Source: Undaria pinnatifida
Taxonomy: Eukaryota; Sar; Phaeophyceae; Laminariales; Alariaceae
DNA length: 64,000 nucleotides
Direction of reading: 5' to 3'
NCBI GenBank assembly: GCA_012845835.1
Contig: JABAKD010000016.1
Location: 8,694,121-8,758,120 of the forward strand
Within the stretch, counting starts at the first letter, position 1. Every line of letters begins with the position of its first letter. Both the position numbers and the translations under genes were made by a program. The notes under the pieces were generated by a model. The model was not told the DNA's origin. It did no database searches and saw only the letters and a list, made by a program, of their open reading frames with translations. Positions 1 through 64,000 of the stretch are shown here, in pieces.

Positions 1-1227
1 TCTCGCATCCGCCTTCTTCTGCCTGTTAACTGTTGTCGAACCGACAGCCTTTGAAAGTTTTTTGGGATATAATATGTATAGAGATATCACTACAGTATGA
101 CCACTATTCTTAGACTCTTGCTGGTATAGCTGCTCTGGCATGTTGTGCCCCCTTCTGTGTGCTTTTGCTTCATGTACGACCGACGCACGAACAACGGGAT
201 GTATTGTGTGCGCTCCATATATATATATGATACCAGGTACGTCACAAACAATCCTCTAGTATTTAGTATTCAACATTTTCAGGCCGAAGTTTCGCCGATG
301 CTAAAGCTTTGTCTGAAACTTGAAACGGCGAGGGCCCCAGCTTGAGCTGGAGACTGCAACCCACTGCGCGACAGAGGGTTTGCCCTCGTCGCTGACCATA
401 CTGCTCGTAATCCAGCATCACATTCTGAATGCAGAGAGTCGGTACAGCAAATAGTCATACTGCGCCATTATACTCGCTCTTACTACACTTCTAACTATCG
501 ATACTGTTGAATAATATGATGAAGATATTTCATTCGTTCAGAATTCAAAACAACAACAGCATTCCGACGCAACATCGAAATTTTTTCTCCAGTATTTGGT
601 CGTGGTCTCTATTTTCGAAAAATACTAAAGAAGGACATGTATGTCAGCTGTGACGTCGACAATTTCCGTCGATACTCCTCACCTTCAACCTGTTTTGGAA
701 ATGACGACTCAGGGGTGACACCGACCTACCCAGCATGAGGTCATCTATACCCCGTAACACGCGTAAACGACGGACGGCACGTGGCTTGCGAGTGTGACGT
801 TCGACGATTTTCTTGATCTCACAGGTGAAGCATATTTTTACTTGAGGCCTAAACACACCTTGATAGTAAATCTTTAGAGGGGCTTTCGCCGTGGCGCCCA
901 AAGTCGACCACCCGACCCGAACCCTATTCCAAACCCTTACGCTATGGGAGGACCTGCGCTTGGATGCCGTGGCTCGTGAAGGCTCTAGGTTGACTTGGCA
1001 GGCTCGGATGTTGGGCTTGAAAATACTCTAGGTTGATTCGGCCTGCTCGGGATGCTGTGGCTCGGCAAGACGCTAGGTTGTTGAGCCGCTGATAAAATAG
1101 CCCTTAGCCAGCTAGAATGCGTGAATAACTACCTTAGGAGGATTCACTATCCACACGAATCTGCTACTGTTTTACTTTGTACCAACAAGCGTTTCATTAT
1201 TGTCCGGTGATCACGTGACGTCTTGCA
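1..1227. other. no gene recognised
   Basis: I see no supported coding region, RNA gene or element here. The one clear landmark is a TACCAGGTAC palindrome at 231-240, a member of the dispersed motif described in the findings. The short open frames have no recognisable motif. Confidence 0.5.
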
Positions 1228-3090
1228 TTGTCTATGCCATGGGGACATATTTCGGTGTCAGCCGTAGATCGTGGGTTAATTGCGGGCGGAGCAGCTTGGC
1301 AAGCGGCTGTCGTGTGTATGTGGGTATTTTGTCCACTTTTTGACGAAACACTTGCATTGCCTACTGATTGCAAACGCTACGATTACGTGCGATCGATGCA
1401 TTTACCCAAGGTGCGGCTGCCCACAGTATTGGCCCAGGACCTTCGGGACATCATGGACATATCGTTGCTCCTGTTAATAGGCTACGACAGCTGCCCCGAG
1501 CGGGTAATCCCCGCCAACGAAAAAGGGCTCGACAAGGTTGCTACGACGCCATTCCACGCGGAAGAAAACGCGCTCATCACCCCGACCGCCTTAGCGACCG
1601 GCGGAATGTCGGGCTCTGTGCCACTGGTCGTGACGCATCTCCTCGGACAGCCCGAGCCATGTACCGGCCGGTGGAAGTTTGTGACGCACTCGACATCGTG
1701 GGCAAGCTGCGACCGGCCGGCTCGATTCCTCGAGCGTTCCCATGCGTGCTATCACCCAGAGTATCTGATAGCAAGCGCCTCGCACCGGGAAAATAATAGG
1801 CACAAACTCCTGGCGTGGTTGACCAACCCAACGACTACCCTGTGCTGCTCACGTTGTCAGCAGCAACACATGACTCCTCGCATTGGACGTGGGTTTTCTG
1901 GCCTATAAGCGACTCCGCGAAAACTTGGTTGCTCACATTTGCGTCCTTCCTCACGAGAGAGATACTGATAAAGCGGTGGCTGGCCTGCTCATGCACGTGC
2001 GGAGAAATCTCCTCCATGCGCGAGCATTCAAACTGCCATCAGCGAGCGCCGCCCTGAGTAGGACGCAAGTGTCTGGGATTTGCCGTCGAGCACGTGGAAT
2101 GTCACCCTTGTTGCGGTGCAACAACCTGAAACACCGGTGTGCCCGAGTCGGCCGGTTTTTCCCTGCATATCTGACGTCGAAAACTATCCGCAAAAAACGG
2201 GAACTGTCACAACAAACTCGGACAACTTCGGCCGCCGCGACCCATTGCTGTCGATTGAACGGGGCAAACATAACGCGTGCAAGAATTTGTTAAACAGTGA
2301 AACTGCTTCAAGGACGAACGAAAACTATCATGCTACCCAAAGCATGGGTGGTCGTGTAACCACAACCGCCCCAGCGCACGGCGAAAGGAGGCCACAAGGC
2401 TGGTTGGAGCAAGATTGGGACGAATATCCAATGCCCCGTGAACCTATCTCCGGTAGCATAGCACCTTTCGGGCCCGACGTGCCGCGAATCGTCTGGCGAT
2501 AAATTGCGGCCGAGCTGACCCTGCGGGGCCGCGGACCTTCGCTGATTAGCATTTCAACCTTCGTGCTAGAGCAGTGAACGCGGTGTGCGCGGCCGGTATA
2601 CATCTAAGGAAACACCCGCCGAGGAAACTCGTCGGTCGGATGGAGGGACGACCCCTTGTTGGCTTTTATCAATGGCTTACCAGCGCTACCCCATCGCAAG
2701 GGTGCACGAGCTTCGTTTCACGAGATAAGGGGACAAATACAATCGTGCTCACGCCTAGTGGCAGCGCAAACTCCCTGGGAGAAATGCCGTCCACCTGGGC
2801 CCGGATCCTATCTGGGGGCATCTCCCGGGAGCCAGTGGAGAGGCCCAGCCATAGGCTTACTTACTGCCGTATACAGGGTTCGCTTAGCAGACAGCGTGCC
2901 TCGGCGGCGCATATGCGGGTTTCGTCTGCGTCAGCGTTCCGTTGTCAAGAGGATGGGCGATTCGGGATTAGTATGCGTCGATCAGTGCCCACTTCTTTTG
3001 GAAGGGACACGGATATTGAGCAAGCCGAAGTTGCACGCGAAGAGTTATCCCACGGTGTGCGTTTTTTTTTTTTGCCATATGGTGTTCATG
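1228..3090 (+). other. unassigned coding-like, frame-hopping sequence
   Basis: Successive moderate open frames on the + strand (1228-1908, 1883-2293, 2080-2502, 2656-3162) follow one another in different frames. That is the usual look of an old coding sequence broken by indels. GC content is higher than in the flanks. I recognise no domain: there is no RT, integrase, transposase DDE or zinc knuckle that I can defend. It could be a decayed transposon or a pseudogene. Chance GC-driven open frames are also possible. Confidence 0.25.
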
Positions 3091-3096
3091 TGGGCA

Positions 3097-3277
3097 TCTG
3101 ATTGGTTGACCTCCTCAAGCGAGGAACCACCGGTTATTCTGATGTTTTTACGAACATATTAGCTGGAGAACTACGTACCGCATAGAAGTGTTGGTCGGAT
3201 TGCGCAAGCGAACGCCTCCGAAGTCTTGTTTCGCGTCGTAAGATGTTGAGCTCCTCCCGTTTAGGAGCTCAGAAACT
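3097..3277 (+). repeat. foldback-ended repeat family P, copy 1
   Basis: This block of about 180 bp starts with TTGACCTCCTCAAGCGAGG and ends with GAGCTCCTCCCGTTTAGGAGCTC, so each end is itself an imperfect hairpin. Related blocks lie at 38,114-38,290 (inverted) and 43,658-43,833 (direct). The shared layout is two terminal hairpins around a diverged middle containing GCGAACG...TTCGAAG-like stretches. It is probably a small non-autonomous DNA element. No clear target duplication is visible. Confidence 0.6.
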
Positions 3278-4399
3278 TCCGCTGCACCATTACCGTGAGA
3301 TGACTCCGAAGGTAAAGCGGGGAAATTCACCTACCACAGGGGTCATAGCGACATTCGAGGCAAACCGCGGAGCCAATTTGAACGGTGGAAAACCCATCGC
3401 CTGCGTGTTGCGCAAGCGCCCCCATGTGCCGCTAGCCCCGAAACACCCTGCTTTGTTGTTCTCTCCTTGCTCGCCGTTGCTCCTGTGCGCCCAACGCAGT
3501 CCTCGAATACTCAAGGGAAACGATGGATATCTGTACTAGATTCGTGCTTGTTTTGCAGTAGCACCGATGTCTTGCCCCTGCAGAAACGGAATTGGAAGAA
3601 GCGAAAGGAGAAAGACAGCTCACCATTAGCCGTCTTGTGTCTGGATGACAGCTATGACGAGCTAAACTGGTACCTGGATGTCCTTGAATCCTCCGCCGTC
3701 TGTTACTTACAGACTTTTCTCGCCGGTCTTACCGTTCTTGTAGTTTTAAGCAGATATGCAAAGTAGAGCTCGAACACACAATCGAAAATCCTAGTCTCCG
3801 CAGAGCACGTCATTTATGCAAGGAGTTAACGGGTAAACTTCGAACTACAGTCAGTTACAATAGGTGTTTTTTTCGTACTAATTAATGTACATAATGTAAT
3901 CCTTGCTATCAAAACAGGCTCCAATAATTATGCGGAGCAGAGGGGAAAAGTAAAGAAATCACCGTATGAATACCTAGTACGTACCCTGGCATCAGATGAA
4001 TAAATTATACCAGGTGCGACTTGAAGGAAATATCGAAAAAACAATAAGGAAAAAAAATAAGAGAATGCCTTGGTAAAATCAAAAACAACTCAGCTGTCAT
4101 AGCGCGATGTCTCGAACTCTTCGGTCTGCCGCAGGTTCCTAGAAGCGGGTCTGCCGTTAGACCCTACCGGGAATAGGGAAAACCCAACGAAAGCTACACG
4201 TGAGGAAAAAACGAAGCGATCAACGAAAACACAAAGAAAACAGCAATGAGCAACGGCGGCCGGTAAGCGTGCCACATGATCATTGAGGAGAAAAGACAAG
4301 AGCAAGTATGAAACCCTACGCTAGCTACTGATTACGGCCCGGCGTGGTGCAAATCACGACGACGACAGCCAGAGCTGGGTTGCAGACGTTTTGTTTGCA
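3278..4399. other. no gene recognised; A-rich stretch
   Basis: No supported gene. From about 3,780 to 4,090 the + strand is A-rich and gene-poor, and precedes the 3' end of the minus-strand LINE. Confidence 0.45.
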
Positions 4400-6660
4400 A
4401 GGTGCCCCGCACGCCCCGCCCCCGCGCATTGTTGTCGATGGCCTGTTGTCGCTGCAACCTTCACGGGTTGTACTACGGTTCTGCTCCCGTCCCGGTCATG
4501 CCATCTCCGCATGAAGTCCTCGGCTCCGCCCTCGACCCGCCTGCACCATCTGCCAGACAACGCGCGCACTCGCCAGTGAGGTCGCTATCTCCGCTGACAA
4601 TCCCGTCCTCGCGCGCAAACTCGATGGTTTGTTTGCATTCCTCGCGGACGGAAATGATAGTGAACGACACCTTCCCCACGCCTTTCGCTTGCATGCGCTT
4701 GATCCCCGTCCTGGCCCCCGAGACCGCAACCACGGACGTCGCGCACGCATACATGATTACGGTCATCATCCTCTGCAGTCCTCCTGTGACCGCGTTGCAT
4801 TCCCTCGTCGACAGCGTACATCACTCTCTAAAACTTCTTAGCCTCTTCCTTCTCATCCTCCTGCGCGTTGAACTTGTCGGCCAGCGTCTTGTCCCGTTTC
4901 CCCTCTTCCTCAATATATTCCGTTGGATTTGCACAATCTAGTCTATGACGAACCCATCAGCGACGAGCAAACATTTCTCGGAGACGCGCAGCACCACCGT
5001 CACAAACGAGTTGAACATAACTGTCGTGGTCGCTCGCTCTCGCCGAAGGCCCTGCTCCACGTACACATATCCGACCACTCGCCACAATCAAGCCGCATAG
5101 ATGCTCGTATGTCGTCGTGGAATCATCGGGTGACCGCGAGATTTCTTGGTGGCACGCTGAAGCGGGGTAGAGCAGTCCACAGGAGGGTTCGGCCAACAAA
5201 TCCTATGCTTTGGTGAGGTCGATGAAGCACATGTGCAGTGCAGGAGGGTGTCCTTCCTGGCGGGCTCCTGCAAGTGTGGTACCACAGACATCGTACCGAT
5301 CGTCGATTGCCGACGTCTGCCACCACAGCATTTCTCCGGCAAGATGCCTTCCTGTTCGCATGGGTCACTGGGGCTGTCCATGATGACTTTGGGGAGCATT
5401 TCGCCGGTGTGCGCTACGAGGGAGATGCCTCGATAGTTACGACACTCCGTCCCTTATTTTATATTGTGCACCACCTTGATCGTGGCATCCTTCCATTGTT
5501 GCGGTACACCCGCTCCCTTCCATACAGCTTCGACGGTCTCGCATGATTTCTCCGGGGTTGCCGGGTCTCCTTCAATAATCATCATTACCGTCGATAGTTC
5601 AATCGGGAGGCCATCAGGCCCCAGCTCTTTTACAGTTCGCCATTGCACTCCTGTATCTACTTCATACCCGGACGGGATATCACCCAGTGGCCTGCACGGG
5701 GGGCAAACGTGGACTTCATCCTTACTAGTCAAGTACAGGGCCGGTGTCTCGGCGTTGAGCAGTTTATGACACCACCTTACCCAGCGCTCCCGGATGGGGC
5801 CTTCCTCCCACAGTAATCTAGTACGCGGACAGCGTGCGCCTCACGCTACCCCTCTTGAAGTCGTTCGCGAGCACTCCTTGTCACCCTCGTCGTATCGCCC
5901 TTGATGTACGGCGAAGGAAGCGCCATCGTCCATTCCACATTCATCCCATTGAGATGCTCCTGGAAGCCAAACTGTGCACCTTCTTGAATATGCTCTTCGA
6001 GTTGGCTGGCGTAGTCTCCGAAGAACCTCCGCACAGCTGCCAGCCTTGCGTTTTTGAGCTACTTGGCGGCCACCATCAAGTTTTTTCGCAGAACACGATC
6101 GTCCGAGCAGCACGTTGCCGGTTCCCAGCGTCTTCCCCCGTCTGTCGTTTCGAGTACGTCTTCGCGTTTGCCTCCTCGGTTACACAGTAACTTATCGGCC
6201 TTGCTTGCGCGTGAAAGACGGTGTTTCTTCGCTGCGGTCAACGGCAGGGCTTCGGGTAACGCCCATGTCATCGAAGCAGGTTTTGGTGGGAACAGACGTG
6301 AATATGGCGATGATGTTGTTTTCGCATCCTGCTGGAAGGTTCGGGTCTCCCACCAACCGTCAAAGGTCAGTAGCCCGTCTGTCCTCTGCTTACTCCTTCC
6401 GGTGAATCGGCGTAAAGCCATGCAAGAGGCAGATACGTATGGAAATGACATTCTGGTCCGACTCGTGCCGTTCCTCGGGTGGACGTCACACTCTTGACAT
6501 TGCAAAAAAGGCGTCTAGTTACCGCCGTGTCAGAACGTAATTCAGCCGGTACCGGTCCTTCCCGCGGTTTGTACTTGAAAGCGTGTACGAGACTCCTCGT
6601 GTGGTTGCGGTGAAGCACGCGTCGAGGAGCGCCAGCCGCCAGCTTGTTGTCAGTTGCATG
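4400..6660 (-). mobile_element. LINE A, degenerate endonuclease-RT non-LTR retrotransposon
   Basis: Read on the minus strand, the fragments fall in the order of a LINE ORF2. An endonuclease-like piece (DRYRLNYVLTRR, near 6,560-6,520) comes first. A long in-frame stretch at 5,820-5,454 follows, reading LLWEEGPIRERWVRW, KLLNAETPALYLTSKDEV, GPDGLPIELS and VPQQWKDATIKVVH, which is typical of the segment before and at the start of the RT. RT palm pieces then appear around 5,440-5,100 (CRNYRGISLVAHTGEMLPKV) and 4,820-4,480 (MMTVI..., KVSFTI..., KQTIEF). The frame changes many times. The catalytic box near 4,820 reads YAVD where YADD is expected, so this copy cannot be active. I see no poly(A) tail or target duplication. 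Confidence 0.8.
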
Positions 6661-9617
6661 GGGCGGTAGCCTCTACGTTGTCGTTTAATGCGTCACGCCC
6701 GTATGTACCCAGCACCCTGCTGTTGGCACACCGATTCTCTCCTTTGCCGGCACGAACGTTCTCATCCTTCGGGACGAGTAGGTGAGATCCCCGCTGAGAA
6801 CCCGTGCGATTACGTTATAGAGCGCTTTTCAAAAGCGATCCTTCTCGTGGACTGGTTCAGCTTGCTTGGGGGCATAATCTACTAAACGACACACTATTGG
6901 ATATACCCTGGAGGTGGACGCGAGCTCTCATCAGCCTACTCCGATACGAGGTCGCCCTTGTCCACCCCTGCCGCGATGGATTGCCCAACAGCCAGTCCAA
7001 GCCGTGGTTCCCCTTCCCTTCGCTATTGACGCCGTCCACCCCAGAGAAAAAACAGTTGACTCGGCCGCCGCGAAACTACTATTAACATTGAATGTCCATC
7101 ACGTATTTTCTCTTGGAACGTAAAGATGTCACAATCCAACTCCTGACGTACCTTAAGGAATACCTAGCTGTAACCTATACCGTTCCTGCCGTTAAAGGCG
7201 AGTGTGCAGACGTTGAGCGTACCTACGACGAGGTGTTCTCCAACCCCGAATTTTGACCTCGCACTTACTCGTGGCTTCCATGCCTCCTCCCATGTCTCCT
7301 CTTTTTCCTAGCTGCGTAGTTCCTCCGGTCCACCCTCTCTCGCCCGGCTCGGCTTTTGCCTAAAACTCAGTTTAAGTCTTGTTGGGGGCACTAGCCCCAA
7401 CACGCTTCGGCATCCATCTACTCCTTGTCGACTTGTTTGTTTACCGCGGCTCCTTCTGGTCTTTGTTCTGCTTCCGCTGCGAGCTCCGCGCTTTCCGTGA
7501 CGGTGACACGACACTTCGTCTGTAGGCAATACCTCCGCCGGGAAAAAAAACGCTGTGGTGGTACGGGTCATCACCGTCGGCTCGGGCCGTGCCCGCGGGC
7601 TATATAATTCGGCATGCGAGCAAGGCCAGTGCTGCCTCCCTCTGTGGACTCTGGGGCGTGTTGTGGACGCCGAAGGCCAGAGCTTTGTCCTGACCGGGGA
7701 GCAGCCAAGGGAGGCAAGCGGCGAGGGGCTATAGACGGTCCTTTGTCTAGTCGCCGAGTCACTGCGTGTTTGTTGGGTGTTTGGTCCAATATGTCCCCGC
7801 CTTGGAATTATTAACCGTCTACCCTTCCTATGAAGGTCGATTCTCGACCCCTATGACACGGCGTGGCTGGATTTCTGTCTATGTACAGTTTGTCTCCGCG
7901 AGGCCGAGGCTAGCGGCGATTCTCGCCCTGATATGAAGTGGCGTGTCATACATGTCTCACTGCTGTCTATTCTCGGGCACCGTCATCACGTTACCTTCGA
8001 GCCTGAGCACGATGCACTTGTCAAGTTAACGCACAGACGTTTTCCTGCGTTTAAGATCACTTGAACGCGTATGTTCGATAGGCTCACTGCGCCATCATCC
8101 CTGTCTCCTCACGGCCCTCGGCATACGTTTTGCGTACTTGAAGAGTGGCCCCCAAGACACTGGTTTAGTTTTGAGGGCGAATCTGCTTCCTTGATTCGCA
8201 TGGATGTTTATTTCTGTGAGGTTGTGCTTGCCATTTCCCCTCTGACCTTGCCCATGATGGCATGTTCAACATCGCCCCGTCTGACACGGTACCCGATTTA
8301 ACGCCCTACAACCTGAAACTCCTTCAAAATCCACACATATCTAGCGGAAACAACCTCATGTCAGAACGACTTTGACAGAGATAGTGACATCGCGCCGTTC
8401 CCAGTGCGTTTTTATTTCAGGTGCAGGTTTGTGTTCTACCGACACAGCGCCATGTGTTGAGGTATCCGCTGTTCGTCAAGTCCACTGAACAACTTGGGGG
8501 CAAAGGTTGACTTTTCACCCGGCCGATGTCAGTCTTTCGCGCAGCAGTAGTAGCAGCAGCGGTAGTAGTAATACGAAAGGTATTTCAAACGATGCGGGAC
8601 GATTGCGCCGGAAAGACAACAGTGCTCCACAAAGGCTACATACCTGTATCAGGGCTATAGATACACCTATTTAATGGTGTGCATGACTGTTCACGTACTC
8701 AAATCGAATGAACAACATCTACCCTCGTCCAAGTCACTGAATTCTGACGATTCCTTCTCCAATTTTTCCCCGCGCGATGTCATTTGCCGACGTGTTTTTC
8801 CCCGCTGGGTTCGCTACCGTGCAGAGAGGAGGAGACTTGGGGCATGCAGTTGGGTGCCCCAAACATGTGGATGGACAATTACGCAAGAGGCTTCTTCTCC
8901 TGAGGGATAAGGTTTACCGCCACCATCGTGAGTTCAAGGCGCCTTCCTTGGTAACATAGCCCAACAGGCAACATCCTATCACAGTAACAGCTTAGAACTC
9001 GAAACGTCATGTGATGAGTATAAATTACTAATGTGTGACACTGTCTTGAGAAGCATGGCATCAAAATTGCAAGGTGTTCTGACTAGACATTAGCAACAAT
9101 GAGAACATTTTCAATATGAAAATTGCAGGTGGTGAGCAAGCGGGGGGGGGGGGACTGTTAATAGGACAGTTGTGACCGTCAAGTGGGAAGCGATTCTATT
9201 TCGTGGATACGTGCTGTTTCTGCTGAGTCATTCGCTGAGCTACCTGAAGCGAAGGGTGGATCGTGTAGTGCCCTATCAAGGGAGCTCTTACGATGTTTTC
9301 CTCCCTCCAAGCGGCGAGGTAATCGGTTCAGTTCACGGAAGGGATACTCCGTTTTCCGCGTTCGGTTCAACCCTAGGGAAAAGGTGGTTCACAAGCTGGT
9401 ATTGAACTCCCGGAGTAATGGGTTCGTAGCCTACCCCACCCATAGCAGTCTTCGCAGTATCGTAATTAGTCGAAGGATCGAAGGTACCGCTCTTCAGAAA
9501 ACCATTGCAACAAAACGCCGGCTGGTCATTATGCCGAAGGGCAGGGGCGTCTACTTGTTGTGTACCAGGTGCTCGTTTAATGGGCACAAGTAGTACGCTC
9601 ACGTTCTCTATTGCATC
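6661..9617. other. no gene recognised upstream of the polo-box gene
   Basis: No domain or RNA gene could be supported on either strand. I looked specifically for protein-kinase motifs (HRD, DFG, APE) that could supply the missing catalytic half of the polo-box gene downstream and saw none. Landmarks are a G13 run near 9,142 and a TACCAGGT site at 9,563. Confidence 0.4.
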
Positions 9618-10121
9618 TTGATATCATCTCGGGCTCTGTATCCACGTAGCTCTACGTTTTGGGGTACTTCTATTGATAGTGTAAATGTTGTCACCCGTAG
9701 TAACACATGCCGTTTTTCAACAGCATTTGCTGCGCCTGCTCCGTTGACTATAACATGCGTCTTCTACGATCGTTTTTGCGTGGTTCCCAGAACAAGCCTT
9801 CTCGTTGATCGCGCCGCTGTCGTGTCTTCGTTTTGTGTGTGCTCTTGTTCACCAGGTCGCCCTTTCCTGCTTAACACACTTGACGGACATTCGGGATCCC
9901 CACGCCCACTGAGATCACTCCCTTCCCACCCCTTCCCCGCCCCCGACCGCCCTCTACCCGAAAAAGAACGGGGAGGGCACTCCAAAGAACGAGATTCTGG
10001 CCACAAACACAACAATAAGGGACTTCGCGACCAGCTAAGTGCTACCGACGTCAATGACTTTTTGCCGGCAGCACCTTTACCGCACCCCTCGTTCCACATC
10101 ACCAGCTCAGCCACGGACATC

Positions 10122-11540
10122 ATGCACGGTGAGGTTGGGGTGCGCGCCCAGCAACAAATATCCGTCTGCGCGGACGTGACTGCCGACGGTCATCTGCCAT
10201 TGTCGCCACCGCCAATGTTGTCTGCGGTTCGGAACGCGCAAGGAACCGCTGACGCTCACTTGGAGGATTCTCCTGATGCACACAACTCTTGGACATGGAG
10301 GCCGGACGGCGCATCCGAGTGGGTGTGGGATTCCACCCCTGGTAGGCAGGGCAGAGAGAGGTTCGAGGCGGGGTCGCCGTGGGATGCACTGCGAGCAGGG
10401 CATCGGTCGCTGCAGACTTCGACGTCAGCCCGAGCCCTTGGTACCTCAGAATCATCTGGCTCCGATTCTTTCGACGGGACGCTATCGCAAAAACTGGAGA
10501 GTATCGCAACCAGCGACGATTGGGACGGGGAGCCTGGCGGGGAGCGCCCATTTTTGCGTCGCGCTTGGAGTGCACCGCGGGCATGTGCAGAAGGGGGCGC
10601 GTGGATCTCACAGGCGCCTCGAATGGACATGTTGACGAAAGTTCCCGTCGCAGGGCATTCGTCGACAACGTTCTTCCTTGACGAGGCGCTTGATGCTGAC
10701 GCTTGGGCGTCTGGGGGGGGGCGGAAGCAGCAACTACAGCAGCTGCGGAAAAGTTGTCTGACGAATACCGGTGACAGGGAGGGGAGACTTCCACCAATCC
10801 TGTTAAACCCGGCCCTTTCCGACGACTCGAGAATACACCCCCCGCGGAGCAATCATTCCAATCTCCCGGGGAATAGTTGGGCGTTTTCGCCGATGGTCTT
10901 ACGGAAAGACGACGCCGGAAGTCTGGGGCGCGCGCTAACTGAGATGCAACCAAGAGACTTAAGTTCCCGCGCACAGCAGTCGGCGGGGGCGGGGGCGGGG
11001 GCCGTGGTTGGTGGAGCAGCGGGAATGGACCCCGTCGCGGCGGTGGGCACAGCCTCGTCGGTGTGGGTCTCGCGGCACGTGGACTACTCAAGCAAATTCG
11101 GCCGACTGTTCCTCCTTACGGACGGGAGCGTCAGCATACTCTTCAACGACGACACCAAGATGGCTATTGAGCCCACCGGGGTTGCATTCGACTACGTGGA
11201 GCACTCGGTCGTCCGTAGGTCTCGACAAGGAGTGGAGCTGGCGGCGACGCGAGGTCGGGGTCAGGGTTGCGGCAGTTCAGGGCTGCGGTGTTTGAAAATG
11301 AGGTACACGGTAGATTTTTTCCCGTTTTTCCTCAAGAAGAAGGTGCAAATCTTGAGACACTGTCGAGACCGGATGTTTCCAGAAGGAAGCCAGTTGGTAA
11401 CCGGACAGGCACCGGTGGCGAGCGGGCAAGGGGGACTCGAACTGGGCGGTGGGCTCACCGAACGACCAATAACTTTCGTCGAAAGGTGGCAGAGATCGAG
11501 CAGAACGTTCTGTTTTCGGCTGAGTGATCAAAGTGTGCAG
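10122..11540 (+). CDS. polo-box domain protein, large exon (polo box 1 and start of polo box 2)
   Basis: The exon ends in a polo-box region like the C-terminal half of Polo-like kinases, a phosphopeptide-binding module that targets the kinase to centrosomes, kinetochores or basal bodies. Counted from the ATG at 10,122, the first box begins near residue 315 with VWVSRHVDYSSKFGRLF, continues with DGSVSILFNDDTKMAI and FDYVEHS, and closes with FLKKKVQILRHCRDRMF. The start of box 2 follows (FVERWQRSSRTFCFRLSDQS, about 452-473) and runs exactly to a CAG|GTGAGA donor at 11,540. The first 300 residues are Ser/Pro/Gly-rich without a fold. The frame stays open upstream to 9,618 without an ATG, so the true start may lie in an earlier exon. 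No kinase domain is visible in the window. A small basic Gly/Arg-rich insertion interrupts box 1. Confidence 0.8.
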
Positions 11541-12841
11541 GTGAGAGCCTTTTTATGTACGCCCGGTCGACGCTTCCGTTAGCGATAGTTCGAGAATGTT
11601 TCGCCTGTTGCAGGCATCTTGAGCTACTTATACCCTACAGACGCCATCTTGTGTGCAAAGGGACGGCAAGGACGATGGGCGAATTACGTCTCCCACCAGG
11701 CTGTTAGATGTGGGCACATGCGAACCAAACCGTATTGAGCGTGTTCACACCGGTGTGGCTGATTTTCGAAGTCACCGTCGCGTGTCAATAACTCCTTTCG
11801 AACAGTACCAACGACCAATGTTGCTACGGTAGGGGAGGTCCCTTTTGGGGGTCTTTCGTTGTACAGTGGCCTAGGGTCACTCGCGCTAGTGGCCCCCCTG
11901 TTGTTCCTTGCAACCATAGGCTTTCGTGCTGATTCAATTTTGCCGATATGAACCTCCAACGGGGGAGTTGGCTACGCTGCACCAAGCAAACCGCCTCAAG
12001 TATTTTCGTCAGTGCGGCACAGAGTCACTCGTGGTACGTATTAATAGTGACTCAAACCTGGTGAAAAATGGGGTATTAGCAAGTATTAACATCCCCCCTA
12101 CCGTCCCCTGGCCTTGGTGTAACACTGTTGGGGACAAACTGCTTACAATTGGTGCGTGAAAAAAACACGCAGGCTCATAAGGGTTAGTTAGGTGGCTCAG
12201 TGCAGATATATGTTTTGAGCAACGGGCCGGACTTGAGCTCCGGCGCGCGTGTCGATCGCTCTCGATGAAGGAGGTTCGTCAAGGAAGCTGTACCCGTTTC
12301 GCACTATATAGACGCCTTGAACACTAACCCTGTCGTAATTTCTACTCATACGCTTTCCCAGCCATGCAAAAATCCGCTTGGACAGGCTCCGCTTGGACAG
12401 GTTGTCCCCAATTTACGAAGCATGTCGTGTGCGGGTGCCTTCAATGAAGATTTTTTCAACGCCGCCCCAAGGGGTCGGGAATGGTTGTTACCTCATGGCG
12501 AAAAGTATGAGCACACCGCCAAGTCGATTTCGGGCCCGCGACCGCATTCGACAATCTAGTGATACAAGTAGAAGCACAGAACACCACAAATATGGCTTTA
12601 GTCTGCCTCACAGTTTCGAAGGACTTACATATCGGGATGTTTCGGAGCTACCAAAGCAGTTGACTTCCAAGGTATTGTAAGTTGGGTACTCCCAAGAAGA
12701 TGGAAGCCTTCCATTCTCCCAGCAGTCGATCTCAAGGGGGGCTGACCCTCCTCAAACATACGCTGTGACGTCTAGCCCTCCGCATCACTGCATCCGTTTG
12801 ACACGACCGAGTCGGCCTTGTTTTGCTGTTTTTTCGATCAG
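11541..12841 (+). other. intron 1 of the polo-box gene
   Basis: Phase-0 intron of 1,301 bp with GTGAGA donor and TTTTTTCGATCAG acceptor. It joins box 2 strand 1 (LSDQSVQ) to VVYGDGTEMLL, which matches the usual continuity of a polo box. It contains a dispersed repeat at about 11,870-12,110. Confidence 0.65.
11870..12110 (+). repeat. dispersed repeat family R, copy 1
   Basis: The block shares TCACTCGCG...CCCCCCTGTT, TTTTGCCGATATGAACC, GCGGCACAGAGTCACTCGTG and GGTACGTATTAATAGTG with the block at 45,365-45,610, in the same order and orientation and with small indels. Both copies end in a run of C after TATTAACA. Its class is unknown. It lies inside intron 1 of the polo-box gene. Confidence 0.65.
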
Positions 12842-12954
12842 GTGGTATATGGTGATGGTACTGAGATGTTGCTGTCGCGCGACCGCCGCGTGGTCACTTT
12901 CGTCGGCACGGACAGAAGGCGAGAAACTTTGCCGCTGCACATGGCCAAGAAACG
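12842..12954 (+). CDS. polo-box protein, exon 2 (rest of polo box 2)
   Basis: Between a CAG acceptor and a CG|GTGAGC donor, the 113-nt exon encodes VVYGDGTEMLLSRDRR and VVTFVGTDRRRETLPLHMAK. This fits the second to sixth strands of a polo box, which usually read like FxDHTKLIL then xVTYID. The incoming intron is phase 0 and the outgoing one phase 2. Without this exon the gene would end mid-domain, so I consider it part of the same gene. The basic, DRRR-rich loop is unusual. Confidence 0.7.
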
Positions 12955-13450
12955 GTGAGCAACACGGTGTACTTTCATGTGGGTTAGGTTTTGCCACTCA
13001 CATGAAGGGGAGACATTGGACTTGATCGTCGTGGCGATGAGAGTGTGGGGGAGCAGATTTTGGCCTGAGCGCTTGCGCTTGGCGCAACAGCTAGGACTGA
13101 TCGCGAACACCCGCCTTTTTTCTGTCACGTTTGCCTGACGTTGTTCCAAACGCGATAGTTACGATCGGTTTGAAACCTTGCAACGTAGGAAAGGGTTAAA
13201 AGTGACTGAATTTCCGCTTAGAGACCGTGTAGTGACAACACGCGCCCACACCTTTCAACTTTCGGTGTGTTCGATCCTAAAGCCATAACAGCTGCACGAA
13301 CGCTAGCGTCCGTGTTCCACTCCTCCTCAAAAAGTGTTTTAGGAACTGGTTGTAGTAAACTCCTCCTACTGTTCGCGTCATGCCTGTACCCGCCCCTTTG
13401 ACGCATGGTGCCATAAGGATCAAGCTCGTGAGGCGTATGAGCTATGCAGA

Positions 13451-13538
13451 CAAGAAGTTTTTCCAGCTGCGCGAGAGCGCTCGACGCGACAGCGCGTGAT
13501 ACGAGAGCGCCTGACGCAAGAGCACTCCTCGACTTGAG
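13451..13538 (+). CDS. polo-box protein, tentative last exon
   Basis: An ATGCAG acceptor at 13,450 lets the phase-2 end of exon 2 continue as RQEVFPAARERSTRQRVIRE and a short tail to a TGA at 13,536-13,538. The segment is a basic amphipathic stretch of about 28 residues. That is where other polo boxes have their closing helix (usually RLRYARxxL-like). The intron would be 496 bp. This is only a best fit: the similarity is weak and other acceptors are possible. Confidence 0.35.
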
Positions 13539-14670
13539 GCGGTGGCTCGCAAGGATGAGGGTGAAGTAGAATCGCCCTCCTCTTCACAGTACGGTAAGGG
13601 AAGCGCTGAGTGGACCGGGAAGTTGGACAGCGCCACGTTCTATTGGGGCAGCCGGTGACACAAGCGAACGACGTCTGCGACAGTGGAATTGCCGTCCGTA
13701 AAATTACTGTGGCGTTGATTTTTTTATTTGGTTTTTGTTTTGCGGCAAGACCAGTTTATTTCAGGGGTTTAAAGAAGAAGACACCGGGTCGGGAAGCAGG
13801 ACTGCGCTATATATGTTCTGGCGGGAGAGCAGGCGACATCACTGCAAGGCGGCCGACACTGTAGAACTGCCGAGCGTAGAGGTAAAAGGTGGTGTGGCCG
13901 GCTTTCGTGTGTATTGAAGTGAGACGGATTTTACTTGCGCGTACCCCAAGGCGACCGATAGTGTCCAGGTGCAGTGCGTAGAGGCAAAAGCGGTGTCGCC
14001 GGGGGGGGGGAGGGGGGGGGGGGGGGGTTGTGTCGAGGCAAGAAGGATTTTACTCGCATATACATGTCGCGCACCGAAACCACTGCCGGGAGGAAAACCG
14101 ACGAGAAGGACCGAGGATGAAGGTGCAAGTTTATGTATTTAGGCGTAGGCACGAGATTAGAATACACTCGAATTTCCGAGGCTACGCTCAGGCGACCCTG
14201 TAGTAGAGTATAGCAGTAAGCAGCGCCCGTATTTTACAACCAACAGTAGCATATCAATGTTTCGTGCGGAAAGAGAGTATAGTGTTGAAGCGGGCCGAGT
14301 AAGGAGGAGGTGGTGTTTTGTGGTTTTCTTTTTATCCACGCCTTTTGGGGTTACTTTTTCGCCTCTATTCCTGAGATGCAAATCATTAGCAGCAGGGAAG
14401 GATTATAGTTTTGTTTTACTCTTAAGAACTGCTCGTGGTGTTTCGCTGGGCCTCCGCCCGTGTTCACATCCCCGGGTGAGATGAATCATGGGTGGTTTGC
14501 TGCCTTGTAGGGTCAAACGTATCTTGAGGATGTATTGCGTTGTCTTCGGGGTAAGGAAGTGTATACGGCGGCCTATGGCTTTGTGAAAACCATCTTGTGT
14601 TCGCAATATTTCGACTGTGCTGTCGCGCTGCGGCCGCAACAAGTAAGGTTGTATGTTGACGGTTTACTGC
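13539..14670. other. no gene recognised; long G runs
   Basis: No supported gene. Near 14,001-14,028 two long G runs (G10 and G17 with one A between) occur. They are prone to read and assembly error and could form G-quadruplex on this strand. Confidence 0.45.
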
Positions 14671-15027
14671 AGGAATGCATATGGTATATCGGGTAGTGTT
14701 TAAGTAGTCCTTGTGCATAGCACTAGGAAGGTGTGTTCGTACCCCTGATATGTGGCAGGTTTACTCCAGCAATTCATTTGCCATAGTGTCTTACGTGGTC
14801 GTTGTGCATAGCGCTAGTAATGTTTGAGTTACCGCTAATATTCAGTAATTCGTCGGCTATAGTGTTTGAAGTGGTCGTTGTGCATAGCGCTGGTAATGCG
14901 AGGTTGCCCCTGATATGTTGCAGGTTTACTACATAAACATGTCGGCTCTCGTGGTGTTCTTTCAAGTGGTTGTTGTTCATAGCGCTAGCAATGTGTGAGA
15001 ATACCCCCCTGATATTCTCGCCCCTTT
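14671..15027 (+). repeat. degenerate minisatellite, period about 76-94 bp
   Basis: Four related units are anchored by TTGTGCATAGCGCTAGTAATG-like sequence at about 14,713, 14,800, 14,878 and 14,968. They also share CCCTGATATG(T)TGCAGGTTTACT and a CGGCTATAGTGT-like piece. Spacing varies because of indels. No coding signal is present. Confidence 0.65.
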
Positions 15028-16477
15028 AGCTTGGAAGGCAGTAGGACAATGCAGGCAGTAACGCCATCTAGCACATATGGGCGTGATCCAATCAGAATGT
15101 TGCAGACAACCTGTACAGAGCAGTAGTGGGCCAGTCGCAGTATTCTGCCAATAACTACAGTATAAACGTTGCGGTCGGCAAGGTACTTGTCCTTGACATC
15201 AACCCGGAAGAGCTTTTCGAGCGCCCTCCGAGGTGTCACAGGGTATAATTCCGCCCATCAGTATCGGGTGGGACATAACCGTAGGCCATTTCTCCCCAGT
15301 ATTGCAACAAAACGGGGGATGGGGAACAGTAGCATTATTGGCACCTCGGACGGCCGCCGCGTTGCAGATGCATCTGCGCGCGACGGCGCTCCGTCGCCGC
15401 CACGCAATGCACTCGTTTCGCTCTCCCAGCAAGTAACCAGAGTGGACGGCGGTATGTAGGATAACGGAGATCGAGGACTGGAAAATGAAACAAGTAGCGC
15501 GGTACCATATCGGGGCAACGACTGGTGCCTTAGCCGGAGCCGCGCGGAATAAGGCATAAACGCGATGGGGCCTGCAAACCGAAGCGCGAAGGTGACTCCC
15601 CGACGGCTGTTGATTTTACACTTTCCCTGGCCTTGAAGGAGGGTTTCGAAGCGTGTACTATAAATGGGCGATATGCTTGAGGTGCGGTAAATGTGGGCTG
15701 TGGGTGAGCCAAGTGGTCGAAGTCCAGACGTCAAACGAGGGTAGGGGAAGGCAATGGAAGGCAATGGCGTGTGGGTAGGATCACCGGCTGGGGCAGGAGG
15801 CCTCATCTAATCCAGCATTTGCTTCAAATAGTCGGTGAGGGCATGGGAGAGTACGATAGTGAACTCTTCATACTAAATGCCAACATTGGCGGAAAGGGTA
15901 TGGTGCTTGGCGACAAGGTCTGTCCTGGCGATGTTTGGTCGAACGCCGTCACCGTAATGCTTCTCGATGTCAAGCAATAGTTGAGTTTATATCTTTTTGA
16001 GGTTTTATCCTACTAAGTGAGGGAATCTTCTGCTGGGAAATAACCCGGTCAGTCTCGCTTGTTGCTGAGTGGCTTCGAACTGTTTTGGGGGTTAGGGGCG
16101 ACAAGGGGTGAAGCCAAGAACGATTACCGCATCGGCCACGCTTAGCAAACCGGCGCTGCTGGGGAAATGCCTGTATGCGAAGTCCTGCGAAGAGTTGTGA
16201 ATTCGCAGCATGTTGTTACTCGCACTGCAGATCGATCGCCCTGTCATGTCATCGAGACCACGCGCGTTTTATTCGTTGCGCACGTTCTAGTTCGCAAAAA
16301 AGGGCTAACAACTTCACTATTGGCTACGCATCGCAACTCTTCGTTCAAAACATTTTCTCCGCCAGCTGCTTTTTACATACCAGGTATATATGTGTTTCCT
16401 CTGTCTCACAAGTAAAGTCCGTCGTGAGAGACAAATCGTAGAGCTTGCCAACGAAGGGTTCTCACGATGCTATATAT
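15028..16477. other. no gene recognised
   Basis: Open frames exist on both strands (for example 15,258-15,806 on the minus strand and 15,771-15,980 on the plus strand), but none has a recognisable motif. TACCAGGTA occurs at 16,378. Confidence 0.4.
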
Positions 16478-16482
16478 GTTAG

Positions 16483-16721
16483 AGTCGTTCTACGGTAGCC
16501 CCCTCAACTTTTCTTTAACGAAAAATCGCCGGTTTTGAAACCCAGCTCCCGGTCGTATCTCCTGAAATATGGTGTCCCTTGTGGCACGTTCGATAAACCT
16601 TTGCACACAAGAAAATATGTGGAGGCGTGCTGTTAATAGCATTCTTCCTCGTTTCGAGCAGCCGTGAAACGTTCGCTAAAGAAAAGCGCTGGTTTTGGGG
16701 GGGGCTATCGTAGAATCAGTC
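16483..16721 (-). mobile_element. TIR-ended MITE, copy A
   Basis: The element starts AGTCGTTCTACGGTAGCCCC and ends GGGGCTATCGTAGAATCAGT. The two ends are imperfect inverted repeats of about 20-30 bp (TTCTACGRTAGCCCCC). Subterminal sequence such as TTTCTTTAACGAAAAATCGC is also mirrored by AAACGTTCGCTAAAGAAAAG at the other end. GTTAG occurs just outside both ends and may be the target duplication. Copies B (40,439-40,684) and C (42,448-42,702) are in the opposite orientation. No coding capacity. Confidence 0.8.
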
Positions 16722-16726
16722 GTTAG

Positions 16727-17736
16727 GTTTGCTGAAACTATATAGATATGGAGATGCGATTGAGAAAAAGAAAAAAAAAAAAGTCTGACTCATGCTTACT
16801 AAGAACTGTTGGGTCGAAAATTGGTTGTTTTTTTTTGGGGGGGGGGTAGGGATTATTGAGAATTGTTTAAGATTGTTTCGGCGACAACGACTTTGGTGTG
16901 ATCATACATACCAGGATTTCGGCACGCTGAAGGCAGAAACGTTGGAAATGATGGTAAAATACCATCAGGAGGCCTTCACTAAGGCTTGGGTCTTTCTAGC
17001 ATCAACTTCCCGTCATGGCGAGGACGACCATATATTTGTGACTTTTTTTTTTTTCCCCTGGAAAAGGGGCGAAGTACCGCCATTTCTTGGCCGACTGATG
17101 TTTTTTCGGCCTTTCGCCCATGCAGGGTAATGCGGGAAAAGGAAAAAACAAAAGAAGGGAGATTCAAGTAAAACAAAAAACAAAAAAAAACATTAGAACA
17201 CTGTCGCCTATGGCATCGGATCGGGCACAGTTAAGGGTCCATGTAATCATGACGGACTTTTGCCTGCGAACGGAACAGAGGAATTATTCATTGTAGTTTT
17301 ATCTCTGGAACTGCTCCAGACGCAGCAACCGATCGTTCACGTATATTTTGTTATCCACTGCGATGCTCGCGTTCGTTGGTTTGGCACTTTTAATGCTCGG
17401 CATCGACTTAACTCATCGTGCAGATGCAAAGCGCATTACCCTCGATTCCAAGCGCCAGTGTACCTCGCCCGATCTGGGAATTGGAAGCATCGTCTGGAAA
17501 ATCAAAGGCTTCGATGCTATTTTATAAAGACATCCTACCAACGTAAGCTGTGAGTTCGACAAACCTAGAGTCGATATTTGATATTTGCAAGCTGCGTGGT
17601 ACACCGGTCGTTCGTTTTTAATTTAGCTATTTATGTGGTGCCACCTTTCGCACATGTTCTGGCCAGAAGCCGCTTAGAAACACAACCATGGTTGGAGAAC
17701 ACAATCGTTGAGCGTAAGAGGTCCCTACTGCATACA
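16727..17736. other. no gene recognised; 5' flank of the chromovirus
   Basis: No supported gene. Poly(A), poly(T) and poly(G) runs are frequent. A 26-bp string GCAAGCTGCGTGGTACACCGGTCG near 17,589 recurs near 52,058. The chromovirus target duplication TACA lies at 17,733-17,736. Confidence 0.4.
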
Positions 17737-18005
17737 TGTTAAATTAAAGGGTGGGGACACAGAGTGCCCCCTGCAGGTCTGCCAATTGAGCAGGTCCTCG
17801 GAGAGTACTCGCTTTCGTTCCTTCGTAGAGATGTAGCTTTATTCGTTTCCACCAGAGCCCGGGATAGCTTCTGAGATCGGAGGCACGTGCCTCCGATCTA
17901 CTTCTTAACTTTCCCGAATATAAAACGCCAACCTTATCATACGAAACCCATCCAAATGATCTCAAATTCGGATACCTACAGGCCTTTCGAGGCCGTATCT
18001 TAACA
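17737..18005 (-). repeat. 3' LTR of the chromovirus (element is on the minus strand)
   Basis: 269 bp, TG...CA termini. On the minus strand it holds a TTTTATATT box near 17,923, a 26-bp perfect palindrome at 17,874-17,899 and an AATAAA signal at 17,838-17,843. The U3-R-U5 order is therefore plausible, with the palindrome between promoter and polyadenylation signal. Confidence 0.95.
17874..17899. promoter_or_regulatory. 26-bp perfect palindrome inside the LTR
   Basis: AGATCGGAGGCAC followed by its exact reverse complement GTGCCTCCGATCT. It is centred on CACGTG (E-box like) and intact in both LTRs. In RNA it would form a 12-13 bp hairpin in the predicted leader or R region. Confidence 0.8.
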
Positions 18006-18009
18006 CTAG

Positions 18010-18017
18010 CCCACCCT
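18010..18017 (-). other. candidate polypurine tract
   Basis: On the minus strand AGGGTGGG sits four bases before the 3' LTR, where plus-strand priming would start. It is short, so only tentative. Confidence 0.45.
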
Positions 18018-18212
18018 GATGAGTCGCATATGCAGAAATATCGGAGATTCGGGGAAACTCCGGTTCTACGAACTAGACCATGAGTCGAAGATGCGGCTCC
18101 TCAAAACCCACTCCCACACCTCTAACCGTCTGGCTATGGAGCCAGGAGCACGCGAAGAAAAGCAGTCGAAAGAAAAGCAGACCCTACAGCAAGGCAATAG
18201 TCACCCATCAAA

Positions 18213-18313
18213 AACCTGCCGCATGCCGCCGGTGTGGCGGGGGGGGGGCAGAAAAGGCTCTAGAACCTGCCGCATGCCGCCGGTGTGGCGGGGGGGGCAG
18301 GAAAGGCTCTACG
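18213..18313. repeat. tandem 51-bp duplication in the chromovirus 3' noncoding region
   Basis: Two adjacent units begin at 18,213 and 18,264, each starting AACCTGCCGCATGCCGCCGG and containing a run of 8-9 G. The region 18,018-18,818 between the polyprotein end and the LTR has no other recognisable content. Confidence 0.8.
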
Positions 18314-18818
18314 GCAAACCAACCACAGAAAAGGTACTATGGCGAGGCGAGCCCACGTCGATATGGAGGGGAACACAGGCGCTAACACAAGGGAGAAGTC
18401 ATGCGAAAAACCTCCCGCGGGCCATCGGCAAGGCGGGGGGTTAGACGAGGAAACGACGAATACCCGGGATGGAAGGTGTCAACAACTACAGCCCCGCTAG
18501 GGGAGGAAATGTTTAGACGAAAAAAAACAAAGCAGAACAAATACAACACACAAAACATAAAAGATGACACACAGACCCGTACACTGGTCGTCCCCCGGCT
18601 CTGGGCTGAGGAGGGCGTCGGCAGGGCGAAATTGAACAATGACAAAAAGGCGACAGCCCTGCGCCTCAGATAGCGGCGTTTTACCGGAACCCTGACCCGG
18701 CACTGAGCAGGGGGTTCGGCAGGACAGAAAAAAAAAATGGAAAGAACCGCCCCAAAACTCGATGAAGACCCTCAGGACACTACAAACGACCCAAAGACGA
18801 AGACGCAAAACTCATAAC

Positions 18819-19560
18819 TCAAAAAAATGAAGAACTATCGAGGAGCGGTGGTGGCTTGGAAGTCAACTGGCCACGGCCGCGCCTCGAGATTCGTCTACGT
18901 TTCGTTGGATTCCCCGAGGAAACGCACTGGCGATGTGAACTTGCAAGCACCAAGAGCCTCGTACGGCTCCCGTTGAGGTCGTGTAGCGCGCCGGGGGGAA
19001 GAGGGAGTTTAATCGGTCCCGGGTCGTCCAGAAAGCGGACCAGGTATGCCTTGTCCTCGGTAGTGCTCGCGCTGATTTTTCCGAGCCACCATAAGCCATC
19101 GTCTCCCTTGTACCGAAAGTGGGCTCCCTTAGGGAGTACTGTGTCGTGGTAGCGACGAAGCCAATCGGTGCGGGGAACACAGGCGTAGCCCGGCGCTAGG
19201 AAACGTTCCCCGTTGTTGCGGGAGAGCTCACGCTGTGCCGCTCCGATCCGCATTCGGCGGTAAAGGCGGTTGGTTTGGCGGTGCTGGTCCGGGGTTCCGG
19301 TCCAAAAACGCAAGATGTGGGAGCGGGAGAGGTGAAGGTCCATTTCCCGCTCCCAGGACGGTTCGGAGAATCCCGCCCAGTGCGTCTTGTATAGCACCGC
19401 GATGACGCCACCTCGCCCCCGTACCGACTGATGACCAGTGATCTGCTCCACCTCCAGCCCTTGGGGGGGAGTCGAAACGTCGTCTTGAGTGACGTGGTAC
19501 GGCGGGGACTTCTTGGAAAATTTGTTGAGCACATACTGTGTCAGCCCCGCCGGGTGGGTA
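18819..19560 (-). CDS. chromovirus pol C-terminus: chromodomain and Tudor/SH3-like tail
   Basis: Last part of the polyprotein. The chromodomain (about 19,457-19,299) reads LEVEQITGHQS, VIAVLYKTHWAGFSEPSWE and SHILRFW. That corresponds to the usual vEkIldhR, YLVKWkGysxxxnTWE and LxxYW pattern, with aromatic cage positions largely kept. Chromodomains at this position steer integration towards methylated-histone chromatin. A second small domain (about 19,136-18,993; HFRYKGDDGLWWLGKI, KAYLVRFLDDPG) resembles a Tudor or SH3-like barrel. The frame differs from the integrase C-terminal frame; the switch lies near 19,530-19,560. Stop at 18,819-18,821. Confidence 0.8.
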
Positions 19561-20298
19561 TTTGGGCATGTCCCCGCTGTCGTGGGGGTTGGCACAGGGT
19601 TTGAAGCGCTCGATGGCCACACGCCGACGAGCGTCCGAACCAGGCAGGTCGGAAGGGAGATCCAAATAAAGGAGGTTGCTCCCGAGCGGCGAGCCGTCCG
19701 GGGTCTCGGCGGCGGAGCAGGGACCGACGGCCAAGACCTTGTATGGGCCCGTCCAATTAAGTGCGAGTTTGGCCTTGAGTACCTTGGCGTCGGTATTCGC
19801 CTTCACACCCTGGCGGATGGTAGAGGCAGAATTGTATACCCATGCCCAACCACCCACAGTGAAGTTAGGTGCTGGACGCAGCGCGTTGGCGAGGGCGGAG
19901 TTTCTGCGGTTAACACGGGAAACGGTGAGGGCGTGGTGTGCGCGGACAATGTCGTTCGCGCGCTTTTGCCGGTCGATGGCCAAATCGTAATAGGCCAGGT
20001 GGTCACGGGCCAGACTCTGGTGTCGCACGACACCTGTGCGGTCGAAAATCGTCAGGGGGAGCCGTGGTAGTCTGCCCATATGGACCTCGTTGGGCGCCAA
20101 ACCCGTCGCCGCGCTGACAGAGTTGTTGTAAGCGAATTCGACGTGGGGCAGATGCAAGTCCCAGTCGTCTTGTCGCTCGTTGACGACCATAGCCAGCATT
20201 TGTGCCATAGTGTGATTCACCCGCTCAACGCCCCCGTTACAGTTGGGATGATATGAGCTTGTAGCAAGCTTGTGTACACCTAACAGCTGATATACAGC
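19561..20298 (-). CDS. chromovirus integrase C-terminal part with GPY/F module
   Basis: Continues the integrase after an in-frame TAA at 20,299-20,301. The catalytic Glu lies in SYHPNCNGGVERVNH, the usual third acidic residue of the DDE triad. Then come WDLHLPHVEFAYNNS and a Pro/Leu-rich LPRLPL segment. The GPY/F module follows as KLALNWTGPYKVLAVGP (around 19,745), a hallmark of chromoviral integrases that contacts target DNA. The open frame itself runs on to 19,228, but the true reading leaves it before the chromodomain. Confidence 0.85.
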
Positions 20299-21090
20299 TT
20301 ATGAAAGCTTGGAGCAGCACTGCAGCCCGTTGTCCGAGAGTATGGTGCGCGGGCACCCCCACAAGGGGATGTATTGGTTCACCAGGATATTGGCTGTACC
20401 TTCCGCGGTGAACTCAGCGGCAGTGACGGGGAGCATGTCGGCCCGACGACTGAAGCGATCGGTGAACAGCAGGATGCAGGTGTTGCCTCGTGGTGTGACC
20501 GGAAGGGGGCCGAAGTAGTCAACACTGACGGCGATACCTGGACCTTCCGGCAGAGGCATTGTGATGATGGGCCAGCGGACAATCAGCCGTGGGGTTTTAC
20601 GCGCTTGGCACTTCAAGCAGTGGCGAAGCCACCACCAGGTACACACACTCATGCCAATCCACCAATAAAAACGCTCCAGCATGCGCAACGTGCGCGTGGT
20701 GCCAAGGTGGCAGGAGGCCGTCGAGTGGCAAGCTTGCATGATCCAAGGGCGCATGAGCAGGGGAACGTAGATGCGAACTGGCTCGTCGTTTAGCAAGCAA
20801 GCAGCTCGCCCCACAGAGTTCGGTTTGTCAGAGCTTGTTGGCGGGAGTGTCGGGTTACGGACGAGTAGGACGAAGTCGTCGTCGGTTGTATGTAGTCGAC
20901 CCTTACCCGCCAGTTCCTGGATGTCTGAGACGGAGGGACGCTTGGGCGAGGGGTAGTATGCCAAGAAGTCGGGTGGCAGGGCCGACGGCCGGCCGATAGA
21001 GATGTAACGTATCGTGGCGTGGCACGTCGGCTCTGCGTGTTGTTCGCGCTTCCAATCGGCTGTGAATAACGCGCGACGGAATCCGCGAAT
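20299..21090 (-). CDS. chromovirus integrase: HHCC zinc finger and DDE core (ends at a TAA)
   Basis: The reading frame enters near 21,090 (TADWKREQHAEP) and continues without ATG, as expected inside a polyprotein. The zinc-binding HHCC is seen as ACHSTASCHLG and CLKCQARK. The first catalytic Asp is in AVSVDYFGPLP and the second in TILSDNGLQ. The host-range-typical LLFTDRFSRRADM lies between them. The frame stops at TAA 20,299-20,301 between the second Asp and the catalytic Glu. The same frame continues on the far side, so a single substitution is the simplest cause. Integrase cuts host DNA and joins the element ends. Confidence 0.9.
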   Translation of the reverse strand: MRGFRRALFTADWKREQHAEPTCHATIRYISIGRPSALPPDFLAYYPSPKRPSVSDIQELAGKGRLHTTDDDFVLLVRNPTLPPTSSDKPNSVGRAACLLNDEPVRIYVPLLMRPWIMQACHSTASCHLGTTRTLRMLERFYWWIGMSVCTWWWLRHCLKCQARKTPRLIVRWPIITMPLPEGPGIAVSVDYFGPLPVTPRGNTCILLFTDRFSRRADMLPVTAAEFTAEGTANILVNQYIPLWGCPRTILSDNGLQCCSKLS

Positions 21091-21734
21091 CGTAACTCAG
21101 CAGCGTCGCCGAGGGCATCCGACCTTGTAAGTGTAGCCGGCGTTTCACCAGGAGGAGGCGTAAGCCGTAGGAGCGGAGTTCCCATAGGCTCTGCGTGGTC
21201 GTGGTCGGACGGAAGTGGTACCGTGCGGGCCGGCGGGTCGGCAAAAGTAGGGGTCGCGGCGACTGGCGGAGCTGGCCGCGGCCGTCGGGCTCGCGGCGGA
21301 GTTGTAACTCGTCTGGACGATGGCTGGGGGACCCCGCCGGGCCCAAAGCCATAGTCGACAGCAGGGGGTGCCTTACCAGCTGCTGTTGCTGAACGCCGGC
21401 GCGTCCGAGTGGAGATGCGGTCCGAAAAGGGCGTCATCGTCTGGGGCGCCGGAGATCCAGGCGAGGTTGGGACGGACGCGGTCGGGCCCATGGGCTCGAC
21501 GGGGTTTGTCCCTTGTACCGAGCTCCGGGAAGGAGTCGGTTGGGCCACTGATGTCGTGGCAGCCGGGGCTTCGGCGGAGTCCTCGTTGGTCACGGTGGGT
21601 ACAGCAAAAACCGAAGCGAAATCGTAGTCGGCTGTACGCGAGCCCCCGCCTCGGCCGGGCGAGCTATCGATGGTGGCGGTGGATGCAGAAACACGAGCGA
21701 CGAATCTCCTGGAAGGAGTAGAAAAGGTCGTCAA
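21091..21734 (-). CDS. Pro/Ser/Thr-rich linker between RNase H and integrase
   Basis: About 210 residues, strongly rich in Pro, Ser, Thr and Ala, with two similar short pieces (TADYDFASVF and PAVDYGFGPG). No fold is recognisable. The frame differs from that of the RT-RNase H part (switch near 21,710-21,740) and from that of the integrase (switch near 21,090). Chromoviruses usually have only a short tether here, so this long disordered spacer is unusual. Confidence 0.65.
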
Positions 21735-23098
21735 GCCTCATACGTGGCCCGTGTGTGCGAAAATCGCAAAAGTCGGCAAGAGTGAGAGGAAGCCCACCCA
21801 AGGCATTACTTTCGGTGCGGGGCATTAGCCCACCCAAGCCGACACCCGGTATCGGAGAAGAAGGAGTGTACAGCCCGCAAGCCCGTATGAGGTAAATACC
21901 ACTATCCTCAACAGGGGTAAGGCTCGTCGAACCATTGCGGTCGTGTTCCGTGGCAGGCTCCGGCAAGCGAGACAGGAAGTCAGCGTTGCCGTTTGCGCTT
22001 CCTTTTCGGTATTCGAGGGTGTAATCGAATGCGGTGAGGAACCCGAGCCATCTCTGGACTCGGCCGTTGTGATTCCCCATTTTGCCTATGTTTTCCAGAG
22101 CCTTGTGGTCTGAGAATATTCGGAACTTAGTGCCCCAAAGGTAGCCGCGGAGGCGCTTGAGAGCCCAGACGATGCTGCCAGCCTCCAAATCGAGAGGAGT
22201 CCAATGCCTTTCCGAGTCGAGCGTAGCTCGACTGATGTATGCGATGGGTTTTATGGAGCCGTCCGTCTGCTCCTGTTCGAGAGCGGCTCCGAACCCGTCG
22301 ATGCAGGCATCGCAGTACACGTGAAACGGGCGTGTGCCGTCGGCGACGGCGTCCCAATCAGGGAAAACGAGGACCGGCGGGGTCGTGAGCTCCGCCAAGA
22401 TTTTTCTCACCAACTTCTCCATAGCAGGCGTGAAGGCAAACTTTACCCCCTTCCGAAGGAGTGCGTTAATAGGACGAAGTCTCTTCGATAAGTCGGGCAA
22501 AAATTTGCGGTAATAGTTGATACCACCCATGAGTGCGCGCACCTGCTTAACGTCAGTGGGCATCGGCATATTGGTCAATGCCGATACTTTTTCCGAATTT
22601 GGGCGTAGGCCTGCTGGAGAAATGGAGTGGCCTAGGAAGTTCGCATCGGTAGCGCCCAAACGCGCCTTCGAGGGGGAAAGCTTGAGATTGTGCTTTCGAC
22701 GGCGTTCGAAGAGAGAGCGAATCGTCCGAACATGCGTTACCGGGTCGGAGTCGAACACGATGACATCGTCGAGGTAAGCTGCCACCTGTATCAAGCCCTT
22801 GATCACCTCATTGATAACCTTGACGAACCACCCAAGCGAGGCGCTGCTGCCCTGAGGCATAACGAGCCACTCATAAAGGCCCGTGGGTGTGCAGAACGCT
22901 GTAAGGGGAACTGTGTCCTTGTGTGCCGTTATCTGGTGGAACGAGGAAACCAAGTCGAACAGGGAAAACATCCGACCTGAGCCCAAGGAGTCCAGGACCT
23001 GGTCCACGCGCGGACTCGGCAGTTGGCTGAGCTTGCTAATTTGGTTGAGCTTCTTGTAGTTCACCGTGATCCTCACACCGCCAGATTTCTTCGCGGGA
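21664..23098 (-). CDS. chromovirus reverse transcriptase and RNase H
   Basis: RT copies the genomic RNA into DNA and RNase H removes the template. Visible RT motifs are VRITVNYKKLN, SLFDLVSSFHQI (first catalytic Asp), WLVMPQGSSAS and AYLDDVIVF (the YxDD box, about residue 101 of the open stretch). Thumb and connection motifs are FLGHSISPAGLRP, ALMGGINYYRKFLPDLS and PPVLVFPDWD. RNase H begins with FHVYCDACIDGFGAAL (first catalytic Asp) and includes IAYISRATLDSERHW (the Glu position), FRIFSDHKALENI (second Asp) and GSANGNADFLSRLP. It enters in a different frame from the preceding protease part, with net indels between 23,143 and 23,098. Open to the stop at 21,664. Confidence 0.95.
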
Positions 23099-23140
23099 TG
23101 ACCACCAGCGGGCTCGAGTACGGTGAGGTCGAGTGCTGAA

Positions 23141-24130
23141 TCAGCCCAGGTACTGGTTAAGGGTCGCGTCCACTTCTCTGGCCAGTATAGGGTTTATGCG
23201 ATGGGGTCGAGAAGTGACCGGAGCGCTGCCCTCCGGAACCGAGATTTCAAAGGGCATTAGGGAGCATGACTCAAAATCCGTCTTCGAGGTGGAGAACACG
23301 TCAGAAAAGTCGCAGAGCACATCCCCCAATTGCTCAATGGTCGGGGGGTCCCAACCAGGGCCGTGTAAGTCGAACGCAATATCCCGCAGGTGCGGTGGGA
23401 GTCGGGCCCAGACGCGTAGAAATGCAGAACGTTGGACTGGGTTCAAACGTTCCATAAGCGTCGGCGAGGGCGGCGGTACGGCGGGAACTATCCCCTCCGC
23501 GTCCGTCGGACTCGCGACCGCAGAGACCTGGCTGTCCGAAGTCTGGCCAGGGTGGGGACCCGCAGCCTTGATAGGGTGTTGCAAGGCACCCAGCGGGATG
23601 CGCAAAAGTGGGGCGTCGGCGACCCCGATAAGGTCGCCTGGCTCGAGGTCCGCGACACCTATGACGGGAAGCACCTGTCGTCCTGAAGCAACAAAGTGTT
23701 TCTGTCCCGAAAGAATATCCGGCTGCGGCAGTATGTCGACAAGATAGTGTCCTGTGAGCGCAGGAGAGCCGTTACTGCGCACCAAGTTGACCGCGAGCAG
23801 TTGGGGCTCGTCCGACAAAGTGACGCCTGTAGAGCCATCATAGCGAAGGTGGAAAGCACCGTTCGATGCTGCGAGGTCGACGGCATATGCCGCTACGCCT
23901 GCTGTGGCGTGGTGGGACAACGTCAGCTCGCCCAAAACCCTATTATCGAGAGGACGAGGGGGCAGGGCGCGGTACGAACGGGTGTTGAAGCGCATCCAAC
24001 TGTCGCGGCCCAGCAAGACAGCGTGCTGCATAACCGAAGGAGGGACCACGCATGCCCACACCACGAGAGAGCATGTTGGTTCTTTTTCGAGGAAGAATTG
24101 AACGCCCAGACGGATGTGGGTCGCGGTCCG
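23141..24130 (-). CDS. chromovirus protease C-terminal part and RT N-terminal leader
   Basis: Same frame as the protease N-terminus, separated from it only by the TAA at 24,131-24,133. It starts RTATHIRLGVQFF and reaches MQHAVLLGRDSW, the hydrophobic-LLGRD motif that closes retropepsins. A Pro-rich linker leads to LCDFSDVFSTSKTDF and PHRINPILAREVDATLNQYL, the standard lead-in to Ty3/gypsy RT. The frame stops at 23,141, while the expected continuation (GLIQHSTSPYSSPLVVI) is found in another frame directly downstream. Confidence 0.85.
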   Translation of the reverse strand, partial: RTATHIRLGVQFFLEKEPTCSLVVWACVVPPSVMQHAVLLGRDSWMRFNTRSYRALPPRPLDNRVLGELTLSHHATAGVAAYAVDLAASNGAFHLRYDGSTGVTLSDEPQLLAVNLVRSNGSPALTGHYLVDILPQPDILSGQKHFVASGRQVLPVIGVADLEPGDLIGVADAPLLRIPLGALQHPIKAAGPHPGQTSDSQVSAVASPTDAEGIVPAVPPPSPTLMERLNPVQRSAFLRVWARLPPHLRDIAFDLHGPGWDPPTIEQLGDVLCDFSDVFSTSKTDFESCSLMPFEISVPEGSAPVTSRPHRINPILAREVDATLNQYLG

Positions 24131-26281
24131 TTAAGGGGCGGATTCGCCAAAACCACCCCAGGAGCGAGGGCTGCTGGGTCGCTCGCACGCCGATGAGGCG
24201 GCGCCTACCGATAGCATACGATCCAACACGTCACGACGGATGAAGGTTTGAGGGGAGCCAGTGTCAAGCAGCGCTGTACATACGTAGGGCGCAATAGCGT
24301 CCCCTCCGCCATGTATTGCAATATCGGTAGTGAAAGGATCGTCGTCCAGCGTCACGGTACCCCCGACGAGGCAGGGGCCATGTTCTGGCAGTGCGCGGTC
24401 TGAGGCGCCGCGAGAAGCTATCGCCAAAACCTCCGGGCTTTGATCGGCGGGTGTACCCGAAAAATAGGCCGAAGGAGGGCCTTGGTCAGCGCCGACCGCG
24501 GTCCCCAAGCGCGACTGCTGAGCGGACGAAATTTCATGGATTCCAGCATTCCCGGTGGGCCTGCGGAATCGACGAGGTGAGGCCGGGTGTGGCGATCCGT
24601 CCTCGCTGTCGCGAATTGCTTCGCGAACGGCAAAGAGTGCCTCGCCGAGCAAATTTTTTCCTCTCCACTTGTGTGGATCCTTGGCGTGGGGGTCGTCCGC
24701 CCGGAGACCTATACCCCACACTGTGTCTAGAGGACTGGCCTCTGCCAGAAATTTGTTGCCAGTGCTCAAAAGGTGATTTTTCATGGCTGGGTTCTGCGTA
24801 AATTTGGCATAGTTGCCAGATAACACGGCATTTTGCTTCTCCCTGTCCCAAACGGCGGTGTCAAAGTTGCGCACGCCTCGACCGACGCGTTTGTGTGTGC
24901 TGGGGTCAGACGATGACATGATGAGCTCCACAGCGCGATGGTCTTGAAAAAGCCGAGCCTTTTCAGCCATCATGAACTGCTCCGCGCGAGAATATGAGAC
25001 GTCGTCGACGACAAACGACGAAGGAGACCACTGCGAGAAAAAGGACGGCGGTTGCCAGCACAACACTACTTTGTCTGTAGAGTATTCGAGGGAAGGGTCA
25101 AAAGTCGACGGTGCCAACCCGTCGGAGGCCGTGTTAGGCATATGAGCTTGTAATGTCCCCGTCTGGGGACACCAGTCTCTGGCACTTTGGGCCTGCAGCG
25201 TCCCCGTCTGGGAACGCCCGGCCTCGGGAGCACGACGCGAGCCCGAACCCACGGGTGGTCGCGTCGTGGCCTTGTAGCTCTTTGGCGTAAAATCGCAAGG
25301 AACTGCTCTCACTGCACCCGAAGGGACAGGGGGCTCGGAGCTGTTACTGCTTGACGAGAGACGCGATTCTTCCCTATCTTCACGGGAATAGCGTACAGCT
25401 GATCGGGCTGGAGGCCGTGGCGTCACCACTGGCCCGTTGCGCAGTGTCGGATCTATATCCTGTGCCACTGAGGCAGACGTAGCCTGGTGCACGTGGGTTA
25501 GCGTGCTTAAAGACGGAGCAGGGCCCGTAGACCCTGTGGGTGTCTTCGAGAGCGGGGCTCGGGCAAGTGGAAATAAATTCTTCGCCCGAGGGGGCTCCTT
25601 CCCGTTAGCCCTCTTGGAGGAGAGAGACGAGGTAGCTAAGCTTGTCGGCTCCTCCTTGATGGGAAAAAGGATAGAGCGCCCGCTACTATCGCGAGGAGAC
25701 ACCGGATCAAATCTTGGAAAAGATATCGGTGCATACGGGTTGGCTTTCCCACACCTCAAACCAATCGCCGCTTTACGGTCAGGAAGAGGTGGAGACGAAC
25801 CCGCTCGCGTATGGGGGCGACGCGTCGTCGCCGCAGTCTTCTTGCTGCGCGACGCGTGCCTGGGGGGAGCGTGCAAGGTGCAGGCTCCTGAGTCATGGTT
25901 GAGGGGGGCAGCATTAGGGGCGCGTGCCTCCGTTGTCGAGCTTGAGCCACGGCAGGGGTTAACGGCGTTGGAAGTGCTGGTCCCCATTGCCGAACTCGGA
26001 CCATGATCGAGGGGGGCGTCACTGTGGGCGCGCACCCCCTTCGTAGAAAATGTAACCTGGCTGGGGGGGGGCATGCTGGGAGCACTGGTCCCCACCGCCG
26101 GCACTGCGCCGTGAAAGTCATCAGGCGACGTAGGAGCCCGTGGGCTCTTGATAGAAATAATTTGCGCCGCGCCACGTGTAAGGCGAACGACAGGCACTCG
26201 AGCATCTTGTGAAAGCAAAGGAAGTGTCCCCGACAGTGCCGTCGGCGTACGGGTCGGGTGTGCCGTACCGCCGTCGCCCTG
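24131..26281 (-). CDS. chromovirus pol N-terminus: Pro/Ser-rich region, NADAR domain, retropepsin
   Basis: There is no ATG near the start; the frame opens right after an in-frame TGA (26,282-26,284). Residues of about the first 380 are Pro/Ser/Arg-rich with two QTGTLQA repeats. The NADAR (YbiA-like) domain spans about 25,075-24,600: FSQWSPSSFVVDD, YSRAEQFMMAEKARLF, YAKFTQNPAMKNHLLSTG, FLAEASPLDTVWGIGL and WRGKNLLGEALFAVRE. All the conserved blocks of the family are there, including the Glu of the AEQF block and the Glu/Asp of the LAEASPLD block. NADAR enzymes cleave N-glycosidic or ADP-ribose bonds. Next, retropepsin begins (VCTALLDTGSPQTFIRRDVL, catalytic DTG) and runs into a TAA at 24,131. 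See findings for the role. Confidence 0.92.
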   Translation of the reverse strand, partial: QGDGGTAHPTRTPTALSGTLPLLSQDARVPVVRLTRGAAQIISIKSPRAPTSPDDFHGAVPAVGTSAPSMPPPSQVTFSTKGVRAHSDAPLDHGPSSAMGTSTSNAVNPCRGSSSTTEARAPNAAPLNHDSGACTLHAPPRHASRSKKTAATTRRPHTRAGSSPPLPDRKAAIGLRCGKANPYAPISFPRFDPVSPRDSSGRSILFPIKEEPTSLATSSLSSKRANGKEPPRAKNLFPLARAPLSKTPTGSTGPAPSLSTLTHVHQATSASVAQDIDPTLRNGPVVTPRPPARSAVRYSREDREESRLSSSSNSSEPPVPSGAVRAVPCDFTPKSYKATTRPPVGSGSRRAPEAGRSQTGTLQAQSARDWCPQTGTLQAHMPNTASDGLAPSTFDPSLEYSTDKVVLCWQPPSFFSQWSPSSFVVDDVSYSRAEQFMMAEKARLFQDHRAVELIMSSSDPSTHKRVGRGVRNFDTAVWDREKQNAVLSGNYAKFTQNPAMKNHLLSTGNKFLAEASPLDTVWGIGLRADDPHAKDPHKWRGKNLLGEALFAVREAIRDSEDGSPHPASPRRFRRPTGNAGIHEISSAQQSRLGTAVGADQGPPSAYFSGTPADQSPEVLAIASRGASDRALPEHGPCLVGGTVTLDDDPFTTDIAIHGGGDAIAPYVCTALLDTGSPQTFIRRDVLDRMLSVGAASSACERPSSPRSWGGFGESAP

Positions 26282-27884
26282 TCAGTTGCCAGTGCGAAAG
26301 GTACCTGGTTGGCGCGCGTTGGGGTTTCCGCTCGGATTGTGGGTTGCCCCGAAACGCTTCCCCGGAGCAGACACGGAAGCCGAGGAGACTGGCGAGGGCG
26401 GGACAGTACCTTGTTGGCCAGGCGTGTATGTGCTGTTGTTGTTACCGCTGTGGCTGTTGTCTGTCCCTGGTCCCGTGGGTACCCTCGTGATTGGTTTGAA
26501 CGATTTCGGGGATTTTTGTTGTACGTTTGCGAGCGAGAAGACCGTCCGTCGCGGCGGTAGCTAACCATACGTGCTTGCCACCGTCGGAAAACGTCATCAT
26601 TGCCAAGTTGGCCAAGTTCAGGGTTTAGACAGCCACTGGCGTTGATAAAAGGATGCCTACAGTTGCGTAAGGAGTGAGTGTCTTCGTGACAGTTGAGGCA
26701 ATGACCCCTGTTTTCTCGGAGAGCCGCGGCGCGGGCAGAGGGCGTGAGGAGGCCGCTCCAGAGGGGAGGGTCGTCGGTATTAAACGAGGCACTAACAGCG
26801 AAAACTTCTGCATAGTGTTGTTCTTCTAGGGGCCAGCAGTTGGACATTTTGTCGAGCCAGGGGTCGGTGGAATCAACAATCGGCATGTCAATCGGATTAT
26901 GGCTCGAACCCGTCTGCCAAGAAGGCGACTGGGACAGCACTCGGCCCTGGCCGCGCCCATGAACGGCGGGCCGGGGCCCCGACGGGGCGGATGACCGTGA
27001 TCCCGTCGAAAAAACAGGTAGAGAAAAATGTTTTTCGCCGTTGACGGCAGGTTTCTTATTGTGCGCCAAGTCACTAAACGCTTTCCACATGGCATCTAAC
27101 GAGGCGCATGGCCGTGGGTCCGTAGCCTTCGAGCCAGGGTATAACGTAGGCATGAGCGTCGGAAACTGCTCGTTGACCGCCATTCTAACCACCTCCAGCA
27201 CGACATCCGTCCCCGGGGACAAAACACGCTCACTCCCCGTGACTGCCGATACTAGCACACGGAACTCCCGACTAAAATCAGAAAAAGGCGTGCCGTTACA
27301 CACTCCAAAAGTGTGCAACTTAGTGTAGCCTTCGCCCGTGTCGACCCGGTCAAAGTGCGTCACGAGCAGGCGTAGCAGGAGGGTGAAAGCCTCGGGCCCA
27401 GATGCCCCTCCGTCCAACGCTCTTGACACCTGTTCAAAGAAATCGTCGATCAAGGTGGTCATGCGAGCGGTCGTGGGCCTGTCAGGTGTTATGGCAAGGT
27501 TGAATGCCAGGCGGAGGGGGTGGACCCAACCAGGAACCCACGTGGGGGCACGTACACCCTCTTGGCAACGGTCGACACAGCGCATGAGTATGTCAGTCAT
27601 GGCAGACCGAACCGAACGCGTGAGTTGCTGTGTGCCGTCAGACTTGTTCAAAGAGGCGGGGAACGGTAGCACAGAAATGCGTGATACGTCCTTGTGGGAG
27701 AGCTTAACATAGGCACGCCTAACCGAGTCATCGAGCGTTGATTTAGCTAGAGCCGCGGCGGTAGCAAGTTCGGCGGTACGCTCGCGGGCCAAATCCGAAG
27801 AAACAGGCTTGGTGTGGTCGCCCGACGCAGTTAGTTTGATCAGCCGGTCGGCGGAAGAGGCAATATCCACCAGGGAAGGACGTT
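26282..27884 (-). CDS. chromovirus Gag: capsid and CCHC nucleocapsid
   Basis: Helical capsid-like sequence (WVPGWVHPLRLAFNLA, FFEQVSRALDGG, FTLLLRLLVTHFDRVDTG, FSDFSREFRVLVSAVTG) is followed by a single zinc knuckle CLNCHEDTHSLRNC (CX2CX4HX4C) at about 26,700. A basic, Asn/Gln-rich tail comes after it. After the knuckle the natural frame probably shifts into the pol frame (between about 26,545 and 26,440) and ends ...TFRTGN at the TGA 26,282-26,284. One frame remains open down to 25,756, but it is only a shadow there. Gag packages the element RNA. The start is unclear: the frame opens at 27,884 without ATG, and sequence upstream in other frames looks continuous with it. Confidence 0.8.
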
Positions 27885-27936
27885 ACTTGCCTCCTGCCAG
27901 CTACCACTGTCACCTGGCCGTGGTCCGTGTTCGAGC

Positions 27937-29232
27937 TCAAAGACGAGCGGGAGGACGTTGACGAGTCGTCCCACGCTGAGGGCCCTCGTGCGCTGTTTCG
28001 CCGTCCTCCGGTGCTTCCTCCCGAGCTGCGACCGCCGTCCCGGTTGGTTCGGGCCTGGTTGCTCCCTTGGCGGCCCTGTGGGCCACCACCAGTACCCGAC
28101 GATCCTCCCGCGCTTCCACCACCGTTGCCACCACCGCGGCGGTTGTGGTGGCCACCACTCCCACCATTTTCCCGTTTCCCCCACTCTGGCCGCCACCACC
28201 CCCGGAGTTACCACCTCCACGGTTGCGGTCCCCCCGATCACGGCTGCCACCGCGCCGCTGTTTGGTGAAGCGCCTTCCTTCCAGCGCTTCCTTTGGAGTC
28301 GGCCACAGGACTGGGTCAGGGGCGTTGTCGTGGGCCAATCTTAAGGCTTTGACCAAAGCGAGGGTAGGTGCTCGCCTCATCTGCCCGAAGGCGGACGAGG
28401 TGTCGCGGCGAGCCCAGACTGCTCCGACCGAAAGGTCTTCTGCCTTGAACGACGACCATCGCTCTGAAGTTAGAAGGGCCGTGGCCGCTGCTATCACCGC
28501 CTCCGCCAGATGCGCCGAGAACTCGACCCTCGGCGTGGTAGCCATGTACTGGACGCTGCCAGACATGAAAACGTCGTCCCCGGGTCGTGTATCTTGGGAG
28601 GCAACACCCAGCGGGCGCGCCGAGGAAGGGGCAGCTCTCGCCGGAGTCGATGTAGCTGAGAGGGCAACGGCTTGGCGTGCCCTCTCTACCGCGCGGGACG
28701 CCTCGCGAGCAGCGGCCTTCGCCTGATCGATGGCGTGATCCTCACGGCGTCGACGTTCGTCATCGAGCCGTCTGCGTTCCTCTCGTCGAAGCAGGGTCGC
28801 GTTGGCTTCGTCGAGAGCTCTTTGGGCCCGAGAAATTTCAGACTCTGAGTCTGAGGGGCCGGCATGGGAGCGCTGGTCTCCGTAGCTCTGGGGAAGGCGC
28901 TCTGTCGAGCGCGGAGAGGTCAGATGTCGACGGTGGTGCTCTGAGGACAGCTGGAGATGCTCCCTCGAGGCTGGGGATATTTGTCGTCGTGATGTCTCCG
29001 CGCCCGGTAGGAGTTTTTCCGCCTCGTCGACCGGCGAGTCGGGGTGGTCGGTCGCTGTGCCGTGTTGTTGACTCGTGTTGGAGTCACTATCGTCGTCAAG
29101 GTTTTCGGCGCGTCCTCCTCGTCTCGATTCGCGGGACCTCGAGCGTTCCCGTCCTTCTCCCTGGGCCTCCTGGATGGGGCGCGTGGAGGACCGCAGCCTG
29201 CCCGAGTAGCCCCCATCGTCACTGGTGGACAT
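27937..29232 (-). CDS. chromovirus first ORF: coiled-coil and RGG-rich leader of Gag
   Basis: Starts at a true ATG (29,232; MSTSDDGGYSGRL). Residues about 1-130 are Ser/Arg/Glu-rich and likely disordered. Residues about 145-205 are a charged helix suited to a coiled coil (RREERRRLDDERRRREDHA). A folded-looking segment follows (FSAHLAEAVIAAATALLTSE), then a Gly/Arg-rich end (GGNSGGGGGQSGG). Around 28,177 the RGG-rich coding sense moves to another frame (HHNRRGGGNGGGSAGG), consistent with a one-base change in a G5 run. So the stop at 27,937 is probably not the natural end, and this ORF likely belongs to one Gag protein with the capsid. Confidence 0.7.
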   Translation of the reverse strand: MSTSDDGGYSGRLRSSTRPIQEAQGEGRERSRSRESRRGGRAENLDDDSDSNTSQQHGTATDHPDSPVDEAEKLLPGAETSRRQISPASREHLQLSSEHHRRHLTSPRSTERLPQSYGDQRSHAGPSDSESEISRAQRALDEANATLLRREERRRLDDERRRREDHAIDQAKAAAREASRAVERARQAVALSATSTPARAAPSSARPLGVASQDTRPGDDVFMSGSVQYMATTPRVEFSAHLAEAVIAAATALLTSERWSSFKAEDLSVGAVWARRDTSSAFGQMRRAPTLALVKALRLAHDNAPDPVLWPTPKEALEGRRFTKQRRGGSRDRGDRNRGGGNSGGGGGQSGGNGKMVGVVATTTAAVVATVVEAREDRRVLVVAHRAAKGATRPEPTGTAVAAREEAPEDGETAHEGPQRGTTRQRPPARL

Positions 29233-30260
29233 GATGCCTCTGCAAAAATGATGGTGGTTGAAGCTACGCGACGCACAGCAGTAGTGGAACGCTGTTGATC
29301 GAGAAAGATCAGAGAGGGGTCCGAGGTGCGTCAAATTAGTAGCAGTACTAATTTCGGAAGAAAGGGAACAGCTGTTTCTTCGACGCACAAGACGGATCGA
29401 CGTATGTACTGAAACCCATACGATAACGCGTGTACTGGAAAATTCGCCAAACGAAAAAGCCCAAACATTCCACGAGCACCGCCTGTTCCTTCCCACGGGT
29501 AGATCACAAGGAAGAAGCCCCGACATGAGCTCCTAGAGCACTGTGCCCGTAGTCCAAGGGGGTCCCGCGAAGGGCGGTCTGGCTCCGACAGCAAAGGTGT
29601 ATGCTGGTCGATGGGCTCTCTCAGCAAGCGAAGTCCCCGTCGAAGGTCATTCGAAGGGTTGATTCCAGTATGCTTGTCCGTGGCGTGTCGTGCATATGCC
29701 TCCGAGCCTCAAAGCGCGAAAAAAAAAGTACGAGTCGATGGCCGATCTTGGGGCTTGTGCTGGCAACTCGCGGAGATGTGCTGTGCAACATGCTGGCAGA
29801 GCGCGGAGCAAACAAGTCTGATGGGTGGGGCTCGGGCAGTTCCACTGCGGAGTGGTCTATGACCAGCTGGCGGTGAACTGATGCAACCAAAGGCCGGGAC
29901 GAGGAGTGTGCTCCGAAGAGCAGTGTCGTCCGCCCGTACTCGGAAGGTATCCTCTGTGTGGTGCGTGCCCAGCAACCAACAGAAGGGACCAAAACTCGAG
30001 ACGAGGAGTGTGCTCCGCAGAGCAGTGTCGTCCGCACGTACTTGGAAGGTGTCGTCCGTGTGGTACGTGCGCGGCGACCAACAGAAGGGGCCCCTGCCAT
30101 CTCACTGCTGTTGTGGTCGCCGTTGTAGGAGGAAGGGCGCTCCCTCCATTGAGAAGCCACCCGAGAAGGAACAGGGGGTGTGGGCTCGATGGAAAGCAAA
30201 AGCAAAATCGCTACGAAAAAATAATCGGAGAGATTTGAGGAACGCTGCCACAATAGCATA
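29233..30260 (-). other. chromovirus 5' leader
   Basis: Untranslated leader of about 1 kb between the primer binding site and the Gag ATG. It holds the 102-bp tandem duplication. No protein motif is recognised in any frame. Confidence 0.7.
29898..30090. repeat. 102-bp tandem duplication in the chromovirus leader
   Basis: Two units starting GACGAGGAGTGTGCTCCG at 29,898 and 30,000 also share GAGCAGTGTCGTCCGC and CAACCAACAGAAGGG. They are about 85-90 percent alike by eye. Each unit contains the small inverted pair GGAGTGTGCTCC. Confidence 0.85.
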
Positions 30261-30278
30261 TCAAGCTCGTCGACGCCA
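30261..30278 (-). other. candidate primer binding site
   Basis: Two bases after the 5' LTR the minus strand reads TGGCGTCGACGAGCTTGA. The leading TGG would pair with a tRNA CCA end. The tRNA is not identified. The TRIM element at 33,024 has a similar site, TGGCGCCGTCGAC. Confidence 0.55.
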
Positions 30279-30280
30279 CA

Positions 30281-30549
30281 TGTTAAATTAAAGGGTGGGG
30301 ACAAAGAGTGCCCCCTGCAGGTCTGCCAATTGAGCAGGTCCTCGGAGAGTACTCACTTTCGTTCGTTTGTAGAGATGTAGCTTTATTCGTTTCCACCAGA
30401 GCCCGGGATAGCTTCTGAGATCGGAGGCACGTGCCTCCGATCTACTTCGTAACTTTCCCGAATATAAAACGCCAACCTTATCATACGAAACCCATCCAAA
30501 TGATCTCAAATTCGGATACCTACAGGCCTTTCGAGGCCGTATCTTAACA
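30281..30549 (-). repeat. 5' LTR of the chromovirus (element is on the minus strand)
   Basis: 269 bp, equal in length to the other LTR and differing by five substitutions. The 26-bp palindrome is intact (30,418-30,443). The target duplication TACA follows at 30,550-30,553. Confidence 0.95.
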
Positions 30550-30553
30550 TACA

Positions 30554-31520
30554 ACTGATCGGTGGAGTATCGCAAGCCGGCACCAGCAGAAAGAAAAAAC
30601 GTCCCCGGGTATTCCCGTCTTCGTTTCATGCTGTACAACGCGATTGCAGCGGATGAAGCCATTTGCCCCCAACGTTTTTATCTCGTTCGTCCCTGCGACG
30701 TTCTTTCACCTAGATCGCAGGATGTTGACGTGGAAGAACGGCGCCTTCGAGCGCAAACAGACATTTTTGACGGCCGCTTTTCACTGCTGGCTTCCGTGAC
30801 TTTCGAAAACTCGATCAACAATTCAAGCACGACGACCTCGCCACACCGTATTGAGAGCTTTCCGCCCCCTTTTGCTCGGCCCGCTAAATCAAGGAGTCTC
30901 TCACCGACACACAAAAAAAACACACACGCACCATCAATCTGGTTGAGGCTTCGGCACTTGCTGTGCTACCGCTTCCTGTAGAGGGCCCGGTGGCGTCGCC
31001 GCCCGTCCCCCCCCCCTCTCGCACTCCAAGGAGTCCTACCGTTGGCAACGCATGCGTCGCCGACGCCGCCGGCGGTTCCGTGTTGTCTTCGCCCATTTCC
31101 GTTTTTGCTGCCCCCCCATGTGAAAACACACTCTACCGTGCGCCTGGTGCCGGCGCTCGTCTACGTTTGGACAAAGCTGCACCGAATTACGGGTTCGCGG
31201 TGCTCCTTGTTTCGAATGGCCGAGCTGGCGTCGGTTAAATCGACTTTCGCGAGCAGATGCCGCTTCGTCCTTTTCGCTATGGAATATGGGCGCACCAAGT
31301 TTCAATAAAGCTGCGTTGGGATTGATGACTGCGTCCCGACCACCGCCGTTTTATCTCCTTGAGACCTTTGCACATTTTTGGGGGAAAACACTTGGAATTA
31401 GTGTAGGATGATTTTTGCTGCGGTAAAATGGCGAAGGCACCCCTCTGTTGGAGTTCAATCCCTAGACCTTCCCCGCCCTACTTATTGCGCACTTGGAAGG
31501 TGACGAGCAACCCCCCTACT
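30554..31520. other. no gene recognised
   Basis: A 139-codon open frame (30,562-30,981, +) shows no motif and starts without a clear ATG context. Near 31,375-31,400 is a copy of the short AACACTTGGAATTAGTGTAGG-like dispersed element. Confidence 0.4.
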
Positions 31521-32170
31521 GGAGTACCTCGTACACGGGGTTGCCTAACCGGTCGCCCCGGTGGCGTATCAGGTTATCCTCGAGCCTGGTATAGGTCAGT
31601 TTCGTGAGTTCGAGCACCCCCGCCTAGTGCATACTCGTATCAATTCGTTGGGATTTTTTCTTGTGCACAACTTGACTTGCTGAAAGCGCGAGAGCGTGAG
31701 TTAGCAACACTCGATGAAATATCGACGAGCAGTGGGAGTGTTGAACCCTATGCGCGATAAAAATTGAAGGCAAGAACCGGGGGGGAGAAAGGACGACACC
31801 TGTGACCACGGTTTGTCCAGAAGCTGGAAAGTAGAAGTGCGCGAAAAAAAAAGCCATCATGTGGTAGAGCATGTCAAGGTGGGAGCCGTCGATGGGCCCT
31901 CGGAAGCAGTCGTAAAACAGGTACAAGTATATACGGAGTATATATTATCGTTGTCTCCGCCGAAGAAGGAAGGGCACTCTGAACATGTACACCCGAAGGC
32001 AACTACAAGAGCAGTAACAATACACTGAGCCACAGGGGGCTCAACTCGAACATATCGAAGATTGGGACCGCCAATCATATCAATTGTTCTACTCTACCAT
32101 CTCTGTAGATTCTATGCAGTCATACACATCATACATCAGACTTGTGCGCAGGCATAAATCAACATTCCCC
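31521..32170 (+). repeat. duplicated block D, long copy
   Basis: Starts GGAGTACCTCGTACACGGGG and, after about 308 bp of unique sequence (31,547-31,854), continues CATCATGTGGTAGAGCATGT through CCGCCGAAGAAGGAAGGGCA to TGCGCAGGCATAAATCAACA. The copy at 34,319-34,658 has the same two parts joined directly. The two copies agree at roughly 95 percent by eye. Class unknown. Confidence 0.85.
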
Positions 32171-32931
32171 CTGCCTGTGTGCACGTCATGATAACGTTCA
32201 ACCAAAGCGCACCATACGGAACCTTGTTTATTCAAGCAAGGTACACCCCTCAAATATCCAATGTCAATTTCAAACCAATACTGCCTCTGCTCCAAAAACC
32301 CGACTATTGATACCCAACGCCGTAGCTATCGGAATCGAACCGCAGTAATCGTAACGGAAATCGCTGATAAGAATATGGGCGATCAAGAGTGCAGTAGGAT
32401 CAATCCGTGTAAAACCAGAAAGAAAAACTTTCGATCGTTGTTCAATAAATCAAGCCAAAAATAACCCCAAAACCAAACAATATTGTTCCCCCAAATAGGC
32501 ATACCTCCAAATCTCCAGTCAAGCGAAATTCTGGGCGTAGATACTCTCGTTTTCAACATGCCTCAGGCAAGATGAAAAAATAGTATACCAGGTAACTATT
32601 AGTACCAAAGCAGACCCGAGTTTGATTCTCGGACGTTGATACGAGCACATAGTGAATCCTACACCCCTCCTGCTCGTGACTGTCACGATAATGCTCATTC
32701 CATCCCTAGATTAATGCAAACTCCAAAATACCATTTAAATAAACAAAAAATAACGTATACGAGTATCGCCTTCAACTATTATTTAATGACCAAAAAAATG
32801 AGCTAACATATAACTACCCCAATCCAGAGTCAAAGTCCCCCACTCCGGAGTCAAGCCACATTTTGTCCAACCAGTTCCGCTCAGGTTTATTTAGTCCATA
32901 TCAAGCTCTCAACACGCGTTGGTATTACAGG
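32171..32931. other. no gene recognised; AT-rich
   Basis: AT-rich with no supported gene. TACCAGGTA lies at 32,586. A T-arm-like hairpin CCGAG-TTTGATT-CTCGG is at about 32,622-32,638, but no full tRNA fold surrounds it. Confidence 0.4.
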
Positions 32932-32935
32932 ACAC

Positions 32936-33309
32936 TGTCATAAGGCTTAGTTTGGGTAAGCTATTGGTTAACCTTTTGCAAGTGGTCCCAAACGGACTAA
33001 TACCCCATTAATACCTTAACAAATGGCGCCGTCGACAGGCCATGTTTTTTTTGGGTCGTGTGTTTAAATCCCACATCCACCATAATAAACTTTTTCAGGC
33101 TTTCCCCATGTCGAACTTGAAAAATACTCTCCTCGGTATACCCAGGAAATGAAACGGCTTGGACAATTGACAGGTCCACCCGTATATCCGGCCGACCTGC
33201 TATCTCGCCGTTTCAGGGGGGGAGAGTGTTATAAGGCTTAGTTTGGGTAAGCTATTGGTTAACCGTTTGCAAGTGGTCAAACGGACGAATACCCCACTAA
33301 TTTTCAACA
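32936..33309 (+). mobile_element. TRIM (miniature LTR retrotransposon)
   Basis: A 374-bp element with short direct terminal repeats, 32,936-33,021 (86 bp) and 33,227-33,309 (83 bp). Both repeats have the form TGTYATAAGGCTTAGTTTGG...AACA, with TG...CA ends. It is flanked by the 4-bp duplication ACAC (32,932-32,935 and 33,310-33,313). TGGCGCCGTCGACAGG follows two bases after the first repeat (primer binding site), and AGGGGGGGAGAG directly precedes the second (polypurine tract). The 205-bp interior has no coding capacity, so it must be moved by another element. The interior includes TTTAAATCCCACATCCACCA, which looks like a tRNA 3' end. Confidence 0.85.
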
Positions 33310-33313
33310 ACAC

Positions 33314-34318
33314 TTTGATTAGGACATGTGCTTGTTCAACTATGGAAGCCAGCATTCATCATACCTAGCTACTCTACCTGTTCAAAGAAATCAAGCATCC
33401 TGCCAGCCCGACCTCCAATTACTATCACAAAAATTTCCCTTACACCTTATACATGAATCCCTTACCAACATATGGAACTCCCTGACGTATGATGGATCAT
33501 AACCGTCATGTTCATGAGGACAACCAACACGTAACCACCACTACCACGTACCAGGTACCAGCTATATAGGATAGACCGCTAATACACCAATCAATACGGT
33601 GATCTTTTTCTCGACCAAGATCAAAAGGAATATTTTTCGGCAGTAACCATTTTTTCTCAACTCTTTGGAACTAAGGGAAAATGGTTGATTGGAAAGGAAC
33701 CAAAGTGCCAACTCGCACTATATACTACAAAAAAAAAACAGTTTTCAGCAGTGCACTGACCATGTCATCAGGCAAACAAGCATCATACCTCCTATCAATT
33801 CATATAAACGAAAATCGACTTGAACTCTTCAGGCACTGTACTAACGACTCTACTGAACTGTACGTACCACCCCCCCCTCTCCCAATCATCGTCGCGCAGA
33901 ATTCCTCGTAACTGCAGCTCAAAAATCAGCCCCGAAATCGCTCGCTCGATGCAAGCACGTACAAGGAGGTCTGGCTAGCAGGTGAAGGACTGTGGCTCTT
34001 CTGGCTCACGCTGTCCATCCCTGACTGCTCCGCCTTTTCCTGTATTTGGTTGTCTTAGACTGCGTCTCGATGGTCTTGCTCTCTGTTGCTGCTGGTGTAC
34101 GTGCGGGTTCCGTCACTGTCGTGTAGGGTGGAGGTCAATGACGAAGAAAAATCGCTCCTGAAGCATCCCGGGATAAAAGCGTCTTGAGTCAGCCCCGGTC
34201 CAGCGCGTTCACCTCTCCGAGCTCGGTTCCAATATAATGGCCATTGTTCACTAGTATGAACTAGTGTATAGGCTTCCCCGCAGTACGATCTCTGGTGACA
34301 TCACCACGCTAGCGTATT
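33314..34318. other. no gene recognised
   Basis: AT-rich, no supported gene. TACCAGGTACCA lies at 33,549. C-rich run at 33,868. Confidence 0.4.
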
Positions 34319-34658
34319 GGAGTACCTCGTACACGGGGTTGCCTGGGTCATCATGTGGTAAAGCATGTCAAGGTGGGAGCCGTCGAAGTGGGCCCTCGGA
34401 AGCAGTCGTAAAACAGGTACAAGTATATATATATCGTTGTCTCCGCCGAAGAAGGAAGGGCACTCTGAACATGCACACCCGAAGGCAACTACAAGAGCAG
34501 TAATAATACACTGGGCCACAGAGGGCTCAACTCGAACATATAGAAGATTGGGACCGCCAACCATATCAATTGTTCTACTCTACCATCTCTGTAGATTCTA
34601 TGCAGTCATACACATCATACATCAGACTTGTGCGCAGGCATAAACCAACACTCCCCCC
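34319..34658 (+). repeat. duplicated block D, short copy
   Basis: Same sequence as 31,521-32,170 but lacking the 308-bp internal segment; the junction is TTGCCTGGGTCATCATG. The end runs into a C-rich tract. Confidence 0.85.
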
Positions 34659-36580
34659 CCTCGCCCCCTCGCCGAGGGTCTTCACCTCCTTTCTCTAGCA
34701 GTCTCACGTGTAGCCGGTGGTACCCACGTTTCAAGCTTCGGTTGCTCCCACGTTCTCTCCTTTCGTTGGAACTCGTTTCGACTCGGACAGGCCATCACAA
34801 AAAACCTGGTGGCATGAAGCACGGCGCCAACCGTTGGCATCCGGCTGGCCGCCGTTAATAGTCGCGGTTGTGTTATGTAGGTTTTCCGCGCCTGTTTGCG
34901 AGGCCCTTGACGACCACGATCGCTTGCAGCTTTCGCCTGTTACTGATGTGGCCACACGCCTTGTCCACACTCTGTGTTGCGGCGGTGCAGAAATTGGTCC
35001 GATCGTGGCGTTCCGACGGCGTCGGTCCGGTTTGGAGACAGACACTGTTCCCATAGTTGTCTATATCACGCTCGCTGGATGTATAAGCCTGCAGCCACCC
35101 CTTCTCACCCCCTTGTTAATCTGCTTCCGCATTAACGGGGAAAATCACTCGGAGATAGTGACGCGATGATGTTTGCAGTAGTCATCGGGCGAAGGCCATC
35201 GATCGATTCGCACCTATCGATATTACTGCTTGGGTAGACGCGCATCTCCCGTTGAATCGGTCCGTCGCTGCTGGCCAACCGACTGAGTGAGAGAACGCGG
35301 GTACAATCGGATTGTCGTTAAGTTGGTCCGTCGCTGCAGGCAAGCCGGCTGGGCGAGAAAACGAACGCGGGTATAGTCGGATCGTAGCGCCACCAGCTGT
35401 TGTCCTATTACTAGGACGCCGCGTGATACTGCCGAACATCATTTGTTCTTCGGACAATTCTTCGTTTTAAACGACATGTTTCTTTTTAAATTCTCGAGAG
35501 GAAACCGACGAAAGTCTTAGCGCCCTGAACATTTTTATAACTGCGCTAGCTTTTTCAACGACAAATCACTTGAAACTAGTGTGGAATCAGCTTTTTTTTA
35601 GTCTTAAAAAAGGTTACACTGTAATGCGGGCACCATTAGGATGGCGCGGCAGGCAACCCGTCCTTCCCTTTGAGACTTATTCTGGTCGACTCGGTGGCCG
35701 GCCGGCCGGCCGGCTCACGTTTTTGACCTACTTTCGTCCAGCTGTTGATGCGGTCGTCGATTGTGCGAATGTTTCCGCTTGTGTTTTTCGTTACCGTGGT
35801 GCTCGGGAGGTTTACGCCGTTCTAATGCTCAAAAGCGTCTTCACTGGTGAGTGGAAATGAGTGCTTGCATGACGGATTTTTCACCGCCAAATTGAGCAGA
35901 CTCGCGGGAAACCTTTGTAGACAGCGCGTTCAGGCACCCATAGGGATCGTTTGACGTATTTCCTTGGCGTTGGCTCCACACGTGGACAACCTGTACAGTC
36001 GGCTTCGGCGATGCCGTCATAGTCACCACCGGCGTCGTCGACATTCCCGTTCCTGGCCGCATGTACGATCTCTGCCGTTGTTATACCGCCGCCGCCGCCC
36101 ACCGCGTGCGTGACGCTCCACGATGGCTTTGCCGTCGCCTTCACCGCCTCCGCCGCCTCACAGTGACCATTTTGCCACTCAGGATGAACGAAAGCAGACC
36201 AATGCCAGTACCGCCGGATGATGTGCTTTGGTGCCGCACATCAAGAGCCCCTTCTCGCCGTCAAGGGGGGCGTTTTCAGTCAAAAGGATGAGGGGTGAGG
36301 TTGCGTGCCTCGCGATGATCGACTCTGCAGATTCAGCGCGACTGGGTTCCTACACGGGCGGACCGACCCTCTCCTTATAGGGCCTTTGTGCAATGGACAG
36401 GACGATATATGCTTTCTAAGCATATTTTGCAAGAGCAGAAACCGCGCAAGGTCCCCAAGAATGCAGGGAAATAAGGTGGCCCCTTGCGCAATTTCCAACG
36501 TTTTGGATATTCTAAGCATCTTTTCAGGCTTCGATAGTCACGCTAGGCTCCCAGATCGAGAGCGGGTCGATTAGTGCTTT
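34659..36580. other. no gene recognised
   Basis: GC-richer than its left flank with several short open frames, none with a recognised motif. The repeat-like string GTCGCTGC(A/T)GGC...GCGAGAAAACG occurs twice near 35,265-35,360 with GAACGCGGGTA. A variant of the short ACTTGGAATTAGTGTAGG element lies near 35,570. Confidence 0.4.
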
Positions 36581-36604
36581 GGTTTTGTAGACCCAGTTCT
36601 GACG

Positions 36605-36775
36605 CAACAAGTATCGCAGGGCCTCCAGAACCCTGGCGGGTCCGAATTCTTGCGCAACCGATCATTTGCTTAGATTTTGAAGGCCACCTTTCCAATCGAA
36701 CACTAATACGCAAGGCCCTCAGAACGTGGGCGCTTTCGAACCTTGCGCAGCCAATTGTTTTTGTTTTATTTGTAC
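36605..36775. repeat. tandem duplication, unit about 97 bp
   Basis: CGCAGGGCCTCCAGAAC...TTCTTGCGCAACCGATCAT at about 36,614 is repeated as CGCAAGGCCCTCAGAAC...CCTTGCGCAGCCAATTGT at about 36,710. Two diverged units; no coding signal. Confidence 0.6.
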
Positions 36776-38113
36776 ACCACCTCTTGGTGTTGAACACAAA
36801 AACACATTTTCGACTGCCCACAACGTGGGTCGATTGTGTGAGGCGTCCGACCACATGGATGCACGTGGCTAAAGGCTTCCGAAGTTGTGGCGAGAGCCCT
36901 CGTTTCTACCGCGATGTATCTTGATGGCAGGAGGATGATTTGAAAGTTCAACATGCAATTCAATGCAGCGCCTATTCTGGTTTTCATGTTGGCATATTTC
37001 AACAATATGTGCAGAAGAGCTCCACCCGCCCTCGAGTGCACTACGAACGTTTGCGCCAACAAGCGCATTTGGAATGTTGACTCGCCTCATCTACATAGCT
37101 GCTATTGAGCGGAAATCTAACTTTATGTTGTCGCACGACTCACACTATGCTGAACTCCAGAAGTGTTCAAAAAGGGTTGAAATATATCCCTACCCTCCCA
37201 ATATCCACGTATACCCCTGAAACATCTGTCGCTCGCGTCGTGATGTATGCACTCTGAAAATGTTTCTTACGTCGTTGCGCATTCGCTGTGGGGTGCTATC
37301 AGCGGAGTGTGAGAATCTGCGTTTTTTAATACGTTCAAAATTAGGGCTGAGGAATCGTTTTCACGCCCATGAGTTTTATCTGACGAGAGGCATTTCTGTT
37401 TTCGGCCTGATGTCCTCAGCGGTCGAGGCGTTTTAGCGGCTACGATGTCTTCGCCTGCCGGCAGAAAAAAAGGAACCCCGGCTGCCTAGCTCTCCCCCTT
37501 CCCCACCCCTCTCCTCGTCGAAAGAAAAAAATGAGGAGGGGGAAAGGAAGAACGAAGAGGCACTTTAATCTGGCTGGGTTGGCCAACCCAATGACTGCCT
37601 CAATTTACTTACTCTCCCAGCAAGAGCTCCGACTCGCTTGTGCTCCACTGAATGTTGCAAACCCTACTCGTGATGTCTGCTGTCAACAATGAGGGAGGAA
37701 GGGCGCCATTTTTTACGCTCGTCTAACCCCAAGCCCCTAACCCTCCCCAGACCCCGATACAAACATGCCTAATCATCTCTTGCAATAAACCATGGCATGC
37801 CAGTTACTTCATCTACGGAGACCGTTACTTTGTCTACCGGCAAACCTATCCTTTTAGCGACTATGTCGTCTTCATCTGTCGGTCTGTCGGTGTGAGGCTG
37901 GGTAAGGTCACTTGTGTATTATCCGCACAAGCACGTTGTACGTCGAGTCGCACGCGCGTTGCGGCGTGGCGTGGGGGCGTTGTATGCGCGATACACCAGG
38001 GTTTTTCGTTGCTAGCAGGCCACGCGGTTGTTTCTCAAGCCCCGCCTACCTTGCGATACGTACTCGGTGCTGAGTCACCCCACCCTAAGGGTGCAGCAGA
38101 AGATTCTAAGAAT
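36776..38113. other. no gene recognised
   Basis: No supported gene on either strand. Purine/pyrimidine-skewed tracts at 37,470-37,560. Confidence 0.4.
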
Positions 38114-38290
38114 GTTCTGGGCTCCTAACATGAGCAGCTCAACACCTCATCCGACCCAAACATGCCTTCGAAGACATTCGTTCGCGGAACCCGACCAACA
38201 TTTTTACGCGCTGGTCCTAAAAACAACCATTGTACTCGTAGCATTGTCATACTAACCGATAATTCCTCACGTGAGGAGCCCCACCGGTCG
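38114..38290 (-). repeat. foldback-ended repeat family P, copy 2 (inverted)
   Basis: Reverse-complement relative of 3,097-3,277 and 43,658-43,833, bounded by GGGCTCCTAACATGAGCAGC and CCTCACGTGAGGAGCC. The middle includes GCCTTCGAAGACATTCG, also found (as GCCTTCGAAGGCG) in the 43.7-kb copy. Confidence 0.65.
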
Positions 38291-38559
38291 GAAACGCTTG
38301 GCCCCGAAAGGGCAACGCCTATCGCAGCGCGGGTGTACTTAAATTCCCGGTTGGACAAATAGTTGTCTATGATGTTCGATATATTCCGGGCTGGGTTAGC
38401 TTCGACATGCACGTGCTACTTCTGTCACAGGTAGAGCCTCATCCGACAACACTGGCTTTTATCTTCCAGCCAGCAACTACAACCCTGAGCCCGAATGTAA
38501 TACTGTGCGGAGAGCGTTCGCGACCTCAGCTTGTGAAACGATATCGAGAATCGTCAATT

Positions 38560-38935
38560 TTGGTCACCTTAAGCCACCAATGGTCTCGTCATCCCCCCGC
38601 ATCCTTAAAGATCCCGTTGTCGCCAAGTTCGCTGAACGCCAAGTCGCCCCCTCGCACTGCTAAACGGCACGCCGTTGTTCTGTTCACATTGCAAACGGTC
38701 AGGCCATTGCCTATAATAACGGAAATACATGCCGTCACCCACTTTGCTGAGAAGGTCACGTCGCCCCTTTGCATTCCACAAAGTCACGTCGTTGCCCGCT
38801 TTTGCGAAAGGTCAGCTGAAACCCTCGCATTTCAAAAAGACACGTTGTCATCCATGCCACGAAAGGTCAGTTAACTTCCTAGCATTCCACAAGGCCACGT
38901 CATCTACTTTGCGAAAGGTCAGGGCGCTTCTTCGC
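38560..38935 (+). repeat. degenerate minisatellite, unit about 52 bp
   Basis: Six or seven units of the form CATTCCACAAAGTCACGTCG...CCCGCTTTGCGAAAGGTCAG. The clearest are at 38,752-38,930. Related units occur at 43,085-43,300 and 43,905-44,010, so the same satellite is spread over several sites. Confidence 0.7.
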
Positions 38936-39039
38936 GTTGTTTTACCGTCGGTGTAACCACAGCTTGCTTAGCATAAGCTAAAAACGCGGGGACCTTGCCA
39001 TTTCCTGTTTTGAAGGGGGGGGGTCCCGTTCATCTGTAT

Positions 39040-39520
39040 AACGACGAGTGCCTTCCCAACACCTCTTCGCTGGCGGAAGCCAATAAACGTCAAGCCCTCG
39101 ACCCCCACCAGTTCACCCGCCCGACGCATAAGCCAACAAACGACAAGTACTCCACCGTCCCCCCTCTCTCTGCCCAAGCACAAACAACTAGCGCTAAATA
39201 CCCATCCCCCTAGCCACCTCCCCCCCGGACACAGAAACCGACCAACGACAACCACCTTACCCTCCCCTCCCTCAGCACAAGCCAAATAACGCCAAATACC
39301 TATCTCCCCCTCTTTCCGCCCCAAAACGCAAAAAAACTTACGTCCAATCCTCCCCCCCCCTCACAACCCCCGCTCGCCCCCCCCCCTCGTCCCCCCCCCT
39401 CTCCCCCCCCCACCTCCCCCCTCCCACCTCCTCCCTCCCACCTCAACCCCCCCCCGGAAGCTACCAGGTACCAACCAACATCAAGTACGCTACCCCCCCC
39501 CGCCTCCCCCTGTTGGGGTT
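39040..39520 (+). repeat. C-rich minisatellite
   Basis: Units of about 45-70 bp built from (C)nTC(C)n plus GCACAAGCCAAATAACGCCAAATACC-like spacers, with C runs up to 10. Similar sequence lies at 40,040-40,105, 42,143-42,345 and 42,715-42,995. TACCAGGTACC occurs at 39,462. Confidence 0.65.
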
Positions 39521-40039
39521 GATATTGGTTCGCAACGACGCTGTAAAACACGCCTCTCGCTGCGTAAGCTAGATCACCAGAGTGCCGTCTTTTACTTCTC
39601 GTTTTAATGATTTCGCGGTGACCGAGATGGTGGTCGAGTTGTATCATGTTGTGCAGAGTGGAGAACCTTGACTTCGCGCAAGGGGGATGATATCGCGTGT
39701 TTTGCACTGGTATATGTCAAGGCACCCATGAGGCAGTTACATGGTAATACCCATTCATTGCTGTCACCGGAAGTGGCCGCACCAGAAAACAAATAAATTA
39801 ATTGGAAGTTGTCATCCATGTGCAAGAAAATACGCACAAGGTGTGGAAGTCCGCCTCACGAGTTGTTCTAAGTAGGGTGCAGCTCACCCTTCACGCGACT
39901 CGCGGAACATCTCACGGTGCTTCGCGCTTGGTGCACGGGTTGTCTGCCTGGTCGTTGAAATACGACGCACTCCTTCTTGGTATTGTAGAGATGCGAGGGC
40001 CTATGGTTTCAAGACTACGGTTGAGCATGAAATGATTAC
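39521..40039. other. no gene recognised
   Basis: Ordinary-complexity sequence between the C-rich minisatellite and the LINE. It ends in AATGATTA followed by C20, which resembles the 3' ends of the two LINE B copies, so it may be a very short LINE tail. Confidence 0.35.
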
Positions 40040-40105
40040 CCCCCCCCCCCCCCCCCCCGCCCCCCCAAGCTAAACCGACCAACATCGCCCCCCCCCCCCC
40101 CAAAC

Positions 40106-42142
40106 GATAGAATGGGCACAATGTTGGAGAAGGACAAACAAATATGCGAAGGGCATGCAGGATTCAGACCAAACCGTAGTTCCGTAGACCAGGTGTACAC
40201 AATAAGTAAGATAATTCAAGGTAGGAAAGACACCGGGCTAACGACGTACTGTTTCTTCCTAGATGTACAGAAGGCCTATGACACAAGTGTGGAGGAATGG
40301 GTTGTGGAAAAATGTGTGGGAAATTGGGATCAGAGGAAAGATGTGGAGAATGATGAAAAATATGACGGAATGTGCGAGAAGTGCTGTGATGCCGGACGGG
40401 GAAATATCCAAATATGTTGATATTTTACAAGGAGTTGGACTGATTCTACGATAGCCGCCCCCAAAACCAACGATTTTCTTCAATGAACGTTTCGGGGCTG
40501 CTCGATACAGGGAAAGATACTATTGAAAGAAAGATATCCACATTTTCTTGTTTGCAAAGGTCTATCGACCGATGACATCGGGGTGTAGAAAGACACCGTG
40601 TTTCAGGAGATACGACCGGGAGCTGGTTTCAAAACCGGCGATGTTTTGTTAAAGAAATGTTGGGGGGGCTACCGTAGAGCGACTTGTTGCACAGGGATGT
40701 ACACTACCACCCCGATCTGTTCAAGGTATATATCAACGACGTGATAGTAGCAGTCGAAGCGGCAAAGCAAAGGATGCTCGATGGGGGAAGATACGGTGTC
40801 GGGGTTGATGTTTGCGGATGATTTCGTGGGGATATCATAAACATCCCAAGGATTGCAAGAAACGGATAAAAAAAGCACTAAAGTACACTAGGAAATGGAG
40901 AGTGACAGCGAACGTGAAAAATGCGCAGTAGATGAATGTTACGAAGATAAATAAGGTGAATCCGGTAAATTTCAAATGGAATTGGGGAGAAGATGAACTA
41001 CCCATCGTACACCACACCAGTATACGTACGCACCTTGGCGTAGAGATCTCAAAGGGCTGCTCTTGGGATGCACACATAGCGAAAGTAATAGGAAAGGGTA
41101 ATCACAAGTAGGCAAGATGGATGCGATCCAAACAGACTCGCACCTCAACACTAGGATTAAAATATGTCTTCTCATGAATGTGATTGTACCAAAGTTAGAG
41201 TGCAGGTGAAGCATGGGAAGGGAACGTTAAACTCGTAAAACAACTGGAAGCAGTGCAGATGACAGCAGCTGAAAAGATACTAGGATGCTCAAGTACGACG
41301 AGGAATACACTATCAAGAGCAGAACTAGGAATGAGACGTGAGAAAGTTGAAATGGCAATATAAAGTAAAGAATATGCCAGAAAAGAGGTTGCCAGCCATA
41401 GTTGATAGGGCTGTACGGGAGAAAATAAAAAAAGGGCGAGCTGGAACAATATGGGATAACGTAGTCGAGAAGATATTATAGGGACTAGGAGGAGACCAAG
41501 GAGAGATGCTGTCTATAGAGAAGTTTGGCGGGTACAAGACAGAAGTAAAAGAAATAATAGAAGAAAGGGAAAGATTGGCGCTAAGAAATAAGGTGAACGA
41601 GGAGAAACACTTTTGCAGGAAGTTGAGGGAAGATATTAAAAATCAAAATGTATCTGCACGGCCCAGTGGGCTACGCGAAAAATCTGAAACTGCGATTTCG
41701 TGTAGGGGACCTGGACCTGCCAGAAAGAAGAAGGAGAGGCACCAGCAGTCGGGAGGAAGATGTGGCTACAAATATGTGCCCGTGTGGCACAACAATAGAG
41801 ACTAGGACTCACATAGTAGGATAATGTGAAATATACAAGGAGGAACGGGATGCGTTAGCGGAGGAGATGAGGAAATTAGACGTATGTGACATGGAAGAAT
41901 TTGGTGGACTAGAGAATAGCGAGAAAACGATCGCTATATCCTAGGAGAGATAGATAGTGGCCGCAGAGACCGCGAAACAGGAAGGGGTTAGGATAAGCAA
42001 ACAGTTTCTATGTAGTATATGAAAGAAGCTTAATGAGCGCCCAAATGTTGGAGGTGTCTCTATTAGGAGTAGGAACGGTGCTCCGTCTCGAAAGGGATGC
42101 GTGGTCAACGGTCAAATGACTGCGGCAATCAACTAATGAGTA
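40106..42142 (+). mobile_element. LINE B, 5'-truncated non-LTR retrotransposon
   Basis: Begins inside the RT with GHAGFRPNRSSVDQVYTISK (40,150-40,205) and FFLDVQKAYDT (first catalytic Asp). After the inserted MITE it continues with AQGCTLPP, VYINDVIVAVEAA and LMFADDFVGIS (the xADD catalytic box, 40,805-40,837). RT thumb-like sequence follows around 40,980-41,330 (LPIVHHTSIRTHLGVEIS; QLEAVQMTAAEKILGCSS). A zinc-finger-like tail comes at about 41,777 (CPCGTTIETRTHIVG). Frames change and stops occur, so it is not functional here. The 3' end is GAGTA followed by a run of C, not A. A truncated relative lies at 55,240-55,612. Confidence 0.85.
40439..40684 (+). mobile_element. TIR-ended MITE, copy B, inside LINE B
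   Basis: Runs from ACTGATTCTACGATAGCCGC to GGGGCTACCGTAGAGCGACT, related throughout to copies A and C. It splits the LINE codons for the GV-QGC motif: GGAGTTG lies to the left and GTTGCACAGGGATG to the right. A short GTTG duplication is therefore the likely target duplication. Confidence 0.85.
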
Positions 42143-42345
42143 CCCCCCCCCCCCCCCCCCCGCCGCCATCCCCCACGCCCCCGTCCTCGCCCCCCGCTCC
42201 TCCCCTGCCACCCCCTCGCTGACGCAAGCCAACGAAAACTAAGCATCAAACCCCTCCCGCCCTTTATCAGTAATCAGAAAACGCCCAACGCCTAAACCCT
42301 CCTCCCTCCCTCTCGCTCCGCCCCCCCTTCCCCCCACCCTTCACG
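42143..42345 (+). repeat. C-rich minisatellite block following LINE B
   Basis: C19 followed by CCGCCATCCCCC and spacers such as GACGCAAGCCAACGAAAACT, as in the array left of the LINE. The LINE appears to lie within one C-rich array. Confidence 0.65.
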
Positions 42346-42447
42346 CTTGATGTAAGATGTGTCTGCGTGGTTGGTGAGAATCCAACGTGTTAGGTCCGGG
42401 CATTGCCGGGATGCTAGGTTCTGTGTTTTTGCTGCTGCAGACATGCG

Positions 42448-42702
42448 ACTGATTCTACGATAGCCCCCGCCCAAAACCAGCCATTTTCTTTAACGAACGT
42501 TTCGTTGCTGCTCGATACGAGGAAGGGTGCTTTGAAAAGGACATCTTCACATATTTTTTATTTGCGAAGGACTACTACTACTATCGACCGATCAGGTCGG
42601 GGTGGCAAGGGGGACCATATTTCAGGAGATACGGCCGTGGGCTGGTTTACAAACCGGCGATTTCGTTAAACAAAAGTTGGGGGGGCTACCGTAGAACAAA
42701 CT
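42448..42702 (+). mobile_element. TIR-ended MITE, copy C
   Basis: 255 bp from ACTGATTCTACGATAGCCCC to GGCTACCGTAGAACAAACT, with a perfect 6-bp flanking duplication CATGCG (42,442-42,447 and 42,703-42,708). This copy defines the element ends best. Confidence 0.88.
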
Positions 42703-42714
42703 CATGCGTGATGT

Positions 42715-42995
42715 AAGTGCACCCCCTCTTCCCCCGCCCCTTCCGCCCGGGCACAAGCCGATTAGCGCCAAGAGCCCTACCCGCCCCCTTTGGCACCAAG
42801 CTAAAATCGATTAACGCCACCCCCCCCCCTCCTCCCTCACCTCCGCAAAACCTAACCCTAACCCTGACCCTGTCTCCCCCTACCGGCACAAGCCAATATC
42901 GACGAGCACCCTTCCCCCTCTCTTTGTCAGCAGGCAGAAACCGAGTAACACCGAAAAAGCTCCTCGCCCCCCTCCCCCCCACCCCCCCCCCCCCC
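42715..42995 (+). repeat. C-rich minisatellite block
   Basis: Four units of the form CCCCCTCTTCCCCC...GGCACAAGCCGATTAGCGCC, including C-runs of 9 to 16. A short CCTAACCCTAACCCTGACCC lies inside at about 42,848. Confidence 0.65.
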
Positions 42996-43009
42996 CCACC
43001 CTCTCAGTT

Positions 43010-43300
43010 TGTGGAACGATCTCGAAAACTGCGACGTTGCCACTTCAAGCCGCCAAAGACCACCCCCTCCCCACGCAATCCAGAAGGTCGCGTTGTCACA
43101 CATTCTGTCGAAGATCGCGTCGTCCACTCGCAAATGCTGGGATTCACGCCGTTTCCCATATTTCCGGAAGGTCCCCTCGCATACCGCGGCAACACGCCCT
43201 CGCCCACTTTTTATGAAGGTCAAGCTAACGCCCCCCCGCGTTGTACAAAGTCACAGGCCCTCGCCCGCTTTGCGAAAGGTCGGATCACCCTCCCACATTC
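43010..43300 (+). repeat. repeat block shared with 38.53-38.93 kb
   Basis: Starts TTTGTGGAACGATCTCGAAAAC (compare TTGTGAAACGATATCGAGAATC at about 38,532) and continues with the CATTCCACA...GCGAAAGGTC minisatellite units. It is a diverged copy of the 38.5-kb block in the same order. Confidence 0.6.
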
Positions 43301-43365
43301 CACATGGCGACGGGGTCGCCTACGCCTTGGAAGCTCATCGACACCTGGTACGGCAGAGGTCCACC

Positions 43366-43620
43366 TAAAGGGTTCCTCGCTTTTCGGGAGTTTTACACCT
43401 GACTCAAAAACTGTTTGTTTGTTTTTTTTTTGGGGGGGGGAACTAAATGCCATCATGAACAAATGAACAAAGCCGTGGCCTAGGCATTACAAATAAAGTC
43501 TTTTTTTTGGGCAAAACAAAAATGACATTTCTGACGATCTTGGGGGCTAAGGAGGAAGCACCAGTCAGAAAAACAATGGCCAAAAAAAGGTATACCTCTG
43601 TGTCATCCCAAGGTAGGTAG
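43366..43620 (+). repeat. dispersed repeat family Q, copy 1
   Basis: Shares GGTTCCTC...TTTGGGAG, AAAAACTGT, AAAAATGACATTTCTGACGA and AGTCAGAAAAACA-like pieces with 47,560-47,780, in order and orientation. It sits directly before a family P copy. Confidence 0.55.
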
Positions 43621-43657
43621 GGATTGCACTTTTTGGAGCCTAAAGGTTTCTGGCCTT

Positions 43658-43833
43658 TTGATTGGTTGAGCTCCTCAAGTGAGGTAACAAACGATTGGTC
43701 TAATTTTTTTTCGGGCATAGCTCGTTTTAGGACAGGGGCATAAGCGCTCGGCCGGGTTACACGAACTCATGCCTTCGAAGGCGTTTTTCGATCGGGTGAG
43801 ACATTGAGCTCCTCATGTTAGGAGCTCAGAAAA
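43658..43833 (+). repeat. foldback-ended repeat family P, copy 3
   Basis: From TTGATTGGTTGAGCTCCTCA to GAGCTCCTCATGTTAGGAGCTC; both ends are hairpins. Diverged relative of copies 1 and 2. Confidence 0.65.
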
Positions 43834-43904
43834 TTCTTATCATCTGCTGGACCCTCTATCTACCGTGGGATGGCTCCTCTATCGCAGAACGCCTCCAGCC
43901 CACC

Positions 43905-45364
43905 CCCCCCGCATTCCACAAAAGCCACGTTGTCGCCCACGTTACGAAAGGTCAGGTAGTTCTCGGGCTCTCAATAAAGCCGCATTTGTTGCTTGTGTTG
44001 CCAAAGGCAAGGGCGCTTCCTCGCGTTTTACGACAATGTCGGCGTAACAGCAATCTTCCTGTTCTGCAACATTCCGCCGTCGTTGTAACTCGTGTATTCT
44101 TAGGGATCAACGAGGCCTCCTACTGTCACCCACGGTTACTACCCCCCGCGTTGATTCACCGACGATCAACGCGGCACCTCGTCGAGAGGAAAGCAGCTAC
44201 CTTCGGTAAAATAATCAACACCTTCGAAAATTGATGTCGTTGTCGGCGTGCCTTGCGCGCAACGACGTGCGGGCGGGCGGGATGGTCTGTTTTTCCCTAC
44301 CGGTTCCTACTTTTTTCGTGCTGTTGTTGGTTCGCTCACGATGGTAGTGGTCTCATTCCACTCTCTCTCTCTCCGAGTATTCACACCCAGGAAGATTTAT
44401 CCAAATCCGGGGACTCAGTTCTTGCGCCCCCGCCTTTGGGTTCCAAGATTACCCACGTGTCTACTGTAGCTTGACCCCTACTTGCTTCGGCATCGATTTT
44501 CTCATGGGAACGCTGCATGGTTGTCTGCGTGCGTATCGAGTTGCGCTGCTTCAGGTATTTTCTGGCGGCACTCCGTAGGCACCGTTGATGTGGCGGGGTA
44601 GCTATTCGGAATGACCGCCCCAGTCGCTGAAAGTTCTTCCCATGACGTCGATGCCACGCCGCTCGGTTGGTTCGACAACACGTCGGATTCGACGACGGTG
44701 GCGGTTGGAGTTAAGTGGCTCGCTTTGGACAAGCCTCGTCTGGGATGCGGACGACCAGCTCAGCCACTCGACCTGAAATTCGCGCACAGGTGCGACTTGC
44801 TGCTACGCTGTAGAGCTCGGCTCTCTCGCTTTGTTGCGATCGCAGTGAACATGAATTGAGTCTACCGAGACGCTGGGCGGATTACGACCGACATGCTGAC
44901 GCCTCTCCCTGCAAGTTCTTCATTCACCCGTACGGGTACGCGGTGAGCATATCGTTCCCGTATGCGACCCAACATTCGGTATTGGAGCTTGCGGAGCTGG
45001 ACTTCAGGGTTTCGAAATGAAGTGATGCCTGCATCACACGAGACGATGAGATACCGTTGTGTCCTCGACACGCCTTCATATATCCTCCAACTCCGAGGAC
45101 ACAACTCTCGCTTTTCCCGCCTTTTGGTTCCAAGACTACCAACCCCAACAACACAACCGGAGCACCTTACCTCTTGCGTCCTGAAGAGGGGAGGCTCGTG
45201 TCCACCGTGTGCCGGAGTGCATTTCTGATGCAAGAGTCTTCAAGAATGCTTGTGGTAGTTTAAATAAAATCTCTGTCTGTAAGCGTCTGCCGCGTGGCAC
45301 CTCTCGTGCGTTTCCGCGACGGGCCAAAGCTGCAGTGGGGCAATCACTTTTGAGGCCGCGTTTT
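43905..45364. other. no gene recognised; a few 52-bp minisatellite units at the left
   Basis: 43,905-44,050 holds units of the CATTCCACAAAAGCCACGTTG...GAAAGGTCAG minisatellite. Beyond that, minus-strand frames at 44,862-45,233 look open but show no recognised motif. The string TTTGGGTTCCAAGATTACC near 44,445 is echoed by TTTTGGTTCCAAGACTACC near 45,121, so an old repeat may be present. Confidence 0.4.
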
Positions 45365-45610
45365 TCAGTGGCTCGGAGTCACTCGCGCGAGCGACCCCCC
45401 TGTTCCTTTTCCGCCATTTTTTTTTTTTTCAATTTTTTCGATATGAACCCGCATTGAAAAGTTAGGCAACGCTTGCGCCAAACAAGGCTGCCTAAAGTGT
45501 TTGCTCAGCAGGGTGCAGAGTGACTCGTGGTACGTATTAATAGTGCCTCAGACCCGGTCGTGAAAAAGGGGGGGGGTATTATCATGCATTAACACCCCCC
45601 CTAGCATACC
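45365..45610 (+). repeat. dispersed repeat family R, copy 2
   Basis: Relative of 11,870-12,110, sharing GTCACTCGCGCGAGCGACCC, TTTTTCGATATGAACCC, GCAGAGTGACTCGTGGTACG and TATTAATAGTGCCTCAGACC. Ends in GCATTAACA followed by C runs. Confidence 0.65.
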
Positions 45611-47559
45611 GTACCCTTTGTCGGCGTCACTCATTCCTTTCCGCCGCTGCGGTATGTTTCGGTGCGACACACAACTAAAAAGGGTGCTGCGTGCGACTCT
45701 TGGTGTGCTAGCCGCGACAGCTACGTACTCGTTGTTAGTGCGTTGATGCTGTACCGGGTCATTCAGCGCAGTGGAGGCGAGCGTCGCGGCGCCGAAAGTT
45801 GTAGTTCCGCTTCGCGCACCTCCTGCACCTCGCGCAACTCGCGTGAACGCTGGCAGATTTCCAATACGTGTTGATTTTGTCGCTTGGGTGATGGTGTTGA
45901 ATTCTTGCATCAATGGCGTTGTTTCGATTTCTCGGAGAAGGGTACCCACTTCTCGTGGTGTGCGCACCCAATTCCTCTCCAAATAGATTATGTCAGATGA
46001 AAGGTATGTTGACTTGTTGTCTGCGCAAGTTAAATTAGTTGTTTGCACTTGCCCGCTGAAAGTATACATTAACTTCAATGGCCCCCCCCCCCCCCCCCTG
46101 TGTTTTCCTTCGTGTAGGGTTGGGCGCCGAGAAGTGTTCTCTCGTTTATTTTCTTTGATTTTTCTTTTTGGCCCTCGCCCCGTCTATCTCAGGGTTCGGG
46201 GCATGAAGATTTCCCGTGCGCCTTGCTGCGCTTATTGTCTTTGTGCCGCCCCCAACTATTTTTTGGGTGTCAGGCGCCAGATGCTTTTCCTACCGATCTA
46301 CCTGGTATATATATCCTTTCATTGTTGTTGTGCTTCTTCGCTCCCCTTTTTCGCCGACTAAGAACGGGGGGTGGCACGTCACTGCATCGTATGGCGCGAC
46401 AAGTAAATTTCCTCTATTATGCCCTTAGCACAGCGAAATTTCTTCCACACACCTCCACTCTATTTCCCGGCCCATGGAAAGCAGCTAGTTGTAGCTTTTT
46501 TGGTACCTGGTATTAGGTATTGTACTTGGTGGTTGTATAGACTATACATCCAGTCAAGCTCTGTCAAGGATATCATCCGGAGAAACAGCGAGACACGAAG
46601 CGGATGACTGGCGTGAGGAGTGAGACGACGTGGAGGCACTTATCAATGGCGTCTTGTGTGATGGTAGATAAGGTAGACTTAAGAGACACGCTTATAACGG
46701 CAGGTGCGCATACCAACGAGTATATGACCGGATCTGTCGCGTTTTCGTTTTGAGTAAATACTATCGTAAAGTTCATTCACGGAGTAGTTAGGTCCACAGC
46801 TTGTTCACCGGTTCTACTCTGCTATGTCAGGATGTCAGAGCAATTTTGTAGAAGACGTTATCTACAAAGCACCAGTTAGCTGCATCATCCGTATCCGCGG
46901 CTGGTTCTATAATAAGCATGTTAAAAATCTACTCTGCTACAGCCCACCATGCTACCGTCAAATTCAAGAGAAGCAAGCAGCCACGACCGGCTGTGTTTTT
47001 ATCGTTCATGAAAAGAAGAGAGTTGTTCGTGTTTTTCTATACAAAATGCCACTCTCCTTGTGATGATGCTACCGGTAGTATTTGGTGGACCCAAGACAAG
47101 CCCCCCCCCGCCCTTGAAACAGCGGGATCTTAACAGAAGTGTCAGGCTACCAGCTGCTATACTTCGAAGTACTTTAACTGCTGTGCCGCTGCTACATTTT
47201 GGCCGTACTTCGAAAATGTACCGGCGGTACATTCTGATCCACATCCGAATATAGGACCAGTACGTAGCCTTATTATGATTACGTCTCAAATCGGGCAGCA
47301 TATTGTGATGTATGTATGTTTACAAGCACAGGTATATGAGAGTTATTCCACGGGGGGAGGGATCCGGGTACCGCGTCTATATTAATATTGTATTACTTGT
47401 GTCCGTTGGGTGCGTGTGCTCGTAGTATCTTGGTTTACCATGGAGATGTCCGTGTAACAACGCTGTTTAGAGCGTGTACTGACAGAAGAGTACTAAATAA
47501 TTGTGACCCCCAACGACGCGTGCTGCTGCGATATTGAGGTGCACCACGTTTTTTTCTTC
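45611..47559. other. no gene recognised
   Basis: No supported gene. TACCTGGTA sites at 46,299 and 46,504; a C18 run at 46,081. Confidence 0.4.
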
Positions 47560-47780
47560 AAGGTTCCTCAATTTGGGAGCTTAAGACCTCTTCTAAAAAC
47601 TGTATTGGAGAAAAAAAAATGACTGATACATACCGGATGACAAAATCCCACGGCCTAGCTAGGTACAGGACGAGAATCATGCAAAAAAATGACGTATTTC
47701 CGACGATTTTGGGTTAAGGAGCGTCTTTAGTCGTTCAGAAAACATTTCACACGAAAACTGCTACCTCTGTCGTTGTAGCA
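47560..47780 (+). repeat. dispersed repeat family Q, copy 2
   Basis: Diverged copy of 43,366-43,620: AGGTTCCTCAATTTGGGAG, AAAAACTGTATTGG, AAAAAATGACGTATTTCCGACGA and CGTTCAGAAAACA. Confidence 0.5.
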
Positions 47781-50700
47781 TGCGGCCGAGGTGCATCATG
47801 TATTATATATAGCTAACTGTATCATGAGCGAGGAGGGGGGTGGGCGATCGATGTTCACTCATCATGTTGCCACAAATGATGAGTGCTCAGTCTGAAGACC
47901 CCCGCGTCTGTACGTAACACCGCCGCCCCAGTTCTATTTCATTCAAGTGTAATCCCCTTACACAAGAGGGAGGGCGCACGGGGGGTGAATGAAGGAGGTG
48001 GTATCAAAAACACCAAACAGCATAGACTACATGTACTTCTCGCGCATATATATACACCTCCTACAGCATGTATATCCTTGCAGTAAACAAACAGGGGCAA
48101 TAAAACAGCGATCAGTTATTTTTACCCAGGTATGATTGATACCGGTATTAATCGTACCTCGCACTGCTCGTACTGCTAGCTGTCTTTTGTGGCTGTTCGG
48201 GCTAATAACGCAACGGCCTAATATGCCCTTACGACTGCTGCTGTACTGGATTACTACCAAGTAACGGGAGCCACCAGCGGCGATGGCCGGCCTAGCACAT
48301 CACGTTCGTTCATAACGCATACCCACACACATATTATATGAATCCACATATATTATAAAAATTAAAATACACTCCAGCTGTGAGATCGAAGATATATATA
48401 TCCACATATACATAGAGGTACCCACGAGTACCACTAGAAGGAGCGAAGTACAAATGGTCGGCAGATGGTGATCCGCATAAATAAATATCCGAGAAATTTC
48501 CATCTTTTTTTGTAAGGTCTACCAAGCGTAGTACTAAAAAGCTGGATAAATACTCAAACTCACAACAGAGTAGTATATTACAAAGTGTACCAACAACGCA
48601 GCTTGCAAAGATGAGTATTCGGCGAACTCACGGCTGACGCCCTTATAAATATATTTTGTATAAAATGGGAGGTTATAAAAACTTTTAAATCGTCAATATA
48701 TAATAACACCGTTACTCGCATTGGATGTTATTATATGAAAGTCAGGTCTATTTAATAATAGGGTTGGCAATTATTACCCATGAAACGGGCTTGATTTGAT
48801 GTTTGATTACTTTTTTTTTAATGTTTTTTTACTTGATTATGATGATAATAATCATGATTGATTATTCTATTAGTTGTGTATGCCTTATTTTATACGTAAT
48901 GGTACCGGTACTAAAATTTAGGGAAAATTTAATAGCATTTATTTGTTGTGCACAAGTATGGCATTCTAAAGTTCATACACAATATTCATGTTTGTATAGC
49001 ATTTTAGTACAAAATACTAAAAAAGAGCACAAAAAAATACTAAAAACCATACCACCAGTACCTGGTACACTTTATTTGTATGGCGTTTGAGTATCCCATA
49101 CATTTGTACACTCCAGATGCACTACGAGGTAATAATAAACAAGCAGGTTGATTTATCATAAAAATACAGAAATAATCACACGAAAACTTGATTATTTATA
49201 AAAATTATGATTTTTTGTATTACTTACCAATGCCTACTCAGGTCACTCAGCCGGAACAATCCCAGCCCACCCAAAGCCGACAGCCACATCCACAGCCCAC
49301 AGCCTACCTACCACCTCACTCGCCCACAGCAGCCCTCTGCCCCTCTCGCCCGCTACCCTCCTTGTACAACAGAAGGCCCTCAACATGCAGGCTAGCCAGG
49401 CGAACGAAGTGAGTCCTGCGTTCTCTCTCGCAGCCTGTCGTCGTGTGGTGGTTTGATGTTCGAGTCCCTTTGTTATGTGTGTCTTGTACCAGGTACGAGG
49501 TATATCTGTTGTGGCGACACAACTGTTTCTCAGCTGTCAATGGATCGAATATACCCGATACCGTGACGATCTCGAGGCGACTCGCTCAGACGCACGTTGT
49601 TGGTGGCATCAGGACCCATTGTGCGTGCCGCCACAGCTGCCGACTGGGAGCGACGGCATGACTCGCTCGGAGAATCGGCCAACAAACAGCAGTATTATAG
49701 TAGTACCAGGTATCTGTTGGTGCCCCTTTGGCTTTCACGCAAGCAAGAAGCTTGAGCGATATAGAACAATAATTAACACTCTTTTCCTGTGAATGCCATT
49801 TTGGTCTCATGTCAACAGCAAGTCTCCCATCGAACGATTCTCTCCCTGTGCTTGGCTGGGGATGAGCTTTAGCGAAAGCTAGAGCCTAGGATACTGCCTC
49901 CACACCACTAGGGCCACCATAACGAGTCCATTGCTGCGCGTTGTCGTCGGTGGTGTTGGGTTTGGCCTACTACGCAGAACTACGGATTCTGCTCCGATTT
50001 GCTGGCCACCGCCAGGCACGGGGTGGCGGAATAGGTGGCGGGATATCAACCAGAGACATACACGACACAAAAATCCCCAGACGAAACATTCAAGATCGTT
50101 TAGAGTTTTACTCAAAGCATCGTCCCCACTGCGCTCTGGGCTGTACGAGAACTTGCTGCTGTAAGGGGATTGGTGCCAGCTTCTGTGGCTTTGGTGTACG
50201 TACACAACCCGACCCAACCGAGGGCTGCGTTACCCGTTACCATGTTGTTGGTGCAGTTGCCATCATTATATTATCCGTTGTGTTTATACTGGTATGCGCT
50301 GTTGTTGCTGTTGTTGGTTGTTGTAGCAGTCGACCGTCTTGACGGAAGTGCTTTTTTTGTCAGTTTATTTTTTGCCTGTTTCTGTGTTCAGTTTTGGTTG
50401 TCTACGAGTACCTCGTACTCGTATTTCGGTTGGACACACACCTTGCAAAGAAAGACGATGAGTCTCGACGAAATCTTCGATCTCACACAGCTCTACGGGC
50501 GTCGTATAGTCTATCTTTAATTTTTCATGAAAAATAGTTTGGTGGGCCTTCGCTCACCCGGAGACATTTCTGTGATTTTTGTACGTATGATACAGCGATT
50601 AGAGAACTACTTCGTATTTTATACTGCGAGCATTTTCTTGCGACTGGCAACTGGACTCTCGGTCCTCGGGTTTCCTCTTGTTTCAAGAAGTAACTAGACT

Positions 50701-51504
50701 ACGCAACGCAACTACATAAAAATACAAGTACGTAAAGTAACCTTTGCGTTTGTATGCATACATATACCAGATATTCTGCACTCTGTACTGCTTGTAGTAG
50801 AGCAGCAGTATCACATGTAGCTTACGAGCCACCAGGTATCATATATCAATAGTACCACACCGCGAAGTACCCAGCCCTATTGCCTATGGCTGCAAACGAA
50901 GGTTTGCTTGCCGTCGTAGCCTGCTTGATAAGTATTATTAATAGTAGTAGTACAGAGTACCCACAGGTGTAGTACCGATACTCGCCTCGCTCTCGGTCGT
51001 GATCCGTATTATATGAGTCGATTTCGCTCTGGTCGGCAATGGTAGGGATCGTTATTATTATTAGTATAGGAACATTAACATTAACACGTTAATGGTCCTT
51101 ACATTTCCATCAAGAGTGTTACGCAAGGTCGAAGATTTTACAATTACTACTATACTATCATCATATTACTGCTGCTGCTGCCTGTTTCCTGTTTCAGTAG
51201 GTCAGACGTTATGGAAAAACGAATCTCGATCTTCTCGTGTCGTCACGTAATCATTAGTAAGAGTTTGCCATTTTCTGATGATGTGGTTGTTGTTCCTGTC
51301 TCCCTGATGATAGTGGTTTTTGAAGCGCCTCGCCATTTTATTGTGTGCCGTTCTTTTTCTTGGCTGTTTCTTAAGGTCGATATACTCTCATTTTTCCATA
51401 TTTACATGTTTTCATACCAACCAACACCTGGTATTTTATAAAACTGAAACTCATTTTGAATACGTCAACAGCTGGCCGCCCCGCTGGTCTAGTGGTTAGT
51501 CTAA
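47781..51504. other. no gene recognised; AT-rich island at 48.3-49.2 kb
   Basis: No supported gene. 48,300-49,230 is clearly AT-rich compared with the rest of the window, with TA dinucleotide and poly(A/T) tracts. TACCWGGTA occurs at 49,059, 49,487 and 49,704. Just before the solo LTR, CCCGCTGGTCTAGTGGTTAG (51,479-51,498) contains a perfect pol III A-box pattern as in tRNA 5' ends. Confidence 0.4.
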
Positions 51505-51588
51505 TGTTATAAGGCTTAGTTTGGGTAAGCTATTGGTTAACCTTTTGCAAGATGTCAAACGGACTAATACCCTACTAATTCCTCAACA
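51505..51588 (+). repeat. solo LTR of the TRIM family
   Basis: 84 bp from TGTTATAAGGCTTAGTTTGG to CTCAACA, near-identical to the 3' repeat of the TRIM at 32,936-33,309. No second repeat lies nearby. The flanks CTAA and TTAA are a possible duplication with one mismatch. It lies directly after a tRNA-like A-box. Confidence 0.85.
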
Positions 51589-53526
51589 TTAACGCCATTA
51601 CAACTGGAAATCCGCGTATGGGGGGCAATTTACTTGGAATTAGTATAGGGTGTAGGGAGGGGTCTAGGGGCTCTGAACGGGTTAACCGCGAACGCTAAGA
51701 AGGTTGGAGTCAGGGGTTCAAAATATCGGTGTGGAGAATTTCACTGCCGAGAGCGCTTTATTATAGCGTACCAGGTACCAGGTACAGGGGTAGTGGGTAA
51801 GCACAATTCGACGTGAATCGACGAGGGGAAAACGTGCTGAATTTTTCGATAAAAACGAAGGCGTGTATCGTAGTGGGGAGGAGGGAGAACGGGCTGCTTA
51901 ATGACCCACCCCGGGTCTGAGTTACGTCTTGCCTTGGGAGGGGGAAGGAAAAAGAAAAAGCGCGAAGATGAACAAATGGGATGAGCAAAAAAACAACAAA
52001 GAAAACACATCATCAGCAGTAAGCTCGATCAATTAATGGTTCGATACTCATCCTCGCAAGCTGCGTGGTACACCGGTCGCGCGTTTTTACAAGAGATGTA
52101 TTCTCTACAGGTATCAAGAATCGTAGTATCCTTTGAGAACGCCCCCCGTGGAACATACCAGGTACCCGGTGCACATTTTTGGTGGAAAAGAACACCCCGG
52201 AGCGTTTTCAGAGGTAGGGAGGTGATGTTTCCGCAGAGCAAAAATATTCCGGAGCGAAAATTCTCCCGGGGTATTGGTCTGTTGTTGTTCTGTTCGGGGC
52301 ACCTACCGGACACACACAGACACGTTTCCGCATATCTCTCTCGCTGCAACCCACCATGCCTATACAACATCTGCGACAAAGCATTCAAGGAGCAGAAGAT
52401 GGGTAATTGGGGAGCCTTGTGCCGTTCGCGGCCGCGGGGTGAAACCCCTCCGACGTCAAAACGGGTCGGGCGACGAGAGTACCGAGGTGGTGCTGGATCT
52501 AATTAAAGTTGACGGAAAAGGTTTTTGTCCAAAAAATAACATCAACAGCAGCGACAACAATGTTACCGGAACAAATTCCTTGGACTTTTATGTGAACGCC
52601 CCGTGGGGCAACACCAAAACTAACAGAAAAAAGAACACCCCGGGGCGAAGTCAGACATAAGGGGGCGGAAAATAAAACAGGAACAAGAAGAAACATTTCC
52701 CCGAAGCGTTCAAGATTTTGGTCTTGACCGGCGGTGTGTTCTTTTCTTTGGGGGAGGGGCGTTATCAAACGACATTACGGTAGTTTTTAAGACACTGAGC
52801 TGGAAGGAGGCACCTTTGCGACAATCCCAAATTGCCATTATGATATGGATAAAGTATAGAAAGCGCTAAGTGCCTTGCGACTTCTTTCTCGATATTCCAA
52901 AATTAACATGGAGGATAAGGTGCAGAAAACGGGGAGTGCCGTGTGACCCGCATTTTTTTGTTTTTGTTTGCGAATGTGGTGTTTTTTCTGTGTTTGCGGA
53001 AGTGTATAACTTCGAAGCTGTTCTATCAAAAATATAAAAAGGCATTTATTTCGTGGAAAATCTGCTTGGCAATCTGCGCACATAGTCTAGACTTACCTGG
53101 TAGCCTGTTGCGAAGTCGTTGCTTTTGTTGACGCGTACATGTTCACAGAGACTTTAGGTTGATTTTTTAATTTTTGCCGTGCGATAGAAGATACATCGCC
53201 ACCGCCCTTTACAATCGTCCTGTTTACTCTCTGGAATTGTCGCCTGGGGGAGGGGGCGCCAAATCACCGGCAGGACTTTTCTTATTCATAAGAGTAGGTT
53301 TTTGTATCTTAGCAAGCATCGAAGAACACGCTCAACCGATCTATCGCACGCCACGTACACAGTATTATTAGTAGTTTGCGAAGCTGCGTGTTTATGCACC
53401 GTGCAACATCCCGAAGTATTATTCATGCTATTCATACGTAAGGTTGCAGTTTTGCAGTCACGTCCAGTTGTATCGACCAATTATATTATCCCCTTGAATG
53501 TACACGAGTGCGGATTACGGAGCTGT
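51589..53526. other. no gene recognised
   Basis: No supported gene. 51,600-51,690 holds a copy of the short ACAACTGNAAA...ACTTGGAATTAGTATAGG element, inverted at about 54,475-54,565. TACCAGGTACCAGGTAC at 51,769 and TACCAGGTA at 52,156. Confidence 0.4.
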
Positions 53527-53609
<83 letters not shown>

Positions 53610-53634
53610 GCTATTGTTGTTGCTATTATTGTTG
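53527..53634 (+). repeat. (TTG)n microsatellite
   Basis: Uninterrupted TTG repeats from 53,527 to 53,610 (28 units), then an imperfect part with CTA interruptions to 53,634. The open frames across it (poly-Leu, poly-Val, poly-Thr) are artefacts of the repeat. Confidence 0.97.
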
Positions 53635-54763
53635 TACCCGACGATAACACGTTGACGCCATATAGCAAACCAATTGTGTACAACTCAAAAAAAAAAAAAA
53701 TGACAGTCCTGTGGGGCTGTACAGCAGCGTTCGAATGAGCTGTCGCTCAGGCTGAAAGTCCTCGGCATCGCCTCGGTAGCCAGCATCTAAAGAAATCACA
53801 ATAGAGCCAGCGTATATCGCTTTTTGCGCCCACCCGAAGGCATGAGATGGAGCATGACCGTTCTGACGAGCTCCTCTCACAGGGCTGGCCAAGGGGTTCC
53901 GCAGGATCATTTCGGTTCTCTGATACACCACATGGTTCTGGAGATAACGCTTGGTTCTCATTTTAGGCTCCGTTCCCATTTTTCTGAAAACTCTGTTCAT
54001 TCAGCACCCAGGGCGTTTTGTGTTTTTCGTTTGTTCACGTATAATTCGTTACCCTACCTGGTACCTTCCACCAGTCTAGATCAATCAGTACCAGGCATTT
54101 TCTATTTTTCGCAACAACCTATCAATCGCGCGTGGTCTGGGGCTAACGGCATTTTTCGAAGTATGATAGGCTCAGACGGTATAATATAAATGGGGGAAAT
54201 CCTCCGACTTGAACTTGATATATTTCCTCACGGGTTTCCATAAAATGTCTCTGGTGATGACAGTCCCACAGATACGCAGTGAAGCAGGGCGAACACACCT
54301 TAAGAGTTGAAGCTTTGAGGCCCTTTCAGAAGCGAGGTCGCCTATCATGCAGCAGTAGCATAATTCAGTTAGCTGCTACCCGGTATTTTTTTGTGGGTTT
54401 TCGATTGAACGCCGTAATTTGTTGCATCATCTCATTATTCATTTACGATAGCACAAAATGGAATTCTGAAGGTCTCTTAACCCCTTTAGAGCCCCCGAAC
54501 CCCTCTCTATACTAAATCCAAGTAGTTTTGTCCCCAAAAACGGGTTTGCAGTTGTAAAGGGGTTAAGGTTGGTGCTACAGGTCTCTCGACCGGTCGTAGT
54601 ACAGAGCATAGCTCAACCATTTCTCGGATATGTGGCAAGCTCCATTAACATTCCAAACGCGATTTGATGGATACCTATTTACCCGCCCACCCACTCACCC
54701 ACCCCTTGCGCCACACGGTCCTTTCTTCGACCTTGCCCCCCCCCTGCCCTACCGTATCCTCAG
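53635..54763. other. no gene recognised; 5' region of the PLAC8 gene
   Basis: A first exon of the PLAC8 gene should lie here because its first visible exon starts at a pyrimidine-rich acceptor, but I cannot identify one. TACCTGGTACC at 54,055. An inverted copy of the 90-bp element of 51.6 kb lies at 54,475-54,565. Confidence 0.35.
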
Positions 54764-56546
54764 TCCATCTCCAAGAATGTCAACGCCGTCAAGGCCAACG
54801 CGATGATGTCTCCGGGCATGGAGGTGTCCCTCTTCGACTGCCTTTCCGACGTGGGGGGCTGCTTGATGGCCTGCTGTTGCGGCTGCATCGTGTCGGGCTT
54901 CAGCGCGGCCCGCCTCGACAACCGCGAATGTACCATATTCGACATCTTCACTAACGACTACCAGGTGAGATTTGGCGAGGCAACGATTCAGTCCAAGATG
55001 GAGGAGAAGGAGAATTTGTGGGTTTGGGGGAAAGAGAAGGGGCGGGAAGAGGGGATCGGGGGGGGGTCGATGCAGGAGAAAATGAGGTTCGCACTCGTAG
55101 GTTTCCGTCTTTTTGATTGCTAGAACGAACAAACACCATTTTGCTGCCATATCGGCTGTGGCTGCTGTTGTCACGACACTACGCTTTCCGGTGCCGTTGT
55201 TGTGTGCGCATACCATGAGTACTGCCCCCCCCCACAGAGTTGCCCTTGTGGCAACGCGGACGAGAGTAGGCTCTACATAGTGGGAGATAGAGAGTGAAAT
55301 GTGTAATGGGGAATGGCATGTGTTCGATGAGAAAATGAGGAAAACAGACGGATGTGGCAGGGAGAGGCTTAGTACACTACATACTAGTAGCGAAAAAACG
55401 ATCGCTATGCGGGGAGATAGATGATGGCCACAGACGGCCAAACAGAAAAGAGATAAGATAAGCTATTTTTTTAAATTAATGCTTCGTACGTGGAAGAAAC
55501 GTACTCAGTGCCCAAATGTGCAGGTCTCTGTTAGACGTAACAACGGTGCTCTGTCTCGAATGGATGCGTAGCCATTGTGATCTGATGACTAAGGCAAGCC
55601 ACAACTGAGTACCCCCCCCCCCCGCCCCTGGCGTCTGCCGAGGGACATGACATGCTGGTGTCTCGATCGTTTGTTGGAATCCATTTAAAGGCGCTGGCTG
55701 TCCGCAGCAGCCTCTGTTGCTATGTTTTGGTGGGCGCGGTCGAAGCGCTGCATTGACAGCTGATCCGAGACACTCAAGCAAAAGATCCACGTCTCTGCGG
55801 CCCGTCGCACCTGTGCTAAGTTGTATGTGTAGTAAAGTATAGGCTGTACGTTACTACCACTGTTTTCACTCTTTGAGGGCTCATTTGCGTCTACCAAGAG
55901 CACAAAAGGTGCGATATTTTTCATCAAACCGTCTAGGAAGAGCGTGCAGCAGAACAATCATCATCATCGTAATGCCGCGCTCGTGTCGTACAACTCACTA
56001 CATCGCACTTTGGACGCACCCTGGTATCCCCTGATTACTCCGGAGGCCCGGGCTGCTTCGTGTCGGCCGATACTGTAATCTTGGTCGCGCTCCGTTGTTT
56101 TGGACGGTGTCCTCTCTCACGTCCGAACAGGGTTAATATCGGCAGGTGAAACGACTTTTTTGCCTCGGATGAGGGCGGGCAAAAAAGTGTCTCTTGTTGA
56201 AACATCTTGTGTTGATGTATCGTACTACATGATAGCTCGATTGGTGCGCCTAAATCTGCGAATTATCCGGGTCAAGAAGTAGCCTGATGCGCCGAGATGA
56301 CAGTGAATTACCCCCTCCTTACCCCCCTCCCCCCCTCCCTCCCAGGTCCGCCAATCGCTGCGCGCCAAGTACAACATGGGCTTCGCCCCTTGTCAAGACT
56401 GCTGCTCCCTGTACTGGTGCCAGTGTTGCTTCATCATGCAGACGGCGAAGGAAGTGGCACTCAAAAAGGGGGACGAGCCGGTTTACTTGGGCGAGGTCAG
56501 CATGAACCTCATGGGTGACCGCGCGCCCCCCCCGGCAAGCTCGTAA
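54764..56546 (+). CDS. PLAC8-family Cys-rich membrane protein (two exons seen)
   Basis: Exons 54,764-54,964 and 56,346-56,546 (each 201 nt) join in phase 0 at CAG|GTGAGA and CCTCCCAG|GTCCGC. Exon 1 carries the first Cys cluster in a hydrophobic stretch (LFDCLSDVGGCLMACCCGCI) and IFDIFTNDYQ. Exon 2 carries RAKYNMGFAPCQDCCSLYW, CQCCFIMQTAKEV and a short Pro-rich tail to TAA. Paired Cys-rich hydrophobic segments separated by an R-x-x-L-R-x-K-Y/N motif are typical of PLAC8 (Cys-rich domain) proteins. Known members act in cell-size control, metal tolerance and ion flux at membranes; the role here is unknown. An upstream exon probably exists, though ATG codons at 54,803/54,806 could also start it. 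The 1,381-bp intron holds a LINE fragment. Confidence 0.85.
55240..55612 (+). mobile_element. LINE B 3' fragment in the PLAC8 intron
   Basis: Matches the last 350 bp of LINE B (41,800-42,142) in order: CACATAGTAGG-like, GAGATGAGGAAA-like, ACGATCGCTAT, GCCCAAATGT, AACGGTGCTC and TCGAATGGATGCGTAG. It ends at GAGTA followed by 12 C, the same end as LINE B. It is 5'-truncated, as LINE copies commonly are. Confidence 0.8.
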
Positions 56547-59500
56547 TTGCCACCCTCCTCACCGGGGTCGTTACAATAGCACTCTTTACCCCCTTCTCCC
56601 CCTCCCCCCGCCGTTGCGGCGGCGCGGCGGCGGCGGTGGCGGCGGCTCTGCCGTTCTGTGCCTGGCTCGTTATCGCCGTAGGCGCCAAGCCTTAGCGCGT
56701 TGCCGATAAACAAACGGGGATAAAAGTGCGTCAAAGCACTTCAAATGAAGGCCGGAATTCTTTTGTAGGGGTGGTGTGGAGGGGGGAGTAGAACAGAACG
56801 ACTTCCCTATGGAAATACGAATCCCTACTTGTTTACTGGCGACGGCAAATATTTCGTGTGCGGGTTTGTAGCGGTGTTTGGCATGACCACTGAAGCGTGG
56901 CGGTGAATGGGGGGGCGTGGGGAATCCCCCCCCCCCCCCTCGGTTGTTAATGATCACCGGTAAAGTCGAGTGTTAGATTGAACCGTCGCTCGTTTTTGAT
57001 TTTGATGTTGTAGTTCTGTAGTTGCACAGTCGTTTTTCTATGAAGTTTCGTTGGCGTGGTCCAACCGCATGGGCAGGCATTGACGTTCTTGGTCGCGCCG
57101 TGGCACGTTTACTGTCTCAAGTCGTTTTTTACTGAAAAACTGGACGGGGGAGGGATTTACATATTCGCGGCCTTCAGCCTCTTGCTTTTTGTTTTTTTGT
57201 TCGCCTGACGTTCGCTCCCTGTTGTTGCTTGTTACGTCCGTGATTGGACCGTCCTAAGTAAGATAGTTTATATATTTATCCCTGAATTATGTTCTCGGTT
57301 CAGTTTGCCATCCTGCTTCGTAAGATTACGACGTTTTGGTCTACGAGCCGGCTGTCTCTGTATTTCTGTACATTTTTTAACTTTGCAGTATTCTTGTACA
57401 TGTATACCACAGCCAGTTAGCTTGTGTATGTGAACTAGTACTGCTGCTATGAGTGTACGCCGGACCGTATCTCCTGGAGGTGGGGGCTCCCGATCTCCCA
57501 TTTTCGGGGACAAAACCGCGAGCAATTTTCGCACAACTTTCGCAGAATTCTCGGAGATTGTTCTTGGTCACTTGACTTGATTTGTATTCTTATTTGTTTT
57601 AGTTCATTATATACCAGCGCTTTCTCTACTATATATTGCCGTACCGCACGTCGTAGTTCAGGGGGTTTGTAGGAAAGGACTAGGAAAAAACGTTGTCGGC
57701 GACCGACAAGAGGCGCCAGGAGGAGGTAGCCTGCCTGTTGTGCTCGAGTAACCCCCCCGCCCGCGCCCGTCCCTCCCATCTACCCCCTGCTGCGCCTTGC
57801 GCGCAGCGGACACGTGGGGTCTGTATTTTCTTGCCAACAAATAATGGTGTTGGTTTGATTTGGTTGATTGATTGGTCGGTCGGGTTTAGTTGCCTGCTGC
57901 TGTTGACCGCAAGAGGTGGATCGTTAATCAACATGCTCTTTTTCAATTGTTTTTTCTTCCTGCTGTGAGCGTGATGTTCGTGAAACCGGCGAGACTATTT
58001 TATCGGGAAGGCGCGAGTGGTGTCCCTTCGCGGAATGTCAAGAGCTTCACGAGGTGTTGTGTACCAGGAACTTTGTATTGCGAAGATCGCAGCGTGCGTG
58101 ACTTTTTGCGAAGAATATACGAACGGAACATACATTGCATACGATGTACTACGTGCTTGACTTCTAAGTAACTTTGCCGATATTAGTTTCTTTGCTCGGA
58201 TTTGGCGTCCTGCCTTTGAGAAATACAACTCCTCGCATGATAATGATTGCGTGTCCGTCGGTCCGTCTGGCCACAACCGTACCTGCCAGTCACGAGTGTG
58301 ATCAAGTTTTCAATTTTAATGCTACTTGCAAACCCTGGACGGTTGTTCCCCGTATCATGACACAAGCCAACATGAGCCAAAGAAAACAAATGATCCTTGT
58401 CACCGCAGTTCGGTCTCGCACACGCAACACAAAATTACACAAACCTACTACACGTACTCGCACGGCACGTCAAAACATGACAACGGATCGCGTTCTCTCG
58501 ACCACACCCGTGACTAACATGAATTTGGATGATATCCAAGGGCAGCGGGCAGTAACCAAAACTCAGGGGAAGCAGCTCACAACCAACCCACTCGTTGTCG
58601 AAACCAAAACTATCGTACCTGGTACATGATGCATTCGTCTACTGGCTGAACCACAACTCCAGCTCTGTCCGTGCAATGGGTAAGTCCGTTATGCTTCAAA
58701 GGCCTAGGAAACACGATTAATCGCGCGACTCCGATCATTTTCGAAGCCAGGGTGCTGCGCAAAAATAATCTTTCCCTTGAAGGGAGCAAGCTGGGTGCTC
58801 TTATTGGAATTATGCTAGATGGCGAGGTTAATGAGGACTGTGAGGGCGTGAAAGCGCCAGTAGAGAGAGCGAAGAGGTCCCAACGGATTAAGACGTTAAG
58901 GCTGGGAGGGCTGCTCGCAAGAAGGATGAACCTGAAAGAGAAATCGAGGGTGGTGCCTCTCCTGTTTTTCGGACCCTAGATGAAAAGGCTGGGGGTTGGG
59001 ATTTGTTCTATTAACTCGAATACCGAATTGAGGAACGTCAACTCATCATTCGCGAGTACTCGCTTTTACTCCTCGAGCTCTCCAGGTTCAACCTTGAGGA
59101 ACCGATAATAATATGGTGCCGTGCCGTATCGGCCCAAAAGCAGGGAGGCTGTTGATTGTGCTTAGCTACAATGCGGATATGATAACGGTTTTATGATATT
59201 GTGAGGGTTTCCAATAGAAGGCTGACTACATGGTAGCGGGGTAGTATCGGGATGGCGGGATAAATTCCGGTACAAGTAGCCGCCGTGCCTCTATTCCCAT
59301 CGTGTGGGCTCCTCGTTGTACCCGGTAGGAGCATAATATAGTCTATACATGATGCATGTATCTACCGACTAGTAACTCACCACTCCAGCTCTGCCCGTGC
59401 AATAAGAAAAGCCGGTACGTCCCAAAACAAGGGTAGAACCTTTCCCAGGAGTTGAGCTGGAATGAAAACGTGGTGACCAAAAACACAAACAATACTCTTG

Positions 59501-59639
59501 GAGGACAGCAGTAGCGCCAAGAACGGAACTCGATTCCAAGAAAATTCACGGTCATATCTCGAACAAAATGCATGGATTGGTGTTTTCCCGATGCAGGTAA
59601 CGGGCACGACCACGAGAACGTGCCGCGACTTCAAGCTTC
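56547..59639. other. no gene recognised between PLAC8 and ABCC loci
   Basis: No domain found. TACCTGGTACATGATGCAT at 58,617 begins a block of about 65 bp (CTGAACCACAACTCCAGCTC, TCCGTGCAAT) repeated in diverged form at 59,342-59,402. The C-terminal half of an ABC nucleotide-binding domain (signature, Walker B) was looked for on the minus strand and not found. Confidence 0.4.
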
Positions 59640-59649
59640 CCCTCCGACG

Positions 59650-59758
59650 TACGTCGACAATCTCGCCGCCCCCAGAGCCGCCCAGAGAGAGACGTCATTT
59701 TCGAGTCCGAATGGGTCCCCAGGTTGTGACGAATCGTCCCGGAAAACATTACCGATCC
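59650..59758 (-). pseudogene. ABCC NBD2 exon with frameshift
   Basis: Starts after a CCAAG acceptor with GSVMFSGTIRHNL. The expected continuation PFGLENDVSLWAALG and ARLSTYVGGEA is present but in another frame, so one base has been lost (or two gained) at CTGGGGACCC (about 59,718). A stop follows the GGEA. Confidence 0.8.
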
Positions 59759-60990
59759 CTTGGAGGCGGAGGGGGAGTTAGGGGTGAGGGCGCGGAGGAG
59801 CACCATCACACCGAGGGCCCGGTCCAGCCAGCAGATTGACCGACCAGATTCGACCCGACCTGGACCATTCAAAAACAAACCGGCACCCGAGAGTCGCCAC
59901 CATAGTGCACTGTAAGAAAATCGCACGACAGGAGGAGACGTTTTTTAGCTTCGACCTCTCCCATCTTCTGCACAACGGTTGTGCGGGACGGACCACAAGC
60001 GGGTTAGGCTGGATGTTTGTTTCAGCATTGACCTTGCTGAAAGGCAAAGCGTTTGACAGGGTAACAACAATTTTCAAGTGTGACCCAACTGAATCGTCGA
60101 AACTGACCCGTCACAAAGTCAAGCTGAAACATAATATATACGAGGAATGCACAAAAACTCAGGACGGAAAACGAATGAGACTCCCCAGATTGCCCCACTA
60201 AAGGCGCTAAGTATGAGGCACGCGCCTATCCCTTTTATATTAGATTCAGCCGTAAGTGTGTGCAACAAGTACAACACCCGTTCTCTTTAACAAATTCTTC
60301 CTCAGACTCGGGTTACGATAAGGGTAACTAACACGTTTTGGCAAAAACAAACTGACTGACGGGGCTCGTCAACGAAGGAACCACCCAATACCTTTTCTTT
60401 GTTTTACAATGCAATCGATATGTACCGAGGCCATGGGGTTGGTGATCAGGTTAACCTTGCTGTGTTTTCCTGCAGTTTGGGGTGAGGTACGGAGCTCCTT
60501 GCATAAACTATAGCATGTGTCCATGGATGGCGTGGTCATTGTGAAATACATAGTAAGACGGAATGGCAGACTCGAGATGTCCGGTCTCCGAGTCGTCTCT
60601 TGGCGCAAACAGAGCAACGCGTACCGACCCCCGCCGGGGTTTGAATTTGTCCCCTTTCCCTCTCGCCCCCTTTACCTTTCAAGGGAGGGATGCATTACAG
60701 CGCTTAGTGGGGTCGGAGGTTCCCGATGATTCCGTCATTCATCCTGGAATCCGCCCTGCAGATACCGGCAAACTGAAACATGGGTAATACGGAGAAACGT
60801 AGCATGGTCAAACCAAACAACGCATATTTCAAAGTATCGCGATGAATGCTCTGAAAAACAAACCACTAAAAACGCAACGACAACACAAACGAATTTTTCC
60901 TTGTTGTGGTTGGGTTTTTGATAATGACCTCAAGTATTGGCGATATGCGTACTTCTTGGGCCTGACCTCTCGGCGCCCTGACCCACTGAC

Positions 60991-61161
60991 CTGCGGAATG
61001 ACAGAGATGGCCCTGCGGAGGTTCTGCAGGCCCAGGCGGAGGGCTTCGACGCCGTTAATCGTCAGGCTCCCTGCGCACGGCTCGACGATGCGGAAGATGG
61101 TCACCATGAGCGACGATTTTTCGAACCCCGTCCTGCCCGCAATTCCGATGCACTCTCCTCC
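60991..61161 (-). pseudogene. ABCC NBD2 exon with altered Walker A
   Basis: 171 nt, phase 0 at both ends (AAAG| acceptor, CAG|GTCAGT donor). Encodes GGECIGIAGRTGFEKSSLMV, TIFRIVEPCAGSLTING and LGLQNLRRAISVIPQ, the last ending in the Q-loop glutamine. The Gly before Lys in Walker A is Glu (codon GAA, one base from GGA). Confidence 0.85.
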
Positions 61162-61692
61162 CTTTCAGCTGATTCGAAATCAGGAAGAGTTAGAAAGCAA
61201 GGAGGAAGGGGGATAGAGGGCTAAATCAGGAGTTGGAACGATAGGTTAACTCTTTTGGGACTGCTGAAGAGAAAATTATGAAACAATATAGTGATTGCAG
61301 CATCGACCACACGAAGCATCACGGGTTAATGGATTAAGCGATGGTTAGTGCACTGTCCAACCTACCACCCATGTACGACACGCATGAAAAACTGTGCTAC
61401 ATACATACGCTGCTGCGGGCTCAAAGTGTTGTAAAGTACCTGGTAGTTGATAAGACCATCACATCACTTGATTGTTGTGGTCACACTTTCTGGGTATCAA
61501 ACCAAAGCGACCTTTCGCTTAATGCACAATAAACTAAAACAATTGACAAACAACAAACTACACCACAGCCAAAATAACGGGCGCTACTTGTCCTCCTGAA
61601 TGTTGGCATAAACACAGATAGCTGCACTACACGTAAGGCAAGGTTGCCACATCGACACCCAAACTAAACGAAAAAAAACATAACAAACGCAC

Positions 61693-61791
61693 CTCAATCT
61701 GCACCGTGACGCTCTTCAAGGCCAACTGCAGGCCAGGGCGATAACGCATCTGGATTCCTTCCAACATAATCGACCCCGTCGCTGGCCATGT
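61693..61791 (-). pseudogene. ABCC exon before NBD2
   Basis: 99 nt, encodes TWPATGSIMLEGIQMRYRPG and LQLALKSVTVQIE, the standard MRP lead-in (WPxxGxIxFxxxxxRYRPGL). Donor GTGCGT. The upstream TMD2 piece ends in phase 1 at its best donor (62,652), which does not match this phase-0 exon. Confidence 0.85.
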
Positions 61792-63330
61792 CTGACAGAT
61801 TCAAAACAACTGACGTTGCTTAAGGGTGCAATCTCATCGCGATGACATAAACAAATCGTGAAGGCGGCGAAGTCCCATCCACATCATCTACCATCACTAT
61901 TCTGCATGATATTCGATTTTACACCGCTCAAACAATAGCACAGCGGCCGCATTCCTTTTCACCGTCTCTCAGGAACTGAAGCTGATGCAACCAGTTGGTT
62001 GACTCCTACTGGAGCTAACAATCCCCACTAGGCTATCTAGCGTAATTTGGAAACCGCCCTACGCGCCACGCGCGGCGAACCCGCTCACATTCTTACCCCC
62101 ACACACGCTGCTGTCTCCGTGAGACCTACTGCTTTTACCGCGATGCGTTTGGGCATTTACACCCCCATCGATCGCAATGATCTTACTGTATCTGAGGCTA
62201 GTCTCCACAGCGTTCGGTTGTCAAGGTTGTTTTGCTGGCTCATAACCTGGTCAAAGATGTGCCTGCGGCATTCTTTAATGCTGCTGCCGAACATTGAAAG
62301 GGAGTAGTTGATAGGATGAGGCCTCCTAACCCGAATCAGGAGGGCCTCGCCCGACCTCAATCATTGTGTCGAGTGCACGCTCAACCGGTACCCATCCCTG
62401 GGGAGAAAGGATGATGACACCGATTATTCGCAGAACAGTCGAACCGCAACGTCTGGTTGAGGGTAAGCCATAAACCAGAACGCTCCCGCTTGTCTACGTG
62501 GGGTAGAACACCGGCGCGAGACCCGGGTCGACGGGGACACAACCGTACGGATCCCATGCATTAAGTGTTTCGGTGTTTTTTTGGGTGCTTCCAGATGTTA
62601 AGCACGTTTCCATCGCGACATCGTGGTGGTGTCATGGCGGCCGTGACATACCTTGGGCGGGTGATAGTCCAAGCGCGGAAGCCTCGGGTGTCACATCTGC
62701 GTACTCCTTCGCGCGATTTACGGCGATCATGCGACCCTGAACGCGGCAGCCCATCTGCACCGCGCAAGGCAGGCTGATCACCATCTTCGTTGACGTTTTT
62801 CGTGGTGTCCCGACAGATAACGACATGTGCGGCGGCAATTTTGTGGTTAGCTTGCACCCGAGTGAGGTTTGTCGGACAAATATTAAAACCAGGAACTCAA
62901 GGTGGGAGGGGGGGGCGGGCGAAGCAGCTCACGCTGATTTCACGGCGCATACATAATTACTATGTATTAGTAAGAACAAACCTCACAACCGCGCAATGAC
63001 AGCCTATAACACCAGCACACTTTCTGACCACCACGCCGCCGCGTTGTGCTATCCCACCAGCGCTCATGCCCTCATTGTTCCCACCAGAAAAATAATCGAG
63101 ACAGCAATGCAGAAAATGAAGCTCCTGGGCTCATATGCACATCTTTGGGTATGAGTGCCGTCAGCTCCCCCGTGCTGGTGTTCAATCGCGTCCTCTTGAG
63201 CAGGCGCAGGGGCTTCGGGCTTACGTCACCCTGTAAGGCGTCGAGCCCACGTCAATGCTCAAAATATGCAGTGCGAGGAAGCTTTGGTTGGTCAACAGCC
63301 CGTTGCCGAATATGTCCACGGCGAATCTGC

Positions 63331-64000
63331 CGATACCGATCCGTCAAGGCACCGATTGACCATCGAACCGACGGATCAACCAGGGGATAAACCGAATGAT
63401 TCGACAAAGGGGAGGGAGGGAGGGAGGGGGGGGATGGGGGGAGGGGGGGAAAGAGGTGGAAAGGAGGAAGGAGTAACTAAAGGATAGACGGTAGGACGTC
63501 AGTACAACGAGTTATATTTTGCTTGCTCCCTTCCCTATGGCAACCACGCCTGCAACGTCGACGGTGACTGTAAAGGCGACTCTTCAGGGGTGACTTCTCC
63601 TGTAGGACAGATGACTCGATGCGTATCTGCGGAGCGACCACGCTCACGGCCGGACGATACACATCGAAACAAGCGACTCATGGCGCCTGATTCATAGAGA
63701 AGTCAGGTGGACGTCCGACGCGTATACGCATAATAGCATGAAGAGGATTCAAGAAAGGTGTGCTAAGCTAGTTGTGGCAAGCAAACACAAAACGGAAGGA
63801 GAGACAACCAAACAGTGTGGTGAGCTAGTTGTGGCAAGCAAACGGAAGGAGAGACAACCGAACGGTGGTAAGCTAGTTGTGGCAAGCAAACGGAAGGAGA
63901 GACAACCGGGGGAAGGTACAGCCTGATTACGAACGGATAGTGTACGGCAACCATAGTCTCAAACTACCTCGGAGTTGGAGCAGTCGAATGGCTCGGCACC
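63331..64000. other. no gene recognised; short tandem array at the end
   Basis: Contains a G-rich purine tract (63,408-63,470) and, at 63,766-63,915, three units of AGCTAGTTGTGGCAAGCAAA...CGGAAGGAGAGACAACC spaced 57 and 48 bp apart. Confidence 0.6.
63766..63915 (+). repeat. three-unit tandem repeat, 48-57 bp
   Basis: AGCTAGTTGTGGCAAGCAAA begins at 63,766, 63,823 and 63,871; each unit ends GGAAGGAGAGACAACC. The first unit has a 9-bp insertion (CACAAAACG-like). Confidence 0.85.

What the first reader, a model, noticed from the sequence alone, without database searches (positions are those of the whole stretch)
24600..25075. A complete NADAR (YbiA-like) domain inside a retrotransposon polyprotein
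Seen: about 160 residues with every conserved NADAR block (FSQWSP, YSRAEQFMMAEKA, YAKFTQNP, LLSTGNKFLAEASPLDTVWG, GKNLLGEAL) lie in frame between the Gag/pol junction and the retropepsin of a chromovirus. Known: NADAR proteins act on N-glycosidic and ADP-ribose linkages; bacterial members remove ADP-ribose from guanine in DNA, next to DarT-type toxins, and E. coli YbiA hydrolyses riboflavin-pathway intermediates. Inference: the element may carry a nucleic-acid de-ADP-ribosylase that protects its RNA or cDNA from a host NAD-dependent defence, or repairs its cDNA before integration. Cleavage by the adjacent protease would release it as a particle enzyme. The domain shows intact motifs although other parts are broken.
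Basis: partly seen in the sequence, partly recalled or inferred. Interest (0 to 1): 0.88.

Follow-up and report, generated by a model that had tools for sequence, protein, structure and literature searches.

The report
NADAR enzyme domain in kelp retrotransposon
A virus-like jumping gene present in many copies in a kelp genome carries an apparently intact ADP-ribose-cutting enzyme domain inside its polyprotein; the same arrangement was reported for another brown alga in 2025, and what the enzyme does for the element is untested.

Summary
On the minus strand, window 24611-25054 matches Pfam NADAR (E 4e-49) in Pol, between the Gag/Pol junction (in-frame TGA, 26282-26284) and the protease, inside a 12.8-kb LTR element (17737-30549). 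The host is very probably the farmed kelp Undaria pinnatifida. In its genome 150 NADAR places were scored of 1454 candidates; 22 lie in open frames of 2000 aa or more. Two families, A (window) and B, keep NADAR before RT. Catalytic E, K, E are all kept in 62 of 69 fetched copies; NADAR is better conserved than its flanking linkers; shared variants are depleted in amino-acid changes; the predicted fold matches solved NADARs.
The fusion is not new: PMC12477816 (2025) reports it for one Ectocarpus Gypsy lineage. New here: a second brown-algal genome, constraint measures, a TGA Gag/Pol boundary, and single-domain brown-algal NADAR genes grouping with retrotransposon NADARs. Against universal need, 11 of 12 inspected RT copies without a listed NADAR lacked it at the expected place. 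The substrate is unknown.

The parts
30281..30549 (-). 5' LTR (269 bp, TG...CA)
   Evidence: 98% identical direct repeat
17737..18005 (-). 3' LTR (269 bp)
   Evidence: 5 mismatches over 272 aligned bases
17733..17736 (.). possible target-site duplication TACA (outer flank, low side)
30550..30553 (.). possible target-site duplication TACA (outer flank, high side)
25756..27882 (-). Gag frame with CCHC knuckle CLNCHEDTHSLRNC; the Gag end RQPGTFRTGN lies in another frame, so Gag is frame-shifted in this copy
26282..26284 (-). in-frame TGA at the Gag/Pol boundary (RQPGTFRTGN*QGD)
25103..26281 (-). Pol N-terminal linker, Ser/Thr/Pro-rich, poorly conserved between families
24590..25102 (-). NADAR unit (Pfam match 24611-25054, plus about 16 N-terminal residues with counterparts in algal and bacterial NADARs)
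23981..24298 (-). retropepsin region (LLDTGSPQTFI, by motif); frame ends at 24131
22621..23091 (-). reverse transcriptase (YLDD)
22027..22335 (-). RNase H
20245..20763 (-). integrase H2C2 and core, broken frame
18866..19676 (-). integrase C-terminal region: chromo-like (sub-threshold) plus a conserved Trp-rich stretch, frame-shifted

Best explanation
A Ty3/Gypsy retrotransposon of a brown alga carries a complete YbiA-family NADAR domain as a resident part of Pol, between the end of Gag and the protease. Shown by sequence: the domain, its fold by prediction, conserved ADP-ribose-contacting and catalytic residues, presence in two diverged families with many open copies, and a signature of purifying selection while the families spread. 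Inferred: Pol is made as a minor product by read-through of the in-frame UGA after Gag, so NADAR enters the virus-like particle with RT and integrase, and there hydrolyses an N-glycosidic ADP-ribose bond, most likely ADP-ribose on guanine of the element's RNA or single-stranded cDNA placed there by a host ADP-ribosyltransferase. Confidence by step: active-site-competent NADAR under selection about 0.8; hydrolysis of ADP-ribose conjugates about 0.55; nucleic-acid guanine as the substrate about 0.4; antagonism of a host defence about 0.3.
For: Pfam and PDB matches. AlphaFold2 model pLDDT 91.5, Foldseek 8bau E 1.3e-11 and 2b3w 7.4e-8, both TM(query) 0.79. P. nicotianae residues E43, K50, K75, R79, W89, E125, D130, W133 are identical in the window copy (roles from PMC11543638 section 12); Y84, D86, R93 are F, T, K. 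E43, K50 and E125 all kept in 62 of 69 copies. Families A/B (one open copy of each): NADAR 49% aa identity (150 codons) against 29% and 30% in the two flanking linkers, 56% PR, 79% RT. Variants in two or more copies 17 nonsynonymous:26 synonymous, in one copy 143:74, Fisher p 0.0018. The NADAR match starts exactly 2565 bp before the RT match in 25 A pairs and 2634 bp in 11 B pairs. TGA after RQPGTFRT in 23 of the 24 A loci in which the motif was found (30 examined) and in one B copy. P. nicotianae, E. coli and myxobacterial relatives reverse guanine ADP-ribosylation (PMC11543638, PMC11125620, passages and sections read). NADAR also sits in polyproteins of RNA viruses (PMC9503650 passages; BFVD matches such as Wenling nido-like virus 1).
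Against: No biochemical test. NADAR copies were picked by NADAR score, which favours intact domains. dS between A and B is saturated. NADAR is less conserved than RT. RT copies without NADAR at the expected place exist, three of them sharing the DNA there at 99%, so the domain is not needed by every copy in cis. TIGR02464 (riboflavin-intermediate N-glycosidase) also matches above its cut-off, so profiles do not settle the substrate. Only one short PARP match in the host genome. The diverged A copy with the lowest dN/dS has itself lost E125.
Confidence: 0.5

Rival explanations
1. The domain acts on small molecules (free ADP-ribose derivatives, cyclic ADP-ribose, or riboflavin-pathway intermediates as in YbiA), altering a host NAD-derived signal or metabolite rather than repairing nucleic acid.
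For: TIGR02464 riboflavin-intermediate N-glycosidase matches at 7.9e-43, above its cut-off; PMC9503650 passages propose low-molecular-weight targets for phage NADARs.
Against: The same paper argues that NADARs embedded in eukaryotic RNA-virus polyproteins primarily target macromolecules; the NADARs tested in the passages read remove ADP-ribose from guanine.
Confidence: 0.22
2. The domain is a binding or structural module (ADP-ribose reader) kept for assembly or localisation, not for catalysis.
For: Conservation is milder than in RT; some copies without NADAR at the expected place retain long open frames through RT, up to 1908 aa.
Against: Catalytic E43, K50 and E125 are kept as well as ligand contacts in 62 of 69 copies.
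Confidence: 0.13
3. Passenger: a captured host or bacterial gene of no use to the element, preserved only because copies are young.
For: Most fetched A copies are young: 42 of 47 are at least 97% identical to one copy over NADAR.
Against: Two families with 49% identical NADARs both keep it at a fixed position; shared variants are depleted in amino-acid changes; the same fusion is in Ectocarpus.
Confidence: 0.1
4. Chance nesting, chimaeric insertion or assembly artefact at one locus.
For: None found.
Against: 150 scored places on many contigs; fixed NADAR-RT spacing; published Ectocarpus case.
Confidence: 0.01

Closest known systems
NADAR-bearing Gypsy lineage of Ectocarpus (e.g. Gypsy-12_Ec32), PMC12477816
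   Same: [quoted passage not shown] C-terminal chromodomain reported there, chromo-like stretch here
   Different: Different host (kelp, Laminariales, inferred); no sequence comparison was possible because the supplements were not open to me; chromo-like domain here only sub-threshold
Crassostrea gigas Tx1 LINE ORF1 NADAR (same paper)
   Same: NADAR carried by a retrotransposon
   Different: LINE, in ORF1; described there as divergent
NADARs in polyproteins of nidoviruses and other positive-strand RNA viruses (PMC9503650)
   Same: NADAR embedded in a replicase polyprotein
   Different: RNA viruses with RdRp, not reverse-transcribing elements
Stand-alone NADAR enzymes: P. nicotianae 8bau, E. 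coli YbiA 2b3w, myxobacterial YbiA with YarT
   Same: NADAR domain; for 8bau and 2b3w the fold, for 8bau the active-site residues compared here
   Different: Not part of a retroelement; the myxobacterial protein is an antitoxin and was not compared here

Membership tests
NADAR superfamily, YbiA family | Profile match over the whole domain | tested here: met
   PF08719 positions 8-163 of 163, E 4.2e-49
NADAR superfamily, YbiA family | NADAR fold | tested here: met
   AF2 pLDDT 91.5; Foldseek 8bau and 2b3w TM(query) 0.79
NADAR superfamily, YbiA family | Conserved E43, K50 and the YbiA-type E125 (P. nicotianae numbers) | tested here: met
   All three in the window copy and in 62 of 69 copies
NADAR superfamily, YbiA family | Hydrolysis of guanine-ADP-ribose | not testable with these tools
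   needs an enzyme assay
Brown-algal NADAR-Gypsy lineage (Gypsy-12_Ec32) | NADAR in N-terminal Pol | tested here: met
Brown-algal NADAR-Gypsy lineage (Gypsy-12_Ec32) | C-terminal chromodomain fused to integrase | tested here: inconclusive
   PF00385 E 0.032 and 0.069 at the same place in A and B, below the cut-off; AF2 model of the region unusable, pLDDT 38
Brown-algal NADAR-Gypsy lineage (Gypsy-12_Ec32) | RT groups with that lineage | not tested
   reference sequences not at hand
Ty3/Gypsy LTR retrotransposon | LTRs, Gag knuckle, PR-RT-RH-IN order | tested here: met
   PR by its motif only
Chromovirus | RT within the chromovirus clade | not tested
   no RT tree run; the paper on Ectocarpus says its chromodomain lineages are not chromoviruses
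Chromovirus | Chromodomain at the integrase C-terminus | tested here: inconclusive
   sub-threshold only

The most novel reading that the evidence does not exclude
Gene traffic between the retrotransposon and its host: brown algae (Ectocarpus, Pylaiella, Scytosiphon) have single-domain NADAR genes whose NADARs fall among retrotransposon NADARs. With family B left out, A-type and C-type element rows plus host genes form one clade (98/94), and the host genes sit inside it with two of the three element groups (97/80). Either brown algae domesticated a retrotransposon enzyme as a cellular de-ADP-ribosylase, or the elements captured a host anti-ADP-ribosylation gene to protect their own nucleic acid. 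Both would mean that nucleic-acid ADP-ribosylation is part of transposon-host conflict in eukaryotes.
Probability: 0.3. Interest if true: 0.75.

Novelty: new member of a known kind. Interest (0 to 1): 0.45.

Why it matters
In the papers read here, removal of ADP-ribose from nucleic-acid bases is worked out for bacterial toxin-antitoxin systems, phage and single NADAR proteins; its role in eukaryotes is called unclear. A retrotransposon that keeps such an enzyme under selection would point to nucleic-acid ADP-ribosylation as something eukaryotic mobile elements meet in the cell. The kelp genome shows that the Ectocarpus report is not isolated, and offers many young copies with an intact domain, so the enzymatic question can be asked on one small protein.

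Tried and rejected
Chance or artefact: rejected. AF2 of the integrase C-terminus from two sequences: pLDDT 38, not used. Gene neighbourhoods of nearby bacterial NADARs, 9 loci: ORFs in GC-rich loci too ambiguous; nothing claimed. Rfam and tRNA scans of the window: 0 matches. Host stand-alone NADAR in the kelp genome: query P0132, 150 scored of 1666 candidates, identities 41-54%, many at NADAR places; no clear ortholog, but an intron-split gene could be missed. First tree without the N-terminal extension: A-type elements with host genes only at 63/84, and there P0193 was named as bacterial and stood with P0176. After the extension was added P0193 fell with the algal rows and was re-labelled as element-like by inference (Ser/Thr/Pro-rich linker, close variants on long unnamed contigs). 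Other rows labelled BAC in these trees are in part unnamed proteins, P0176 among them. Family B could not be placed: one clade of all element rows not rejected (p-AU 0.246); elements with B plus host not rejected (0.146, 0.156). A-type elements plus host: p-AU 0.655. Elements other than B alone as a clade: not rejected (p-AU 0.331 without B in the tree, 0.195 with B).

Rows dropped: 46 of 47 A and 17 of 22 B copies were in register; three stop-making variants there were left out of the ratios. L024 was read on the wrong strand and corrected. For one search, 75 of the 150 RT rows were used (51 A-type rows of at least 94% identity, five partial rows of that identity not taken, and 24 B-type rows) against the first 100 of the 150 NADAR places; 12 of the 21 RT places without a listed NADAR were then inspected, 451 bases each, at one place.

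Papers: PMC12477816 passages and section 5 part 1; PMC11543638 passages and section 12; PMC11125620 passages and section 6; PMC9503650 passages; PMC7058681 passages; others only in search listings. Statements on prior print rest on searches; one search was too broad to be of use.

Full report
What is there. The window holds one LTR retrotransposon on the minus strand, 17737-30549, about 12.8 kb, with 269-bp LTRs (5 mismatches over 272 aligned bases), TG...CA ends and TACA on both outer flanks. From 5' to 3' it has a Gag with a CCHC knuckle, an in-frame TGA, a long Ser/Thr/Pro-rich linker, the NADAR domain, a retropepsin motif, RT (YLDD), RNase H, integrase and a C-terminal extension. The NADAR match is PF08719, E 4.2e-49, residues 389-536 of ORF 26218-24131. 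The window copy is broken elsewhere: it aligns to an open Pol of the same family in six segments in changing frames, and the Gag knuckle and the Gag end lie in different frames.

Host. The genome held is 511,146,479 bases in 68 contigs. One contig, C34, is 16,510,065 bases long, which is exactly the scaffold N50 given for Undaria pinnatifida in PMC7058681, where 114 scaffolds total 511,280,173; I take the difference to be small scaffolds not held. I take the host to be that kelp (Laminariales).

Copies. A search of the genome with the NADAR profile scored 150 of 1454 candidates, all 150 over the curated cut-off. By my count of that table 99 of 150 have no stop inside the match, and 22 lie in open frames of 2000 residues or more. 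The 69 domains I fetched (30 + 20 + 18 + the window) fall into family A (47, the window's) and family B (22). One open copy of each compared: NADAR 49% amino-acid identity, RT 79%, PR 56%, flanking linkers 29% and 30% (only 259 of 395 codons of the first linker could be aligned). The domain sits at a fixed place: its match starts exactly 2565 bp before the RT match in 25 A pairs and 2634 bp in 11 B pairs. Working from RT instead of NADAR, 54 of 75 RT places have a listed NADAR upstream and 21 do not. Of 12 of those 21 inspected at the expected place, one holds a frame-shifted NADAR and 11 show no match to NADAR or to Pol there. Three of these, all B type, share a stretch of about 290 bases at 99% identity, which suggests a shortened derivative that has itself been copied. 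So the domain is a regular part of both families, but some copies with long open frames through RT lack it at that place; it could be supplied in trans.

Activity. The AlphaFold2 model of the domain has mean pLDDT 91.5; Foldseek puts P. nicotianae NADAR with ADP-ribose (8bau) first at 1.3e-11 and E. coli YbiA (2b3w) second at 7.4e-8, both TM(query) 0.79, and nothing else below 0.001. Of eleven P. nicotianae positions named in PMC11543638 section 12, eight are identical in the window copy (E43, K50, K75, R79, W89, E125, D130, W133) and three differ (Y84 to F, D86 to T, R93 to K). E43, K50 and E125 are all kept in 62 of 69 copies; E43 in 65, K50 in 68, E125 in 67. NCBIfam gives TIGR02464, riboflavin-intermediate N-glycosidase, above its cut-off, and the NADAR anti-phage model far below its cut-off, so profiles alone do not choose a substrate. 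Relatives from an oomycete, from E. coli and from a myxobacterium reverse guanine ADP-ribosylation (PMC11543638, PMC11125620: passages and sections read). That is the best guide to the substrate, and it is an inference by homology.

Selection. Among 46 A and 17 B copies in register, variants found in two or more copies number 17 nonsynonymous and 26 synonymous, and variants in a single copy 143 and 74 (three stop-making variants left out); Fisher p 0.0018. Under the mutation bias of the A copies, unconstrained change would give 2.70 nonsynonymous per synonymous. This is the pattern expected when the domain is under purifying selection while the element spreads and decays after insertion. Cautions: copies were chosen by NADAR score, which favours intact domains and lowers nonsynonymous counts; taken alone, the A-family contrast is weak (p 0.036 for variants in three or more copies, 0.066 for two or more). 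One diverged A copy (L097) gives dN 0.079 and dS 0.424 against L009, yet has itself lost E125. Between A and B, dN is 0.52 in NADAR against 0.86 and 0.89 in the two flanking linkers, 0.43 in PR and 0.16 in RT, with dS saturated.

How it is made. In family A the Gag end RQPGTFRTGN is followed by TGA and then Pol in the same frame. Of 30 A loci examined the motif was found in 24, with TGA in 23 and TAA in one; the window has the TGA. The one B copy examined also ends RQPGTFRTN-TGA in the Pol frame, but its CCHC knuckle lies in another frame. The simplest reading is read-through of a UGA, giving Gag-Pol as a minor product; separate initiation is not excluded. NADAR would then be packaged with RT and integrase. 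Whether the protease frees it was not tested.

Origin. Searches returned single-domain NADAR proteins named from brown algae: Scytosiphon promiscuus P0132, Pylaiella littoralis P0097, Ectocarpus P0139 and P0140; a EukProt entry without organism name, P0141, groups with them. P0132, P0097, P0139 and, in part, P0140 have a Cys-rich N-terminus. The nearest named bacterial matches are Myxococcota (Nannocystis) and Planctomycetota. In a tree of 55 rows without family B, element NADARs and these five proteins form one clade (98/94) whose sister is the unnamed P0176 (96/87), and the host genes sit inside with two of the three element groups (97/80); elements alone as a clade are not rejected (p-AU 0.331). 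With B included, the elements other than B plus the host genes still form one clade (98/91). An earlier tree without the N-terminal extension gave only 63/84 for A-type elements plus host genes. The five C-type rows are called elements by inference only. Family B is a long branch and unplaced. So one entry of this NADAR into brown algae, shared by a host gene and the elements, is supported apart from B; its direction is open. In the kelp genome itself no clear ortholog of the host gene was found among 150 scored of 1666 candidates, but a gene split by introns could be missed.

Prior art. PMC12477816 (Genome Biology, September 2025; [quoted passage not shown] It was the only paper listed in one search and, judged by titles, the only one of that kind among the 7 of one search. 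The kelp element therefore most likely belongs to a known kind; the kelp copies, the measures of constraint, the TGA boundary and the host-gene link are additions that I did not see in the parts of that paper that I read. The paper says that, Ectocarpus excluded, NADAR queries returned almost only bacteria; here Pylaiella and Scytosiphon proteins were also found.

Verdict. Observation confirmed; interpretation partly supported. Best account: a resident, probably active NADAR hydrolase packaged with Pol, most plausibly acting on ADP-ribosylated nucleic acid. Interest 0.45, because the fusion is in print and the function remains open.

Noticed in passing
window 26282-26284; L008-L037; L179: Conserved in-frame TGA between Gag (RQPGTFRT..N) and Pol: 23 of the 24 A loci in which the motif was found (30 examined) plus one B copy; suggests UGA read-through.
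   Followed up: partly
P0132, P0097, P0139, P0140, P0141: Single-domain NADAR proteins (four named from brown algae), three with a Cys-rich N-terminus and a fourth with part of it, grouping with retrotransposon NADARs.
   Followed up: partly
L187, L188, L189: Three B-type RT copies lack NADAR at the expected place and share about 290 bases there at 99% identity; possibly a shortened derivative that has been copied.
   Followed up: partly
window 18866-19300; L039 and L078 C-termini: After the chromo-like stretch comes a region conserved between A and B (GLWWLGKI...RFLDDPGPIK) without a Pfam match above cut-off; Tudor-like by eye only.
   Followed up: partly
window 29898-30089: 102-bp unit repeated about 1.9 times in the element's 5' leader.
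   Followed up: no
window 18213-18311: 51-bp unit repeated twice near the 3' LTR.
   Followed up: no
window 18262-18541; L181: A stretch beside the 3' LTR is 88% identical to DNA upstream of an A-type RT copy on another contig; probably a rearranged or nested copy.
   Followed up: no
window 9597-11579 +: Open frame of 661 aa with a POLO box (E 8.7e-11), perhaps part of a polo-like kinase gene.
   Followed up: no
P0007, P0011, P0013, P0014; P0008, P0009: Long NADAR proteins, apparently bacterial: four have long C-terminal regions without a listed Pfam domain, two also list PF10021 (P0008 PF03747 too).
   Followed up: no
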